Below, one piece after another: positions 1 to 64,000 of a stretch of 64,000 nucleotides of DNA; the first letter of the stretch is position 1, and each line of letters starts with the position of its first letter. This stretch comes from Gemmatimonas aurantiaca T-27 (GTDB lineage: Bacteria > Gemmatimonadota > Gemmatimonadetes > Gemmatimonadales > Gemmatimonadaceae), in assembly GCF_000010305.1 (NCBI RefSeq), contig NC_012489.1, forward strand, positions 3,789,646-3,853,645. The letters are read 5' to 3'. Made by a program: the position numbers and the translations under genes. The notes beneath the pieces are model-generated. The model worked only from the letters and a program-made list of their open reading frames with translations, was not told where the DNA came from and did no database searches.

Positions 1-1449
1 AGCCAGACGGCCCCGACTCTGCGCTGGGGTGGTGACGCCGAAGGTGGTGCGCCTTTTGTGGAAGCCGATCCCGCCAATGCCAGTATCGTGCACGGTTTCG
101 ACGTGGAGATCGCGTCGGCCATCGCGACCGGACTTGGACGCACACCGCAATTCGTGCAGGTCAGCTGGCCGTCCATCGAACAATCGGTGACGCGCGGTGA
201 TTTTGATGTGGGGATGTCGGGTCTCGAAGACCGCCCCGAGTTGCGCGCCCGGATGGCCGTGAGCCTGCCGTACTTCGAGTTCCGCGAAGTGCTGGCCGTG
301 CGTCCCGCGGACGCCACACGCTTCCGCACGCTGGCCGATCTGGCGAAGCGTCGTGTGGCGACGCTGGGTTCCACGCAGGCGTATACCATGCTGCTCGAGG
401 CGCAGCGTGTGCATGGCGTCATTCCGGTCTCGTACGACGACGATGTGTATCCCTACAAAGATCTGGTGGCCGGTCGTGTGGATGCCGTGCTGCTCGACCA
501 CGTGCTGGCCGATCGGGCCATGCGGCGCACGGCGGGGTTTGTCGTACAGCCTGAACCCGTCGCGATCGGCCACTATGTCGCCGTGTTCGCCCCGGAACGA
601 CACGCACTGCGCGATTCCGCCGATGCGATATTGCGTGCACGCCTCGTCGATGGGTCGCTGGAACGGATCTTCCGCACGTGGGGCGTGTGGGACGAAGCCC
701 AGGCGCGTTACCAGCAGCAACTCATCGCGCAGTTCGCCGAACAACCCACCAACGACACCGCGGCTGGCAGCACGGGCACCGTTGCCTCAGCTCCCCGTTC
801 AGCCGGTACGTCGCCCGCGTCACTGACCGCATACCTGCCGGCACTGCTGCGCGCCGCGGTCATCACACTGGGCATCTCACTCGCCGCGATGGCGCTCGCC
901 ATGGTCGCTGGTGGCGCTATCGCGACCGGACGGGTGTACGGTGGTCCGGTACTGCGTGCGGCACTTTCCATCTATGTCGAAGTGGTGCGCGGCACACCCG
1001 TGTTGCTGCAGCTCTTTGTGCTGTACTACGGCTTGAGCGGAGTGATCCGCTTACCGGCATTGGTGGCCGCGATTCTCGGGCTCGGACTCAACTATGCCGC
1101 CTATGAGTCGGAGATTTACCGGTCGGCCCTCATGGCCATCCCACGCGCGCAGCTCGAGGCCGCCCGCACCCTCGGCCTCACGGAGTGGCAGGTTCTGCGA
1201 CTGGTGCGCGGCCCCCAGGCACTGCGCCTCGCGCTCGCACCGATGACGAACGATTTCGTCGCGCTGCTCAAAGACTCGTCGCTCGTATCGGTGATCACGG
1301 TGGTGGAGCTCACCAAGCAGACCGCCATCTATGCGACCAACAGTGGGAGCTGGGTGGTTCCCGGGTTGATGTGTGGCGTGATCTATCTGTGCATGTCACT
1401 GCCACTGTCGCGATTGGCCCGCCGTCTTGAAGCGCGATGGAGCACCTGA
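1..1449 (+). CDS. Polar amino-acid ABC transporter, fused substrate-binding and permease protein (5' partial)
   Basis: The reading frame is open from the first base, so the start lies outside the window. The first residues (LRWGGDAEGGAPF) already resemble the start of a mature family 3 solute-binding domain, which fills about 235 residues. A low-complexity Ser/Thr/Ala linker follows, then a permease domain with several hydrophobic segments and the EAA loop (EIYRSALMAIPRAQLEAART). This is the HisM/GlnP permease class for polar amino acids, with binding protein and channel in one polypeptide as in the GlnH-GlnP fusions of some bacteria. The ATPase gene follows 2 bp after the stop codon. The exact substrate cannot be read from the sequence; glutamine, glutamate, cystine or arginine are all possible. 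Confidence 0.9.
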   Translation, partial: SQTAPTLRWGGDAEGGAPFVEADPANASIVHGFDVEIASAIATGLGRTPQFVQVSWPSIEQSVTRGDFDVGMSGLEDRPELRARMAVSLPYFEFREVLAVRPADATRFRTLADLAKRRVATLGSTQAYTMLLEAQRVHGVIPVSYDDDVYPYKDLVAGRVDAVLLDHVLADRAMRRTAGFVVQPEPVAIGHYVAVFAPERHALRDSADAILRARLVDGSLERIFRTWGVWDEAQARYQQQLIAQFAEQPTNDTAAGSTGTVASAPRSAGTSPASLTAYLPALLRAAVITLGISLAAMALAMVAGGAIATGRVYGGPVLRAALSIYVEVVRGTPVLLQLFVLYYGLSGVIRLPALVAAILGLGLNYAAYESEIYRSALMAIPRAQLEAARTLGLTEWQVLRLVRGPQALRLALAPMTNDFVALLKDSSLVSVITVVELTKQTAIYATNSGSWVVPGLMCGVIYLCMSLPLSRLARRLEARWST

Positions 1450-1451
1450 GC

Positions 1452-2213
1452 ATGACGGCACCGGCGCTCACGCTCGAGCAAGTCACACTGTCCCGCGACG
1501 GTCGTGCGGTATTGCGCGGCGTCGATCTCGCCGTGCCCACTGGCCAAGTCTGGGCGTTGATGGGGGTATCCGGCGCTGGCAAGTGCACCATCCTGCGTGC
1601 GGCGGTGGCCCTCGAGGCCTTCGACAGCGGCCGTATCACGATGGGCGACGTATCGCTGGTGCCGGGCCGCGTGCCGCCCGAATCGCAACTGCACGCGCTA
1701 CGCCGCCGCGTGGGCATGGTGTTTCAACAGCACGCCCTCTTTGCGCATCTCTCGGCGCTCGACAACGTGACCCTGGCCCCGGTACACACTGGCGCCCTGA
1801 CGCCGGCAACGGCGCGGTCGACGGCGATGCAGTTGCTCGATTCGCTCGGCGTGGCCCATCGTGCCGAAGCCTATCCCGCGCAACTCTCCGGCGGGGAAGC
1901 ACAGCGAGTCGCCATTGCCCGCGCGCTCGCACTCGACCCACCGTTGTTGCTGATGGACGAACCCACCGCCGCTCTCGATCCGGCGCGACGCATGGCCCTC
2001 ACCGAAACGTTGCGCCAGCTCGCACAGAGCGGACGGACATTGCTCATCACCACACATGATCTGGGCTTTGCACGTAACGTGGCCGATCAAGTCGCCGTGT
2101 TGTCTCACGGCATGGTGGTGGAATGCGGCAGCGCACGCCAAGTGCTCGACGCACCTTCGCATGAGGCGACCAAAGAATTGCTGATCTCCGCAACGGACTC
2201 AGCTCCGACTTAG
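1452..2213 (+). CDS. Polar amino-acid ABC transporter ATP-binding protein (GlnQ-like)
   Basis: This 253-residue ABC ATPase energises the fused binding-protein/permease encoded just upstream. It has the signature LSGGEAQRVAIARAL, Walker B LLLMDEPTAALD, and a switch histidine in ITTHD. The start ATG was chosen because GGAG lies nine bases upstream; an in-frame ATG 15 bases earlier overlaps the permease gene. Odd point: the P-loop reads GVSGAGKCT, with Cys45 where the Mg-coordinating serine of the usual GKS/GKT is expected. The rest of the protein looks intact, so this may be a tolerated change or a single-base error (TGC for TCC). Confidence 0.92.
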   Translation: MTAPALTLEQVTLSRDGRAVLRGVDLAVPTGQVWALMGVSGAGKCTILRAAVALEAFDSGRITMGDVSLVPGRVPPESQLHALRRRVGMVFQQHALFAHLSALDNVTLAPVHTGALTPATARSTAMQLLDSLGVAHRAEAYPAQLSGGEAQRVAIARALALDPPLLLMDEPTAALDPARRMALTETLRQLAQSGRTLLITTHDLGFARNVADQVAVLSHGMVVECGSARQVLDAPSHEATKELLISATDSAPT

Positions 2214-2319
2214 CACCTACCACCTACAGCTTAGTACCGTGCCCCCTGACACCTGTGTCCAGCGGTTGGAGGCTGGGTCATAGGACGCGGGTACTAAGTG
2301 ATACGTGGCAGGTGATAAG
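2209..2319. repeat. Long imperfect palindrome (MITE- or REP-like element)
   Basis: Two outer arms of 30 bases, at 2209-2238 and 2290-2319, are inverted copies: 24 of 30 positions match, including a perfect CTTAGTACC/GGTACTAAG block. The inner sequence continues as a weaker inverted repeat, so the whole 111 bp could fold into one long hairpin. The left arm contains the ATPase gene's stop codon. It may act as a transcription terminator between two convergent genes, or be a non-autonomous mobile repeat. No coding sequence lies inside. Confidence 0.7.
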
Positions 2320-2356
2320 TTGGCGCTGGCTTCAGTGTGCTTGCGGACGGAAAAAA

Positions 2357-3790
2357 CTATTGACCACGAGCCCATTGATAGAGACCGGCATAATGCCGCG
2401 CGGCCATCGTCCACGAATGATCTTCCCGCATGCCACGCTCACGCAGCAGCTTCCATCCGTCGACATCGCGATACGAGATCAACGCGCGCCGGATCGCATC
2501 GATGAAATGGCTCGCCTCATACGGATGGAATCGAAACCCATTGCCGTCATACCCTTCCCGCACGGTGTCGGCGAGTCCGCCGGTGGCCCGTACAATGGGC
2601 ACACTGCCGTAGCGCAAGGCAATGAGCTGCCCGAGGCCACACGGTTCGAAACGTGAGGGCATCAGGAAGGCGTCGCTGCCAGCATATATCTGCTGCGCCA
2701 ATGCCGCATCGAATCCGGTCGTGACGGCCACCCGCTGTGGATGATGGTGCGCGAGCCGTTGAAAAGCTTCCTGCAGATAGGGCTGTCCGGATCCCAGCAA
2801 CACGAGTTGTGCGTCGGTCTCCTGCAGCAGCCACGGCATGATCACGTGCAACAGATCAAAACCTTTCTGTTCCACGAGTCGTGACACCACACCGAGCAGC
2901 GGCCGTGCGGCGTCCACGGGTAGCCCGCAGCGGGTCTGCAATGCCGCTTTGCACTCGGCCTTGCCCTCCAGGTGATCCACATCGTACGTCGCCACCAGGT
3001 GGCGGTCGGTCGCCGGATCGTAGCGCCCCGTATCGATGCCGTTCAGAATGCCCGCTACACGATCCTGCCGACGACGCAACAGCCCATCGAGACGCTCGCC
3101 GTATTCGGGCGTCATGATTTCGCGTGCGTACGTAGGGCTCACCGTGGAGACCACGTCGGCGTACAGGATGCCACGCGCCATGAAGTTGAACGAGTGGGCA
3201 ATACCGGCGCCCAGGCCGTTCTCCACCAGCCCACCTTCGCTCAACCCCGCCACCGCCAGCACATCGGGGTGCACCTGCCCCTGATACGCCAAGTTGTGGA
3301 TGGTGAACACCGTGGCGATATGGCCGAACGTGTAGGCGTAGTAGGTCTTGAGATAGTTGATGACCAGCGCGGCATGCCAATCGTGGCAGTGCACCACGTC
3401 GGGTTGCCACCCGTCCACCTCACGCAGGTGTTGCATGGTGGCCAGGACCGCGCGCGCGAACAGGATGAACCGTCGATGGTCATCGGATTCACCGTAGATC
3501 ACGCCACGTTCGAAAGCCGCCGGGACGTCGAGCAGATAAGTGGGCACGTCATCATCCCGCGCCCGCCACACCCGCAATTCTTCGGCGCGCTCACCCAGCG
3601 GCAGGAAGGTGGCCGCGATGGGCCCCTCCATGGGCACACCGTTCTGCCGGATCTCACGGTAGCGCGGTAACACCACGCGCACATCATGGCCGAGCGTCCG
3701 CAGGGCGGCGGGCAACGCCCCGGCCACATCGGCCAGCCCCCCCGCCTTCACATAGGGTGTCGCTTCGGCAGCAACAAAGAGCACGTTCAT
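2357..3790 (-). CDS. glgA: Glycogen synthase (ADP-glucose-type, GT5 family)
   Basis: The 477-residue enzyme transfers glucose from ADP-glucose to the non-reducing end of alpha-1,4-glucan in the cytoplasm. The start was set at [19 protein letters not shown], which carries the N-terminal KxGGL nucleotide-sugar motif. Also visible are HCHDWH, the GILNGID segment, and the C-terminal [12 protein letters not shown] motif of the GT-B donor site. Length matches the E. coli enzyme (477). It is divergent from glgC, the gene for the enzyme making its substrate, with 112 bp between the start codons. An open frame runs upstream of this ATG but crosses the glgC gene and shows no family similarity. Confidence 0.96.
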
Positions 3791-3902
3791 GCCCCGTACC
3801 TTACGCCCTGCGCGCACGCGACGCAAAATGCGGGCAGGGGGATGGCGCCATCGCCCCCGGAAGGCCCGCCTGGTTTCACTCCGTTTCCCCGATCGCCCTC
3901 GT

Positions 3903-5159
3903 ATGACCCCGTCCAATCGCGGCACGCTTGCCCGCACGGCCATGGCATATGTGCTCGCCGGCGGCCGCGGATCGCGCCTGTACGAACTCACCGACCCGCG
4001 CGCCAAGCCGGCGGTGTACTTCGGCGGCAAGACCCGCATCATCGACTTCGCGCTCTCCAACGCGATCAATTCCGGCATCCGACGCATCGGCGTGGCCACG
4101 CAGTACAAGGCCCACAGCCTGATCCGGCACCTGCAACGGGGCTGGAACTTCATGCGCCCCGAGCGGAACGAAAGCTTCGATATCCTGCCCGCCAGCCAGC
4201 GCGTGAGCGAGACCCAGTGGTACGACGGCACCGCCGATGCCGTCTACCAGAACGGGGACATCATCGCGGACTACGCGCCCGAGTACATGGTCATCCTCGC
4301 CGGTGACCACGTCTACAAGATGGATTACGAGCTGATGCTGCAGCAGCACGTGAACCAGAATGCCGATGTCACGGTGGGGGTGCTGGAGGTGCCGCAGCGG
4401 GAAGCGTCCGGGTTCGGCGTGATGCACGTCGATGCCAACGACCGCATCATCACGTTTCTCGAGAAGCCCGATGACCCGCCGGGGATTCCCGGCGCACCGC
4501 ACCTGTCGCTCGCCAGCATGGGCATCTACGTGTTCCGCACCACGTACCTGTTCGAGCTGCTCCGCGCCGATGCGGCGGACCCACATTCCAGTCACGACTT
4601 CGGCAAGGACATCATTCCCACCGTGGTACGCCACGGCAAAGCCATTGCGCACCGGTTCAGTACGTCCTGTGTGCGCTCCCAGGACGAGTCCCTGGCGTAC
4701 TGGAGAGACGTCGGTACCATCGACGCCTATTGGGAAGCCAATATCGATTTGACCACCGTTACGCCTCAGCTCGATCTGTTCGACAAGGACTGGCCGATCT
4801 GGACGTATTCGGAACTCACCGCGCCAGCCAAGTTCGTGCACAATGAAGAGGGCCGGCGTGGACATGCCCTGAATTCGCTGGTCTCCGGCGGCTGCATCGT
4901 ATCCGGGTCCTACCTACACAAGTCGTTGCTGTTCACCGGCGTACGCGTGCACTCCTACTCGCACCTGGAAGGCGCGGTGGTCCAGCCATACGTGGATATC
5001 GGCCGGGCGGCACGGCTGCGTAACGTCGTGGTGGATCGCGGGGTACGAATACCTGCCGGATTGGTGGTCGGGGAAGATCCAGTCCTCGACGCCAGGCGAT
5101 TCCGCCGCTCCGCGCGTGGCACTGTGCTGATCACCCAGCCGATGATTGATCGGCTCTGA
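3903..5159 (+). CDS. glgC: Glucose-1-phosphate adenylyltransferase
   Basis: This 418-residue enzyme makes ADP-glucose and pyrophosphate from glucose-1-phosphate and ATP, the committed step of bacterial glycogen synthesis. The N-terminal pyrophosphorylase signature [20 protein letters not shown] is followed by the sugar-binding segment [12 protein letters not shown] and [12 protein letters not shown]. The C-terminal third has the left-handed beta-helix pattern of the regulatory domain. The start is the ATG just before [20 protein letters not shown]; the frame is open further upstream but shows no family similarity there. It diverges from glgA. A small lipoprotein gene follows 11 bp after the stop. 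Confidence 0.96.
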
Positions 5160-5170
5160 GGACCCCAATC

Positions 5171-5605
5171 ATGTCTGCCAGTTGGTTCACCCGCCGAACA
5201 CTCCTGACCCTGGCCGTGGGGGCAGGAGTGTTTGGATTCTCCGGCTGCCGCAAGAATGCTCCGGCACCCGTGTCGGGCGATATGACCGCGATCGTGGTCG
5301 TGACCAATCGCGGGTTCTACGATGTGAATGTGTACGCGATCCGATCGGCGGGCGTGGTCGGCCGACGCCTGGGTACCATCTCCGGGGGCAGTGGCGCCAC
5401 GCTGCGCATTCGCGAATCGGACCAGCAGCCGGGCGGTGGTGTCACGCTGCAACTGCGGGCCATCGGTGCGCGTTCGACCTGGACCAGCCCGACACTCAAT
5501 CTCGGGTTTGGTGTGGTGGGCCGTCTGGATATCGCGTCGAGCAGTGGCGGCGATCTCAGTCGGACCATGTTCTACTCACTCTCGCAGCAACCAGGTACAC
5601 TCTGA
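5171..5605 (+). CDS. Small predicted lipoprotein of unknown function
   Basis: The 144-residue protein has an N-terminal twin-Arg/hydrophobic signal (FTRRTLLTLAVGAGVFGFSGC) ending in a lipobox-like FSGC, so Cys26 is the probable lipidated residue. The mature part (about 115 residues) is rich in beta-forming residues and has no motif I recognise. It lies 11 bp after glgC and may be co-transcribed, but nothing ties it to glycogen metabolism. Similar small secreted beta proteins are common in this kind of genome; function unknown. Confidence 0.75.
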   Translation: MSASWFTRRTLLTLAVGAGVFGFSGCRKNAPAPVSGDMTAIVVVTNRGFYDVNVYAIRSAGVVGRRLGTISGGSGATLRIRESDQQPGGGVTLQLRAIGARSTWTSPTLNLGFGVVGRLDIASSSGGDLSRTMFYSLSQQPGTL

Positions 5606-5612
5606 CGTCGTG

Positions 5613-5628
5613 CGGCGTGCGAACGCCG
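5613..5628 (+). terminator. Short GC hairpin after the lipoprotein gene
   Basis: CGGCGT and ACGCCG form a 6-bp stem with a GCGA loop just after the lipoprotein stop codon. There is no T-tract, so intrinsic termination is uncertain. Confidence 0.3.
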
Positions 5629-5745
5629 GCACATCCGTCAGTCAATTCCGGATGGACAGCCCGACGAACTCGACGAAGAGTTCGGGGATCGCGCCGATGA
5701 CACCCGGCGCGACGAAGTCGGCCCTCGATAGGCCTGTCGGACCGC

Positions 5746-6747
5746 ATGAGCCTCTACGCACGCATCTTCGAGTTCATTCCCGACGCCGTGCTGGTGGTCG
5801 GTGCCGATGGTCGTATCCGAGAGGCCAATCCTCAGGCGGCCACCATGTTCGGCTTCAAGGCAAGCGAACTGCAGAGCCGACTGGTCGACGAGCTGATTCC
5901 TCGCCGTTTCGGGCACGGGCACGCCGCGCACCGGCAAGCTTATCTCTCAGGGCCACGCATGCGGCCCATGGGCGCCGGGCTGGAATTGCACGCGGTACGC
6001 GCAGACGGCCGCGAGTTTCCCGTGGACGTGCTCCTCAGTCCGATGGACGACGACAATGGTCTGGTCGTGCTCTGCGTCATCCGCGACGTGACCGAACGAC
6101 GCAAGGCCGACCAACGCCTGCGCGATTCACTGCGCGAAAAAGAGATCCTGCTGCGCGAGATTCATCACCGGGTGAAGAACAACCTCGCGGTGATTTCCAG
6201 TCTGCTGTACATGCAGTCCACCCGCATCACCGACCTCGAAACGACCACGGTCCTCGAAGAAAGCCAGCGCCGGGTGCGGTCGATGGCATTGGTGCATGAA
6301 ACACTGTATCGGTCGGGCAATCTGTCGTCGGTCGAGTTTGCCGACTACGCCGCTTCACTGTGCGAAGAAGTGCGCCACAGTCAGCGTATTCCCGGACAGT
6401 CCATCGAATTCGACCTCTCGCTCGAGCCCATCACGATGTCGGTGGATCTGGCCGTGCCGTGTGGCCTGATCCTCAACGAGCTGGTCACCAACGCCATGAA
6501 ACACGCCTTCCCCGCCGGGCGCCCGGGGCACATTCGATTGACACTCTCGAATCAGGATCCCCAGTGGAGCGAGATGGTGGTGGAGGACGATGGCGTGGGC
6601 ACGAACAAAGGGTTGCAGGACCGCCTGTCACTCGGCCTGACATTGGTGGAGGCACTCGCACGCCAGATCGATGGCCAATTTGAATTGACGCAGGGTGAAC
6701 CGGGCACGGTCGCGCGCCTCAGGATCCCCACGCCTCACGCCGCGTGA
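5746..6747 (+). CDS. PAS-containing sensor histidine kinase (HisKA_2 type)
   Basis: The 333-residue kinase has no membrane segment, so it is likely cytoplasmic. An N-terminal PAS domain (about residues 1-118, FIPDAVLVVGADGRIREANP) is followed by a HisKA_2 dimerisation domain with the phospho-accepting histidine in LLREIHHRVKNNLAVIS (His140/141). A HATPase_c domain follows, with the N-box LNELVTNAMKHA and G-box residues VEDDGVG and LGLTLVEAL. This HisKA_2 subclass usually phosphorylates a nearby stand-alone regulator. The regulator gene starts 13 bp downstream and is the likely partner. The PAS ligand or signal cannot be predicted. Confidence 0.93.
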   Translation: MSLYARIFEFIPDAVLVVGADGRIREANPQAATMFGFKASELQSRLVDELIPRRFGHGHAAHRQAYLSGPRMRPMGAGLELHAVRADGREFPVDVLLSPMDDDNGLVVLCVIRDVTERRKADQRLRDSLREKEILLREIHHRVKNNLAVISSLLYMQSTRITDLETTTVLEESQRRVRSMALVHETLYRSGNLSSVEFADYAASLCEEVRHSQRIPGQSIEFDLSLEPITMSVDLAVPCGLILNELVTNAMKHAFPAGRPGHIRLTLSNQDPQWSEMVVEDDGVGTNKGLQDRLSLGLTLVEALARQIDGQFELTQGEPGTVARLRIPTPHAA

Positions 6748-6760
6748 CACAGACATAATC

Positions 6761-8032
6761 ATGCCTGTCCCGATCCCTGTTTCACCTGCACAACACCGCG
6801 TCCTGGTGGTTGAAGACGAAGCGCTGATCGCCGCCGAGCTGGTGGATCGGTTGCGGCGGCGCGGTTACGACGTGGTGGGCCCCGAAGACAGCGCGGCCGC
6901 GGCCATCGAGGCCGTCGCGACGTTGCGCCCCACGGTGGTACTGATGGACATCCGGCTCAAGGGCGAACGGGATGGCATCGACGCCGCCAACGAGATTCAC
7001 CGACGCTTCAATGTGCCGGTGGTGTTTCTCACCGCCAACGCCGACAGCGCCACCTATGAGCGTGCGCACACCACCGCGCAGTACGGGTATGTCCTGAAGC
7101 CGTTCCACGAGCGCGATCTGTTTCTGGCGCTCGACCTGGCACTGCATCGACATCGCATCGAGCGGGATCTTCGCGCGAGCTCGCTCACCTTTGCCCCGAT
7201 CAGTGATGGTGTCGCCGATGCGGTGGTGGTGGCCGACCGCGACGAGATGGTGCGCTACCTGAACCCGTCGGCCGAACGCCTGCTGGGCTGGACACTGTAC
7301 GACGCGGTGGAGCAGGGGCTGGTGCTGTCACAACTGCTCAAGCTGGAATCGTCGGTCCCGGGTCGTACGGTGCCGCTCACCGAGGGTCTCCGCGGCGACT
7401 GGCATGATGACGACGCCTGGGTCATCAACCGGCAGGAAGAGCGTATTCCCGTCGCGTGGCGCTGCCGTGCCATGGTCTCACCACACGGTGAACCCGCAGG
7501 CCACGTGCACACGTTGACCGACCTGCGTGCCCAGCGCCGCCTCGAGAAGATGCGACGTGCGGCAGATGGATTGTTGCGCGTGGCCTTCGAAGCCTCACCG
7601 GCCGCCATCGCATTGCTGGATGGCGACGGCAATATCGTGCGCCACAATCCCGGCTTCCTGACGATGATCGGTCTGTCGGCGGATGCGTCGCAGATTGAAG
7701 GCGCGGCGGACACCCATGTGTGGCCCAGTGATCGCGCGGCGTTCACGGAATGGCTGAAATCGGCGCCCGCTCCCGGTACGCGGGCGGCCCCCGTCGAGAT
7801 GCATCTGCGACACATGGCCGGACGTTCGGTGCAGGTGCTGGCAACCGTGGTGAAGGTGCCGGACACACTCGATGGACAACCGATCATCCTGTGGCAGTCG
7901 CAGCGGATCGAGCAACAGAAAGAACTGATCAACGAAGCCATGCATCGTTCGGCGGCCAACACCAAGGGTGTGAAAGCGCTCCTGCCGTTCCGCCATATCC
8001 TGCTGGTGGAAGACGAGCCCAGTCTGCGGTAG
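6761..8032 (+). CDS. Response regulator REC-PAS-PAS, truncated by an in-frame TAG inside a second REC domain
   Basis: The N-terminal receiver domain (VLVVEDE, phospho-acceptor Asp63 in VVLMDIRLKGERDG, Lys in YVLKPFHERD) is complete. Two PAS-like domains follow (GVADAVVVADRDEMVRYLNP and ASPAAIALLDGDGNIVRHNP). The frame then enters a second receiver (HILLVEDEPSLR) and stops at TAG 8030-8032. The codons after the stop continue the same receiver domain in the same frame without any shift. The intact protein would be REC-PAS-PAS-REC of about 537 residues. The ATG was chosen just before PVPIPVSPAQHRVLVVEDE, 13 bp after the kinase gene. Either this gene is recently inactivated, the stop is read through, or one base is wrong (CAG, AAG or GAG read as TAG). 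Confidence 0.85.
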   Translation: MPVPIPVSPAQHRVLVVEDEALIAAELVDRLRRRGYDVVGPEDSAAAAIEAVATLRPTVVLMDIRLKGERDGIDAANEIHRRFNVPVVFLTANADSATYERAHTTAQYGYVLKPFHERDLFLALDLALHRHRIERDLRASSLTFAPISDGVADAVVVADRDEMVRYLNPSAERLLGWTLYDAVEQGLVLSQLLKLESSVPGRTVPLTEGLRGDWHDDDAWVINRQEERIPVAWRCRAMVSPHGEPAGHVHTLTDLRAQRRLEKMRRAADGLLRVAFEASPAAIALLDGDGNIVRHNPGFLTMIGLSADASQIEGAADTHVWPSDRAAFTEWLKSAPAPGTRAAPVEMHLRHMAGRSVQVLATVVKVPDTLDGQPIILWQSQRIEQQKELINEAMHRSAANTKGVKALLPFRHILLVEDEPSLR

Positions 8033-8044
8033 ATCCTGCAACGC

Positions 8045-8374
8045 ATGCTCATGCGCTTTGGGCTCAAAGTGACGGCCGCCCCGGATGGCGATCAGGCGCT
8101 GGAAGCTCTGCGGGCCACTGCGGAGATCGACGTCGTGCTCACCGATGTGATCATGCCCGGCATGTCCGGTGGCGAGCTGGCGCTACATATCGAACGGGAC
8201 TATCCCGTGCTGCCGCTCATGTTCATGACGGGCTTTCACGACGACAGCTTCGTACGGGAACGTGTCAACTCGTCGCGGCGGCCATTGCTGTACAAACCGT
8301 TCTCTGGTGAAGAACTGGAACGGGCGCTGCGCGCACTGGCGCTTTCGGTTGGCGGGCCAACGCCACCGGCATGA
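8045..8374 (+). pseudogene. C-terminal receiver-domain fragment detached by the upstream in-frame stop
   Basis: This open stretch is in the same frame as the preceding regulator and begins 12 bases after its stop. It holds the rest of a receiver domain: phospho-Asp in VVLTDVIMPGMSG, the Thr region MFMTGFHDD and the conserved Lys in LLYKPFSGEEL. It lacks the first beta strand and acidic pair, which sit before the stop (LLVEDE). On its own from ATG 8045 it would be an incomplete CheY fold, so I read it as part of one broken gene and not as an independent regulator. Confidence 0.75.
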
Positions 8375-8383
8375 TGATGGGGG

Positions 8384-9298
8384 TCAGCGCGTCGGTCCCT
8401 GACGCGGCGCCCAGTGTGCCACGATCGCGGCGCCAATACGACCGATCACCGTATTGCCCTCGGCGTCCATCCAGTACCGCGTGTCCACGTTCTCCTTGGT
8501 GAGCACACACGCCACGACCCGGGCTGGCAAGTAGAGTACCCCACAATCGGTGCGCGCGTTGTCCACATCACCAGTCTTGTGGGCTGCACGCACGCCATAG
8601 GCGTACCGAAGCAGTTTTGCATCGTCGACATTGCGCGCGAGAATGGCCAACATGGTGGAATCCGCCGACGGACTCACGGCCTTGCCCTGGGCGAGCAGGG
8701 TGAAAAGGCGAGCCATCTCATTGGGAGTAGTGACTCCCAGCCCGTATTTGACGGAACTGTCGGGTGCGACGGTACCAATGCGGGTCATCGAGCCGGAATG
8801 CACCTTGGTGTGAGGAAGCCCGAGCGCTTCCATCTTCTGCCAGACACGCCGGATCTTGATGCGGTCGAGTACCAGATTGGTGGCGGTGTTGTCGCTCAGC
8901 GTCGTCATCAACCACGCGACATCCCACAGCCGCAGGGTGAGCGGCGTGCGCAGGAACTGCAGTTGTCCGGCTCCTCCGACCTTGTCGATCTCGGTGAGCA
9001 CGATCGGATCATCGAGTGTGAGCTGCTTCTGTTCGGCCAGATCGAACAGCGCCACGAGCACCGGCACCTTGATGAGCGAAGCCGTGGTGAACGTTTCATC
9101 ACCGCGTCGCTCGAGATGTTCACCGGTCTCGAGATTGGTGATGCTGTAGCCCACCACGCCGCGGTGTGCATCAGCGAGGCTGTCGATGACGCGACGCAGT
9201 GACGTCGGCCCGGGTCGCACGGCTTGCGCGGACGCCGGTGAGGCACTCACCAGCAACGCGCCGATGAGGATGGCAGCAAGAGCGGGGAGGAGTCGCAT
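8384..9298 (-). CDS. Class A beta-lactamase-like serine hydrolase, secreted
   Basis: The 304-residue protein has a signal peptide (MRLLPALAAILIGALLVSASPASA). It carries the active-site motifs of the penicillin-recognising family: SLIK (Ser74, Lys77), SDN (135-137) and KTG (241-243). The length and motif spacing fit class A enzymes. However, the omega-loop segment, where class A has ExxxN about 36 residues after SDN, reads SGSMTRIGTVAPDSS and has no glutamate. Deacylation by the usual Glu166 mechanism is therefore doubtful. It could be a beta-lactamase using another general base, a penicillin-binding protein-like hydrolase or a carboxypeptidase. It is convergent with the split regulator gene. 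Confidence 0.85.
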   Translation of the reverse strand: MRLLPALAAILIGALLVSASPASAQAVRPGPTSLRRVIDSLADAHRGVVGYSITNLETGEHLERRGDETFTTASLIKVPVLVALFDLAEQKQLTLDDPIVLTEIDKVGGAGQLQFLRTPLTLRLWDVAWLMTTLSDNTATNLVLDRIKIRRVWQKMEALGLPHTKVHSGSMTRIGTVAPDSSVKYGLGVTTPNEMARLFTLLAQGKAVSPSADSTMLAILARNVDDAKLLRYAYGVRAAHKTGDVDNARTDCGVLYLPARVVACVLTKENVDTRYWMDAEGNTVIGRIGAAIVAHWAPRQGPTR

Positions 9299-9442
9299 GC
9301 CGGGAACATATCGTTTCCCTCAGCGCCTCGCTCCCCGTCTCGCGGAACAGCCTGCCCCTCCGCAGGATGTCCGCCGGATACCCCTCTCCACGTGAGTATC
9401 CGGTGTCCTTCACCCGCCGCCTCGTACTGCAGCTTCAATCCA

Positions 9443-10318
9443 TCAGACGGCCACCGCCACCGTGAGTGTGGCCGTGAAGCCTTCCGTGACACTGCCCGTC
9501 ACCGTCGCCAACTGCAGCGATGCCCCGTCGCTGAAGACGTTGTCGCTGGCCAGGGTGACACCCGCCAGATTGCGCACGCTCGATTCGTATCCGCTGGTGG
9601 CATACACCAGGTCACACGTCGCCTTCGGCAGCGCGATCTGTGAGGTGGCCACCTTGTTGCGCACATCGGACGCCGCCGTGAGACTCTGGAACACCTCGAA
9701 GTGGATGTGGGGCCAGCGCCCCGCGTAACACCCCGGAAAGATCGTGGTGAAACTCAGACGCCCGTTGGCATCTGCAGCTTGGACACCACGCAGATAGTTT
9801 TGGTTGGTTACGCCGGACGAATAGAGCGAGTAGTTCCCCGCTCGGTCGCAGTGCCACAGGTACACGGCCCGATTCGCCAACGGTGAGCAACTGCTCGCCG
9901 ACACGATGGTCAGGTTGACCGTGAGCGGAATGCCGACCGCCGTGCCACTCAGTCCCGCAAAGCTCGACCGGATATCCGAACGCACCACACCGGTCTGGTT
10001 GAGCACATTGGCTCCGTTCGATCCGTCACCCGGATACGGTCCCGCTGTTTCTTCCGGCACTCGACTGCAGGTGCCATTGTTGTTCACCGGTGACACGCCT
10101 TCGGTATCGGTACCGGTGCCGGTCACCGCGCTGCTGTCGCTGCAGCCGAGCAACTGCAACGCGCCGAACCCCGCCCCGAGACTGGCCGCCATGCGCAACA
10201 TCGCCCGTCGATCGATGGTGCGGCCGGTGGCGATCAGATCGCGATGCAACCCACCATGGTCGTCGTGATCATCATGATCGTCGTGTGATGCCGTGGGCGA
10301 GAGAATGAGCAGGGACAT
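9443..10318 (-). CDS. Intradiol ring-cleavage dioxygenase-like lipoprotein with Tat-like signal
   Basis: The 291-residue protein starts with an unusual His/Asp-rich stretch (SHDDHDDHDDHGG). A twin-arginine-like signal with a lipobox follows (DRRAMLRMAASLGAGFG... LLGC). The body has the intradiol dioxygenase fold signature: PEETAGPYPGDG, AVYLWHCDRAGNYSLY, RGVQAADANGRLSF, and PGCYAGRWPHIHFEV. The two tyrosines and two histidines expected to bind non-haem Fe(III) are all present. Family enzymes cleave catechols; exported members have poorly known substrates. An in-frame ATG 90 bases upstream would add residues without similarity. Confidence 0.85.
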   Translation of the reverse strand: MSLLILSPTASHDDHDDHDDHGGLHRDLIATGRTIDRRAMLRMAASLGAGFGALQLLGCSDSSAVTGTGTDTEGVSPVNNNGTCSRVPEETAGPYPGDGSNGANVLNQTGVVRSDIRSSFAGLSGTAVGIPLTVNLTIVSASSCSPLANRAVYLWHCDRAGNYSLYSSGVTNQNYLRGVQAADANGRLSFTTIFPGCYAGRWPHIHFEVFQSLTAASDVRNKVATSQIALPKATCDLVYATSGYESSVRNLAGVTLASDNVFSDGASLQLATVTGSVTEGFTATLTVAVAV

Positions 10319-10567
10319 GATTCGGCGCTCGGGTACGGGATGCGATGCGACGTCATCGTCGCAGGTGTTGTCGTTGGCGTTGTCTTCCAGGTGACACGCA
10401 CGGGGCAACGCCCCCTATGTGCCATGTGCCACCCCTTCACCACGGTGCGACGTGTGGAAACCCTGACAGCCGTGTCGGGGAATGTGCGAATGCCGACAAG
10501 GTGACATGGTGATGCACATTGCGGAGTCACATCCTGCCGGCTTTCCGGTTCCTCTGCACCCCATCCG

Positions 10568-12013
10568 ATGTCCGCTACACTCGTCCCTTCCGTCGCCACG
10601 TTGCCTCGCATCATTCAAGGCGGCATGGGCATCGGCGTGTCCAACTGGCGACTCGCCAACGCCGTGTCTTCGCTCGGCCATCTCGGTGTGGTCTCCGGCA
10701 CCGTGATCGATACCGTGATGGTGCGCCGACTGCAGGATGGCGATCCGGGCGGACATGTACGCCGTGCGCTCGCGCACTTTCCGGTGCCGGCCATCGCGGA
10801 CGAGATGTTGCATCGGTTTTTCATCGCGGAAGGTCGCGCCCCCGATGCCCCCTATCGTCTGTTGCCCATGTATCGCCAGGTCGTGAGTCGCGCGCGGCAG
10901 CGGGTCACGGTGGCGGCCGCGTTTGTGGAGACGTGGTTGGCCCGCGAAGGACATGATGGCGATGTCGGTATGAACTTGCTCACCAAGGTGCAGTTGCCCA
11001 ACCTGCCCACGCTGTATGGCGCGATGCTCGCCGGTGTGGCCACGATCATCATGGGGGCCGGCATCCCGCGCGAAATCCCCGGTGCGCTCGATGCTCTGTC
11101 GGAGCATCGCCCCGCTTCGCTGCGTTTCGACGTGGAAGGCATGCCGCGTGATGTGATCGAGTCGATCACGTTCGATCCCATGGATTTCTGGCACGAGCAT
11201 GCACCACCGATGACCGTGCTGCGACGTCCGTCGTTCTATCCCGTGGTTTCGGCCGTGTCACTGGCGGCCACGCTGGCCCGCAAGTCGAACGGTCGCGTGG
11301 ACGGGTTCGTGGTGGAGAGTCCCACCGCCGGTGGGCACAATGCGCCGCCGCGAGGGGACATGCAGCTCGACGCCTCTGGTCAGCCGATCTACGGCGAACG
11401 TGATGTGGTGGACTTTGCGCGCATGCGCGACCTGGGCCTGCCGTTCTGGATTGCCGGCGGCTCCGGTACCCCGCGGGGATTCGCGCAGGCGCTCGAACAA
11501 GGCGCACAGGGCGTGCAGGTGGGCACCCTGTTCGCCTTCTGCGAAGAGTCAGGCCTCGAGCCGACGTTGCGAACGTCGGTCGTTGAGGCAGTGTGTGCGG
11601 GTCGTGCCCATGTGTTCACCGATCCGCTGGCTTCACCCACCGGCTACCCGTTCAAGGTGATTCACGGCGTGGCCGATCTGGCCGACAGCCGTGAACGGGT
11701 GTGCGACCTGGGCTACCTGCGCGTAGCCGTGCGCGGTGACGATGGTCGCACGGTGTATCGATGCCCGGCGGAACCGGTCGACGCCTACGTGGCCAAGGGC
11801 GGTGACGCCGCTGACTGTGAGGGGCGCCGATGCCTCTGCAACGGCCTGCTGGCGGATGTCGGGCTGGGACAGGTACGAACCGAGGGGGACGAGCCACCAC
11901 TGGTCACCAGCGGTGACGATCTGGCCTCGGTGGCAACACTGGCCGCTGAGGGGTCATATCACGCAGCAGATGTCATCGCGTGGCTGGAAGGCGGCGTGCA
12001 GGCCACGCGCTGA
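10568..12013 (+). CDS. Nitronate monooxygenase (2-nitropropane dioxygenase family)
   Basis: The 481-residue flavoprotein-like enzyme starts with IIQGGMGIGVSNWRLA, the typical opening of the FMN-binding TIM barrel. It contains SPTAGGHN (AGGH carries the catalytic His of nitronate monooxygenases) and IAGGSGTPRGFAQAL followed by GVQVGTLFAFCEESG for phosphate binding. It is longer than classical NMO enzymes (about 350) because of a C-terminal extension with several cysteines (DCEGRRCLCNGLL), a possible metal site. PfaD-like enoyl reductases share this fold, so the reaction is not fixed. It diverges from the dioxygenase gene across 249 bp. Confidence 0.85.
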   Translation: MSATLVPSVATLPRIIQGGMGIGVSNWRLANAVSSLGHLGVVSGTVIDTVMVRRLQDGDPGGHVRRALAHFPVPAIADEMLHRFFIAEGRAPDAPYRLLPMYRQVVSRARQRVTVAAAFVETWLAREGHDGDVGMNLLTKVQLPNLPTLYGAMLAGVATIIMGAGIPREIPGALDALSEHRPASLRFDVEGMPRDVIESITFDPMDFWHEHAPPMTVLRRPSFYPVVSAVSLAATLARKSNGRVDGFVVESPTAGGHNAPPRGDMQLDASGQPIYGERDVVDFARMRDLGLPFWIAGGSGTPRGFAQALEQGAQGVQVGTLFAFCEESGLEPTLRTSVVEAVCAGRAHVFTDPLASPTGYPFKVIHGVADLADSRERVCDLGYLRVAVRGDDGRTVYRCPAEPVDAYVAKGGDAADCEGRRCLCNGLLADVGLGQVRTEGDEPPLVTSGDDLASVATLAAEGSYHAADVIAWLEGGVQATR

Positions 12014-12044
12014 CGCCCGCTCCGGTGGGGCGTAGATTGGGCGG

Positions 12045-13616
12045 ATGCACTTTCACAGCCGCCTCTCCGCCCCGCGTCTCCGTGCAGCCATCACCACGGC
12101 GTCGCTGACCGCTGCCTTCATGGCGGCCTTGCCCACTACGGTGGGTGCACAGTCTCCCCCGCCGGCGCGACGCCCGGCCACTCGGCCAGCCGCGACGCCC
12201 AATCGTGCGGCTGCCGTGGACACTGTCATCACGCAGGCCGAGGTGTCGGCCCGACGCGCAGCCCTCGCGGAGAAGGTCGAGAATGGCGTGGTGCTGTCCT
12301 ACGGTGGCCGCGCGCTCGTGCACGACTTCAGCACCTTCTATCAGCTCTCGGCCTTCCGTTATCTCACTGAGCTGAATGAGCCCGACCATGCACTGGTCAT
12401 GGTGGTGCGCGACAAGCAGGCGCAGAGCACCCTGTTCCTGACACCGCTCGACCCGCGCACGGCGTTCTACTACGGACAGCGGGTCGACACCGCGTCCAGC
12501 CTGGCCCGATACGGCATGCCGGGACGTTCCTTCGCCGCCCTCGCCGGCGTGCTCGACTCCCTGGCCGGTACGGGGTTGCCGTTCTACAACATCCCCGATG
12601 TGGAGACGATGGACTTTGCGCGCGACGATTCGCTCACGCGTGGCCAGGAAACGGTCAAGTCGCTGTCGCGCAAATTCCCGAACCTGGCCATCCGCAATGG
12701 CATGGCGTTGGTGTTGCAACTGCGGGCGAAGAAGTCTCCGGCCGAACTCGCACTGATTCGCCGCGCCGCCGAGATCAGCGCGGAAGGCCATCGCGCCGCC
12801 ATGCTCACGGCCAACCCACAGGCCGAGTACGAGCTGCGCGCTGCGATCGAGTATGAGTTCACGCGTCGGGGCGCCGAACGTCCTGCGTACGGTTCCATTG
12901 TGGGTGGCGGATACAACGGCACCACCCTGCACTACATGAAAGACAGCGACCCCGTGAAGCCGGGGGATCTGGTGGTCATGGACGCCGGCGCCGAATTCCG
13001 CGGATATGCAGCCGACATTACGCGCACGATTCCGGTGAGCGGCACGTTCACGCCGGCTCAGCGCAAAGTGTATCAACTCGTGCGCGATGCCCAACACGTA
13101 GCCGAGCAGATGTCGAAGGTTGGCATGAGTGTGCGGGCGGCGGCCGATTCGTCGGTGGCCGTGCGCACACGTGGACTGGCCGCGCTGGGCCTCATCGAGA
13201 GCGAAGAAGCCACCTTCGATCCGCCGTGGGCCGTCAACTGCACGACCAATCCGGCACCATGTCGTCAGGCCAACCTTTGGATGATTCATGGCATCACACA
13301 CGGCATCGGCCTCGCGGTGCACGACCCGATGCAGGGCGCCGGGCGCGACGCGACCTTCCAGGTGGGTGATGCGTTCACCATCGAACCCGGCATCTACATC
13401 AGCACCCGGGCGCTCGCGGTACTGCCTGATACGCCGAAAAATCGCGCCTTCATCGCCAAGGTGAAGGCCGTGGTGCAGCAGTACGAAAACACGGGCGTCC
13501 GCATCGAGGACGACTACGTGATCACCGAAAAGGGGCTCGAACGAATTTCCCTCGTGCCTCGTGAGATCGACGAAATCGAAGCGTTGATGAAGCGCCGCCG
13601 TACCATCCAACCCTGA
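12045..13616 (+). CDS. Secreted Xaa-Pro aminopeptidase (M24 family)
   Basis: The 523-residue protein has a signal peptide ending near VGAQS, then a Pro/Ala-rich stretch and an AMP_N-like domain. A C-terminal pita-bread M24 domain follows. The metal ligands can be placed: two Asp in VVMDAGAEFRGYAADITRT, His in HGITHGIGLAVHD, Glu in FTIEPGIY and Glu in GVRIEDDYVIT. It would remove N-terminal residues preceding proline in the periplasm or outside. A secreted S9 peptidase gene starts 5 bp after its stop, which suggests a peptide-degrading operon. Confidence 0.93.
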   Translation: MHFHSRLSAPRLRAAITTASLTAAFMAALPTTVGAQSPPPARRPATRPAATPNRAAAVDTVITQAEVSARRAALAEKVENGVVLSYGGRALVHDFSTFYQLSAFRYLTELNEPDHALVMVVRDKQAQSTLFLTPLDPRTAFYYGQRVDTASSLARYGMPGRSFAALAGVLDSLAGTGLPFYNIPDVETMDFARDDSLTRGQETVKSLSRKFPNLAIRNGMALVLQLRAKKSPAELALIRRAAEISAEGHRAAMLTANPQAEYELRAAIEYEFTRRGAERPAYGSIVGGGYNGTTLHYMKDSDPVKPGDLVVMDAGAEFRGYAADITRTIPVSGTFTPAQRKVYQLVRDAQHVAEQMSKVGMSVRAAADSSVAVRTRGLAALGLIESEEATFDPPWAVNCTTNPAPCRQANLWMIHGITHGIGLAVHDPMQGAGRDATFQVGDAFTIEPGIYISTRALAVLPDTPKNRAFIAKVKAVVQQYENTGVRIEDDYVITEKGLERISLVPREIDEIEALMKRRRTIQP

Positions 13617-13621
13617 CCCGC

Positions 13622-16357
13622 ATGCGTCGAACCACCGCTCCATTCGTTCCCGCGGCCCTGCTGCTGGGCGCCGCTCTCGGTGCACAGCCAAAGCCCACGG
13701 TCACACCGGCCGACTTTGCTCAGTGGGAAGTACCCGGTGCTCCGCGCATCTCCCCCCGTGGTGACTGGACCGCGCTGCCGATCTCGCGTCTGAACGACGA
13801 CAACGAAGTCCGTCTCATCGGCGGGCCGCGCGACACCACCATCGTGGTTCCCTTCGGCTCACCGGTGACATTCGGGGCCTCCAACGAGTGGGTGGGCATG
13901 CTGATCGGCATGTCCACGGCGGAGCGCGAACGGCTCACCAAAGAGAAGAAGCCCATTCGCAACAGTGTGCAGTTGCGCAATCTCGCGAATGGTCAGGTGA
14001 TCACCGAAGCCGAAGTCAGCGGCTTCACGTTCAGCGCCAACGGCCGCTACGCCGCGCTCACGCGATACCCCGCCGAAGGCAAGCAGGTTTCGGATGTGGT
14101 GGTGTACGATCTGGCCCGTGGGACGCGCCTCACGTTCTCCTCGGTCCGTGAGCACACCTGGGCCGATGCGGCTGGCGCGGGCGGAGCGCTGCTGGCACTG
14201 GCCATCGACGGCGACGGCTCGTCCGGTCATTCAGTGCAACTGTATGATGCGGCCGGCAACTCCCTGCGTGTACTGGAGAATGGCGGCGCCCCGTATCGGG
14301 CACTCGCCTGGCGTCGGCAGTCGCTGGAATTCGCCGCCCTGCGTGGTGTGGTGGACAAGGCATTTCGCGACACGGCGTATGTGGTGCTCAACTGGCGCGA
14401 TGTGACGGCAACGGCCGCGCCGCGGACGCTGGATGGATCGAAGGCCACAGGATTCCCCGCTGGCGTCCGCATTGCGGAACACCGACGGCCGTCCTGGTCG
14501 CGGGATGGACAGGTGCTGTTCTTCGGCACGCGCCCGCGTCTCACCGTAGCCGACGCCATCAAGAAGAGCGCCGAGAAAGTTTCCGACGTGGAGATCTGGC
14601 ACACCAATGATGTGCGCATGTTCGCGCAGCAGAAGGTGCAGGAAGCGCAGGACCTGCGTAGCACGCTGCTGGCAGCGTGGCGTGCCGATGATCGTGTGGT
14701 GCCGGTGGGCACTGATCTCAATGAGCAATCGGCGGCGCTGGAAAGCGGACGCTGGGCCACGGAGATCGATCGCAAGCCGTATCCGTGGGAATGGAAGTTC
14801 GGCCGCAACGTGCAGGACGTGTATGCCGTGAACCTGGAAACAGGCGCACGCAGCAAGGTGCTCGAACGGGTGCGTCACTACTACGGCGGCGACCCGACGG
14901 GCACGAAGCTCGCCTGGTCCGATGGTCGCGACTATTGGGTCGTCGATCTTGCCTCGGGGAAGCGCACCAACCTCACGGCATCGGTGACACGTGGCGGCAA
15001 GGCGGACTTCGTCGACCATGACGACGATCATCCCACCGATATCCCCCACATCTTTCCGATCGTGGCGTGGAGCAAGCAGGGCGATGCGCTGCTGGTGAAC
15101 GACACACATGACGTGTGGCGTTTGGCCGCCGATGGCAGCGCTGCCACCCGCCTGACCAACGGCGCCCGCGAACAGGTGGCCCACCGCCTGGTCAGTGCGG
15201 CCGGGTTCAATGCGTCGGTCGTCGACCGCGCGGTGGACCTGTCGGCGCCGCAGTACTTCGCCCTCACCGGACGGCAAACCAAGCAGAGTGGCTACGCCCG
15301 TCTCAATGCCGATGGCACCGTGCAGCGGCTGCTGCTGATCGATGCCGGGCACTCGGGATTTGTGCGCGCCGACAGCGCCAATGTGGTGGCGTTCCTGCGC
15401 CAACGGTACGACACGTCACCCAATGTGTTCGTGGGTGCCGATCCCGCGTCTGCCAAGGCCGTCACCGCCACCAACCCACAGCAATCGAAGTTCGCGTGGG
15501 GCAAGGTGGAGCTGATGAACTTCCGCAGCACGATCAACGTGCCGCTGCAGGCGCTGCTGTACTATCCGGCCAACTACGACCCGGCCAAGAAGTACCCGCT
15601 CATTGTCTACACGTACGAGCGGCTCACGCAGGGGCTGCATGGCTACATCGCCCCCAACAATCGCAACTACTACAACGCCACGGTGTTCTCGCAGGAAGGC
15701 TACTTCGTGCTGATGCCCGACATCGTGTTCCGGCCGCGTGAACCGGGGATCGGCACCAAGTACGCCGTGGAACCGGCGGTACGGACCCTGATTGCGAAGG
15801 GGTTGGTGGACGCCAAGCGGGTGGGCCATGTTGGCCACTCACAGGGCGGCTACGAAGCGGCGTATCTCGCCACTCACAGCAACCTGTTCCAGACCACTAT
15901 CGTGGGCTCCGGCATCACCGACATGATCAGCTTCGCGGGCCAGTTGCATTGGAGTGGCGGCACGGCGGAGTTCGATCACTGGGAGACCGGTCAGTTCCGC
16001 ATGCAGGTGGCGCCGTGGGAAGACATGAAGGCCATGCTCGACAACTCACCCCTCGCGCGGGTGCATCAGATGCAGGCCAAGAGCATGCTGATCGAAATCG
16101 GCAGCGACGACGGCACGGTGGATCCGCGGCAGGGTTCGCTGTTTTACAACTACGCCCGCCGCGCCGGCAAACATGTCGTGATGCTCACCTACCCGGGCGA
16201 AGGCCACGGCCTCACCAAGCGTGAGAACCAGCGCGACTACCAGACGCGCATTCTCGAGTGGTTCGGACACTACCTCAAGGGTGAACCGGCCGCGAAGTGG
16301 ATCACCAACGGCCAGACCGCACTCGAACGTCGCGCCATTCTCGACGCGAACAAGTAA
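13622..16357 (+). CDS. Secreted S9 family (prolyl oligopeptidase/DPP-like) peptidase
   Basis: This 911-residue protein has an N-terminal signal peptide and a long beta-propeller-like region. The C-terminal alpha/beta-hydrolase domain holds the catalytic triad: Ser740 in VGHSQGGYEAAY, Asp829/830 in IGSDDGTVD and His862 in GEGHGL. Prolyl oligopeptidase-type enzymes cleave short peptides, often after proline. It follows the M24 aminopeptidase gene by 5 bp; the two may act together on proline-containing peptides. The gene ends at a strong hairpin shared with the convergent gene. Confidence 0.93.
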   Translation: MRRTTAPFVPAALLLGAALGAQPKPTVTPADFAQWEVPGAPRISPRGDWTALPISRLNDDNEVRLIGGPRDTTIVVPFGSPVTFGASNEWVGMLIGMSTAERERLTKEKKPIRNSVQLRNLANGQVITEAEVSGFTFSANGRYAALTRYPAEGKQVSDVVVYDLARGTRLTFSSVREHTWADAAGAGGALLALAIDGDGSSGHSVQLYDAAGNSLRVLENGGAPYRALAWRRQSLEFAALRGVVDKAFRDTAYVVLNWRDVTATAAPRTLDGSKATGFPAGVRIAEHRRPSWSRDGQVLFFGTRPRLTVADAIKKSAEKVSDVEIWHTNDVRMFAQQKVQEAQDLRSTLLAAWRADDRVVPVGTDLNEQSAALESGRWATEIDRKPYPWEWKFGRNVQDVYAVNLETGARSKVLERVRHYYGGDPTGTKLAWSDGRDYWVVDLASGKRTNLTASVTRGGKADFVDHDDDHPTDIPHIFPIVAWSKQGDALLVNDTHDVWRLAADGSAATRLTNGAREQVAHRLVSAAGFNASVVDRAVDLSAPQYFALTGRQTKQSGYARLNADGTVQRLLLIDAGHSGFVRADSANVVAFLRQRYDTSPNVFVGADPASAKAVTATNPQQSKFAWGKVELMNFRSTINVPLQALLYYPANYDPAKKYPLIVYTYERLTQGLHGYIAPNNRNYYNATVFSQEGYFVLMPDIVFRPREPGIGTKYAVEPAVRTLIAKGLVDAKRVGHVGHSQGGYEAAYLATHSNLFQTTIVGSGITDMISFAGQLHWSGGTAEFDHWETGQFRMQVAPWEDMKAMLDNSPLARVHQMQAKSMLIEIGSDDGTVDPRQGSLFYNYARRAGKHVVMLTYPGEGHGLTKRENQRDYQTRILEWFGHYLKGEPAAKWITNGQTALERRAILDANK

Positions 16358-16377
16358 GCGCGAACGCGTGGAGCAGG

Positions 16378-16415
16378 ACGCCCTGAGCGCAGCCCAACCG
16401 GCCGCCTCAGGGCGT
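16378..16415. terminator. Bidirectional terminator between convergent genes
   Basis: A perfect 10-bp stem, ACGCCCTGAG pairing with CTCAGGGCGT, with an 18-base loop, is followed on the plus strand by TCGCATTTT. Its right arm overlaps the last codons of the minus-strand gene. Confidence 0.75.
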
Positions 16416-17693
16416 TCGCATTTTGGTGAACTCCGGCTTGGTGGCCGTGAGGATCTCCAATACCACGCGCCGGTCTTCGGCGGGAATGTTCTGCAGGTCC
16501 GGCGTGCGATCAGTCCCCCGGAGAATGCCATCGAGACGCACGTAGATGGCGCGCTTGGCGATCTCCGGCAGCGCATCGAACGCTTCCGAATGAATCAGAA
16601 AACTGAGCGGATACTTGAACAACCGCTTCTCGAGATCCAGCGCCCGCAGTGACCGACCCTGCGGATCCCGCGGCCCATGGGCCATGAAGTCCGTCGCAAA
16701 AGTGGTCGTGCCACGAACCGGTCCTTCGAGCGGAGCAGCATTCACGAACAACATGCCACGCACCAGTGTCTCCACCGCCCCCCGTAGTCGGGGCGAGACC
16801 TGCGGGGTCTGGGCGCGCGTCTCCGGTGGAGCAATGGCCGCTTCGAGCAATGCTTCCCGGGCCGCTTCATGCGTGGCGGTGATGAGATTGTGCATGATCG
16901 TCTGGTGCGTGAGCACCAGGATCGCGACGATATCGCTCTGGGTCGTCAGGTAGTACGTGGAATCGAACTTGCCCGCGAGGCTGGTGAGGGCGCTCTCGGT
17001 GCGCATGTTGAACTGCGTGCGATACTGGGCCTTGTCAGCCACCTGATGACCCAACACGGGCGCATACACATTGCCCGAGTGCCCGATCGTGCCGTGCGTG
17101 CCGGTCACATACCACCCACCGAATCGCTGGCGTACCGGCGTGGCATCGGTGGTGGCCCCTTCATGCACGCCGGTGATGGGATAGCCGTGCCGATCGACCA
17201 ACGTGGAGAGCACCATGAAGCCCGGCACGCCACCGGTGACACTGCGTGACTGATGACACATCAGGCAGGTCGTGGTTTCTCGCGCGAATCGCGGCTTGGG
17301 ACGCACGGCCTGACCAAACGTGTAGAAACGCGCGCCCGCCGTGGGGTGCACGGCCGCGATCTCCAGGAAATCGCTGTCGAACACATAGCCCACATACACA
17401 TCGTCGTTGAAGTACAACGCCCGCGGCGACCACGGCGTGATCTTGTCCGTCTGCAGGCTGGTCCGGGAGAACACCAGCGTCTGCGACGACGACGGGATAT
17501 CGAGCGCCTTCAGCACCGCCGGCAGATACCCGAGCACCGAATCATGGGCGAGCGTCAACGTGCCCGCTTCCAGTTTCGCTTGCAGGCGCATGACCGGATC
17601 GAGCGCCGTGGTGTCCTGTGCCATCACGGGGCGTGTGAGGCCAGCCGCCCCGGCCAGTACCACGGCCGCTATCCAACCTCGGAGTGCACGCAT
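16407..17693 (-). CDS. Secreted protein with one c-type haem motif, function unknown
   Basis: The 428-residue protein has a signal peptide (MRALRGWIAAVVLAGAAGL...MAQ) and a single CLMCH motif (Cys143, Cys146, His147), so it can bind one covalent haem in the periplasm. I do not recognise a named family. Conserved-looking segments include YFNDDVYVGYVFDSDFLEI, YTFGQAVRPKPRFARET before the haem site and a C-terminal helical part. It may be an electron-transfer or peroxidase-like protein, but nothing in the neighbourhood tells which. Its upstream region is notably AT-rich for this genome. Confidence 0.75.
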   Translation of the reverse strand: MRALRGWIAAVVLAGAAGLTRPVMAQDTTALDPVMRLQAKLEAGTLTLAHDSVLGYLPAVLKALDIPSSSQTLVFSRTSLQTDKITPWSPRALYFNDDVYVGYVFDSDFLEIAAVHPTAGARFYTFGQAVRPKPRFARETTTCLMCHQSRSVTGGVPGFMVLSTLVDRHGYPITGVHEGATTDATPVRQRFGGWYVTGTHGTIGHSGNVYAPVLGHQVADKAQYRTQFNMRTESALTSLAGKFDSTYYLTTQSDIVAILVLTHQTIMHNLITATHEAAREALLEAAIAPPETRAQTPQVSPRLRGAVETLVRGMLFVNAAPLEGPVRGTTTFATDFMAHGPRDPQGRSLRALDLEKRLFKYPLSFLIHSEAFDALPEIAKRAIYVRLDGILRGTDRTPDLQNIPAEDRRVVLEILTATKPEFTKMRTP

Positions 17694-17740
17694 ATCCGAT
17701 AAAAGTGGGTGATTAGATACTTGTATTAAAGACTACGCAC
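17694..17740. promoter_or_regulatory. AT-rich promoter-like stretch upstream of the haem-motif gene
   Basis: About 45 bases directly before the minus-strand start codon are far richer in A/T than the rest of the window. On the minus strand they include TTTAATACAAG and TATCTAAT, which could serve as a -10 element. No clear -35 was identified. Confidence 0.35.
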
Positions 17741-17890
17741 GGCCAGCGCTTTTCGCTCGAAGGGCAGTTCGTCCCGGGAATCGGGCAATCGCATCGCCGA
17801 GTGGCATATGCGCGGGACCAGAGGTGAAACTGGCGCGTCGGGTGCGCGTGGTGAGAAGAGGAGTACTGTCCTCCCACTATTTCCTTCCCA

Positions 17891-19363
17891 ATGCCAACGC
17901 TCCGGAGCCGCCTGCCCATGGCGGCATCACTCTCGCGCTCCCTGCTGGTCGCCGTCACCGCTGCGGCAATCCTCCCCCTCAAACCGCTCTACGCTCAGCC
18001 GGGCAATGACCCGCGCGCCGAGGCCGTCGTGGCACGCTCCCTGGCTCGCATGGGCGGCGACAGTCTGTTGAATGCGGTCACGTCCGTTCGCATGGATGTC
18101 ATGACCCAGTGGCAACGGATCGGCTTCTCCGATCTGCCCTATGCCGACGCCCCGTCGTACGAACGCCATACGGAACTGCGCAACTACACGACGAAGAGCT
18201 GGCGCAATACGCGCTACTTCCTGCCCAGTCCTTCCATCGCGGTCGATGTGGTGCGCGATACGGTCGGCGCACGCTGGCTCTCCCAGCCCAACGGGCCGAG
18301 GTCGATCACACCGCTCAACATCGCCTACGTCGATGAACGTCGGGAACTGTTCGCGTTTGCCCCCGAGCGCACCCTGCAGCAGGCACGGGCGTCCGGCACC
18401 CTGCGACTGTTGACCGACACCACACTGGGTGGTGTGCCACATGCCCGTGTGCGTGGTACGGTCGATGGATTTCCGGCCACCTGGTTCCTGCATCGGAGCA
18501 CGCATCTGCTCTCCATGATCCGCTTTTCGGCCGACGAGACCAATGATTTTGGGCTCGCACCGTGGGCCCGACAGGACGTCGAGATCTGGTACTCCGGATG
18601 GACGCGATACAATCCCGGTGTGCTCATCGCACGGCAGCGGGATGTCCGTCGTGTGGGTCGTCCGTACAAGCGCATGACGGCCATGGTGGTCGCGGTGAAT
18701 GCACCGGCACCGGCCGATTCGTTTGCCATCCCCGACAGCGCTGTGACGCGGTATCTCGCCACTGAGCGCCGTCCGATGTGGCAGGTGTCGCTCGACTCCG
18801 TACAGATCGTGGAGAATGCGTTCGCCAATTTCCCGCCCTTCATCGGCAGCATTGGGGCGGTACGCATTGGGGGGCAGTGGGTGCTGCTGGAAACGGCGCA
18901 GACCGAAGGGGCCGTCGACATCGTGCACAACTGGCTCGCCAAACAAACCGGAGCGGGAGCATCGGTGGCGATCGTCGCCCGCCCGGTGAGTGGGAATGGC
19001 GGTGTGCGTTGGTTTGCCGCGAAACAGCGTCCGCTCTATGTGGCCCCGGGCGCCGCGACGTCGGTGCGCCGCATGACCGGAGCGGCCAACGCAGCCCGTG
19101 CCACCGTGGTCTCGAAGACCCAATGGGTGCGCATCGGCAGCGATTCGGTGTTGATCACACCATTCGAGGTGCCGGACTTTGGTGTGGCACTCGCCGTGTA
19201 TTCACCCACCCTGCGCTGGCTGTACACACCGTTTGTGGGCGTGCCTACCTATCAGGTCGAACATGATGTGATCATGGCCGACCTCAAGCGTCGACAGTTG
19301 CCCGTGGAATGGATGGGCACCACGCGCGCCTTGCGCACGGCGGCCCCGCGTCCGACCAACTGA
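17891..19363 (+). CDS. Secreted protein with a probable degenerate metallo-beta-lactamase fold
   Basis: The 490-residue protein has a signal peptide ending near LYAQP. Residues about 40-280 form a beta-rich domain of unknown type. Residues about 310-480 follow the order of an MBL-fold hydrolase: IGAVRIGGQWVLLETAQ (the usual strand ending in an acidic turn), then a region where active enzymes carry HxHxDH. Here that region reads VARPVSGNGGVRWFAAKQRP, followed by LYVAPGA. The metal-binding histidines are missing while the flanking GG and YVAPGA-type segments remain. This reading is by eye. The protein is probably non-catalytic, or not an MBL at all. It is convergent with the siderophore operon, 36 bp apart. 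Confidence 0.7.
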   Translation: MPTLRSRLPMAASLSRSLLVAVTAAAILPLKPLYAQPGNDPRAEAVVARSLARMGGDSLLNAVTSVRMDVMTQWQRIGFSDLPYADAPSYERHTELRNYTTKSWRNTRYFLPSPSIAVDVVRDTVGARWLSQPNGPRSITPLNIAYVDERRELFAFAPERTLQQARASGTLRLLTDTTLGGVPHARVRGTVDGFPATWFLHRSTHLLSMIRFSADETNDFGLAPWARQDVEIWYSGWTRYNPGVLIARQRDVRRVGRPYKRMTAMVVAVNAPAPADSFAIPDSAVTRYLATERRPMWQVSLDSVQIVENAFANFPPFIGSIGAVRIGGQWVLLETAQTEGAVDIVHNWLAKQTGAGASVAIVARPVSGNGGVRWFAAKQRPLYVAPGAATSVRRMTGAANAARATVVSKTQWVRIGSDSVLITPFEVPDFGVALAVYSPTLRWLYTPFVGVPTYQVEHDVIMADLKRRQLPVEWMGTTRALRTAAPRPTN

Positions 19364-19399
19364 CACGGCACACGCCTACGCATTCAAGCGCGACACCGA

Positions 19400-20413
19400 C
19401 TACCCGAGGGCGCGCGCCAGCTCCCGCAGCAGCCGGCGCGTGTCTTCGAGACTGACACAGGCATCCGTGATGCTCTGACCAGGACGCATCGGCACACCAG
19501 GCACGAAGAGCTGACGCCCCTCCTCGAGATGACTCTCGAGCATGATGCCCAGCACATGGGTCATGTCCTCATTGCGTCCTTGTACCCGTCGGATGATGTC
19601 CTCGAGCACCACCGTCTGCGCACCGGACGGCCCGGCGTTGCCGTGCCCACAGTCGATCATGACACGCGGCACGAGCCGCTCCCGGGCCACCGCTGCGCTT
19701 GCGACATGCACCGAATGCCGATCCGCATTCGGTCGCGTTCCACCTCGCAGGATCAGGTGCGTGTCCGGGTTGCCGGGTGTCTGACGCACCGCGGCACGCC
19801 CATCATCGTCGATCGTCAACACCCGATGGGTGGCACCGGCCGAGATCATCCCGTTGATCGCGGCCGTGACATCGCCGCTGGTGCTGTTCTTGAACCCCAC
19901 CGGGCACGCCAGCCCAGACGCCATCTGGCGGTGCAGCGGGCTCTCCACCGTGCGAGCGCCGATGGCACTCCACGCCACCAGATCTTGCAGGTAGTCGGCC
20001 ACGACCGGGTCCACAAATTCGGTGGCCACTGGCAACCCCATGGCGTTGATCTCTTCGAACAACGCTCGGGCAATGCGCAGTCCGTCGTTCACCCGACCAC
20101 TGCCATCGAGCCCCGGATCATGCAACAGACCGGTCCATCCGAGTCGCGTACGCGGCTTTTCCACGTACACACGCATCACCAGTAGCAGGGAGGACGAGAC
20201 CTCCTGCTGCAGCGCGTGCAACTGCGCGGCGTACTCACGCGCCGCGTCCACATCGTGCACCGAGCAAGGCCCCACCACCACCAACCAGCGGCGATCGGCT
20301 CCGTGCAGAATCTCGCGAATATCCGCACGGGCGCGCTCCACCGTGCCCTGGGTTGCATCCGACAGCGGCACCGCATCCCGCAGTGCGTGGGGAGTCGGTA
20401 GTGCATCAACCAT
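19400..20413 (-). CDS. aroG: 3-deoxy-7-phosphoheptulonate (DAHP) synthase, type I
   Basis: The 337-residue enzyme condenses phosphoenolpyruvate and erythrose-4-phosphate, the first step of the shikimate pathway leading to chorismate. Similarity to E. coli AroG is strong throughout: GPCSVHD, RVYVEKPRTRLGW, NDGLRIAR, PVGFKNSTSGD, LRGGTRPN, ESHLEEG and GQSITDAC. The chosen ATG overlaps the entA stop by 8 bases and has GGCGGAG eight bases upstream; an ATG 24 bases further up lacks a site. As the last gene of the siderophore operon, it probably raises chorismate supply for 2,3-dihydroxybenzoate under iron limitation. Feedback sensitivity cannot be judged by eye. Confidence 0.95.
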   Translation of the reverse strand: MVDALPTPHALRDAVPLSDATQGTVERARADIREILHGADRRWLVVVGPCSVHDVDAAREYAAQLHALQQEVSSSLLLVMRVYVEKPRTRLGWTGLLHDPGLDGSGRVNDGLRIARALFEEINAMGLPVATEFVDPVVADYLQDLVAWSAIGARTVESPLHRQMASGLACPVGFKNSTSGDVTAAINGMISAGATHRVLTIDDDGRAAVRQTPGNPDTHLILRGGTRPNADRHSVHVASAAVARERLVPRVMIDCGHGNAGPSGAQTVVLEDIIRRVQGRNEDMTHVLGIMLESHLEEGRQLFVPGVPMRPGQSITDACVSLEDTRRLLRELARALG

Positions 20414-21170
20414 GCAATGATGCTCCGCCATCGACAAAAAGCTCGTTCATCGTGATATGTCCGGCACGATCAGACAGCAGGAACAACACTGCGTCAGCGA
20501 CATCACGCGGCTCGGCGAGTTTCGCGAGTGGGATGCCGATCTTGAATTGGGCGGGTGACCCCGCGATCACACTGTCCATACCATGTTCGGCCAACATCGC
20601 CTCCAACATGGGGGTTCTCGTCGAACCCGGCGACACCACATTGCATCGCACGCCAAAGGGCGCGAGCTCGAGGCCGAGACTGCGGGTGAAAAGGGAAGCG
20701 GCCGCCTTGGACGCTCCATAGGCGGCCATGCCCTGGCGCGGGACACCGCCGGCGTTCGAGGCCACCGTGACTATACTGCCCTGGCGCTCGGTCATCATGT
20801 GCCGCGCCAAGGCGCGCGACAGGTTGAACACGCCGGTGGTGTTGACGGCAAACAGTCGATCCCATTGGGTGTCGTCGGTATCCACCACGGATGCCGTATG
20901 CAACACACCAGCCACGTTCACGCCGAACCTCACCGGTCCCCATTCAGCGATGGTCTGTGCGACCAGCGCTTCCACCGCAGCCGACTGCGACACATCCACC
21001 GCGAAGGCACGATAGCGCGAGTCATCCGCGTCGGTCCGCGTTGGGATCTGCTGATCGAACGCCACCACGCGCGCTCCGGCGTGCAGGAGCGCCGACACCA
21101 CCTCGGACCCGATGCCACCCGCTGCACCACTCACGATCGCGACGCCACCGACCAGACCGGGATGGGTCAT
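20406..21170 (-). CDS. entA: 2,3-dihydro-2,3-dihydroxybenzoate dehydrogenase
   Basis: The 254-residue short-chain dehydrogenase oxidises 2,3-dihydro-2,3-dihydroxybenzoate to 2,3-dihydroxybenzoate with NAD+. The Rossmann glycine motif is SGAAGGIG, the active-site YGASK follows VTVASNAGG (NAG and catalytic serine region), and the C-terminus is LFVDGGASLHG. Length is close to E. coli EntA (248). The start overlaps the synthetase stop by four bases (ATGA). The assignment to EntA rests on the operon partners as well as on the family; as an isolated SDR it would be less specific. Confidence 0.93.
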   Translation of the reverse strand: MTHPGLVGGVAIVSGAAGGIGSEVVSALLHAGARVVAFDQQIPTRTDADDSRYRAFAVDVSQSAAVEALVAQTIAEWGPVRFGVNVAGVLHTASVVDTDDTQWDRLFAVNTTGVFNLSRALARHMMTERQGSIVTVASNAGGVPRQGMAAYGASKAAASLFTRSLGLELAPFGVRCNVVSPGSTRTPMLEAMLAEHGMDSVIAGSPAQFKIGIPLAKLAEPRDVADAVLFLLSDRAGHITMNELFVDGGASLHG

Positions 21171-24100
21171 TGGACCACCACCGTGAGGGGTTGCAGCCCG
21201 GCGTGCATAAGTGCCGCAATGCGGGGCGCATGTTCAGGGCTTGTCATGTGTGCATGCAACGAAGGGATATCATGAGCGTCGATCGTCTGGGCGTACGGCT
21301 CCCACTCCGTCGCCAGATACGAACCGTCTCCGTGATCGAGCGCAGCGCGCAGGTGCAGGAGCGTACCGTCGAAACGGCGCTGCACATGCCCGCGCACCAG
21401 GCGGTTGTTCGACTCCACCACACGCAGAACGCCGGCCAGGGTGTCGTCGGACAGTGTGCCCAGCGGATGGCCGGTGTGTCGGAGCAGACAGATCACGCTT
21501 TCGAGATTCCGATCAGCCTGCGCGAACGACGCCGGATCGATCCCGGCGATGAGCAGCAGCGCATCGAGAGCGGCGCCGTCAGCCGGGGGCGGCGCAAGGC
21601 GCCAGTGGTCGGCGGGATACGCATCGAGCAGTGCCACGACACCCACGGCAGCACCGGCTTCCTGCAATTGCACAGCCATCTCCTGAGCGATGATCCCCCC
21701 CACCGACCACCCGGCGAGGTGGTACGGACCGGCCGGCTGGATCTCGCGCACGCGCTGCACATAGGTCGATGCCATGTCGCGCAGTGTGGATGGCTGCGCA
21801 CCTCCGAGCAGGTCCGCCTGCAGACCATACACCGCACGCGGTTGCATCATGACCCGACCCAGGGCGGCGTAACACCACGAGATGCCACCCGCCGGATGAA
21901 TGCAGAAGAGCGGCGCGTGGTGCGGCGCCACGCCATCCCGCACGCCATCGGCGAGCAACACCACCGTCCCCAAGCCTTCGGCCTGCGCACGCTCGTGGGC
22001 GCGCAATGGCAGCGCCTCATCGAGATAACGGGCAAAACGCGACACCGTGGGATTGGCGAAGAGCGCGCCGATACCAGCCGAAAGCTGTCGCTCTGCACGC
22101 AGCCGCACCATCACGCGGGCGGCCAGCAGCGAGTGCCCACCCAGAAGAAAGAAGTCGTCGTCGGCATGCAGCGTGGTGACATCGAGCTGCAGCAGCTCGG
22201 CAAACAACGCCGCCACCTGGTGTTCCGTCGCGGTGGACAACGAACGTCCAGCCCCCACGATGTGTTCAGGCATCGGCAATGCCTTGCGATCGAGCTTGCC
22301 ACTCGATGTCAGTGGCACTGTGTCCACTGCCATGACATACGACGGCACCATGGCTTCGGGCAGTCGCGTCTGCAGCAACGCACGCAGTCCGTCCGCATCG
22401 GGCGAGTTCGCACCGATGGCCGGCATCACGTACGCCACCAATCGTGTCTCACCATCGGGCATGACGCGTGGTACCACATGGGCCTGCGCGTATCCGCCGA
22501 TGCTCATGATCGCCGATTCGATCTCGCCCGGTTCGATGCGTACGCCGCGGATCTTCACCTGGTGGTCGGATCGGCCGAGATAGGTCAGGGCTCCATCGGC
22601 ACGCCACATGGCCTTGTCGCCCGTCAGGTACATCCGTGCGCCCGACACAAACGGATCTGCAATGAAGCGTTCGGCCGTGAACTCCGGGCGATTGAGATAG
22701 CCGCGCGCGAGCTGCACACCGGCGATGTAGAGATCGCCCGCCACACCCGGCGGCACCGGCCGCAGGCGCGCATCGAGCACATACATCGCGGTGTTCCACA
22801 CAGGGAAACCGATGGGCACCGGATCACTGCGATCGTCTCGACTGGCGGGCCAGTAGGTGACATCCACCGCCGCTTCCGTGGGACCGTACAGATTGTGCAG
22901 TTCGGCCGCATACAACCCATGGAAACGATCCCGTTGCTCCGCCGTGAGGGCCTCCCCACTGCAGAACACCTGACGCAGCGACGATACCGGTCGCGGCGCA
23001 CCTTCCTGTTCAGCCAGAAAGGCCGACAGCATCGACGGCACGAAGTGCGTGACAGTGATGCCTTCGTCATCGATCACACGCGCCAGCCACGCCGGGTCAC
23101 GGTGCGACGCCGGAGGCGCCATGACCAAGGTTGCGCCTGCCATAAAGGGCAGGAACAGCTCCCAGACCGACACATCGAAGGTCACCGGTGTCTTCTGCAG
23201 AATGCGATCCGTCGCACCGATGCCGTAGTGCGTACGCATCCATTCGAGGCGATTCACGATGGCCGCGTGTTCCACCACCACACCTTTCGGAACGCCGGTG
23301 GATCCCGACGTGAAGATCACGTAGGCGGCGTCGGAGCACCCCGGCCGCTCCGGTCGTGCATCGGCACGCGCCTGTGCAGAGGGCACGGCTATCACACCGT
23401 CCTGCACCTGCAACTGTGGCAGCGCATCAGGAAGTGTCGACGCGAAGGCCGCACTGGCCACCAGCAACCGCGGCTTGGCCTCGCGCATCATCACATCCAC
23501 GCGTTCGATCGGCTGGTCCGATTCGATCGGCATGTAGGCAGCGCCGACCCGCAGTACCGCCAACATCACCACCGACAAGTCGAGTGAGCGCGGAATCGCC
23601 AATGCCACGACATCGCCCCGCTGCACACCGGCGGACGCCAGGGACACGGCAGCCGCAGTGACCAGCGTGTCGAGCTGCGCATAGGTGACGGTGCGACCAT
23701 CGGCCCGCAATGCTGGCGCATCCGGCGCGCGCCGCATGGCATCGTCGATGAGGTCGATCAGCGTGACGGACGGCACGACATGCGCCGTATCGTTCACCGT
23801 GTGCACCCACTGCTGATGCTCGGTGTCGGTCAGTGTGGGGACCGAAGCGAGTGTGTGGGCCTGCACGGCGCGCTGCAGGAACGTGGAGAGCCGCGTCAGA
23901 TGCGCGTCCACCTCGGCCACCGAATACCGATCCGGGTTGGCCTCGAATTCGAGGCGTGCGACCGTACCCGGCACATCACGACTCGGCGCTCCACCACGCA
24001 CGGCGATGGCCAGATCATCGACCGGTCCGGTGCCGAGCACCAGGTGGTTGCTCTGCACACCACGCAGCGTCACCGCTTCTTCAAATGGCAACACATTGAC

Positions 24101-25165
24101 GATCGGACCGTGCACGTGTCGATCACCACCAATCAGGTGCAAGTCGCGGCGCAACTGTTCACTGCGATACCGGCCATGTTTGCGGGCCATGCGCAGTCGA
24201 TCCGATACGTCGGCCACCAGTGCGCGCATCTCCTGGGATTCATCGATCACCAGGCGCATGGGCAGCACGTTCATCGTCATCGTTGGCACGCGCGCGGCGG
24301 GCGTGCCGAGGCGACCCATATAGGGAACGCCGATGACGATTTCTTCACTGCCGGTGTGACGCGTGAGATACGCGGCGACCAACGTCACCAGCACATCGGG
24401 CCATGGCACTTCCGCTTCCTCGGCCACGGCCTGCACGGCCTCGATGACCGTGGCCGGCAGCGCGGCAGAGGCCATGTGTGCGGCCCGAGCGGCTGGGGCG
24501 CGCGACGCGGACAGCGACGTGATCTCCGGCAGTCGCACGAACTGCTCGTGCCAATACCGGCGATCGCGTTCCCGCAGAGCGCCGGCACGGTATCGGGCAT
24601 CGTCGGCCTGGACATCGACAATCCGCCCCATGGTCATGCCGGTGGGTTCGTCGTCGCCTCTGTCATACCACTCGCTGATGCGCCGCATCAACAGCAGTGT
24701 GCCGTACCCGTCGATCAGGATGTGGTGCACCCCTTGGTACCACAGCCAATGCGCGGGCCCGAGCACATACAGACGCTGCACCACCAGCGCGTCCCGATCG
24801 AGCGCGCGGGCGCGGTCCATGTCCGCGCGGATGGCCATCATCGCCACCGCGTGTGGGTCGGCCTGCGACGCAAGGTCCACCACGTCCAGCACCGGGACCT
24901 GCGCGTGCATCACCTGACGCGGACCATCGAGCGTATCGATGATCTGCACCTGCAACCCAGGCGCTTCCGCCAATGCGCGCTCGATGGCACGGGCAAAGCG
25001 CGGCACGTCGAGCGCGCCGCGCAGCTCAACGGCATGTGCGGTGTTGTAGCCTGGATGCGTAGGATCGGCCTGCGAAGCGTACCAGATGCCTTCCTGGGCT
25101 TCGGTCAGCGTCACCGCTCCAGCCACATCGCCGGCCATGTCGCCGTCGGCGATATCAGCCGTCAT
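21167..25165 (-). CDS. entF: EntF-like non-ribosomal peptide synthetase, C-A(Ser)-T-TE
   Basis: A single-module synthetase of about 1332 residues (E. coli EntF has 1293). Domain order: condensation (VHHILIDGYG with HHxxxDG intact), adenylation (IFTSGSTGVPKG, YGPTEAAVDV, GDKAMW), peptidyl carrier (LGGHSLL) and thioesterase (GWSVGG, nucleophile about Ser1154, and a C-terminal His near IPSLHAHMTS). Pocket residues read from FDVSVWE, THFVPSML, VFCSGEAL and LYGPTEAAVDV give D-V-W-H-F-S-L-V-D plus Lys, the serine code of EntF. It should join dihydroxybenzoyl groups to serine and release or cyclise the product. The ATG used overlaps the carrier-protein gene by 11 bases; a GTG 12 bases earlier is possible. 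Confidence 0.95.
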   Translation of the reverse strand: MTADIADGDMAGDVAGAVTLTEAQEGIWYASQADPTHPGYNTAHAVELRGALDVPRFARAIERALAEAPGLQVQIIDTLDGPRQVMHAQVPVLDVVDLASQADPHAVAMMAIRADMDRARALDRDALVVQRLYVLGPAHWLWYQGVHHILIDGYGTLLLMRRISEWYDRGDDEPTGMTMGRIVDVQADDARYRAGALRERDRRYWHEQFVRLPEITSLSASRAPAARAAHMASAALPATVIEAVQAVAEEAEVPWPDVLVTLVAAYLTRHTGSEEIVIGVPYMGRLGTPAARVPTMTMNVLPMRLVIDESQEMRALVADVSDRLRMARKHGRYRSEQLRRDLHLIGGDRHVHGPIVNVLPFEEAVTLRGVQSNHLVLGTGPVDDLAIAVRGGAPSRDVPGTVARLEFEANPDRYSVAEVDAHLTRLSTFLQRAVQAHTLASVPTLTDTEHQQWVHTVNDTAHVVPSVTLIDLIDDAMRRAPDAPALRADGRTVTYAQLDTLVTAAAVSLASAGVQRGDVVALAIPRSLDLSVVMLAVLRVGAAYMPIESDQPIERVDVMMREAKPRLLVASAAFASTLPDALPQLQVQDGVIAVPSAQARADARPERPGCSDAAYVIFTSGSTGVPKGVVVEHAAIVNRLEWMRTHYGIGATDRILQKTPVTFDVSVWELFLPFMAGATLVMAPPASHRDPAWLARVIDDEGITVTHFVPSMLSAFLAEQEGAPRPVSSLRQVFCSGEALTAEQRDRFHGLYAAELHNLYGPTEAAVDVTYWPASRDDRSDPVPIGFPVWNTAMYVLDARLRPVPPGVAGDLYIAGVQLARGYLNRPEFTAERFIADPFVSGARMYLTGDKAMWRADGALTYLGRSDHQVKIRGVRIEPGEIESAIMSIGGYAQAHVVPRVMPDGETRLVAYVMPAIGANSPDADGLRALLQTRLPEAMVPSYVMAVDTVPLTSSGKLDRKALPMPEHIVGAGRSLSTATEHQVAALFAELLQLDVTTLHADDDFFLLGGHSLLAARVMVRLRAERQLSAGIGALFANPTVSRFARYLDEALPLRAHERAQAEGLGTVVLLADGVRDGVAPHHAPLFCIHPAGGISWCYAALGRVMMQPRAVYGLQADLLGGAQPSTLRDMASTYVQRVREIQPAGPYHLAGWSVGGIIAQEMAVQLQEAGAAVGVVALLDAYPADHWRLAPPPADGAALDALLLIAGIDPASFAQADRNLESVICLLRHTGHPLGTLSDDTLAGVLRVVESNNRLVRGHVQRRFDGTLLHLRAALDHGDGSYLATEWEPYAQTIDAHDIPSLHAHMTSPEHAPRIAALMHAGLQPLTVVVQ

Positions 25166-25403
25166 GCTCCGCACCACCCGCAGACGCGAGCAGTCCCCAC
25201 CAGTACGAAAGCTGCGGCCGCTCCGCGAGCTGCGCGAAGTCGACCTGAAGACCCGCGCGTTGCCACTGTAGCGTCAGCGCCATCAGGCGAATGGAGTCGA
25301 GCCCCCAGTCGACGAGATTGTCCTCGTCGCCGATCTGCGAGACTTCTTCTCGGAGGATGTCCGCCACGGCCTGGCGCATCCCATTGAACGTGATGGCCGT
25401 CAT
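25155..25403 (-). CDS. Stand-alone aryl carrier protein
   Basis: The 82-residue acyl-carrier protein has the phosphopantetheine serine at Ser37 in LVDWGLDSIRLMAL. It corresponds to the C-terminal domain of EntB/DhbB, which carries 2,3-dihydroxybenzoate as a thioester after activation by EntE. Here it is a separate gene whose ATG overlaps the isochorismatase stop by four bases, so domain stoichiometry is kept by translational coupling. The usual fused gene thus appears split (or never fused) in this lineage. Confidence 0.9.
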   Translation of the reverse strand: MTAITFNGMRQAVADILREEVSQIGDEDNLVDWGLDSIRLMALTLQWQRAGLQVDFAQLAERPQLSYWWGLLASAGGAEHDG

Positions 25404-26074
25404 GACGTGGTCACCTCCGTTCCCGAGAGCGCTGCAACAATCTGCGTGGTGTCCTGCACCACCGCGCAGCGTGACGCCGCGTAGGTGATGGCCTGATCGT
25501 GGTGCGCACGGGAAAAATCGCCAATGGCATCGGAAACCAGGAACGGCTCGATATCCCGCATGAAGGCGTCGGCTGCCGACAGCAGGCATCCGATGTGCCC
25601 ATACACGCCACAAACGATCAACTGTGACCGACCACGCGCGCGCAGCATTTCTTCGAGTGGCGTGCGCTGAAAGGCACTGTACCGCCACTTGGTGAGCACA
25701 TGATGCCCGGCGCCGGGCCGCAACGCCGGGATGATGGCCGCCTGCTCGGCCGTCGCCATGCCCGTTCCCCAGAACTTTGCCTGCAGGCCGCGGTCGCGCT
25801 GATCCTGAGCCGCATGTTGCGCCGTGTAGAACACGGGCACTCCCTGCGCATCACAGGCATCACGCAACCGCGCGATATTGGCGACCACCGCCTCGACAGG
25901 CGCCTCACCCGACGCAAAGGCATCCACGAAGTACTGCTGCATATCGTGGATGAGCAACGCGACGCGATCCGTCTGGACACGCCACGGCGCCACCACCGGC
26001 GGCAACTCGTCGGCGGTAGGCATCACATACGAGCCGATGCGAGGCAGCTTGGCACTGCTTGGAGCATTACTCAT
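25400..26074 (-). CDS. entB: Isochorismatase (EntB N-terminal domain only)
   Basis: The 224-residue enzyme hydrolyses the vinyl ether of isochorismate, giving 2,3-dihydro-2,3-dihydroxybenzoate and pyruvate. The signature ALLIHDMQQYFVDAF (catalytic Asp), LTKWRYSAFQRTPLEE (Lys) and VCGVYGHIGCLLSAADAF (Cys region) are all present. E. coli EntB (285 residues) has an extra aryl carrier domain, encoded here by the next, overlapping gene. The start overlaps the entE stop by four bases. Confidence 0.95.
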   Translation of the reverse strand: MSNAPSSAKLPRIGSYVMPTADELPPVVAPWRVQTDRVALLIHDMQQYFVDAFASGEAPVEAVVANIARLRDACDAQGVPVFYTAQHAAQDQRDRGLQAKFWGTGMATAEQAAIIPALRPGAGHHVLTKWRYSAFQRTPLEEMLRARGRSQLIVCGVYGHIGCLLSAADAFMRDIEPFLVSDAIGDFSRAHHDQAITYAASRCAVVQDTTQIVAALSGTEVTTS

Positions 26075-27777
26075 GACACGCGAGAATCAGGAGTGGAAAC
26101 AGGTGCTGCGGCGGCCGTGGCCTGCTCTGCCGCGAGTGCGCGCAGCGCACCACGCAGATCCTTGCGACTGGTCTTGCCGACACCGGTGGACGGGAACGCG
26201 TCCACGAACACGATTTGATCAGGCACCTTGTACGCGGCCAGCCCCCGATTGCGGATCCACGACTTGAGCACCGGCGGGGGCACGCGTTCGGCGCGTGGGA
26301 TCACGAACGCGCAGGATCGCTCGCCGAGATAGTCGTCGGGCACCGATACCACCACGGCATCGAGGACGGCCGGGTGCGCCACGAGGTGATCTTCCACTTC
26401 CTCGGGAGACACCTTCTCGCCTCCCCGATTGATCTGATCGGTGGCTCGGCCATGCACCACGAGATACCCGGCAGCCGTACGGCTCACGAGATCACCGGTG
26501 CGATAGAAGCCGTCATCGGTGAAGGAGCGCGCATTGGCCGCGGCATTCTGGTAGTAACCGCGGATGGTATAGGGGCCACGGGTCTGCAGGTGACCGATGG
26601 CACCCGGTGCGACCGGTACATCATCATCGTCCACGATGCGCAGTTCATCGTCCGCACTGATGGGGCGCCCCTGTGTGTTGCAGATGGTGTCGACATCGTC
26701 GTCGAGACGAGTGTAGTTCACCAATCCCTCTGCCATGCCGAACACCTGCTGCAACGTGGCGCCGAGCGTCGGCGTGACCCGTGCCGCAATCGCCGGCGTC
26801 AGCTTCGCCCCTCCCACCTGCAACACTTCGAGGCTCGACAGGTCTGCCGATGTGATCGCCTTGGCCTCCAGCCACATCAATGCGATGGGTGGCACGGCAG
26901 CAGCGATGGTCACCCGTTCCTGTTCGATCAATGCAAAGGCCACGTCGGGTGCCGGCGATGGACTGAGCACAATGCAGGCGCCAGCGTCCAATGCGCCGAG
27001 AAACCCGGGTGAACTCATCGGAAAATTGTGCGCCACCGGCAGCACGACCAGATACACCGACGCCGGTGAGAGACCGCAGATCGTCGCGCTCTCCCGTACG
27101 CTGTACAGATAGTCGTCGTGGGTGCGAGGGATCAATTTCGACAGTCCTGTGCTTCCACCCGACAATTGCAGGAACGCCACCGACGAGGACGGCGGATCGA
27201 TCAGCAACGACAGATCGTCGCCACGGAACGCGTCCAGCGACTCGAGATCCGGATCGTCCTGCTCCACGACGCCGGCAACGACCACGTGGCGCACGGTCGC
27301 ATGCGAAGCCCGCAGCGATCGCCCCAGCGTGCGATAGTCGAACTTCTCATGTACCGCCGGAATGACATACGCCACCGCACCGGACACCGTGGCGATGTTG
27401 TCGATCTCGGTCTGACGATGGGCCGGCAGGGCAAATACGGGCACGATACCCGCCCGAATGAGCCCAAGCATCACTGCCAGGAACTCGGGGACATTGGGCA
27501 ACTGCACCACCACCCGTTCCCCCGGTTGCACACCACGCGCTAAAAAGCCCGCCGCCACGCGGTCCGCTTCCTGATCGAGACGCGCGTAGCTCCATCGGGT
27601 GCTGCCGCCCACAACGGCGGTGCGCTCAGCATGCTGCGCGGCGCGCGCGCGCAACCAGGCGCCGATGGACTCGCCCTGCCAGTAGCCCGCGTCGCGATAC
27701 CGGGTCGCATCGGCGACCGGCCATTCCTGCGTGGGCACTCCAGGCACCGATGTCGGCATAACGGGCCTCTCAGGCAT
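26071..27777 (-). CDS. entE: 2,3-dihydroxybenzoate-AMP ligase
   Basis: The 568-residue adenylating enzyme activates 2,3-dihydroxybenzoate with ATP and loads it on the aryl carrier protein. It tracks E. coli EntE closely: LQLSGGSTGLSKLIPRTH, FGMAEGLVNYTRLDD, RGPYTIRGYY, GRATDQINRGGEKVSPEE and VGKTSRKDLR. In VAHNFPMSSPG an Asn occupies the place of the Asp that binds the amino group in amino-acid domains, as is typical of aryl-acid domains. The ATG chosen overlaps entC by 8 bases and has GGGAG about 12 bases upstream; the frame is open further upstream inside entC. Confidence 0.95.
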   Translation of the reverse strand: MPERPVMPTSVPGVPTQEWPVADATRYRDAGYWQGESIGAWLRARAAQHAERTAVVGGSTRWSYARLDQEADRVAAGFLARGVQPGERVVVQLPNVPEFLAVMLGLIRAGIVPVFALPAHRQTEIDNIATVSGAVAYVIPAVHEKFDYRTLGRSLRASHATVRHVVVAGVVEQDDPDLESLDAFRGDDLSLLIDPPSSSVAFLQLSGGSTGLSKLIPRTHDDYLYSVRESATICGLSPASVYLVVLPVAHNFPMSSPGFLGALDAGACIVLSPSPAPDVAFALIEQERVTIAAAVPPIALMWLEAKAITSADLSSLEVLQVGGAKLTPAIAARVTPTLGATLQQVFGMAEGLVNYTRLDDDVDTICNTQGRPISADDELRIVDDDDVPVAPGAIGHLQTRGPYTIRGYYQNAAANARSFTDDGFYRTGDLVSRTAAGYLVVHGRATDQINRGGEKVSPEEVEDHLVAHPAVLDAVVVSVPDDYLGERSCAFVIPRAERVPPPVLKSWIRNRGLAAYKVPDQIVFVDAFPSTGVGKTSRKDLRGALRALAAEQATAAAAPVSTPDSRVS

Positions 27778-29005
27778 GTTGGGGTTCTCCCGCCGGAGCG
27801 GCCACAGGACGATGGGCGCGGGCAAGAACCTCCTGGGCACTGAGCGCACGTAGCATCGTTTCGAACTTGGCCGATGTCTCCGCGCCTTCGCCAGCCGGAT
27901 CGGAACCGATGACGATACCGGCACCGGCATAGAGTCGCGCTCGCGTGCCCGCAATCTCCGCGCAACGGATCGTCACCATCCAACGTCCGTCTCCGCGGGC
28001 ATCACACCACCCCACCGCGCCGGTGAAGTAGTCGCGGTCGAATCCCTCGAGCTCCGTGATCAGCGACTGAGCCCGTGGCTGCGGCACACCACACACGGCA
28101 GGCGTGGGATGCACCACATCGAGCAGCTCCAGCGACGAAACGGCATCATCGCGCAACTGCCCCGTGATGCGCGTGCCCAGATGCCACATGGTGGCCGTGG
28201 AAACGAGCGCAGGCGAACGCGCAAAATCGAGTGAGGAGCAATACGGTGACAGTACATCGGCGATGGCTTCCACCACGGCCGCGTGCTCACGCTGGTCCTT
28301 GTCCGATCGCAGCAACGCTTCGGCCGCAGCCCGATCGTCTGCGGCAACCAGTCGACGCCGCGTGGATCCGGCCAATGGATGTGACGATACCGTGCGCCCC
28401 GACTTCGCCACCAACAGCTCCGGTGTCGCGCCCACCAACGAGCGGGCTGCGCCATCTGGCGTCGCGGGCAACGGCGTCGCAAAGGTGGTCACACTCGGAT
28501 CGAGTCGAAGCCGCGCCAGCAGACGCCGGATATCGATCGGTGCCGTGGAATTGAGCTGCAGGCTGCGCGACAACACCACCTTGCGCAGCGGATCAGCAGC
28601 GGCGGCCTCTGCGTCGTCCACCATGTGCGCGGTGGCCCGGGCAACGGCCGCTTCATACTGCGCACGCGTGGGCTGTGGCACGACATGCCAGACACCGGGC
28701 ACAAACGCTCCGTGCTGCGCGTCATCGGACGACTGAGGCGCGCTGCCACCATGGGCTGCCCATGCCGCTTCCCACGTGGCACTGCGCGTGACCCGTTCGG
28801 GGCGCAGCAACTCCAGCGTCCGCGCGCGATCGAACGGAATCGCGCCCACCAGAACGCCGTGTGGATCTTCCGCCTGTGTTCCCGCAAAGCACGCCGCCAC
28901 GGCCGCCGGCAAACCGGCGCCGCGGGCGAAGCGCACCCGCTCGACGACACCCGATGCCATGAAGGTCTCGGGTCCCGACGACAGCAGGAACGGCAGTGCC
29001 GTCAC
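27770..29005 (-). CDS. entC: Isochorismate synthase
   Basis: The 411-residue enzyme isomerises chorismate to isochorismate, the entry into 2,3-dihydroxybenzoate synthesis. C-terminal chorismate-binding motifs match EntC: HPTPAVCGVPQ, ELEGFDRDYFTGAVGWCD, MVTIRCAEI, LYAGAGIVIGSDP and ETSAKFETML. The start is taken as GTG (VTALPFLLSSGPETF), which overlaps the upstream stop by GTGA, the same four-base overlap seen at most junctions of this operon. Menaquinone-type MenF enzymes share the domain, but the context favours the siderophore role. Confidence 0.94.
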   Translation of the reverse strand: MTALPFLLSSGPETFMASGVVERVRFARGAGLPAAVAACFAGTQAEDPHGVLVGAIPFDRARTLELLRPERVTRSATWEAAWAAHGGSAPQSSDDAQHGAFVPGVWHVVPQPTRAQYEAAVARATAHMVDDAEAAAADPLRKVVLSRSLQLNSTAPIDIRRLLARLRLDPSVTTFATPLPATPDGAARSLVGATPELLVAKSGRTVSSHPLAGSTRRRLVAADDRAAAEALLRSDKDQREHAAVVEAIADVLSPYCSSLDFARSPALVSTATMWHLGTRITGQLRDDAVSSLELLDVVHPTPAVCGVPQPRAQSLITELEGFDRDYFTGAVGWCDARGDGRWMVTIRCAEIAGTRARLYAGAGIVIGSDPAGEGAETSAKFETMLRALSAQEVLARAHRPVAAPAGEPQHA

Positions 29006-30171
29006 CGGAGGCTCACCCACTGCGGGCCTTCGATCGGGACAGCGAGGTACTTCGTGTTGATTTCGGTCAGCGTCTTCGCCGGATCGATGTCCTTGAACAG
29101 CACGGGATCGATCCACCGCGCCATGGACTCCACGGCGAGAATATCGAGCGGCGAGTTGAGGAGCTGATGGGCAATGCCATACGTCCGTCCACTCTTCACG
29201 GCGGCCAACGACGAGATCCCCTGACGCGCCGTCATCTTCTGCAACGCGGTACGGGCCTGCTCGGGCGTGAAGCCCGGGCCCAACACCAGGCCACCGGCCT
29301 TCTCGAGGTGCGGTCCACCCGTCTCGATGTACACGGGCGCGTTCTGCGACAGCACGTATTCGATGTTCAGCTTGCCCGTGGTACCGGGCAGCACATCGGC
29401 CGCGATGTTGTGGCCACCCACGAAGGTGATGTAGTCACCGATGTTGCCCTTGCCCGGGGCATGACAGCACTCCTCGGAGATGCCGGCGTGCACTTCCACG
29501 AACACCTTCGGGCGCGTGCGTGCACCAGCCTTCCGTAGACGCTCCGAGATGACACGCATGTGCTGCTTGCGGAAATCCACGAACGCCTGCGCGGCCGCAC
29601 GACGTCCTACGAGCTGACCCAGCATCAGCAGGCTGGGGTCGGTGTTCTCGAGCGGGTGCACAAAAAAGTCGATGAACACCACTTCGATACCGGCCCGCTG
29701 GAGTTGCTCGACCTGCTCCGTGGAAGGGCCCTGCCCCATCGAGAACACAGCCACCTCGGGACGCACGCGCAGGACCTGTTCCTGCGAATAGGTCGCCGCC
29801 GAACTGGCAATCGCGGTCAGTGAATCGAGGCGCGGAAACTTCGCCCGGAACTGTTCGTGGGTGCGCACCCCGATACGATTGATATCCTTGGGCCACGCCA
29901 CGAGTGTGCGCACCGGATCGGGGTCGATGAGCGCCATGGCCATCAGGAAACGGCCATCATCGATCAACACACGCGACGCCGGCTTGGCCAGCGAGATGCG
30001 GCGTCCGGAGATATCGGTGAACTGCACCGGTCCCTGCGCCACCGCCGCGGTGGCACGCGCGGTACCACGCGGCGCGGCCTGCGCCTGCACGGTGTTCACA
30101 CCAGCGGAGATACCCTGCCCGATGGTCGCCAGGAGCAGCGGCAAGAACGAACGGATCACGGAGTGCCTCAC
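29002..30171 (-). CDS. Ferric-siderophore ABC transporter substrate-binding protein
   Basis: The 389-residue protein has a signal peptide ending near VQAQA and the two-lobed helical-backbone binding-protein pattern of the FepB/FhuD class. Visible segments: VQFTDISGRRISLAKPASRVLI at the N-terminus (a typical opening for this family), VRPEVAVFSMG, IDFFVHPLENTDPSLLMLGQLVGR and a C-terminal lobe. It would deliver the ferric catecholate from the periplasm to the permease encoded in the same operon. An uncommon pair of cysteines (EECCHAPGKGN) sits mid-protein. A 37-bp gap separates it from the exporter gene upstream, the only non-overlapping junction in the operon. Confidence 0.92.
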   Translation of the reverse strand: MRHSVIRSFLPLLLATIGQGISAGVNTVQAQAAPRGTARATAAVAQGPVQFTDISGRRISLAKPASRVLIDDGRFLMAMALIDPDPVRTLVAWPKDINRIGVRTHEQFRAKFPRLDSLTAIASSAATYSQEQVLRVRPEVAVFSMGQGPSTEQVEQLQRAGIEVVFIDFFVHPLENTDPSLLMLGQLVGRRAAAQAFVDFRKQHMRVISERLRKAGARTRPKVFVEVHAGISEECCHAPGKGNIGDYITFVGGHNIAADVLPGTTGKLNIEYVLSQNAPVYIETGGPHLEKAGGLVLGPGFTPEQARTALQKMTARQGISSLAAVKSGRTYGIAHQLLNSPLDILAVESMARWIDPVLFKDIDPAKTLTEINTKYLAVPIEGPQWVSLR

Positions 30172-30208
30172 AGAAACGATGGGAAGGAAGCGAACAAAAC
30201 GTGGCCGG

Positions 30209-31477
30209 TCACGAGGGTTGTCCCTCGCGGCGCAGGGCGGGAAACGCGAGCACGATGACCACCGTGCCGATCAGCGCGAGACATCCACTGACGGTCACCA
30301 CCCGATGCGGCGGCAGCCATTGAGCGGCGGCGCCAGCGAGTGCCATGCCCAGCGACGGCAACACCACCGCCTGGATCAGCCACAGGCTGCCCACACGCCC
30401 TTGCAAGCCATCGGGCGTGTGTGACTGCAACAACGCGCGGCGAAGAATCTCCGAGAGCGCGCGGCCGGCGCCGGCCACCGTCAGGGCGATCACGGCGGCC
30501 AGTGCGGTGGATGCCACACCGAGTCCGATCGTGCCGACGGCCCACAACACCGTCGTCAACACCAGCATCGCACCGGCATCCCGCGTGCGACCGGTCCATC
30601 CGCTGAGCAGCGACGAGAGAAAGGCACCTGCGGCTGGCGCTGAGTAGAGCCAACCGGCCACGATGGCACCATCCATCAGCCGACTGCTCCACGGCAGCGA
30701 CGCCCCGGCAAACCGCGACGACGCCAGCTCGGGAAACAGCGAGCCCGGCGACGCAAACAACGCCACCGGAATCTCCAGCAACAACAGGGCACCCACCACA
30801 TGATGGGTGCGTGTGAAGTGCCACGATTCCCGCGCCGCAGCGATCGGGCCCAATGGCACACCGGGGCCGGCCGGCAATGGCTGCATGCGCGACAGCAGCA
30901 GCGGCGTGAGAATGGCCCCCACCGCGACGATCACATAACAGGCCGTGAGTCCCCACGCACCGATCGTGATGCCGGCGAGCGAGGGCCCCAGCATCGCACC
31001 GGCCTGACTGGACACCGTGATCAATGCACCGGCCGCGGCCAGTTGCGCGCGCTGCACCAGCGAGGGCATCGCCGCCATCAGCGCCGGCGCACTGATGCCG
31101 TTGATCGCTCCGGCAATGGTCGACGCGAGATAGATGATCCACAACTGCGGTTGTGGCAGCAGCGTGTTGATCAGAAACAGCGCCGCCACCAGCACGTACA
31201 CGCTGCGCGAACTCACGATGAGCCGACGACGATCGAACCGATCGGCCATCACGCCGCCGACCATCAGCCCCATCGTCATCGGCACGGCGAGGCACAGATT
31301 CACCAACCCCACGTGCCACGACGAACCGGTGATCTCGAACACCTGCCACCCAACCGCCACACTGATCACCCCGATCGACACGATGGAGATCGTGCGTGCG
31401 GCAAACAGCAGCCGGAAATCCCGGCTCGTGCGCAGTGGGGTCACATCGAGCAGCAGCCCCGATGCCGGCGCCGTCAT
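30209..31477 (-). CDS. entS: EntS-like MFS siderophore exporter
   Basis: The 422-residue protein has about 12 membrane segments. Its N-terminal part closely resembles E. coli EntS: LRTSRDFRLLFAARTISIVS, LMVGGVMADRFDRRRLIV, and later QSHTPDGLQGRVGSLW. EntS exports enterobactin across the inner membrane. The start overlaps the esterase stop by four bases. Its place in the siderophore operon supports this role over general drug export. Confidence 0.93.
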   Translation of the reverse strand: MTAPASGLLLDVTPLRTSRDFRLLFAARTISIVSIGVISVAVGWQVFEITGSSWHVGLVNLCLAVPMTMGLMVGGVMADRFDRRRLIVSSRSVYVLVAALFLINTLLPQPQLWIIYLASTIAGAINGISAPALMAAMPSLVQRAQLAAAGALITVSSQAGAMLGPSLAGITIGAWGLTACYVIVAVGAILTPLLLSRMQPLPAGPGVPLGPIAAARESWHFTRTHHVVGALLLLEIPVALFASPGSLFPELASSRFAGASLPWSSRLMDGAIVAGWLYSAPAAGAFLSSLLSGWTGRTRDAGAMLVLTTVLWAVGTIGLGVASTALAAVIALTVAGAGRALSEILRRALLQSHTPDGLQGRVGSLWLIQAVVLPSLGMALAGAAAQWLPPHRVVTVSGCLALIGTVVIVLAFPALRREGQPS

Positions 31478-32415
31478 CGGACCGTCCCCACCAGGCGCAA
31501 TGCCTCGCTCATGCTGGGCAACACCACTGAGGCATGATCCTCACCGGCGAACACACGGCATCGCGCATCGAGCGCCGGCGCGACCTCGTTCAGGCGATCG
31601 GTGAACTCGCGTGCCTGGTCGACCATGCGACGCGCGCGGCGGCGCTCCAGAATGTCGTCGGCATTGTTCTGCCCATGCTGCCAGGGCGCCAGCGCCTGCT
31701 CGTATTCACCCACCGTGATCAGCACCTGCGGATGCAACACCGGACGCGATGTCGACAGCGCCGCAACGGCCTGCCACAAAGTGTCTCCACCTCGCCAGAT
31801 GGACGGGCTGATGGCCACGTACGCCTGATAGGGCGGCGCCCCTTCGGGTGACGTTCCACGGCCCAAGGCTTCCAGCAGCGTGTCGAGCACAAACAGACCG
31901 CCCAGCGAGTGACCGATCAGTGTGGAGCGTGCGGCATTCACCGGAAAGGCCGAGGCGATGGCCGGCTGTACCACCGATGCCAGGAACGTCCGAAAACGCG
32001 ACGCACCCAGTGCCGGCGTGAAGTCCTCCGCACGCAACATCTGTCGGTGCCGACGCCGATCGTCGGCACTCACGGCGGTGTGTTCGGCCCCGTCGTCGGC
32101 ATACGACACGCCCACCACGATCGCCGGCATCACCCCCGTGGCATCGGCTCGGTGGGCACGCGTACGCATCGACTCCACCGTGGTCGCGAACGTCGCATCG
32201 CCATCGAGCTGATAGATCACGGGGTAACCGCTCGGCGGAGCCGGTTGCACGGGCCAGGCCACTCGCAACCGATAGCGCACACCATGGGCGCTCTCGAGCT
32301 CCCAGGTTTCTGCGTCGGCCATCACGACCGGACCCACGACCGCGCCCATGACCGCGCTCACACGAGGTGAACCGGCCCCGGACATCGTCGGGTCGAGCGC
32401 CGCACGATCACTCAC
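31474..32415 (-). CDS. Catecholate siderophore esterase (Fes/IroE/BesA-like)
   Basis: The 313-residue alpha/beta hydrolase of the esterase D family has the nucleophile motif LIGHSLGGLF, the oxyanion-side segment YPVIYQLDGDATF and a C-terminal His in GEDHASVV. Siderophore esterases of this group cut the serine trilactone to free iron or recycle the ligand. No signal peptide is evident, so a cytoplasmic Fes-like role after uptake is more likely than a periplasmic IroE-like role. It overlaps its neighbours on both sides by four bases. Confidence 0.92.
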   Translation of the reverse strand: MSDRAALDPTMSGAGSPRVSAVMGAVVGPVVMADAETWELESAHGVRYRLRVAWPVQPAPPSGYPVIYQLDGDATFATTVESMRTRAHRADATGVMPAIVVGVSYADDGAEHTAVSADDRRRHRQMLRAEDFTPALGASRFRTFLASVVQPAIASAFPVNAARSTLIGHSLGGLFVLDTLLEALGRGTSPEGAPPYQAYVAISPSIWRGGDTLWQAVAALSTSRPVLHPQVLITVGEYEQALAPWQHGQNNADDILERRRARRMVDQAREFTDRLNEVAPALDARCRVFAGEDHASVVLPSMSEALRLVGTVR

Positions 32416-33242
32416 CGCGCATCACCCTCGCCAACACGATCCCGCGTGCCGTCGACAATGACCTGCGGATACCCGAACGAACACGGTTCCACGCGCGCGT
32501 CCACACCGTAGATGCGCGACAACAACGTGGACGTGAGCGCCGCCGTCGGTGCGCCCATGGCCTGCACACGACCGCCATCGAGCACGATGAGCTGATCGGC
32601 CCAGCGAGCCGCCAGTGTCAGATCGTGCAGCACCGAAATCACCAACCGCCCTTCATGCGCCAGTGCCCGGGCGAGCGACATCACGGTCACCTGGTGCCGC
32701 AGATCCAGCGCACTCGTGGGTTCGTCCAGCAGCAGCATCGCCGGCTCACGCACAATGGCCTGTGCCAATCCCGCCAGTTGCCGCTCACCCCCCGAAAGGT
32801 GCTGCAACGGCTGCAAGGCCAGGTGCGCGATCCCGATGCGCTCCAGTACGGCAATGCCCCGCTGCTGCGCATCTTCCATGGTCTCCACTGGCGGCGACAT
32901 CGGCGACGCCTTGAGCGCGCCCAGCAGACCATCGAGCACGGAGAGCGTCACGTCCTGCGGCAGCGATTGTGGCATGAAGGCCACGCGCTGGGCACGCTGC
33001 ATGGCCGACACCCGCAACAGATCGAACCCGTCGAAGCGCACCGAACCGCGCCCTTCCACCAAACCGGCGAGCACGCGCAGCAACGTGGACTTGCCCGCAC
33101 CATTGGGCCCCACCAGCGCGATGTGCTGGCCGGCATGCAGCAACGGCAGCGTGAGGTCGTGCAACACGGGACGATGGCGATAGCCCGCCGTGAGCCCGCG
33201 GATCTCCAGTGGACCAGCCGAACGATCGCGTGGTGCGCTCAT
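32412..33242 (-). CDS. fepC: Ferric-siderophore ABC transporter ATP-binding protein
   Basis: The 276-residue ATPase has Walker A GPNGAGKS, signature LSGGERQLAGLAQAI, Walker B MLLLDEPTSALD and the switch His in ISVLHDLTLAARWADQ. It belongs to the FepC/FecE group that powers iron-siderophore import. Its start overlaps the permease stop by four bases. Confidence 0.95.
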   Translation of the reverse strand: MSAPRDRSAGPLEIRGLTAGYRHRPVLHDLTLPLLHAGQHIALVGPNGAGKSTLLRVLAGLVEGRGSVRFDGFDLLRVSAMQRAQRVAFMPQSLPQDVTLSVLDGLLGALKASPMSPPVETMEDAQQRGIAVLERIGIAHLALQPLQHLSGGERQLAGLAQAIVREPAMLLLDEPTSALDLRHQVTVMSLARALAHEGRLVISVLHDLTLAARWADQLIVLDGGRVQAMGAPTAALTSTLLSRIYGVDARVEPCSFGYPQVIVDGTRDRVGEGDAR

Positions 33243-34327
33243 CCGCGTGTGCCTCCTCGCGTGCCGAAGATCAGCACCACGTAAAAAGGCACACCGATCA
33301 GCGCCGTCACCAAGCCGATCGGCAGGATCGCACCGGGCACGATTATCTTGCTCACCACCGACGCCAACGACACCACCAACGCCCCACTCAACGCACTGGC
33401 CGGCAGGAAGAACCGATGGTCTTCACTCACCAGCATGCGGGCGATATGAGGACCCGCGAGTCCGACAAACGGAATCGTGCCCACAAACGCGACGGCGGTG
33501 GCCGTGAGCAAACTCACCCGCAACAGCGACGCGCGCCGCAGTTGCGCGACGTTCACGCCAAAGCTGTGCGCCCGTTCTTCACCCAACCGCAGCGCGTTGA
33601 GCTGCCACGACGCACGAAACGTGAAAGGCAACACACAGGCCACCACGATGGCGACGAGCTGCACGCGGGGCCACGACGCACGCCCCAGGCTACCCATCGT
33701 CCAGAAGACGAGCTGTTGCAACGCCTGCTCGCCGGCGATGAACTGCAGAATGGCCACCAGCGCATTGAACGTGAAAAACAGGGCGGTGCCGAGCAGTACC
33801 AGCAATTCGGTGGACGACCCCTTTCGACGAACGGCCGCCTGCAGCAACAGCACCGAGCCGAATGCAAACACGAAGGCGTTGGACGAAATCACCCAATGAT
33901 CCGGCACGCCGGGGATGCGCACTCCCAACACGATCGCCAGCGCCGCCCCCAGGATGGCCGCCGAAGACAGGCCCAGCGTAAATGGACTGGCCAGCGGATT
34001 GCGCAGCGTCGTCTGCAACTCGGCGCCGGCCAACGAAAGCCCCATGCCCACCAACAAGGCCATGACGGCCCCGGGGAGACGGACTTCCTTGATGATCATC
34101 AGCGATGTCTCATCCATCGGGCCGTCGCCGAACAAGCTTCCCAGCACTTCGGCCGCCCCCAGATCCGAAGGGCCCGTCAGCACATCGGCAATCAGGGCCA
34201 CCACAATGGCCACCGTGAGCAGCACCAGCAGCGCAAGCCGCTGGCGTATCTGCCGACGGTACCCCGCCAACACGGTGGCGGCCTGCGGCGACGCGGCCCC
34301 TGAAGATCCGGCGGGCAAACTCGTCAT
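33239..34327 (-). CDS. FecCD-family ferric-siderophore permease
   Basis: The 362-residue membrane protein has the multi-span FecCD pattern, with LRLPGAVMALLVG-type and GLAGPHIARMLVSEDHRF segments typical of FepD/FepG/BtuC. Only one permease gene is in the operon, so it probably forms a homodimer, unlike the FepD-FepG pair of E. coli. The ATG in front of TSLPAGSSG was chosen; the frame stays open upstream but runs through the divergent transferase gene. This is the first gene of the 12-gene operon. Confidence 0.94.
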   Translation of the reverse strand: MTSLPAGSSGAASPQAATVLAGYRRQIRQRLALLVLLTVAIVVALIADVLTGPSDLGAAEVLGSLFGDGPMDETSLMIIKEVRLPGAVMALLVGMGLSLAGAELQTTLRNPLASPFTLGLSSAAILGAALAIVLGVRIPGVPDHWVISSNAFVFAFGSVLLLQAAVRRKGSSTELLVLLGTALFFTFNALVAILQFIAGEQALQQLVFWTMGSLGRASWPRVQLVAIVVACVLPFTFRASWQLNALRLGEERAHSFGVNVAQLRRASLLRVSLLTATAVAFVGTIPFVGLAGPHIARMLVSEDHRFFLPASALSGALVVSLASVVSKIIVPGAILPIGLVTALIGVPFYVVLIFGTRGGTRG

Positions 34328-34356
34328 GAGCGCACGACGCGTATATCGTGCAGTCG
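34328..34356. promoter_or_regulatory. 29-bp divergent region with a 6-8-6 dyad
   Basis: The space between the start codons of the permease (minus) and transferase (plus) genes is 29 bases. It holds a perfect inverted repeat, GCACGA at 34332-34337 and TCGTGC at 34346-34351, around CGCGTATA. The central AT block reads TATATC on the plus strand and TATACG on the minus strand, at distances that would allow very short or leaderless transcripts in both directions. This is a candidate operator and promoter core for the siderophore genes. It does not look like a classical Fur box. Confidence 0.5.
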
Positions 34357-35049
34357 ATGCACACGCTGGCGACACTTCCCCGTACGCTGTCCCCCGGACA
34401 CGCGCATCTGTACATCGTGGTAATCGCCGACTGGCTGCCCGTCGCTCTGGATGTGCTGCAGGCGACGATCTCCGCCGAAGAACAGACGCGCATGCGCCGC
34501 TTCCGCCAGCACGCCGATCAGGAGCGTTTCCTGGTTGCGCACGGGACACTGCGCCTGCTGTTGGGACGGCACCTTGATCGGGAGCCGGTGCGGCTGGCTT
34601 TCAGAACGGGCGCCCGCGGCAAACCCTGGATCGCCACCGATACCATCGGTGATGCCATCACGGAGCCACCGCTGCACTTCAACCTCGCGCATGCCGGCGG
34701 CGTCGTGGTGATTGGCATCGCCGAACGACCGCTGGGGGTCGACGTGGAGATGGTGCCGGCGACCACCACGGCACCCGATCCTGGTCCGGCCTTCGATCTC
34801 ACACAACAATGGGTGCGTCACGAGGCACTCCAGAAGGCCACCGGGCTCGGCCTCGGAGCAGAAATCCTGGAACCCCAGACCTTGGACGCCACGGAGGCCA
34901 GCCCACCGCTTCGCGTGGTCGACATTTCACTGGCCAGCAACCTCGATCCGGCTCGCCCGGAACAGACGTATGCCGCGTCCGTGGCGATGGACGCTTCTCT
35001 GACAACCGTGTGCACATTCCGGCTGGTCGCGCTCTCACACCATCCATAG
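34357..35049 (+). CDS. 4'-phosphopantetheinyl transferase (Sfp/EntD-like)
   Basis: The 230-residue enzyme would load phosphopantetheine onto the aryl and peptidyl carrier proteins of the siderophore synthetase. Motifs: FNLAHAGG, GVDVE (Asp129, Glu131 for magnesium) and WVRHEALQK, which corresponds to the usual WxxKEAxxK. The first Lys of that motif is His155 while Glu156 and Lys160 are kept. The stretch between GVDVE and this motif is about 20 residues shorter than in Sfp. It may still be active. It diverges from the operon across 29 bp; an in-frame GTG nine bases earlier is an alternative start. Confidence 0.9.
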   Translation: MHTLATLPRTLSPGHAHLYIVVIADWLPVALDVLQATISAEEQTRMRRFRQHADQERFLVAHGTLRLLLGRHLDREPVRLAFRTGARGKPWIATDTIGDAITEPPLHFNLAHAGGVVVIGIAERPLGVDVEMVPATTTAPDPGPAFDLTQQWVRHEALQKATGLGLGAEILEPQTLDATEASPPLRVVDISLASNLDPARPEQTYAASVAMDASLTTVCTFRLVALSHHP

Positions 35050-35055
35050 ACAAGC

Positions 35056-35095
35056 AAGTCAGTGTGGCGTGATGACACTGCCACACCACTGACTT
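35056..35095 (+). terminator. Terminator-like hairpin after the transferase gene
   Basis: AAGTCAGTG + TGGC pairs with GCCA + CACTGACTT, with a 3-base bulge and an 11-base loop, followed by TATAGTG. It starts six bases after the stop codon. Confidence 0.6.
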
Positions 35096-35200
35096 TATAG
35101 TGCCTCGATCGTGTTGCCTGTTTGGCTACGGCGGAAGGTCCCACAACAGGAGCTGGAAAGCGACGTGGGACGCACGGAGCGACCGCGGAACGTCTGGTTT

Positions 35201-35229
35201 TTGACTGAATCGGATAGACTAGCAACAAT
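35201..35229 (+). promoter_or_regulatory. Candidate sigma-70 promoter for the hybrid histidine kinase
   Basis: TTGACT and AACAAT are separated by 17 bases, with 5/6 and 4/6 matches to the standard -35 and -10. The kinase start codon is about 128 bases downstream. Confidence 0.35.
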
Positions 35230-35356
35230 AAACGATTGAAGGTATCGGGATTAGTACGAGTCGCGATTTCTGGCCGCCTGGACACGCCAGAACTGGCCCG
35301 CATAGGCATTGAGTCCGCGTGGCGACCAGCCATGTTTTCAAGCACTATGTTGCTCC

Positions 35357-38300
35357 ATGACCCCGTCTCGGGCCCTGGAGCTCATCGCCGCCCTTTGCAT
35401 CGCGCATGTTGTCGCGGTGCAGCGCCTCGCAGCGCAGGAGTTTGGCCGGCGCCCGACACCCGCCACCTCGTCGGCGGTCACGGCCCTCGAACTCGACGAC
35501 CTCGCCTACACGGCCTTTGGTCGACGTGACGGTCTGCCGGACTCGCCCCTCTACTCGCTGACCCGCTCGCGGGACGGCAGCGTGATGCTGGGCACCGCCG
35601 ACCGTGCGCGCCATTTCACGGGACGGTCATGGTCGCGATTGCCCCTGCCACCCACCATTACGGACGGTATGGTCCGTATGGTGCTCGATGCGTCCGCGCA
35701 CGAGCGGTACTACGTCCATCATCGCTACGTCAGCATCGAGCGCGATGGCCAATGGGTTGGACGCTTCGAACTGCCGGAGGCGGCGGCCCCCATCTACTCG
35801 GCCGTGTTCGAGCCGCGCGGCGACAGCACGCCACGCCTGATCGTCGGCACGGCGGGTGGCGTGTTCACGGCGCAGGACAGCGGACGTTTCACGCGCATGC
35901 CGCTGCCCGCTGGCATGGTGGAACGCGATGCCATGATCGCCTCCCGTACCGTCAATGGAGAATTCGAACTCTGGGTCGGTACCCGGGGGGGAGGTGTCGC
36001 GCGCCGGTCCAACGGAAGGTGGACCACCTGGGGCGCGGCCGATGGCCTCGACAACCGCATGGTGGAGCATCTGGCCGTCGCACCACCGGGCGACTCCGCG
36101 TCGGCGATCATCGCCACCGAGGATGGCGCCTTCCTGCTCACCGGCAATCGGTGGCGTCGCATCGGACCGGCGGGCTCCATTGCCCGCGTGTTACGTGTGC
36201 GCGTCAACGACGCGACCGAAACCTGGATCGGAGCCACGAGCGGTCAGGTCTTTCGATCCCGTGACGATCGACAATTCACATCGCTCGAACTGAGCCCCCG
36301 CACACTCGGCTCACGCGTTCAGGCGCTCGAGGCGGTGGACCATGGACTCGGGCACCCCTCCATCTACATCGCCTTTCGCAGCGGCGTGCTGCTCCGCGTC
36401 ACGGTGGGGGTCGCCGGACGGGTGGCGACGGCGCCCGAAGTCCTCGGCTATCCCATCGTCGGCGCGGCCCCGCGACGTTTGGGGGACACGTTGTGGTTCT
36501 GGGCCATGAACTTCGGGGCAGTCCGTTTCCCCGATTTTCACGGGGTGCGCACCAACGAGGAGATGCGTGGTGGCAACGACTCCCGCACGCGACTCTACTT
36601 CGATACGGGCACCAGCCCCGCCCGTTTGTTGACCGCCATCGGATGGCACTTCTACGAACAGGTCGGCGACCGATGGGTGCTGCGCCTCGATGTGGGGGAG
36701 AATGACTTCATCTTCGATTTGCTCGAAGGTCCCACTCCCTCGGGATCCAACGCGCTCATCATCGTGTCCGGTCGTGGCGCCTGGTACGAGTCCGCTCCCT
36801 CCACATTCACGCGATGGCCTGGCTTTCCGGCAAGCGCACGGGCGGCCACCATCGATTCCACCGGTCCGACACGCCAGCTCCTGGTAGCGCTTGCCGACGG
36901 ACGCGTCGATCGGTTCGACGGACAACGATGGTCCGTGCTCTCCGACGATCGACCCGCCATTGGCACACCGGTTGATCTCGTTGCGATGCGCTTGAGTTCC
37001 GGCGAATGTGCGTTGGTGCTCGGTGGCTCCGAAGGCCTGGCCTTGATGCGGAGCTGCGGTGGGACACCGTCCTGGAAATTCTTCGACACCGAGCATCTCA
37101 CCGGGCTGCTCGGCGAGGACGTGAAAGATCTCGCCCCGCTCCCCGGAGGGCGGGTTGCCATTGCCACGTCGCGCGGGCTGACGATCGCCTCGCTGGGCCG
37201 CACCTTTGCCGACTCACTGGCCGTGACGGAATCGTTCACGGACCTCGATGGACTGCCGCACCCCTACGTCGCAACCATCGGTCCGCTCGACGATCGCGGA
37301 CGCCTCTGGCTGGGTACCCCACTCGGTGTCGGATTTGCCAATATCGACGGACGACGCGGACACGAGATGCGCCCCCTGCTCTCGCTGGTGCAGCTCCGCA
37401 ATGGCCGTGGTCTGCTCATCACCCAGGGCTCGCGTCTGCAACAGGCCGAATCACGCGTGGAGATCGATGCCTACGCGATGACTTTTCATCGCGAGGAAGA
37501 GACGCTGTACCGGTTTGAGCTCGACGGAACACCCATCACCACCCCCGCATGGACCGACCGCGGCAGCGCCACGCTGGCCACGCTGTCACCAGGGCGCCAC
37601 ACGATTCGTGTGCGCGCCGTGGACTATCGGGGCTTGGAGGCCGTCAGCAGCGAAACGCAGTTTGTGGTCATGCCGCCCGCGTGGCGCTCTCCACTGGCAC
37701 TGATCACCTATGGTGGGCTGTTGCTGGGTGCCGGGGTATTGATCGATCGTCGACGCAACCAGAAGTCGTGGCAACGTGCGCAAGAAGCAGAGGCCAATGA
37801 GCGACGGCTCGCCACCAGCGAACAGCGCTTTCGTCGTCTGTTCGAAGACGGAGCCAACCCACAACTGCTGATCGCCGATGGCGCCGTATTGCAGGCCAAT
37901 CATGCGGCCATGCAACTGCTTCAGACCAGCGCCCAACCACTGGTCGGACGTCCGATCGCGTCGCTCATTCCTCGGGTCGTGCCGCTGCTGGCCAGCGACC
38001 GCCCCACACATCGACGTGAGTGCGATGTCATCAATGACCACGGAGAAGCGATCCCGGTCGAAGTGTGGCACACGCGTATCCCGCTCGATGAGGCCATCCT
38101 CGATCACTTCGAGATGCGCGACCTGCGGGAGCGCAAGCGCCTCGAGGAAGAACGAGCCGAACTGGAGTCTCAGTTGCGCGATGCGCAGCGACTCGAATCG
38201 ATGGGCACCCTGGCCGGCGGGGTGGCACACGACTTCAACAACCTGCTGACCGTCATTCACGCCAACGCCGAACTCGCGGCGAGCGATCTCGTGCCGACAT

Positions 38301-39298
38301 CAGCGGCTGGTGAGGCGATTTCGCAGTTGCTGGTGGCGAGCCATCGAGCACGTGAAGTGGTGCGGCAGATCCTGACCTTCAGCCGGCGTACCGCACTGCA
38401 GCAGGAACCGGTGCGCCTGTCCGCGCTGCTCGAAGAAACGCGCTCGCTGTTGCGCTCGACGATCCCCTCCACCGTGCAGGTGATCATCTCCAACGAAGCG
38501 CCCGACGCCACCGTCACGGGAGATACCACGCAACTGCAGCAGCTACTGCTCAACCTCTGCTCCAATGCCGAATACGCGATGCGCGCCACCAATGGGGGCA
38601 CGCTGGGCATCCGGTTGCGTTGGCTCACGGACATCGCAACGGCTGACGGTGCAGAGTGGGTGGCACTGACCGTCTCGGACTCCGGTGTGGGCATGTCGCC
38701 AGACGTGCGCGCGCGCATCTTCGAGCCGTTCTACACCACCAAGCCCGTGGGCCATGGCACGGGGTTGGGTCTCAGTGTGCTGCATGGCATTGTCACGTCG
38801 CACGGTGGACTGACCCATGTGACGTCAGAGCTCGGCCGGGGCACGACCATGGAGATCCATCTGCCGGCATCGCGGATGGCGGAGCCCGAACGCCCAACCG
38901 CAACACCTCCCACCGCGAGTGCATCCAGCCAACGCCAGCGTGTTTTGCTGGTCGACGACGAAGACGCCGTAGCAGGTGTGATACGACGACTCCTCGAGCG
39001 CAACGGGTTCAACGTGACCCTGGCCAGCAACGGGGTGCAGGCGCTGGAGCGTGTGGCGGCCCATCCGGCGTTCGACCTGATACTCACCGACCAGACCATG
39101 CCGATGATGACGGGCCTGGAGCTGGTCGAGCGACTGCGGGCGACCGGTCACCACACGCCCATCATTCTGGCGTCAGGATTCGGTGCATCGATCGACGGGG
39201 AGCGCGTCGCGCATTTGCGCGACGTGCACCGCATCGACAAGCCATTTGCCTCCAACGACCTGCTGCGCCTGGTGCGCAGCGCGATCGCGGGATCCTGA
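35357..39298 (+). CDS. Propeller-type hybrid sensor histidine kinase/response regulator
   Basis: The 1313-residue protein has a signal peptide, then about 650 residues of a predicted periplasmic beta-propeller sensor. A Y_Y_Y-type domain (YRFELDGTPITTPAWTDRG ... LSPGRHTIRVRAVDYRG) follows, then one membrane segment (about SPLALITYGGLLLGAGVLI). In the cytoplasm come PAS, HisKA (His in GGVAHDFNNLL), HATPase_c (LCSNAEYAM, DSGVGM, GTGLGLSVLHGI) and a C-terminal REC domain (VDDED, Asp in ILTDQTMP, Lys in RIDKPFAS). Such hybrids often sense polymers or their products, but the signal here is unknown. The start was chosen for its signal peptide (MTPSRALELIAALCIAHVVA). No DNA-binding domain is present, so an output partner lies elsewhere. 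Confidence 0.93.
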   Translation: MTPSRALELIAALCIAHVVAVQRLAAQEFGRRPTPATSSAVTALELDDLAYTAFGRRDGLPDSPLYSLTRSRDGSVMLGTADRARHFTGRSWSRLPLPPTITDGMVRMVLDASAHERYYVHHRYVSIERDGQWVGRFELPEAAAPIYSAVFEPRGDSTPRLIVGTAGGVFTAQDSGRFTRMPLPAGMVERDAMIASRTVNGEFELWVGTRGGGVARRSNGRWTTWGAADGLDNRMVEHLAVAPPGDSASAIIATEDGAFLLTGNRWRRIGPAGSIARVLRVRVNDATETWIGATSGQVFRSRDDRQFTSLELSPRTLGSRVQALEAVDHGLGHPSIYIAFRSGVLLRVTVGVAGRVATAPEVLGYPIVGAAPRRLGDTLWFWAMNFGAVRFPDFHGVRTNEEMRGGNDSRTRLYFDTGTSPARLLTAIGWHFYEQVGDRWVLRLDVGENDFIFDLLEGPTPSGSNALIIVSGRGAWYESAPSTFTRWPGFPASARAATIDSTGPTRQLLVALADGRVDRFDGQRWSVLSDDRPAIGTPVDLVAMRLSSGECALVLGGSEGLALMRSCGGTPSWKFFDTEHLTGLLGEDVKDLAPLPGGRVAIATSRGLTIASLGRTFADSLAVTESFTDLDGLPHPYVATIGPLDDRGRLWLGTPLGVGFANIDGRRGHEMRPLLSLVQLRNGRGLLITQGSRLQQAESRVEIDAYAMTFHREEETLYRFELDGTPITTPAWTDRGSATLATLSPGRHTIRVRAVDYRGLEAVSSETQFVVMPPAWRSPLALITYGGLLLGAGVLIDRRRNQKSWQRAQEAEANERRLATSEQRFRRLFEDGANPQLLIADGAVLQANHAAMQLLQTSAQPLVGRPIASLIPRVVPLLASDRPTHRRECDVINDHGEAIPVEVWHTRIPLDEAILDHFEMRDLRERKRLEEERAELESQLRDAQRLESMGTLAGGVAHDFNNLLTVIHANAELAASDLVPTSAAGEAISQLLVASHRAREVVRQILTFSRRTALQQEPVRLSALLEETRSLLRSTIPSTVQVIISNEAPDATVTGDTTQLQQLLLNLCSNAEYAMRATNGGTLGIRLRWLTDIATADGAEWVALTVSDSGVGMSPDVRARIFEPFYTTKPVGHGTGLGLSVLHGIVTSHGGLTHVTSELGRGTTMEIHLPASRMAEPERPTATPPTASASSQRQRVLLVDDEDAVAGVIRRLLERNGFNVTLASNGVQALERVAAHPAFDLILTDQTMPMMTGLELVERLRATGHHTPIILASGFGASIDGERVAHLRDVHRIDKPFASNDLLRLVRSAIAGS

Positions 39299-39308
39299 GC
39301 GTCAGTCG

Positions 39309-39965
39309 TTACGCGCCCGGCTGGGGCACAATGCGCAGGTACGGCTTCGGTTCCTTCCAGCCGTCGGGATAGATGGTGCGTGCTTCATCGTTCGACACCG
39401 AGCCGGCGATGATCACCTCTTCGCCATGCTGCCAGTTGGCCGGGGTCGCGACACGGTGCTTCGCCGTGAGTTGCATCGAATCGACCACCCGCAGGATCTC
39501 GTCGAAATTGCGACCCGTGGTCATCGGGTAAGCCAGAATCAGCTTGATCTTCTTGTCGGGGCCGATGACGTACACCGTGCGCACGGTCTGATTGTCGGCC
39601 GCCGTACGACCTTCACAGCTTTCTCCCGCTTCTTCGGGCAGCATGTCGTACAGCTTCGAAACGGCGAGTTCCGTGTCACCGATCATCGGGAACTCGGGCA
39701 TGTAGCCCTGCGTTTCCTGAATGTCCTTGGCCCACTCGCTGTGACGATCGGTGGGATCCACCGACAGGCCGATCACCTTCACATTGCGCTTGGCGAACTC
39801 CGGCGCGAGACGCGCCACATAGCCGAGCTCTGTCGTGCAGACCGGCGTGAAATCCTTCGGGTGCGAAAAGATGATGCCCCAGGAATCACCAAGCCATTCA
39901 TGGAACCGGATGGATCCATGCGTGGTGTCGGCCTGAAAATCTGGAGCGGTCTGACCAATGCGCAT
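39309..39965 (-). CDS. 1-Cys peroxiredoxin (Prx6 type)
   Basis: The 218-residue peroxidase reduces hydrogen peroxide and alkyl hydroperoxides. The peroxidatic cysteine is Cys43 in HPKDFTPVCTTELG. The length and the long C-terminal part (GRNFDEILRVVDSMQLT, then RIVPQP) fit the Prx6/AhpC-TSA 1-Cys group. A second cysteine (GESCEG) is not at a canonical resolving position. It is convergent with the hybrid kinase gene, 10 bp apart. Confidence 0.95.
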   Translation of the reverse strand: MRIGQTAPDFQADTTHGSIRFHEWLGDSWGIIFSHPKDFTPVCTTELGYVARLAPEFAKRNVKVIGLSVDPTDRHSEWAKDIQETQGYMPEFPMIGDTELAVSKLYDMLPEEAGESCEGRTAADNQTVRTVYVIGPDKKIKLILAYPMTTGRNFDEILRVVDSMQLTAKHRVATPANWQHGEEVIIAGSVSNDEARTIYPDGWKEPKPYLRIVPQPGA

Positions 39966-40052
39966 GCGAAAACTCTCCTGAGAGTGAACGAGAACCTAAA
40001 CCATAGCGACACGACCCGTGATGCGCGATCAACACCATCACCCGTACCCCGA

Positions 40053-41036
40053 TCAGCGCGGCGCGATCTTCTCCTTCGCAATGCGCTTCTCGAGCGCCTC
40101 GGCCGCACGGGATGCGTATCGACGGCACGCCTCGCGGTCCACCAGCGCGGGACGCGCGCCGGCCGGTGATGCGGAACGGTCACTGCTGGCCAGTCGCTCC
40201 CATAGCGACGACGCCGCCGGATGTGGCGTGATGAGAATGTCGCAGGAGAGTCGGCTCAGCAGAGCCTGCCCACGACGGAAGTCCGCAACACCGGTGCGGT
40301 AGGTGGTGCTCCGGGTGTAGAAAAAATCGTCGGCCGACACGGGGGTCTGGCTATCGGCATACACGAGATCCAGGCACTGCGTGCCTTCGCAGGATCGCCA
40401 GCTCCAACTGGTACCACCCGGCGTGTGACCACCCGTGAAATGAGCGGTCAGCGACAACGTCCCCACTTTCACGACCTCCCCGTCACGCAGGACACGCACC
40501 CTGGGCACCTTGGCAAAACCGGGATTCATACCGTACTGCGGGTCATCGTTCGACGATTGCCCAGCCATCAACCAGCGCGCACTCGAGGGGCTCGCGGCCA
40601 CCGTCGCACCGGACAGCCGCTGAATCTCGGCCAGCGCCCCCGCATGATCGAAATGCGCGTGGGAATTCACAATGATTTTGATGTCCCCGACACGAAACCC
40701 CATGGCTTCGATGCCCGCCACGATCTGTGGTGCCGATTCAGGCAGGGCGCCGTCCACCAGCACATGACCATCGGGTGATGTGACGAGGATGGCGCTCAGA
40801 CCATGCGTGCCCACGTAATAGCTGTTGCCAAAGATGCGGAATGGCGCGTGGGGGGCATTCCATTCTGCACAGTCCGGACAATTCGGGGTCGGTGGAACCG
40901 GTGTGACCACCGCGCGCGTGGCACTCTGCGCCGACACACCGACAGGCCCCCCCAGAAGCAATGCTGATGAGGCCACACACCATGCCAGGGCCATGGCAGC
41001 GCGCTGCGAGCGCGACAGAGGAATGCAAAAGGACAT
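40053..41036 (-). CDS. Subclass B3-like metallo-beta-lactamase, secreted
   Basis: The 327-residue protein has a signal peptide ending near VSAQS. All zinc ligands of the B3 subclass are present in order: His126, His128, Asp130 and His131 in NSHAHFDHAG, His204 in TGGHTPGGTSW and His272 in ITPHPAAS. The flanking phrases YYVGTHGLSAILVTSPDGHV, ASPSSARWLMAG and VYADSQTPVSA also follow B3 enzymes. It is therefore a good candidate for a real carbapenem-hydrolysing enzyme of environmental origin. An AraC-type regulator gene ends six bases upstream on the same strand and may be co-transcribed. Confidence 0.93.
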   Translation of the reverse strand: MSFCIPLSRSQRAAMALAWCVASSALLLGGPVGVSAQSATRAVVTPVPPTPNCPDCAEWNAPHAPFRIFGNSYYVGTHGLSAILVTSPDGHVLVDGALPESAPQIVAGIEAMGFRVGDIKIIVNSHAHFDHAGALAEIQRLSGATVAASPSSARWLMAGQSSNDDPQYGMNPGFAKVPRVRVLRDGEVVKVGTLSLTAHFTGGHTPGGTSWSWRSCEGTQCLDLVYADSQTPVSADDFFYTRSTTYRTGVADFRRGQALLSRLSCDILITPHPAASSLWERLASSDRSASPAGARPALVDREACRRYASRAAEALEKRIAKEKIAPR

Positions 41037-41042
41037 GTGTTC

Positions 41043-42017
41043 CTAAAGCTGCGCGCGAAAGGCGCGACGGTAGGCGTGGGGGCTGGTATGCAACTGCGTA
41101 CGGAAATGTGCACGCATGGAGATCACGGATCCAAATCCACACTGCTCGGCGATTCGTGAAAGCGGCAACGCCGTGGACTCCAGCAATGTACGCGCACGCT
41201 GCAAGCGCTCCATCAGCAACCACTGTAGCGGTGATGTCCCGACCTCGGCGCGAAAGCGGCGGGTGAAGGTTCGCAGTGGCAATGCGGCATGCCGCGCCAT
41301 GGCGTCCACGGTGGACACTTCCCCCAATCGCGTGCGCGCCCACTGCCGTGTCGCATCGAGCGAGCCGGTGTCGTCGGTCACCATGGCACGATCCACGAAC
41401 TGCGCCTGTGAGCCATCACGGTGCGGTGGCACCACCAGCCGTCTCGCCACGGTAGCCGCCACGGCCGCGCCGAAGTCTTTGCGCACGACATGCAGACAGA
41501 GATCGATGCCGCAGGCGATGCCGGCCGATGTCAGCACCTGGCCCTCGTCCACGTACAACACGTCAGGATCAACGCGCACCTGCGGATAGCGCGAGGCCAG
41601 CAATGGGGCGTCCATCCAGTGTGTGGTGGCGCGTCGACCATCCAGCAGCCCTGCTTCGGCCAGCATGAACGCCCCGGAGCAGATCGACACCAGGCGCGCG
41701 CCTCGTGCCGCGGCTCGCTGCAGCGCCACGCTCACCGCACGCGGAATGGGCAGATCAAGATCGTGCACACCCGGCAACACAATGGTGTGCGCCTGCCGCA
41801 GCGCCCCCAATCCGCGCGTCACCAGCACATCGAATCCATTGGCCGTGCGCACCGGGCCGGGCTTCGGGGCGCAGAGCGTGGCGCGGTATCGCTGTACGCC
41901 GAGATCGATGCCGGGATAGCCAAAGACCTGCATGGGCACGCCAAGATCGAAGGGCACGACCGATGGCAGGATCAGAATGGCGACAGAAATTGGCGTTTCG
42001 ATCGGTGTTTCCGGCAT
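41043..42017 (-). CDS. GlxA-type AraC family transcriptional regulator with DJ-1/PfpI domain
   Basis: The 324-residue protein has an N-terminal DJ-1/PfpI-like domain (ILILPSVVPFDLGVPMQVFG ... LVSICSGAFMLAEAGLLDGR, with the nucleophile-elbow Cys in SICSGA). A C-terminal AraC double helix-turn-helix follows (MARHAALPLRTFTRRFRAEV and IAEQCGFGSVISMRAHFR). The ligand is unknown. The beta-lactamase gene lies six bases downstream; the divergent rhodanese gene lies about 100 bp upstream. Either could be a target. Confidence 0.93.
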   Translation of the reverse strand: MPETPIETPISVAILILPSVVPFDLGVPMQVFGYPGIDLGVQRYRATLCAPKPGPVRTANGFDVLVTRGLGALRQAHTIVLPGVHDLDLPIPRAVSVALQRAAARGARLVSICSGAFMLAEAGLLDGRRATTHWMDAPLLASRYPQVRVDPDVLYVDEGQVLTSAGIACGIDLCLHVVRKDFGAAVAATVARRLVVPPHRDGSQAQFVDRAMVTDDTGSLDATRQWARTRLGEVSTVDAMARHAALPLRTFTRRFRAEVGTSPLQWLLMERLQRARTLLESTALPLSRIAEQCGFGSVISMRAHFRTQLHTSPHAYRRAFRAQL

Positions 42018-42118
42018 GGCCGAAAACTATCGGAAACTGGCTTTTCAGCCACTCACAACCTGAACCAGCCGACGCCATGTTTCGTGCGAACACCCTATCA
42101 GCGCTACTTCCGACCCCA

Positions 42119-43081
42119 ATGACCATGCCCGTTCGTGCCCCTCTTGCCGGTTTGTGCTCGTTGACCGCGCCGGCCTTCCGCGTCGCGCTCACGGCCGTTG
42201 CACTGACCCTCACCTCCGGCTTCATGCCCCATGCCGCGCAGGCTCAATCGCCAGCGCCGTCCCCGCTGAAGATCGTGTCCACGGAATGGCTGGCCGAGCG
42301 TTTGAGCGATCCCCGTCTGGTGATCATCCAGGTGGAAGGCAAGAATTCGCCGGACGTCGTGCGCATCCCCGGGGCGCGCGTGATACCGTACTCCGCGCTC
42401 ACGACACGTCGTGGTCCGCTCACCACGGAGTTGCCGGACGTGGACAGCCTCGCGTCGCTGTTCCGAAACCTCGGTGTGTCCGATGCGAGCACGGTGGTCA
42501 TCACCACCAGCCAGGAATCCCCGATGGCCGCGCGCGCACTCATGTCGCTCGACTATCTCGGCCACGGTTCGATGGCGTTCCTCGACGGCGGTGTCGCGCG
42601 CTGGACGGCGCAGAATCGCCGCACCACAACGGAGGCACCGGTGGTGACCCGTGGCACCTTCACGCCGCGCGTACGTCAGGATCTGGTGGCCACCGCCGAC
42701 TGGATCAGTGGCGCTCAGCAGCAGGGCCGCATCGCGCTCATCGACACCCGCACCGATGGTGAATACGCCGGCGGTGGCAATCGCAGTGGCATGCCGTCGG
42801 CGGGCCACCTGCAGGGCGCACGACAGCTAGAGTGGGAACAGCTATTCACGGACGAGAAGCACTTCCAGTTGCGCGACTCCACACAGCTCCGGCAGCTCTA
42901 CACGGAACGCATGCGTGGAGGAGATACGGTGGTCACGTACTGCTGGGTGGGCTATCGCGCGAGCATGACGTATGTGGCCGCGCGAGCCCTGGGATTGCCG
43001 GCCCGCTTCTACGACGGCTCCTATCAGGACTGGCAGCAGCGTCAATTGCCCGTGGTGGCCGGTACGTCTCCGCGCGAGTAA
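42119..43081 (+). CDS. Secreted double-domain rhodanese (sulfurtransferase)
   Basis: The 320-residue protein has an N-terminal signal and two rhodanese domains. The first (about 50-170) has no cysteine in its active-site loop (VITTSQESPMAAR), so it is probably structural. The second (about 185-318) carries Cys275 in VTYCWVGYRAS, where typical thiosulfate sulfurtransferases have CRxGxR. It would transfer sulfane sulfur in the periplasm. An upstream in-frame ATG (42077) would give a longer signal region; neither start has a clear ribosome site. Followed by a strong terminator. Confidence 0.9.
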   Translation: MTMPVRAPLAGLCSLTAPAFRVALTAVALTLTSGFMPHAAQAQSPAPSPLKIVSTEWLAERLSDPRLVIIQVEGKNSPDVVRIPGARVIPYSALTTRRGPLTTELPDVDSLASLFRNLGVSDASTVVITTSQESPMAARALMSLDYLGHGSMAFLDGGVARWTAQNRRTTTEAPVVTRGTFTPRVRQDLVATADWISGAQQQGRIALIDTRTDGEYAGGGNRSGMPSAGHLQGARQLEWEQLFTDEKHFQLRDSTQLRQLYTERMRGGDTVVTYCWVGYRASMTYVAARALGLPARFYDGSYQDWQQRQLPVVAGTSPRE

Positions 43082-43088
43082 AAAGACA

Positions 43089-43116
43089 ACGGCGCCGGGT
43101 AAGTGCCCGGCGCCGT
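43089..43116 (+). terminator. Strong terminator hairpin after the rhodanese gene
   Basis: A perfect 11-bp stem, ACGGCGCCGGG pairing with CCCGGCGCCGT, with a 6-base loop (TAAGTG). An AAAAA run precedes it, so it may serve the convergent gene too. Confidence 0.8.
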
Positions 43117-43147
43117 AATGCTCTCCCCCACACTGCGTCAGCTTGCG

Positions 43148-43597
43148 TCAGGACGCCGGCTTGGCCGCAGCCAAATGGGCCTGCATCCGCTTGCGAAAGC
43201 GTTCCGCCGTGGCGCGCCCCATGTCGCTGTTGGTCGCCACCCACTCGGCATTGCGGAAGCCGTTCGCGTTCACCTGCGCCCGGTACTCAGCGAGCCACGG
43301 TTCGATGCGCGAATAGAGCAGCAAACCTTCCCCGTTGCTCTCGAGCAGGAAGTCGGTGTGGATCACCCCGTGCTTGGCCATCGCGTAGGTCATCTCCCAG
43401 TACGTGGAGCACTGACGGAAGGCGGCATTCAGCGGATGATCCGATTTCGTGATTGCCAGCACGTCATCGAAGCTGGTGGGCAGAAACTTGGTGATGATCT
43501 GGGCCCGCGAGTCACGCATGACCGCTTCGCGACGCAGCTCATAGAGCTTGAGTACGAGCTCTGCGTCATGATGATCGGGAAAATCCTTGAGGGGCAC
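43148..43597 (-). CDS. Conserved-looking hypothetical protein, cytoplasmic
   Basis: A 149-residue protein without signal peptide or membrane segment. It reads as a helical protein with DFPDHHDAELVLKLYELRR at the start, a central CSTYWEMTYAMAKHGVIH and a basic C-terminus (GRATAERFRKRMQAHLA). No family I can name. It is convergent with the rhodanese gene, with a terminator between them. Confidence 0.7.
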   Translation of the reverse strand: MPLKDFPDHHDAELVLKLYELRREAVMRDSRAQIITKFLPTSFDDVLAITKSDHPLNAAFRQCSTYWEMTYAMAKHGVIHTDFLLESNGEGLLLYSRIEPWLAEYRAQVNANGFRNAEWVATNSDMGRATAERFRKRMQAHLAAAKPAS

Positions 43598-44032
43598 GAG
43601 CTATCCGGGAAGGTGGGAACGCCGACGCCAACTGTTGGCACGGCAGGTATCCGGAAAATATGCGCCTGAAATGCGAGAAGCGCCGGGCATACTGCCCGAC
43701 GCTTCTCCGTGTCGTCCGTGGAGGTTCGTAGCGACTTGGTCGCGAGAGCGTATTTGCCCTCTGAGTCCACGTCGACACCCGATCATCAGGAACTGCAAGC
43801 CCAATGACGGCGCGTTCCACTCTGTGGTGGAATGTTGCAGCGGGTCAATGCACGCAACGTCGTTGCACTACGCCTTCGGTTGAACCGCGAGGAATCGGGA
43901 TCGATCCCCGATCTGCCGCAGCGCTGTGGAGGCATCGCCCTCTCTCTGCATCAGCAACATGCAAAGACCGAGGGCGCGCCGCCATAGGTAAAACCCCTAC
44001 ACGAGCTGCGCCGTACCAACCCGCCGTACCAA
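43598..44032. other. 435-bp gene-free, hairpin-dense region
   Basis: No supported gene. A dyad GCCAAC-T-GTTGGC lies at 43627-43639. A stem of GAGAAGCG/CGCTTCTC with an inner CGGGCA/TGCCCG lies at 43675-43707. Further short inverted repeats follow: GCGAC/GTCGC (43731-43743), TTCCAC/GTGGAA (43815-43832), GCAAC/GTTGC (43854-43866) and ATCGGG/CCCGAT (43894-43912). A nested pair sits at 43937-43975 (GCCCTC/GAGGGC around TGCAT/ATGCA). This could be a structured RNA or regulatory region, though GC-rich DNA also produces short stems by chance. Confidence 0.4.
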
Positions 44033-46366
44033 TCAGCCGCCCGTGCCGAACTGCCGCGTGAACTTCACGAACACCGAGCGCTGCTGACGCTGCTCCCAAT
44101 CGAAGAAGCCGTTCGCCGTGCGTCCTTCGTTCAGCACGATGAACAGACCTGTGCCGGCCGTGTTCAGCCACCCGAAACGCACATTGGCCGACCAGATCTC
44201 CTGCTGGTTGTTGTACTGCGTCAGTGTCTGCACGAACACACGCGGCGAGAAGAAATAATTCAGACGCAGCGCCTGCAACGAACTCTTGAAGTCACCCTGC
44301 GGCAGCTTCACATCGTTGTAGTCCATCGTGAACGATCCCGAGAACGTGGCGCCGCGGCGCACCGTCACGGTGCCACTCCCACCTTGGCGCGTTCCCGTCC
44401 AGAACGGACCGACATCGAAACGGCCCACGGCCGACACGTTCTCGCTGGGATCGGTGTTGTAGTCGAATCCGAACGTGCCCCAGTCGTACTGACCAACGGG
44501 AATCACCACTCCCGGCGCGATGGTGAACGGCGCCTGCAGGCCTTCATGCGAGATGTTGTACTCCGGACCAAAACGTGCGCCGTTGGCCAGTTCGAACTCG
44601 GTGAGATCGATGTGCCAGTAGCCAGTCTGATAGAAACCGTCCTTCAGGCCACTCACATTCCGGTAGCTCACGTGCGGGTTCCACTGCTTGAACCACGACC
44701 ACTCCGGCTTGCGGATCAGGCGCATCACCGATGCATCGTACGTGCGGTAGCCACCAGGCCGGCTCATGAAGCCCACTTCCGGATTGAAATCCGCGCCCAC
44801 TTCCGCATAGCGCGCGTTGTGGTTCCACACATTGGTCTGGTAGGCGATGCGTCCGCTGAACGCGCGGTCGTTGCCATCGCGCCCGCGCGTGGTCGTGCGT
44901 GCGGCCCACAGGTCGCTGGTCCACGCCTGACCGAGACCGATGCGTCCGTCCACGGCGAACGTACGATTCACATCGACGCTGCTGTCCGTGGACATGCGCT
45001 GCACGGCCATCACACCAATACGTGAACGCGACGACAACTCACGTGTAGCGCGCGCCACGGAGTACGACTGGCCGGGCAAGCTGTCGTTCGGTGCCTCGGT
45101 GACCATCTGCAACAGACCAACAGTCGTCTGCCCCACGCGTCCCGACAGACGTCCACCACCGAGGATGGGCTGCGGAGACCCATCGGAGGCAATGCCGATG
45201 CGGCGCGAGAAGAACAGGTCCACGGCCTGCGGCGTACCAGCCGAGAACACGCCGGCATTCTCGAGGAAAAACGGACGCTTTTCCGGGAAGAACACGGGGA
45301 AACGCGTGAGATTCACACGCTGGTCATCGACTTCCACCTGCGCGAAGTCGGTGTTGTACGTGAGGTCCAGCGTGAGTGACGGTGTGACACCGTACTTGAT
45401 CTCGCCACCGAACTCGGTGGGAGTTTTCTGGGTCTTCACATCGCCAGCCCATCGCTGCTGCACCGACGACAGAATGTACGGCGTGATGGTCTGGATGCGT
45501 CGCGACGGTACGTCGAGCGATGTCAGCGTTCCGGCGAGCGACAGTCGATACAGGTTGAACTGACGCGGGATGAACGCCCAATACAGTTCTTCGTTCTTCC
45601 GACGAATGCTGCGCGAGACGTTGAGTCCCCACGTCTGATCTTCACTGCCCGCCTGAAAGCGCAGCGTGGAGAACGGGATGCGGAACTCCGCCGTCCAGCC
45701 CAGCGAGTCGATGGACGTAGCCACTGTCCAACTGGCATCCCAGTTCACGTTGAAGCCGCCCATCGCACCAGCCTGCATGCGATTCTGTCCGGCAACGGAG
45801 GCACCGCCGCCCTCACCTTCGCGGATCACCTGACCATCGTACTCCACACCCGCCGGTGTGGTCGCGAACACGAACCCGTTCTGGCGATCGTGATACGTGT
45901 CGAAGATCAGGGCGATATGGTCGCTGTTGCTCAACTGCACGTCACGGATCTTTTCACCCGGCACGATCAGGTGCGGCTCCCGATCGTACATGCGCGCTCC
46001 GATATAGAGGTACTTGCCGTCGGTGGCGAGACGGACCTCGGTCCGCTCGGAGGCCGGCACCCCTTCATTCAGTTCGCGCTGCACGAACTCACTGATGGGG
46101 GTGCCTTCCTTCCACATGGCCTCATCGAGCCGGCCATCGATATTCGGCGCCGTGGTCACCCGTATCGCGGTGGTGCTCGGCCGTGGCCTGGCGCGCGCAG
46201 CCCGTGCAAACGAATCGGCCACGGCCGCATCGAGGCGAGGCTGCGTGGGGGGCGTGCCACCCGCCTGAGCGGAGGCGCGAGGTGCAACAAGGACGGACGC
46301 GACAAGACCGAGCACACCAAAGGCACCGGTCAGGGACGCCGGCGCGGTGCGAAACGACGGAAGCAT
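44033..46366 (-). CDS. Outer-membrane DUF5916 protein with CBM9-like N-terminal domain
   Basis: The 777-residue protein has a signal peptide ending near ASAQA. The N-terminal third is a carbohydrate-binding family 9-like domain (APNIDGRLDEAMWKEG ... YLYIGARMYDREP), followed by a long beta-strand-rich part typical of DUF5916. Segments such as VDDQRVNLTRFPVFFPEKRP and FFLENAGVFSAG are characteristic of that family. The C-terminus ends with alternating aromatic strands, as in outer-membrane beta-barrels. Ligand and role are unknown; a role in polysaccharide or glycan handling is a guess from the first domain. Confidence 0.9.
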   Translation of the reverse strand: MLPSFRTAPASLTGAFGVLGLVASVLVAPRASAQAGGTPPTQPRLDAAVADSFARAARARPRPSTTAIRVTTAPNIDGRLDEAMWKEGTPISEFVQRELNEGVPASERTEVRLATDGKYLYIGARMYDREPHLIVPGEKIRDVQLSNSDHIALIFDTYHDRQNGFVFATTPAGVEYDGQVIREGEGGGASVAGQNRMQAGAMGGFNVNWDASWTVATSIDSLGWTAEFRIPFSTLRFQAGSEDQTWGLNVSRSIRRKNEELYWAFIPRQFNLYRLSLAGTLTSLDVPSRRIQTITPYILSSVQQRWAGDVKTQKTPTEFGGEIKYGVTPSLTLDLTYNTDFAQVEVDDQRVNLTRFPVFFPEKRPFFLENAGVFSAGTPQAVDLFFSRRIGIASDGSPQPILGGGRLSGRVGQTTVGLLQMVTEAPNDSLPGQSYSVARATRELSSRSRIGVMAVQRMSTDSSVDVNRTFAVDGRIGLGQAWTSDLWAARTTTRGRDGNDRAFSGRIAYQTNVWNHNARYAEVGADFNPEVGFMSRPGGYRTYDASVMRLIRKPEWSWFKQWNPHVSYRNVSGLKDGFYQTGYWHIDLTEFELANGARFGPEYNISHEGLQAPFTIAPGVVIPVGQYDWGTFGFDYNTDPSENVSAVGRFDVGPFWTGTRQGGSGTVTVRRGATFSGSFTMDYNDVKLPQGDFKSSLQALRLNYFFSPRVFVQTLTQYNNQQEIWSANVRFGWLNTAGTGLFIVLNEGRTANGFFDWEQRQQRSVFVKFTRQFGTGG

Positions 46367-46516
46367 GGAGGGGGCGGAAGGGGAGCCGTGGAGGGAATTG
46401 CCGCGGGCAATCTAACGCACATGGACCGTGACGCATCCGTGATCCTACGGTGATGGACCGTTCGCTTCGGCGTGACCGGAGGCGGGGATTCTTCACGATT
46501 CCCTTCACCCCTTTTC

Positions 46517-48157
46517 ATGACTTTGGTAACGATCTCCCGCACCGATACCGCCACGCCCCGGCACTCGCTCCGGCGCGCACTGCTCGCCACCACCCTGCTG
46601 CCACTGGTCATCGCCGCAGCGTGCTCGGACAGCGACAGCACCGGCCCCGACACGCCGCCGCCCGAACCGACGCCCAACAGCCTCACGCTCGAACGCATTG
46701 GCGGCTTCACCGGAGGCGGCGCAGGCGCTGCCGAAATCACGGCGTTCGATTCGGCCAGCAAGCGATTGTTCGTGGTGAACGGCGCCCTGGGTTCGGTGGA
46801 CGTGCTCGATCTCTCCAATCCCGCGATGCCGGCCCGGGTGGGTTCGATCAGCGTCTCGGGTTTCGGCGCGGCCGCCAACAGTGTGGCGACCTTCGGTGGG
46901 TATGTGGCCGTGGCCGTGGAAGCCAACGTGAAGACCGACAATGGTCGCGTGGTGTTCTATCGGGCCGCGGACCTGCAGGCGGTCTCGAACGTGACCGTGG
47001 GCGCACTGCCAGACATGGTGACCTTCTCGCCGAGTGGCCGGTATGTGCTGGTGGCCAACGAAGGCGAACCATCGGCCACCTACGCGGTGGATCCGGAAGG
47101 CTCGGTGAGCATCATCGATGTGGCGACCATCACCGCACCGACGGTGCGCACAGCGAGTTTTGCCTCGTACAACGGCCAGGAAGCCACGCTGCGCGCGAGC
47201 GGTATTCGCATCTACGGTCCGAATGCCACGGCGGCCAAGGATTTCGAGCCGGAGTACATCACGGTCTCGGCAGACAGCCGCACAGCCTGGGTCACGCTGC
47301 AGGAAAACAATGCCATCGCCACCGTCGACATCACATCAGGTGCCGTGACCGCGGTGCGTGCGCTCGGCTTCAAGGATCATTCGCGCGCCGGCAACGGCAT
47401 CGACGCCAGTGATCGCGACAATGCCATCAACATCCGCACCTGGCCGGTGCGTGGCATGTACCAGCCTGATGCCATCGCGTCGTACGTGGTGGGCGGACAG
47501 CAGTACCTGGTCACTGCCAACGAAGGAGATGCCCGCGACTGGCCGCCGGGTCTGCAGGAAGAGGCGCGCGTCTCCACGCTCGACCTCAACCCGTCGATCT
47601 TCACCGACGCGGTGTGTGGTGGCCCGTGCAAGGATGCGTCACGCCTCGGCCGTCTCACGGTGACCACGACACTCGGCCGCAACACCACCACCAACCAGTT
47701 CGACACGCTCTACGTGCTGGGTGGCCGCTCCTTCTCCATCTGGAACGCCACCACGGGCCAGCAGACCTGGGATTCCGGTGACCAGTTCGAACAGCGCACC
47801 TCCGCGTTGCCCAGTGTGGCGTTCAACGCCAGCAACGAAGGCAATACGGCCGATGATCGCAGTGACAACAAGGGACCGGAACCGGAAGGCGTGGCGCTTG
47901 GAACGTTTGGCTCCAAGACCTTCGCTTTCATCGGACTCGAGCGCGTGGGCGGTGTGATGGTCTATGACATCACCTCACCCACGTCACCGAGCTTCGTCAC
48001 CTACATCAATCCGCGCACCGGAGCCACCGGCGATCTCGGTCCGGAAGGACTGACCTTCATTCCCGCGAAGTCGTCGCCGAACGGCAAGCCACTGCTCATC
48101 GTAGGCAACGAGATCAGTGGCACCACGGCCGTGTATCAGATCAACCTGACGTACTGA
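46517..48157 (+). CDS. Choice-of-anchor I domain lipoprotein
   Basis: The 546-residue protein has a signal with lipobox (VIAAACSDSDSTGPD), so it is likely a lipoprotein. The rest is a beta-propeller-like choice-of-anchor I domain: VEANVKTDNGRVVFYRAADL, NEGEPS, ISVSGFGAAANSVA, FEPEYITVSADSRTAWVT, TANEGDARDW and KGPEPEGVALG. Related proteins are often annotated alkaline-phosphatase-like, but catalytic residues are not obvious here. The ATG selected gives a normal signal; a GTG 45 bases upstream is also open. Confidence 0.88.
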   Translation: MTLVTISRTDTATPRHSLRRALLATTLLPLVIAAACSDSDSTGPDTPPPEPTPNSLTLERIGGFTGGGAGAAEITAFDSASKRLFVVNGALGSVDVLDLSNPAMPARVGSISVSGFGAAANSVATFGGYVAVAVEANVKTDNGRVVFYRAADLQAVSNVTVGALPDMVTFSPSGRYVLVANEGEPSATYAVDPEGSVSIIDVATITAPTVRTASFASYNGQEATLRASGIRIYGPNATAAKDFEPEYITVSADSRTAWVTLQENNAIATVDITSGAVTAVRALGFKDHSRAGNGIDASDRDNAINIRTWPVRGMYQPDAIASYVVGGQQYLVTANEGDARDWPPGLQEEARVSTLDLNPSIFTDAVCGGPCKDASRLGRLTVTTTLGRNTTTNQFDTLYVLGGRSFSIWNATTGQQTWDSGDQFEQRTSALPSVAFNASNEGNTADDRSDNKGPEPEGVALGTFGSKTFAFIGLERVGGVMVYDITSPTSPSFVTYINPRTGATGDLGPEGLTFIPAKSSPNGKPLLIVGNEISGTTAVYQINLTY

Positions 48158-48168
48158 GGTACCACGTA

Positions 48169-48783
48169 CTACGGCGTCGGCGGACCGACCACAGGAGACG
48201 TGGTGGTTGCGGCCGGCGCCGAATCAGCAGCAGCGGGAGCCGGGGGCGCTGCGGGCGCGCTCTCGGCCACGGCCTTGAGTTGACGTAGTCCCTTTTCGAA
48301 ATCCGGACCGATCATGCGGTCCATGCTCGTCACCGTCATCATGAGTTTCGTCATGAAGTTGGCGGGGCCCTCCATCAGCCAACGCACATTGGTGCCGTTG
48401 CCGGCGGGGGCCAGCGTGAATGTGGTGACATTGTGGCCCTCGATCGGTTCGAGGAAGTCCAGTTTGACGGCCACCGAGGTGGGCGGCGTGGACGACGTGA
48501 TCTCCATACGCCCCGCCCCCACCGAGGAATTGCCCTTCCATTCGTATGTCGCCCCCACACCGGCCGCTGGACCGGAATAGGTCGCGGCCATGGTCGTGTC
48601 GAGTTTGGCCCACGGCGACCACGCTTCCCAGGCGTGAAAGTCATTGATCTGCGCATGCACACGTTCGGGGGGCGCCGCAATATCGATGCTGCGTTCAACC
48701 GAGAAGCTGTCCGGCTTGGTAGTGGCAAAACCCAGCAGCGCCACCACCAGCAACAGCACAACGAGCAGAACCTTGCGGACCAT
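48169..48783 (-). CDS. SRPBCC family protein with N-terminal membrane anchor
   Basis: The 204-residue protein has an N-terminal hydrophobic segment (KVLLVVLLLVVALLGFA). A START/Bet v1-like (SRPBCC) domain follows: FSVERSIDIAAPPERVHAQI, FHAWEAWSPWAKLD, TYSGPAAGVGATYEWKGN, MEGPANFMTKLMM. An Ala/Pro-rich tail ends it. These domains bind hydrophobic ligands; none can be named here. It is convergent with the lipoprotein gene, 11 bp apart. Confidence 0.88.
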   Translation of the reverse strand: MVRKVLLVVLLLVVALLGFATTKPDSFSVERSIDIAAPPERVHAQINDFHAWEAWSPWAKLDTTMAATYSGPAAGVGATYEWKGNSSVGAGRMEITSSTPPTSVAVKLDFLEPIEGHNVTTFTLAPAGNGTNVRWLMEGPANFMTKLMMTVTSMDRMIGPDFEKGLRQLKAVAESAPAAPPAPAAADSAPAATTTSPVVGPPTP

Positions 48784-48955
48784 GACGCCTCCGTGAACGG
48801 TTGCCTGCAGTGACACCGGCGCCCGCCCGGTGATAGCCGAGAAGGCGTACAATTGGAGAGCCAGAACTTAGCACTCAACCTTTCTGCCCGGATCCCGATA
48901 CTGAAACATGACGACACCATTTCCGGTGTCCAGATTTTGCTTTCTGCCCCGTTCC

Positions 48956-50476
48956 ATGCCGACTCGTCGCGTCCTGGTCCGGTGGCCGTGGGTTCTGTTG
49001 TTGGTCGTGGCAGTGCCGGCGCTGGCACAGTCTTCCCAAGCGCCGGCAACCGTGCCATCACGATCCACCGAGTCCGCTTCTCATATCCCCGTATCCGCTG
49101 TCGGCATTGCGCTAGCAACGGCCGCCGACACGGTCACGGCGCCCGATAGCCTCCTCAAGGCAGTCACTGCCCGTCCGGCGGAAGCTGAGGCACGCCGGAA
49201 GCGCTGGGACCAGTCCTTCAAGAACATGCCGGTCGCCGGGCACTATCCCGTACGGCTGACCATGGCCGGCCAGGCCCGGTGGCGCGAAGAATTCTTCCGT
49301 GCCTTCAACGTGGGCCCGGTGGACGACGACCACGGACAGTCGCGACTGCTGCTCAGCGCCGACCTGATCGCCGGCAATCCGAAAGGTTGGTTCGGCCGCG
49401 TGTTTGCTGAAGGTCGGGACGCCCAGAGCTACGGCCGTACGTTGCCGGGAGGCGCCCGTCCCTCCGATGCCGATCGTCACGACATCCAGAACCTTTACGT
49501 GGATGCCGGTTTCGGAAAGTCGTTCCTTCGCATCGGACGGCAGGAGATCGCGCTCAATCGGGAACGTCTGATCGGTGTGCCTGATTGGTCCAACACCCGC
49601 CGTGGTTCGCAGGGCGCGCGTCTGCAACTGGTACATGGCGCGTTCGCCTTCGAAGCCATCGAAGCGCGACCCATGATCGTGCGCCAGTCAGCCACGAACC
49701 GCCCGGACAGCACGGCACGTTTGCATACGCTGTCTCTGGGCAGTGCTCCGGGAGCACGCGCGCTGGCCCCTGGCCTTCCCGCGACCTGGCAGGGCTATTG
49801 GTACGAGCAGCGCATTCGCAGCACCCCGACAGCGCCGCTCACGCGTCGTATCACGTCGGGTGGAAGAGTGCAGTGGCAGTGGGGCAGCAAGGCTGATGCA
49901 CCACATGGACGGACCCTCGAATTTGAAGGGGCCCACCAGAGTGGGCGCGCCGGCACGAAGGTGATTGATGGATGGTTCTGGATTGGCGAAGGACAATGGC
50001 AATGGAAGCGGCTGCCCGGCAAACCCGCGCTTGCGGTGGGCGTCGAAGAAGCCAGTGGAGAACGTCCCGGTACATCGGGCCGCATTGAAGCCTTTGCCGT
50101 GTTGTATCCCGCTGCACACGCGCATGGGGGATACGCCGACGTGATCGGACGACCGAACGTGCGAGAATTGCACGCCATCGGGACATGGGATCCGTTCGCG
50201 TCATTGAATCTTCGCGGGGCCGCCTACCGGTTCGATCGGCGGCGTCTCGACGATGGCATCTACACCAAACAGAACTCGGTCTTCCGGGCGGCAGGCAACT
50301 CGCGTCAGCGTCATGCGGCCGACGAGTTCGATCTGACCGGCACCTGGAAGGCCACAACACACTGGCGCCTGATTTTTGGTGGGGCGCTGGTGGTACCTGG
50401 CGCGTTTCTTCGCGAAACGCCGGGCAGTGCCCGTACGGAGCGGTGGGGCTTCGTGGGCACGACGTTTTCATTCTGA
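48956..50476 (+). CDS. AlgE-like alginate-export domain porin
   Basis: This protein of about 506 residues has a signal peptide ([18 protein letters not shown]) and a beta-barrel resembling the alginate-export family: [60 protein letters not shown]. It ends in a terminal aromatic residue (TFSF), as outer-membrane barrels do. Transport of a polysaccharide or a small anionic solute is possible. An ATG 48 bases upstream is open, but the chosen start gives a better signal. A chemoreceptor gene follows 32 bp later. Confidence 0.85.
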
Positions 50477-50508
50477 GTGCAATTCGCTCGTCTTACATAG
50501 GAATTCTC

Positions 50509-52527
50509 ATGCGTCGCTGGACCGTTCGTAACCGACTCATTGCCGGCTTCGGCTTGCTGCTGTTGTTGCTGGGATTGACCGGCACCATCGCCACTGTGCG
50601 TGTGCAATCACTGCGCCACACGGTAGACATCGCCACCCGTGAAGTGGCCGCGAAGGGCCTTGCCGCCAACGCACTCATCGATGCCGTGAACGAAGCCGCG
50701 CGCTTCAAGCTCGCCCTGTTCGCTGCCACCTCGGCCGACCTGATCGAACAGTCGAACGCCGGCGTGGTCAGCTCCCGCGAGCGGATCAACACGGCTTACA
50801 CCCGACTCGATGCGATTGCCAACGATTCACTGAAGGGCGATACGACAATGGCCAGACAGCTCACGGCCATCAAGGCGCTGCGGGTCGTGCACGCCGCGGC
50901 GTTCGATTCTGCCGCCGCCGTCCGGAAGACCGGTGATGTGGCACATGCCGAGGTGATCCTGACCACGTCGGTCCTGCCGTCACTGCGCTCGTACATCGAA
51001 GCCATCGACTCTCTGATCTCCACACAGAACCAGGCACTCGCGGTCGAAGCACAGCAAGCGGAGAAGCAGGCCGTCCTGGGGATCTCGCTGATCGTCGGCC
51101 TCTGCCTCGCAGCCCTGGTGCTCGGGCTGGTCGTGGCGCGTGGCATCTACCTCAGCATCACGCAGCCGCTGGCGCAGCTCACCGGTGTAGCCAATCAGCT
51201 CGCCGAAGGCGATTGCGAAGTGACCTTCGACAATCAGGACGCTCGTGATGAAGTGGCGGAGCTGGCGCGCGCCATGCAGCGCATGGCCAAGGCCGATGCC
51301 GATCTCGCCCAGGTGGCGCATCGATTGGCAGCCGGCGATGTGTCGGTGACAGTCACCGTGCGTGGCAGCGCCGACGTGCTGGGATCCGCCATGCTGCGCC
51401 TCAAGGAGACGCTGGTGGCACTGGAATCGGAAACCCGCAGTCTCACGACCGCCGCCATCGACGGACGCCTCAGTGATCGTGCGCAACTCAAGTCGTTCGA
51501 AGGCGCATTCCGTGACCTCGTCGGTGGCCTCAACGCCATCCTCGACAACCTGCTGGCCCCCGTCAATGAAGCGCGCGCCACGCTCGAGCGGCTGGCGGCA
51601 CGTGACCTGTCCGCGCGCATGAGCACGGAATGGCACGGTGATCATGCGGTGCTGGCGCAGGCGCTGAACACCGCGGCAGAAGCCCTCAACCGCACGTTGT
51701 CCGAAGTGACCGCCTCGGCTGACCAGGTGAACAGCGCGGCCCTGCAGATTGCCGACGGCAGTCAGGGCCTGGCTCGTAGTGCATCGGAGCAGGCCGCCTC
51801 GCTGGAAGAAGTCGCCGCCGGTCTTCAGGAAGTGGGCTCGGTGACACGCCAGAACGCCGACAATGCATCAGAGGCCCAGGAACTGAGCGCACAGGCGCAG
51901 CAGAGTTCCACACGCGGTGTAAACGAAATGCAGCGTCTCTCGGATGCCATTCTGCGCATCAAGCACTCGAGTGACAGCACGGCCAAGATCATCAAGACCA
52001 TCGACGAGATCGCGTTCCAGACCAACCTGCTGGCGCTCAATGCAGCAGTGGAAGCGGCGCGTGCCGGTGATGCCGGACGTGGTTTCGCGGTGGTTGCCGA
52101 AGAAGTCCGTGGTCTGGCCCTGCGGAGTGCCGAAGCCGCCCGACAGACGGCTGATCTCATCGAACAATCGGTGACGACGGCCAATGAAGGGGTGACACTC
52201 AACGCCGCCGTGCTGGAGCAGCTCACCGACATCGACCAGCGGGTCAGCCGCGTCGGCACGGTGCTGGCAGACGTCGCATCGGCCAGCCAGTTGCAGCGCG
52301 ATGGCATTGCCACGATCGGCCGTGCCGTCGACCAGATGAACGCGGTGACCCAACAGGTGGCCGCCAACGCTGAAGAATCGGCGAGTGCCGCCGAAGAGTT
52401 GGCCGGTCAGGCGACCACGATGAATGCCCTGGTGAATGAGTTCACGCTGTCGGATCAGGCGTCCTCGCAGGGCAGCCTGCACAACAGCACACGGTTCCAG
52501 CGGGGCCGCCTGCGCCGGAGTGCCTGA
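50509..52527 (+). CDS. Methyl-accepting chemotaxis protein with several HAMP domains
   Basis: The 672-residue receptor has a first membrane span at about 10-30, a four-helix periplasmic sensor domain, a second span near 190-215 and a HAMP domain. At least two more HAMP-like repeats follow, and then the signalling hairpin with the conserved tip [21 protein letters not shown]. The start has AGGA eight bases upstream. There is no CheR-binding pentapeptide. It lies 32 bp after the porin gene. The ligand is unknown. Confidence 0.94.
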
Positions 52528-52553
52528 GTACAATGACATGTCCCATCGGCCCG

Positions 52554-53411
52554 TCAGGTGCCGATGGTCGGACGAGGAATGAACAATGCGGTGAACGCCG
52601 GCAGCGAAGAGAGAAACGCTGCCGGCGGCTCACCAACAAATGCACGGAAATCGCGAATGAGATGCGATTCGTCGCAGTAACCACGGTCGGCCGCCACCCG
52701 AGCCAGTGTATCGGGCGCACGACGCCAGGCGGTACACACGCCATGGAAGCGCACGATGCGAGCGAACAGTTTGGGTGAAACACCAATCTGTGTCGTGAAT
52801 CGGCGCTGCAGTGTGCGCAGCGCCATATGGTGGTCAGCGGCCAGGGTCTCCATGTGCACCGCACCGGCTGTCGCGCGAATCGCCTGCACGGCGTGTGTCA
52901 CCACATCACTGGTCCGCGGGGCCGTACGTGCATGACGTGTCACCCATTCGTTCACGGCATCCTGTCGGGCCCGATCGCCCAGCGGCTGCAAGGTGTGCCA
53001 CAACGCCCGCACCGATGTCCATGCTGGGGTGTCGGGCGTGGTAGGCGCGAACGCATCCACCCAATTGTCCGGAGGTGGTGCCGATGGAGCGGTCAGCCCC
53101 CAGGCGCCATGGGCCTCGAAGCGAATGGCCAGCAGATCCACCACGCCTGTCGGCCGCACATCGAATGGTCCACTGATCTGCCCCACGAGAAACGCTCGCG
53201 GCTGCGAGCGAATACCGTTGTTCGCGCCATGATGCTCAAATGGTGCGCCAAAATTGAGCAACAGCTCCGGGCACCCATCGGGCAACGCAGGCTCCGGGGG
53301 GTCAGCGCCCGGCGATGACACGGTGGCAGCCTGCTCACGGCGCAGACGCCATCCACACACGGTCAAGCCGTCGGACGGCTCGGCGGTCGGCCACTCGTGA
53401 TAGTCCATCAT
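52554..53411 (-). CDS. AraC family transcriptional regulator
   Basis: The 285-residue protein has an N-terminal sensor domain of the DUF6597 kind (LPDGCPELLLNFGAPFEHHG ... RAFLVGQISGPF). A C-terminal AraC DNA-binding domain follows (LAADHHMALRTLQRRFTTQIGVSPK; VAADRGYCDESHLIRDFRAFVG). It is convergent with the chemoreceptor gene and divergent from the DUF6265-like gene. Confidence 0.9.
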   Translation of the reverse strand: MMDYHEWPTAEPSDGLTVCGWRLRREQAATVSSPGADPPEPALPDGCPELLLNFGAPFEHHGANNGIRSQPRAFLVGQISGPFDVRPTGVVDLLAIRFEAHGAWGLTAPSAPPPDNWVDAFAPTTPDTPAWTSVRALWHTLQPLGDRARQDAVNEWVTRHARTAPRTSDVVTHAVQAIRATAGAVHMETLAADHHMALRTLQRRFTTQIGVSPKLFARIVRFHGVCTAWRRAPDTLARVAADRGYCDESHLIRDFRAFVGEPPAAFLSSLPAFTALFIPRPTIGT

Positions 53412-53536
53412 GAGGAGGGAAATCGATACCGGTACGGGGGCTGTCGCAATTGTCCAATGACACCAACCGCACCCATGCTATGCTGGCCCTCTCCGGCACG
53501 TGCCCCGTCTCGCCCTACCCTGCAGCCCCTGTTCGC

Positions 53537-54037
53537 ATGACCTATTCCCGTGGCAGAATGCTGTCGGCCCTCGCACTGCTGCTGTGCCCCATGCGGCCGC
53601 TGGCCGCGCAACCTCCCGCTGCACTGCCGTCGGATCCGGTGCGCCTGCAGTGGCTGGCCGGGTGCTGGGCCCAACGGGCACCAGGTCGTCTCATCGAAGA
53701 ACAGTGGATGGTTCCCCAGGGCGGCGTGATGATCGGCATGAGCCGCACGGTGGTGCGCGATACGGCCCGTAGCTGGGAGTTTTTGCGCATCGCGAAGACG
53801 GGGGACCGTCTGGCGTACATCGCCACGCCCAGTGGTCAGGCGGAGACCACCTTCCCACTTGTGGCCCTGAGTGACACGCTGGTCACGTTCGAGAATCCGC
53901 AGCACGATTTTCCGCAACGCATCAGCTACCGGCGTATTCGCTCGGATTCCGTCGTCGCCACGATCTCCGGCACCGTCAATGGCCGAGCGCGGGCATCCAG
54001 CTTTCCGATGGTACGCAGTCGCTGTGTGGGGGCATGA
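53537..54037 (+). CDS. Small secreted DUF6265-like protein
   Basis: The 166-residue protein has a signal peptide (MLSALALLLCPMRPLAAQ). Its body matches the DUF6265 pattern: LQWLAGCW, EEQWMVPQGGVMIGMSRTV, SWEFLRIAKTGDRLAYIATPSGQAETTF, FENPQHDFPQRISYRR. This is a lipocalin-like beta fold with unknown ligand. Confidence 0.85.
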   Translation: MTYSRGRMLSALALLLCPMRPLAAQPPAALPSDPVRLQWLAGCWAQRAPGRLIEEQWMVPQGGVMIGMSRTVVRDTARSWEFLRIAKTGDRLAYIATPSGQAETTFPLVALSDTLVTFENPQHDFPQRISYRRIRSDSVVATISGTVNGRARASSFPMVRSRCVGA

Positions 54038-54071
54038 CTCGATCTCCAATACGTGCGACTTCGGGCTGAGG

Positions 54072-55067
54072 TCAGCCGGCCTCAGCGCCACGCAGGCGCT
54101 CCACGATCGCTCCATGTCCCTTGCGCTGTGCCCAGGCGAGCGGGGTGGCCCACGGCGCTCCCGCCGCATTGGGGTTGGCGCCGCGCTCCAGCAGGAACGC
54201 CACCATGTCCTCGCGGCCCCAGTGTGCGGCATAACCAAGCGGCGTCGACGCGTAGTCGTCATCGATCGCGTCGATCTGCGCGCCCCACTGCAGCAGCAGT
54301 GCGGCCTTGTCCACCTCACCGGTGAACGCGACGTCGTGCAACAAGCGGAACTGTCGCCAGTTCCTGTGTTCAGGAGACATGCCGCGTTCGAGTAACCACG
54401 CCGCTGTCGCCGTGTGTTTGAAGTAGTACCGGGCGCCCCACTTCGATTCGAGGGGGACGGTCGCGCCATACGACATGAGCAACGCCAACATGTCGTGATC
54501 ACCGTTGTTGGCCGGGACACTCAGCAGCCCCTCTCCCCAGTACGCATCGGGGTCCTTTGCCAGCGCCGGATGCGCATTGAGCAGTGTGCGTACCTCGTCA
54601 TGCGCGCCGCGATCGATCAGCGTTTCCAGCGCACGGGCTTCGTCGCTGCGACCGCGCTGAATCGCCCCGGTGTCTCCCCACGCGTGCGCCCGTCCCGGTT
54701 CCTTCAACGCAGCACGAAGACGTTCGGCAATCGCCAGTTCTCCCCGGTCTTCGGCGTATGTGACCAGTGGGTCGAGAAAGGGATGTGTACGCGCGTCCGG
54801 GTCCAGCGCCCCCTGCTCCACGAGCCAGTCCACGATCTCCCCATGACCGCTGCGCACCGCGAGTTGGAGCGGTGAGGTGTAGTCGTACTGGCAACTCCGC
54901 AGCGGTGGCGTGGCGCTCACCAACTGCTGCAGATGGTCGAGGTCGCCGGTGGCGGCGGACACCAGGGCATCCCAGACGAGCGTGGTCGTGCTCCACACCC
55001 CTTCATGCAACTGCATGGGGCGCGACTGACGAAGATCCACAGGCTGGTACATCGGAGACCGGGGCAT
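54072..55067 (-). CDS. Ankyrin-repeat protein
   Basis: The 331-residue protein has several ankyrin-type units, for example LQLAVRSGHGEIVDWLVEQ, LLSVPANNGDHDMLALLMS, LLHDVAFTGEVDKAALLLQW and TPLGYAAHWGREDMVAFLLE. No signal peptide or enzyme domain is seen. It probably binds another protein; partner unknown. Divergent from the TetR gene. Confidence 0.85.
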   Translation of the reverse strand: MPRSPMYQPVDLRQSRPMQLHEGVWSTTTLVWDALVSAATGDLDHLQQLVSATPPLRSCQYDYTSPLQLAVRSGHGEIVDWLVEQGALDPDARTHPFLDPLVTYAEDRGELAIAERLRAALKEPGRAHAWGDTGAIQRGRSDEARALETLIDRGAHDEVRTLLNAHPALAKDPDAYWGEGLLSVPANNGDHDMLALLMSYGATVPLESKWGARYYFKHTATAAWLLERGMSPEHRNWRQFRLLHDVAFTGEVDKAALLLQWGAQIDAIDDDYASTPLGYAAHWGREDMVAFLLERGANPNAAGAPWATPLAWAQRKGHGAIVERLRGAEAG

Positions 55068-55123
55068 GAAAGAACCATGTGGCCCCCTCGTGGTGGTGTC
55101 GAGGCCCCGCTGCCCTTGAAAAG

Positions 55124-55137
55124 CGACCGATCGGTCG
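55124..55137. promoter_or_regulatory. Palindromic operator upstream of the tetR-like gene
   Basis: CGACCGATCGGTCG is a perfect 14-bp palindrome ending 13 bp before the start codon. It shares its GACCGATCGGTC core with a second site at 55867-55882. Likely site of autoregulation by the adjacent TetR protein. Confidence 0.8.
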
Positions 55138-55150
55138 TTTTACTTCAGTC

Positions 55151-55828
55151 ATGAGGCAATCGAAAGGAGAACTCACCCGCCAACGCATCGTGGAAACGGC
55201 GGCGCCGGTGTTCAATCGCCGAGGCTATGCGGGGGCCAGCATGGCGCACCTCATGGAGGCCGCCGGTCTCGAGAAGGGGGGGCTGTATCGCCATTTCGAG
55301 AGCAAGGATGCGCTCGCCCTCGCGGCCTTCGACCACGCCGTCCGGCTCAGCGGCCGACGCATCCGACAGTGTGTTCTCGACGGGGGGCCCTCGGCGGCAG
55401 GCCGTTTGCTCGGTGTGGCGCAGGGCATGGCCACCTCAGGCCTCGATCCATCGGTGCCGGGCGGATGTCCCCTGCTCAACACGGCCATCGAGGTGGATGA
55501 TCCGTCGCTCGACGCCGAGAACAGTCTGTATCCGGAACTGCGTCTCCGCACGCGCCGCGCCATGAATGATTTGCTGCGTGTGGTGCGCCGCATCGTGGAC
55601 GAAGGCGTGGCCAGCGGTGAGTTCATCCAAGATGTGGACGCCGATGCCGAAGCGTCGCTGCTGGTGGCCACGATGGAGGGCGGCCTGCTGCTGATGCGTC
55701 TCTACGACGACCCCGCACACCTGCGGTGGGCGTTGCAGCGTATCGAAGATCGCGGGATGCAACTCACCCGGAGATCCAGCCGGCGACGCGTGCCCACGGT
55801 GCCTACCAAACGCACACGGTCGCGCTGA
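55151..55828 (+). CDS. TetR family transcriptional regulator
   Basis: The 225-residue protein has an N-terminal TetR helix-turn-helix (TRQRIVETAAPVFNRRGYAG ... MEAAGLEKGGLYRHFESKDALA) and a C-terminal ligand domain (VPGGCPLLNTAIEVDDPSLD). It probably represses itself and the following thiolase gene through the shared palindrome. The start ATG was taken because the palindrome lies directly upstream; the frame is open earlier but runs across the operator. Confidence 0.93.
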   Translation: MRQSKGELTRQRIVETAAPVFNRRGYAGASMAHLMEAAGLEKGGLYRHFESKDALALAAFDHAVRLSGRRIRQCVLDGGPSAAGRLLGVAQGMATSGLDPSVPGGCPLLNTAIEVDDPSLDAENSLYPELRLRTRRAMNDLLRVVRRIVDEGVASGEFIQDVDADAEASLLVATMEGGLLLMRLYDDPAHLRWALQRIEDRGMQLTRRSSRRRVPTVPTKRTRSR

Positions 55829-55866
55829 AATGAGCCTCACCCATGCACATGTCGCACGCCTATAAA

Positions 55867-55882
55867 GAGACCGATCGGTCTC
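55867..55882. promoter_or_regulatory. Second TetR-type operator, upstream of the thiolase gene
   Basis: GAGACCGATCGGTCTC is a perfect 16-bp palindrome with the same 12-bp core as the site before the tetR-like gene. TATAAA just precedes it, so a bound repressor could cover a -10 element. The thiolase start codon is 73 bp downstream. Confidence 0.8.
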
Positions 55883-55955
55883 ATAGCTGTATGGTCGACA
55901 CCGGTCCCGTGACGCCGCTGCCGACCCACTTCATGTCCGGTCGAGGAATTGCACC

Positions 55956-57326
55956 ATGTCTCATCTGAAGCCCCAGGATGCTGTCATCGTCGAAGCGTTA
56001 CGCACGCCGCGGGGACGTGGCAAGCCACTCGGCAGCTCACGCCCGGGCGCACTGGCCGGGATCCACCCGCAGGAGCTTGCCGCACAGATTCTCGACGCCA
56101 CGGTGTCGCGCACGGGTATTCCCGCCCGCGATGTCGACGATGTCATTCTCGGCTGTGTGACCCAGGCAGGCGAACAGGGCGCCAATATCGCACGGCACGC
56201 CGTGCTGACCGCCGGCTGGCCCGTCTCGGTCCCGGCCACCACACTCACCCGCGCCTGCGGATCCGGACTCGAAGCCATTCACATGGCGGTGAACGGCGTA
56301 CTGGCGGGAGCGCATCAGGTGGTGCTGGCCGGCGGCGTGGAGAGTATGTCCCGGGTGCCCATGGGCAGCGACACCGCGCGCCTGGTCGACCCGTCCGCAC
56401 CGGGTGCCGACGCCGCGGATCGCAGCGGCGTGGGTGATGGTGGCAATCCGCAACTCCGCCGTCGTATCCGGCAGGTCCCGCAGGGCATCAGTGCCGATCT
56501 CATCGCCACGCTGGAAGGCTTCAGCCGCGAGGAGATCGATGCATTCGCCCTGCGTTCCCAGCAGCAGGCCGCGATAGCCATCCGCGAAGGCCGATTCGCG
56601 CGCAGTCTGGTGCCCGTGCGTGATCCGGCGTCTGGGCAGGTCGTGCTCGACCACGAGGAGTATCCGCGGGAGACCACCGCCGAAGCCTTGGCATCGCTGG
56701 GAGCCGCATTTGCGACACTTGGCGCCAAGTCGGTATCGGCTACGGCCGATCTTTCACTCGATCAGCTCGCGCTCACTCAGGTGCGCGACCGACTGCTGGC
56801 CGGCCTGAGCGATGAAGGGGCGCGTATGCAGGCGGCCGTACAGACGGTGCAGGCGATCACACATGTACACACGGCCGGCAACTCGAGTGGCATTGCCGAT
56901 GGCGGAGCGGCGGTCCTGGTAGCGTCGCACGACTACGCCCGCGCCCATGGCCTGCGGGCACGGGCACGTATCCGTGCGATGGCCACCGTGGGCAGTGATC
57001 CCGTGCTGATGCTGACCGCTCCCACGCCGGCGTCACAGCTCGCGTTGTCACGGGCGGGGCTGTCGGTCAGCGACGTGGACCTCTGGGAAATCAACGAAGC
57101 CTTTGCCACGGTTCCCCTGCGCACGATTCGTGATCTCGGTATCCATCCCGATCGCGTGAACGTCAATGGCGGCGCGATTGCTCTGGGTCATCCGTTGGGC
57201 GCATCGGGCGCCATGTTGCTGGGTACGGTGTTGGACGAACTCGAGCGGCGCGGTCAAGCCATCGGTGTGGTGACACTGTGCATCGCCGGTGGCCTGGGCA
57301 TTGCGGCTGTGGTGGAACGGGTCTGA
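55956..57326 (+). CDS. Acetyl-CoA acyltransferase (thiolase)
   Basis: The 456-residue thiolase has the nucleophilic Cys in [17 protein letters not shown], the His in [15 protein letters not shown] and the C-terminal Cys in [13 protein letters not shown] (usual form CxGGGxG; here CIAGGLG). It could act in fatty-acid beta-oxidation or in acetoacetyl-CoA formation. No partner dehydrogenase is nearby. A TetR-type operator lies upstream, so acyl-CoA or a fatty acid may be the inducer. Confidence 0.93.
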
Positions 57327-57390
57327 TCGCCACCCCGTCCATCGCGCATCACGCCGCATGCGGCACGATACACGACGAAGCACCACGAAC

Positions 57391-57416
57391 GAGGGCGCCG
57401 GAATCCCGGCGCCCTC
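57391..57416. terminator. Bidirectional terminator between the thiolase and PEP-CTERM genes
   Basis: GAGGGCGCCGG and CCGGCGCCCTC form a perfect 11-bp stem with an AATC loop between two convergent genes. Confidence 0.75.
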
Positions 57417-57461
57417 GATTGCATTCACATCATTGGTTGTTCTGTTGCCCTTCGTGGTTGA

Positions 57462-58244
57462 TCAGGCCTGCTTGCGACGCACCATCAGCAGGAGCGCGGC
57501 GGCGCCGGTGGCAAACAACAGCACCGACGACGGTTCCGGCACGACACTGCTGGTGAAGTTCGCGTTGAAGCGCGCCTGCAGCGCCGGGTCGCCCGTATAG
57601 TCCCAATCGGTCGACGTCAGATCCCCGAAGGTCGTGGCACTGTTCGTGAACACCAGTGCGCCGTCGGCATACGGACTCGGATCGCCAGACACCACATCAA
57701 AATCCGCCACAGCCGTACCCGGAAGACCACTGATCCCGACGACGCTGAGGAACGCGATGTACTGCGTGCCAGCATTGATCGAGACATTCGACGTACCAAA
57801 CGTGAACTGCTGCGAGGCCACCGTCGGTCCGATGCGCTCTTCGCTGGAGTACAGCACGTTGGTCACCTTGGTGCCGTCCCACTCTGCCACATAGGCCCGC
57901 AGCACCAGTCCGTTCGACGGCTCATCCACCGACGGCGAGAGCCAGAAGGAGAAGTCCTGCATGTAGCAGGTGAGCGCGCAGACAGGACCAGTGGGACGGA
58001 CAAACGTCTGGCCCATCGCCACGGTGGCGCCGCCAGGCAACGCCCCGAAAGGACCCATCGGCATCGCTTCCGCGGCGCTGCCAATAGTGATGGACGTGCT
58101 CTGCGCTGCCGCGACGCCCGGCACCATGGCCGAACCAACGAGGGCGGCAGTCGTGGCCACGAGTGCCACGGAGCGAGTGAAGAACTTCGGCATGGAGGTC
58201 GTGAACATCGTCAGGGTCGGAAGAAACGTGGAGTGTGCCATCAC
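57462..58244 (-). CDS. PEP-CTERM sorting-domain protein
   Basis: The 260-residue protein has a long N-terminal signal region and a C-terminal PEP-CTERM signal: VPEPSSVLLFATG, a hydrophobic stretch, then MVRRKQA. Exosortase is expected to process and anchor it in the cell envelope or extracellular matrix; no exosortase gene is in the window. The body is beta-rich with one CALTC pair. The ATG used overlaps the nuclease stop by four bases; a later Met (MPKFFTR) would give a more usual signal length. Confidence 0.88.
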   Translation of the reverse strand: MMAHSTFLPTLTMFTTSMPKFFTRSVALVATTAALVGSAMVPGVAAAQSTSITIGSAAEAMPMGPFGALPGGATVAMGQTFVRPTGPVCALTCYMQDFSFWLSPSVDEPSNGLVLRAYVAEWDGTKVTNVLYSSEERIGPTVASQQFTFGTSNVSINAGTQYIAFLSVVGISGLPGTAVADFDVVSGDPSPYADGALVFTNSATTFGDLTSTDWDYTGDPALQARFNANFTSSVVPEPSSVLLFATGAAALLLMVRRKQA

Positions 58245-61200
58245 TGCACCGTGATGGTCAGCGTCTGCGTGGTGCTGGCACCACTGCGGTCAGTCACGCT
58301 CACCGTGACCGTATACTGGCCCGCCGCGGCGTACACGTGCGGACGCTGCAGCGGTGATGCGGGCGCGACGGTCGAGATGAACTGGGTGACCGCCGTGTTG
58401 TCGCCCCAGTTGATGCGCACGGTGTACGGCGCACCCTTGGTGCTGCTGAACTTGACGCCAATGCTCGACGACACACCGGCCGTCCACGACGCCGGCGGCG
58501 TCACGGTCAGCGACGGATCGTTCACGACGGGCGATGTCAGCGTGAGGCCGATCAGCACCGGATCATGATCCGACGTGCGGAATGCGCTGTTGTCCGTGAG
58601 TGACACGATCTGGCCGGCCGACTTGTAGTCGGTGTTGTAGTCGAGGATGCTCGGCTCGTCGGCATTGATGTGCCACGTCGTCACACCCGTGATCTGCGAG
58701 GCGATCGACGACGAGGCCATCGCATGATCGAGGTAGCCCCACTGACCGTCGAACACGTACGAGTAGGCGTTCGGGCCGATGCGCGACTCGAGCAGGTCGA
58801 TGAAACCGGCGTTGCGCAGCACCATGATGGGGTCTTCCTTGGCGTAGGCATTGAGGTCGCCGAGGATGAGCACATCCGGATCACCCGTACCCGTGGGGTT
58901 GGTGGTGAGCCAGTTGCGTAGCTGCGTGGCGGCCGCCACACGCACTGCATTGCAGTTGCCCTGTCCGTCGCCGGCGTCACCCGCGTTGCAGGCGCTGCCC
59001 TTGCTCTTGAAGTGGTTCACCACGGCGATGAAGCGGGCGCCGTCGGCCTGCTGGAAGGCCTGGGCAAGCGCCGGACGATTGCGCGGCGCGCCATCGCCAC
59101 CGTTCACGAACGCGACCGAATTGAGTGCGGCGGTGTTGCCTACCGGCGTCACCCGTGCCGGCTTGTAGATCAGCGCCACCTTGATGGCATCGGTGCCGAG
59201 GGCGTTGGTCTGGCCCGTGGCCGCGTCCGCATTGATGAACGCGTACGTGTTGGGACCCGCCTGCGCATTGAGCTGCGACACGAGATGGGCAATGGCGCTC
59301 GAGGTGCCGTAGCCGTCGTTCTCGATTTCCACGATGCCCAGCACGTCGGCGTTCAGACCCATCAGCGCCGCGACCGTCTTCGGCACCTGACGGTTGAATT
59401 CCGTCTGACTATCGGCGCCGCGGCAATCCGTCGAGCCGCCACCCACACCGTAGGTGCAGCCGCTGAACGAATTGAAGTAGTTCAGCACGTTGAACGACGA
59501 CACACGCAGCGTGCCACCGACGCTGGTCGGCGTCGTCGGACGGGCGTTGGTAGCCACGAAGTTTGGCGCACCACCACCCATCGCGCCGATCGGACGGACG
59601 CGGTAGGCATTGCCCGAGGCTTCGTTGCCGGACCAGGTGTAGGTCATGATGCCCACGATGCCCGTGGCCACATCACCACCACGCAGCGTGTTGCTCGCGC
59701 TGAGCGGATTGCCACCACGACCGAAGATGATCGGATCGGGGTTCTGGTCGTTCGTGGCATCGTCGACGATGATGCGGGCCAGGTTGTTCTGGGCCTGGAG
59801 TGCGGCCGCGGCTGCGCCGGGCGCCACCACATTCGTCGGCTGCATCTGACGCGCGTTCACCGACATCACCACCTGACCAAAACGACCCAACTGATAGTGC
59901 TCCGTGACGTAGAGCGACTGCGGCAGGCGGACCAACATGCCCTCGAAGCGCTCGAGGTAGGTGCTGGACGCCACCGGCAACGTCACATCCGTCGGCGTGA
60001 TCGTCGCGCCGCTGCTGCACACCGTGATGGCCGTGACGTTGCTGATCTGCGTCTGTTCCTGGAATTCACCGGCGGTGCCCGTCACGCGGACCACATCACC
60101 CAACGAGACGCTGTTGCTGGTGTTGTTGAACACGAACAGGCCGTCGGACGTGGCGGCATTGCCGTCGCCCGTCTGGTCCTGGATGTAGAAGCCACGCAGC
60201 GCCGGCTGCGCCCCTTCGAAGTCACCGACCACCACACCCTGCGTGGTGACGGTGCCCGTGATGGCCGCGGTCGCGCCACTGCCCTGGATGGCATAGGTCG
60301 GCGTGAAACCCGACGAACAGGTGCTGCCACCGAGCGTGGAGAAATTGAGCACATGGTTCGCCGTCATCGGCACCGACGGATTGGCCGCATCGACCACCTG
60401 CGCCGCCACGATCGTCACCGTGCAGCTCTCACCCGCCGTGAAGTCGGTCGTGGGGTTGAGCGTGAATGCACTGTTGGTCGTGCCACCGGTCACCGTGGCC
60501 GCATGTGTGCCGCTGTTGGTGCAACTGATCGTGTACCACGTGCCGCTCACCGTCACCGGCGTATTGAAGGCGACGGCAATGTCCGACGTGACCGCCACGT
60601 TGCCCGCACCGGCCGCCGGTGTCGTGCTGGTCACGGTCGGTGCCAGGGTCACGGTCCCGCAGGTCGCCGTGTGCGCACCGAGACCATCGATGTTGTCGGT
60701 CGCGAAACCGTCCCACTCGGTGGCCGGATTGAACGCATCACTACCGTTGGTGTCACCGGTGCAGATGCTGCTCTTGCGGCGCAGCGTGTTGTCGGCCGTG
60801 CTGGTGAGCCCCGAACCCCATTCGGTGCCGGGGTTGTTGCCGATCTGGCCGATCACGTCGAGCGCGGCACTGCCCTTCACCAGCGCGACTGCGTCGTTGC
60901 CGTTGTACCACCCGGCCGAGTTGGTGAGGTTGGCCTTGGCCAGGATCTGTGCATTGGCCGAGCCATGCGCCAGCACGAACACACCGCCCGCCGGCACGGT
61001 ACCGGTGAGATTGATGGTGAGATTGGCCGTGGCCGCACCGTTGGAGTACATCAACACCTTGTACTGACCCGACGACAGATTGATCGCCGCGCCCGTGCCA
61101 TTGTAGATCTCGAGTGCCTTATTGTTGCTGCTGCCTTCGATGTATTCGGAGATGAACAGGTCTGTCGCCGGAGCGGACAGATCCAGACGTGGCGCCGGGA

Positions 61201-61315
61201 GTTCCGGAACCGCCGATGTCGGCATGGGGCGGTCAGCGCAGGCCGCCAGCAGAGCGGCAATCACTGTCGCGGGAAGCACGCGCCGGGAGCGCGTGAACAG
61301 AGTCGGGAGATTCAT
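58241..61315 (-). CDS. ExeM/NucH-type extracellular endonuclease lipoprotein
   Basis: The 1024-residue protein has a signal with lipobox (VIAALLAAC). It contains a lamin-tail-like domain (FISEYIEGSSNNKALEIYNG), Ig-like/OB-like regions (FYIQDQTGDGNAATSDGLFV), and a large endonuclease/exonuclease/phosphatase domain (VSSFNVLNYF, GIVEIENDGYG, VVNHFKSKGSAC, ILGDLNAY, TSDHDPV). A C-terminal PKD domain closes it. ExeM/NucH enzymes degrade extracellular DNA. The start was chosen for the signal peptide; the frame is open 162 bases further up. The PEP-CTERM gene follows with a four-base overlap. Confidence 0.92.
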   Translation of the reverse strand: MNLPTLFTRSRRVLPATVIAALLAACADRPMPTSAVPELPAPRLDLSAPATDLFISEYIEGSSNNKALEIYNGTGAAINLSSGQYKVLMYSNGAATANLTINLTGTVPAGGVFVLAHGSANAQILAKANLTNSAGWYNGNDAVALVKGSAALDVIGQIGNNPGTEWGSGLTSTADNTLRRKSSICTGDTNGSDAFNPATEWDGFATDNIDGLGAHTATCGTVTLAPTVTSTTPAAGAGNVAVTSDIAVAFNTPVTVSGTWYTISCTNSGTHAATVTGGTTNSAFTLNPTTDFTAGESCTVTIVAAQVVDAANPSVPMTANHVLNFSTLGGSTCSSGFTPTYAIQGSGATAAITGTVTTQGVVVGDFEGAQPALRGFYIQDQTGDGNAATSDGLFVFNNTSNSVSLGDVVRVTGTAGEFQEQTQISNVTAITVCSSGATITPTDVTLPVASSTYLERFEGMLVRLPQSLYVTEHYQLGRFGQVVMSVNARQMQPTNVVAPGAAAAALQAQNNLARIIVDDATNDQNPDPIIFGRGGNPLSASNTLRGGDVATGIVGIMTYTWSGNEASGNAYRVRPIGAMGGGAPNFVATNARPTTPTSVGGTLRVSSFNVLNYFNSFSGCTYGVGGGSTDCRGADSQTEFNRQVPKTVAALMGLNADVLGIVEIENDGYGTSSAIAHLVSQLNAQAGPNTYAFINADAATGQTNALGTDAIKVALIYKPARVTPVGNTAALNSVAFVNGGDGAPRNRPALAQAFQQADGARFIAVVNHFKSKGSACNAGDAGDGQGNCNAVRVAAATQLRNWLTTNPTGTGDPDVLILGDLNAYAKEDPIMVLRNAGFIDLLESRIGPNAYSYVFDGQWGYLDHAMASSSIASQITGVTTWHINADEPSILDYNTDYKSAGQIVSLTDNSAFRTSDHDPVLIGLTLTSPVVNDPSLTVTPPASWTAGVSSSIGVKFSSTKGAPYTVRINWGDNTAVTQFISTVAPASPLQRPHVYAAAGQYTVTVSVTDRSGASTTQTLTITVQ

Positions 61316-61537
61316 GGAGGAGGCCGGTGTGGACGTGAGGGTCGGACAACCGGCGTGCAAGAGGCGCATTCCCTGATTCGGGCACAATCGACGTTGCCAT
61401 TCCGTTGCGCGTTCGATTCGTCGGGCACATCGATCGTTCGCAAAGTGCCGCGCGCAAGCTTCAACAGTGACGCACACGCGCCACGAAATTGGTGGTGTTC
61501 GGGCCTGCCGATTGGTACCGTCAGAGCCCGACGACGA

Positions 61538-62467
61538 CTACTTCAGCAACTGTCGCAGCAGTTCCGGCATCGCGTGATACTGATCCGTGTGGTCGGGCCC
61601 ACTATTGCCCGCATAGCCCTGTACCGTGAACCGACCGGCGCGCACCTCGCTCAATCGTTGTGTGCCGCGCGGGCCCCATGCCAGCACCGGTGCGCGGCGG
61701 AGGCCAACCGCGTGCAACAACCAGTCGGCCGTTTCCGTGGTACTGACAAAGGTGCCTGGGAAAATTTCGGTGTGCGTGACGAGAAAGCGCTTCTCCCGAC
61801 GCATGGCACGCCGCGCAAAATCGGCAAACGCCGTGAGATTGGTGCTGTCGATCGAACCGCCCAGCGCCAACACGCGTCCCTCGGGGATGTACGAGGTGTG
61901 CATGCCGTCGAGCAGTAGAACTGCCTGCACTCGATCGCGATGGCGCGGCTCACGAAGGATGCGCCGAATGGCGCCATGCCCTGCCGAAAACCCAGTCAGG
62001 GTGATGTGGTCGGCCTGAGTGGACACTCCAAGGACCTGACTCACGTCGCGATCGATGGCGGCCAACAGCGAGTCGAACACAGCGGGGTCGGCGAAGGCCC
62101 GGTCGTAGGCACCGGAACCGGCACCCAGATTGATCACCGCGGCCACGGTACCATCGCGCAGATCGGCAACGGCTTGTTGTGCCAACCACGCCGCGCCGTG
62201 AAAGTGAATCACCAGCGCATAGTGGCCACGTTTCCGGGTGCGATGGCCTATCCACAACTCGACCGTACGTCCGGCGGGCCCCGCGACGGCACGTTGCTGG
62301 CCACCGAGCTCTCGCGCCGATAGTCGGGCATGCGCACGCGTGGATTCGTCCATCGGGGACGGATTCTGCGCTGCGGGAGGCACGGTGACGGGCGCCGGAG
62401 GAGCGCCCTGGGCACCCGCTTCCAGCGCGGCGACCAGCAACAGGCAGGCAGTGACGAATCGGCGCAT
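61538..62467 (-). CDS. Secreted alpha/beta-hydrolase-like protein, function unknown
   Basis: The 309-residue protein has a signal peptide (MRRFVTACLLLVAALEAGAQG). It contains a hydrolase-like core: YALVIHFHGAAWLAQQ (oxyanion-type HG), the nucleophile motif LTGFSAGHGAIRR and a C-terminal His in GNSGPDHTDQY. It may be an esterase or a peptidase-like hydrolase; the substrate is unknown. Divergent from the edge gene. Confidence 0.8.
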   Translation of the reverse strand: MRRFVTACLLLVAALEAGAQGAPPAPVTVPPAAQNPSPMDESTRAHARLSARELGGQQRAVAGPAGRTVELWIGHRTRKRGHYALVIHFHGAAWLAQQAVADLRDGTVAAVINLGAGSGAYDRAFADPAVFDSLLAAIDRDVSQVLGVSTQADHITLTGFSAGHGAIRRILREPRHRDRVQAVLLLDGMHTSYIPEGRVLALGGSIDSTNLTAFADFARRAMRREKRFLVTHTEIFPGTFVSTTETADWLLHAVGLRRAPVLAWGPRGTQRLSEVRAGRFTVQGYAGNSGPDHTDQYHAMPELLRQLLK

Positions 62468-62536
62468 AGGGGATGGATGCTGGCGGTCTGACCGGAAGCG
62501 GATACGTTGGAGGGATCATCTCCAGCAGGCAATGCC

Positions 62537-64000
62537 ATGACCACGCCGTTGAGCAATCGTCTTCGCAGGCTCGTCTGGTGGACGGGCGCACTCGCCATCC
62601 CCTCCATCACCAATGCGCAGCCCGCCGTGGCGCAGCCCACTGGCGCGCGGGTCGCGGCGGTGCGTGGAGTGGTTTTCGACAGTCTGGCCGGTGTGCCACT
62701 CGGCGATGCCACCGTACAACTGGTATCCGCGGATGGCAGCGGCGCCTTTGGAAAGACCGTCTCGGCGGATCGCACGGGACAGTTCTACATCGACAGCGTG
62801 CCCGATGGCCGCTATGCCCTTGGTTTCTTCCACCCGAAACTCGATTCGCTCGGCATGGAAGCGCCGCTGCGGATGGTTCAGGTGTCGAATCAACAGAACG
62901 CCGTTGTTGGCACCGGTATTCCCGCGCCCAAGGCCTACCGTGCCATGGTATGTGGCTCGGCCGCAAATCCCTTGGGGAATGCGGCGTTGGTCGGTTTTGT
63001 GCGCGATGCCACCACGCACGCCCCCGTACCGGGAGCGACAGTGCTGGTGAGCTGGCTCGAAATGTCTCTCGGCGGTGCGGGAGGGACGCAGATTCGTACC
63101 GTGCGCCGCACCGCAAAGACGAGCGACAATGGCTGGTATTCCGTGTGCCAGGTCCCGAGCCCAGGCAGCATCCAGGTGAGCGCCCGGAGTGACGCTGGAG
63201 GAACAGACACGCTGCAACTGGAAGTGCCGAGCTCTGGATTGCTCCGCCGTGAGCTGGCCGTCGGCGCCGCGCACGTGACCGTGGTGCAAGACGGCGCGAG
63301 CAAGGCAGATACCAGCGGATTGCCGCCGCGCGTGATGCAAACGGGAGACGGCACACTTCGCGGCACGGTAGTGGGTGCCGCCATCGGCGCTTCAGCAGGT
63401 CGCCCGCTGGTTGGTGCGACCGTTGGTATGGCCAACGGACCGCAGACCAGAACGGATGCCAAGGGCGAATGGACACTCTCGTCACTACCACGAGGCACGC
63501 GTGCATTGGAAGTGCGTGCCGTGGGCTATTACCCGGAGCGCCTCGCCGTGGATGTCGTGGAGGACGCACCGCCACAACACGTATCCCTGGTGACGTTCAA
63601 GTCAGTGCTGGACACCATGAAGGTCATTGCCAGCCCTGCCCCCCTCGTTGCCGGCGGTTTTCTCGAGCGTCGACGCTCCGGCCTGGGCACGTACATCACG
63701 GCCAATGACATCGCGGTGAAGACGGCCATGATGACCAGCGAGATCTTCCGGAATATTCCAGGCATCTATCTGGAGTATCCACAATCCGCGGACATCGACG
63801 GCGAGAGGCCTGCGTCCAGCATGAACTCTCCAGAACCGGTGGTGCTGATGCGCAGCAACGCCGGCACCCGATGCTTTCCCACGATTGTCTACAACGGCAC
63901 GTTGATGCAGCACCTCAGTACTCCGGACCTGAACAGCTTCCTCAATCCCAAAAACATCCTGGCCATCGAGGTGTACCGACCCGGCCAGGCCCCGCCGAAC
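62537..64000 (+). CDS. Carboxypeptidase-regulatory-like domain protein, TonB-plug-like (3' partial)
   Basis: The frame is open to the last base, so the C-terminus lies outside. It encodes 488 residues here: a signal peptide ending near TNAQP and at least three carboxypeptidase-regulatory/CNA-B-like beta domains (VRGVVFDSLAGVPLGDATVQL; LVGFVRDATTHAPVPGATV; LRGTVVGAAIGASAGRPLVGATV). A plug-like region follows (GGFLERRRSGLGTYITANDI, SEIFRNIPGIYLEY, TRCFPTIVYNGTLM, NILAIEVYRPG). This layout is seen in secreted or outer-membrane proteins of related bacteria whose function is not established. A full TonB barrel might follow beyond the edge, but the spacing suggests the protein ends soon. Confidence 0.85.
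   Translation, partial: MTTPLSNRLRRLVWWTGALAIPSITNAQPAVAQPTGARVAAVRGVVFDSLAGVPLGDATVQLVSADGSGAFGKTVSADRTGQFYIDSVPDGRYALGFFHPKLDSLGMEAPLRMVQVSNQQNAVVGTGIPAPKAYRAMVCGSAANPLGNAALVGFVRDATTHAPVPGATVLVSWLEMSLGGAGGTQIRTVRRTAKTSDNGWYSVCQVPSPGSIQVSARSDAGGTDTLQLEVPSSGLLRRELAVGAAHVTVVQDGASKADTSGLPPRVMQTGDGTLRGTVVGAAIGASAGRPLVGATVGMANGPQTRTDAKGEWTLSSLPRGTRALEVRAVGYYPERLAVDVVEDAPPQHVSLVTFKSVLDTMKVIASPAPLVAGGFLERRRSGLGTYITANDIAVKTAMMTSEIFRNIPGIYLEYPQSADIDGERPASSMNSPEPVVLMRSNAGTRCFPTIVYNGTLMQHLSTPDLNSFLNPKNILAIEVYRPGQAPPN

Follow-up and report, generated by a model that had tools for sequence, protein, structure and literature searches.

At one place in the genome of Gemmatimonas aurantiaca T-27, 29 bp (34328-34356) are all that separates the first gene of a siderophore operon, an iron-siderophore permease on the minus strand, from a phosphopantetheinyl transferase gene on the plus strand, and these 29 bp hold a perfect inverted repeat. 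The question is whether a regulator bound to this repeat serves both sides, or whether the gap is a promoter of a simpler kind. All coordinates are those of the window, i.e. the whole stretch of 64,000 nucleotides that was analysed, unless stated otherwise. Working from sequence, we favour the reading that the gap carries a leaderless-type promoter for the transferase, that the repeat is there by chance and that the operon is read in the opposite direction, and we give this reading a probability of roughly 0.6.

The locus and its genes

The gap lies between ATG 34327 (minus strand) and ATG 34357 (plus strand), and both its coordinates and its sequence had been given correctly in an earlier, sequence-only reading of this DNA. 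Among 42 divergent gaps that were called in 424 kb of the genome, no other is as small. The two divergent transcription units also have the identities proposed for them: the minus-strand genes form an operon for both synthesis and transport of a catecholate siderophore, uptake genes included, and the plus-strand gene encodes a 4'-phosphopantetheinyl transferase (Table 1).

Table 1. Features of the gap and its neighbouring genes
Feature	Position	Strand	Remark
DAHP synthase	19400..20437	-	
Short-chain dehydrogenase (EntA-like)	20406..21170	-	
NRPS, condensation-adenylation-carrier-thioesterase (C-A-PCP-TE; EntF-like)	21167..25177	-	
82-aa ORF, putative carrier protein	25155-25403	-	by position
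Isochorismatase (EntB-like)	25400..26074	-	
Dihydroxybenzoate-AMP ligase (EntE-like)	26071..27954	-	
Isochorismate synthase (EntC-like)	27770..29116	-	
Periplasmic siderophore-binding protein	29002..30171	-	
EntS-type enterobactin exporter (MFS)	30209..31477	-	over NCBIfam cut-off
Esterase (predicted Fes/IroE-like role)	31474..32415	-	
ABC transporter ATPase	32412..33242	-	
FecCD-type iron-siderophore permease	33239..34327	-	first operon gene, ATG 34327
Weak -35-like hexamer TCGTCA	34321..34326	+	17-bp spacer to -10; 4/6 to TTGACA
Perfect 6-8-6 inverted repeat GCACGA-CGCGTATA-TCGTGC = GCACGACGCGTATATCGTGC	34332..34351	.	probably by chance
Predicted -10 TATCGT (TANNNT), leaderless type	34344..34349	+	-13 from ATG 34357; genome-wide TANNNT peak at -12
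4'-phosphopantetheinyl transferase	34357..35049	+	Pfam AASDHPPT_N; NCBIfam HetI-like below cut-off

For the permease, ATG 34327 is preferred on coding score, and this start is supported by an acidobacterial relative (L056, 64% identity) that aligns to the permease from residue 3. The transferase frame is stopped upstream by an in-frame TGA at 34327-34329, which rules out a longer start. The sole alternative upstream start is GTG 34348, within the right arm of the repeat; it is possible, and ATG 34357 is favoured over it. Neither ATG is preceded by a Shine-Dalgarno motif.

The siderophore operon (19400-34327) looks horizontally acquired, or lost elsewhere, because in the genus members examined the permease has no close orthologue (about 40% identity at best). 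Its nearest relatives come from Alphaproteobacteria and Acidobacteria and, within the phylum, from two distant members.

Probable leaderless promoters in the genome

Promoter statistics were computed on 38 stretches of 20 kb (L170-L207) together with the window, with genes called by a simple home-made gene caller. A TANNNT box at -12 was found before 20 of 379 operon-leading genes, where 1.7 were expected per position, followed by 7 boxes at -13, 4 at -11 and 3 at -14. Altogether 34 of the 379 genes carry the box at -14 to -11 (Poisson P for these counts about 1e-13 or less), and 32 of these 34 start with ATG, compared to 283 of the 379 overall. Among operon-internal genes the box stands at -12 in only 2 of 209. 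The genome thus has a statistically clear class of leaderless promoters with TANNNT at -12, of which the genes at 8384-9298 and 41043-42017, both on the minus strand, are examples within the window. Judged by the observed and expected counts, about one in five boxes at -14 to -11 would be a chance match and about four in five would be real, with somewhat fewer real ones at -13 alone.

G028, another member of the genus, also shows the class, with 8 of 85 genes at -12 and 0.47 expected; the -12 peak was not seen in G103, whose genome comes from a different family of the same taxonomic class. From -15 to -20 the box is not enriched in the genome, so near-leaderless starts are not visible as a class.

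Shine-Dalgarno motifs are infrequent in the genome (15%, with 6.7% in the control), which agrees with a survey that gives low Shine-Dalgarno use for Gemmatimonadetes (22 in its table; PMC10783764). Leaderless TANNNT promoters, in which the -10 box lies next to the open reading frame, have been described in Deinococcus-Thermus and Actinobacteria (PMC3160421, PMC12340547). The class found here resembles them in having TANNNT about 12 bp before the start and a strong preference for ATG, in a high-GC genome, with a weak -35 and no Shine-Dalgarno motif. It differs from Deinococcus-Thermus, where about 30-46% is reported, in that about 9% of operon-leading genes are covered here by the strict motif. 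In the literature searched we found no report of this class in Gemmatimonas.

A proposed transferase promoter

TATCGT is the only plus-strand TANNNT between 34251 and 34380. Its first T is 13 bp before ATG 34357, within the 11-14 bp that define a leaderless box, and thus adjoins the -12 peak without coinciding with it; the transferase is itself one of the seven genes with the box at -13. In this position, and in overlapping a repeat, it is unlike the leaderless promoters described elsewhere. The -35-like hexamer TCGTCA coincides with the first codons of the permease gene on the other strand and is weak, its type of score being reached in about 15% of shuffles. A strict sigma-70 promoter scan found nothing.

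We propose that TATCGT works as the -10 box of the transferase, that transcription would begin at or beside the A of ATG 34357 and that the mRNA would have essentially no leader. The inverted repeat would be a by-product of GC-rich sequence, its right arm (TCGTGC) simply happening to extend over the latter half of the -10 box. The operon led by the permease would be transcribed the opposite way, from a promoter outside this proposal.

The permease side

On the minus strand no TANNNT occurs from 34328 to about 34650, i.e. in about 320 bp upstream of the permease. Because the permease is without a comparable box, the region does not explain expression of the operon, and leaderless mRNA from the gap can hold at most for one side. 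The sequence-only reading had expected leaderless or near-leaderless mRNAs from both genes, which is probably right for the transferase, given TATCGT at -13 and the genomic TANNNT class, and is not supported for the permease operon. It had also pointed to TATA-like hexamers on both strands; both are present, and only the plus-strand TATCGT fits the -10 rule of this genome.

Two arrangements would still place the gap in the path of permease expression. One is a classic divergent pair, with the operon also starting in the gap, behind a leader of about 5-8 bases, from a -10 such as GATATA (34347-34342) or TATACG (34345-34340). In favour of such a pair, the hexamer TCGCCA (34372-34367) and GATATA, separated by a spacer of 19 bp, reach 7/12; however, this score, like the best two-hexamer promoter match for the permease on the minus strand, is at shuffle level. 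Neither -10 candidate has the final T, and the missing enrichment at -15 to -20 also speaks against it. We consider this arrangement quite unlikely.

The other arrangement takes the repeat as an RNA hairpin in the 5' leader of a permease mRNA started from a promoter inside the transferase gene, where it would affect the start of translation. Immediately upstream of the ATG the minus strand can form an 8-pair stem (for the 29-mer, -11 kcal/mol and z -1.9), and the lack of a TANNNT promoter for the permease in the gap is in line with a start further upstream. In an 81-nt context, however, z is +0.7, i.e. structure no greater than in shuffles, an Rfam search gave no match, a search of the transferase gene for a minus-strand promoter brought up no good one, and the hairpin is not conserved. 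We consider this arrangement very unlikely, and a leaderless transferase promoter is still the reading that we prefer.

The inverted repeat

The perfect 6-8-6 dyad had been noted earlier with correct sequence and coordinates, and such a dyad is not rare. If every 29-bp stretch of the window is taken, 5.4% contain a perfect inverted repeat (arms of at least 6, loop of 3-17), compared to 3.3-4.2% in shuffled sequence; for a loop of exactly 8 the values are 0.58% and 0.27-0.44%, respectively. When the 29 bases before the start were searched in the sampled stretches, a repeat with arms of at least 6 was found for 17 of 379 operon-leading genes, two of the 17 being the permease/transferase gap read from both sides, and for 8 of 209 operon-internal genes, so the repeat is no mark of a promoter. 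Six of the 379 have a loop of 8, and two of these six are again this gap. The dyad is most likely a chance by-product of GC-rich sequence, and possibly an operator.

As an operator, GCACGA-N8-TCGTGC would be bound by a dimeric regulator that covers the transferase -10 and represses or co-controls both transcription units. The repeat is perfect, the centres of its arms are 14 bp apart, about one helical turn, it overlaps a plausible -10, and no shorter divergent gap was seen; with the right arm over the -10, a dimer bound at the dyad would block the promoter. The gene content would make joint control sensible, and two Fur proteins (genes at genome positions 1098604 and 3337837) and one of the DtxR family (3187712) are encoded in the genome. 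Against this stand the chance-level frequency of the repeat, in the window as well as in upstream 29-mers, and the results on recurrence, conservation and known boxes given below. We regard such an operator as unlikely.

Recurrence and conservation of the dyad

One other exact copy of the dyad exists in the genome, which is a single contig of 4,636,964 bp, and this copy falls within a gene for a Ser/Thr kinase, in the part that encodes the conserved HRDLKP motif. With one mismatch allowed, and each palindromic site taken once, the dyad matches at 40 genomic places and a reversed control pattern at 25. Thirteen of the one-mismatch sites were inspected; twelve are in strongly coding sequence and the other one (L232) is ambiguous. 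As far as checked, the dyad is unique in non-coding DNA.

A copy before other iron genes had been suggested as a check. Within 200 bp of 30 other iron-related gene starts (TonB-dependent receptors, two fur homologues and the DtxR-family gene), no site matches with fewer than 3 mismatches in 12, which is chance level, so none was found.

An orthologue of the permease (about 59% identity) is present in only 2 of 395 genomes of the phylum, in both cases in a syntenic siderophore operon and in neither case beside the transferase. Absence of the dyad from related operons had been named beforehand as a sign against a functional role, and no copy is found upstream of these two orthologous operons, where different short repeats are seen. 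Among 80 relatives outside the phylum there is none in which the transferase and permease genes diverge from each other. Nor was the dyad found upstream of about 80 related permease genes; in 81 relatives in all, its matches track the shuffled distribution closely, and a small excess at 2 mismatches comes from one site in a neighbouring gene and from three Rhizobium sequences that are related to each other. Because no relative keeps the permease-transferase divergent pair, this is a limited test of conservation and its negative outcome is the weaker for it.

In the acidobacterial MAG mentioned above (L056), a 10-7-10 perfect repeat, GATTGCCGAC-TTGACAG-GTCGGCAATC, stands before the orthologous permease. 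This repeat, about 104-78 bp upstream of where the permease is estimated to start, covers a consensus -35, TTGACA, followed by TAACGT. It is a much stronger operator candidate than the dyad of the window.

Known regulator boxes

Consensus scans for Fur, DtxR, MntR and Irr over 34201-34560 gave background scores only. For the 19-bp Fur box, GATAATGATAATCATTATC, the best match in this region is 10/19, which is at chance level for a region of such length and bears out the earlier remark that the gap lacks a Fur-box look. For the DtxR/MntR box (TTAGGTTAGGCTAACCTAA or TTTTAG-N6-CTAAAA) the best match in the region is 8/19. The dyad is unlike Fur and DtxR/MntR boxes alike.

A DtxR/MntR-type perfect repeat, TTTTAGGCTACGCTAAAA (TTTTAG-GCTACG-CTAAAA), does occur upstream of an Nramp/mntH-like gene (genome positions 3190106-3190123; L183 10106-10123). 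It is near the only DtxR-family gene and unique in the genome at 0-1 mismatches, and it is a probable MntR-type operator. The dyad is like DtxR/MntR operators in being an inverted repeat near a metal-related gene in a genome that encodes one DtxR-family protein, but the mntH repeat is AT-rich and has no sequence in common with the dyad.

Two further repeats were seen near TonB-dependent receptor genes. In one case ATTTAGTCTTGCCTAATT, which is DtxR-like with 3 mismatches to the mntH repeat, lies over the leaderless -10 box of the gene (genome about 1462681-1462698; L176 7674-7700). In another, a perfect palindrome, TTGTAG-TCA-CTACAA, which we take to resemble BlaI/CopY-type operators, is found about 15-30 bp before the start (L144, start at 354).

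In E. coli, Fur controls divergent siderophore promoters, e.g. fepA-fes/entD and fepD-entS/fepB. The present locus is similar in that divergent genes of catecholate siderophore synthesis, transport and carrier activation surround one short control region. It is unlike them in two respects, i.e. nothing like a Fur box is found in 34201-34560, and a gap of 29 bp does not leave room for two complete promoters next to each other.

Significance

The idea that a shared operator in the gap controls synthesis, transport and carrier activation is not supported, as the dyad is at chance level and absent both before iron genes and in the orthologous operons. Binding by a lineage-specific regulator, of neither the Fur-box nor the DtxR-box type, that covers the leaderless -10 is decidedly improbable; if true, one 29-bp gap would set siderophore carrier activation, synthesis and uptake together. 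The dyad itself is probably of no importance, and it shows how easily short perfect repeats arise in intergenic DNA of 64% GC. The leaderless TANNNT class bears on the annotation of start codons and promoters in Gemmatimonas.
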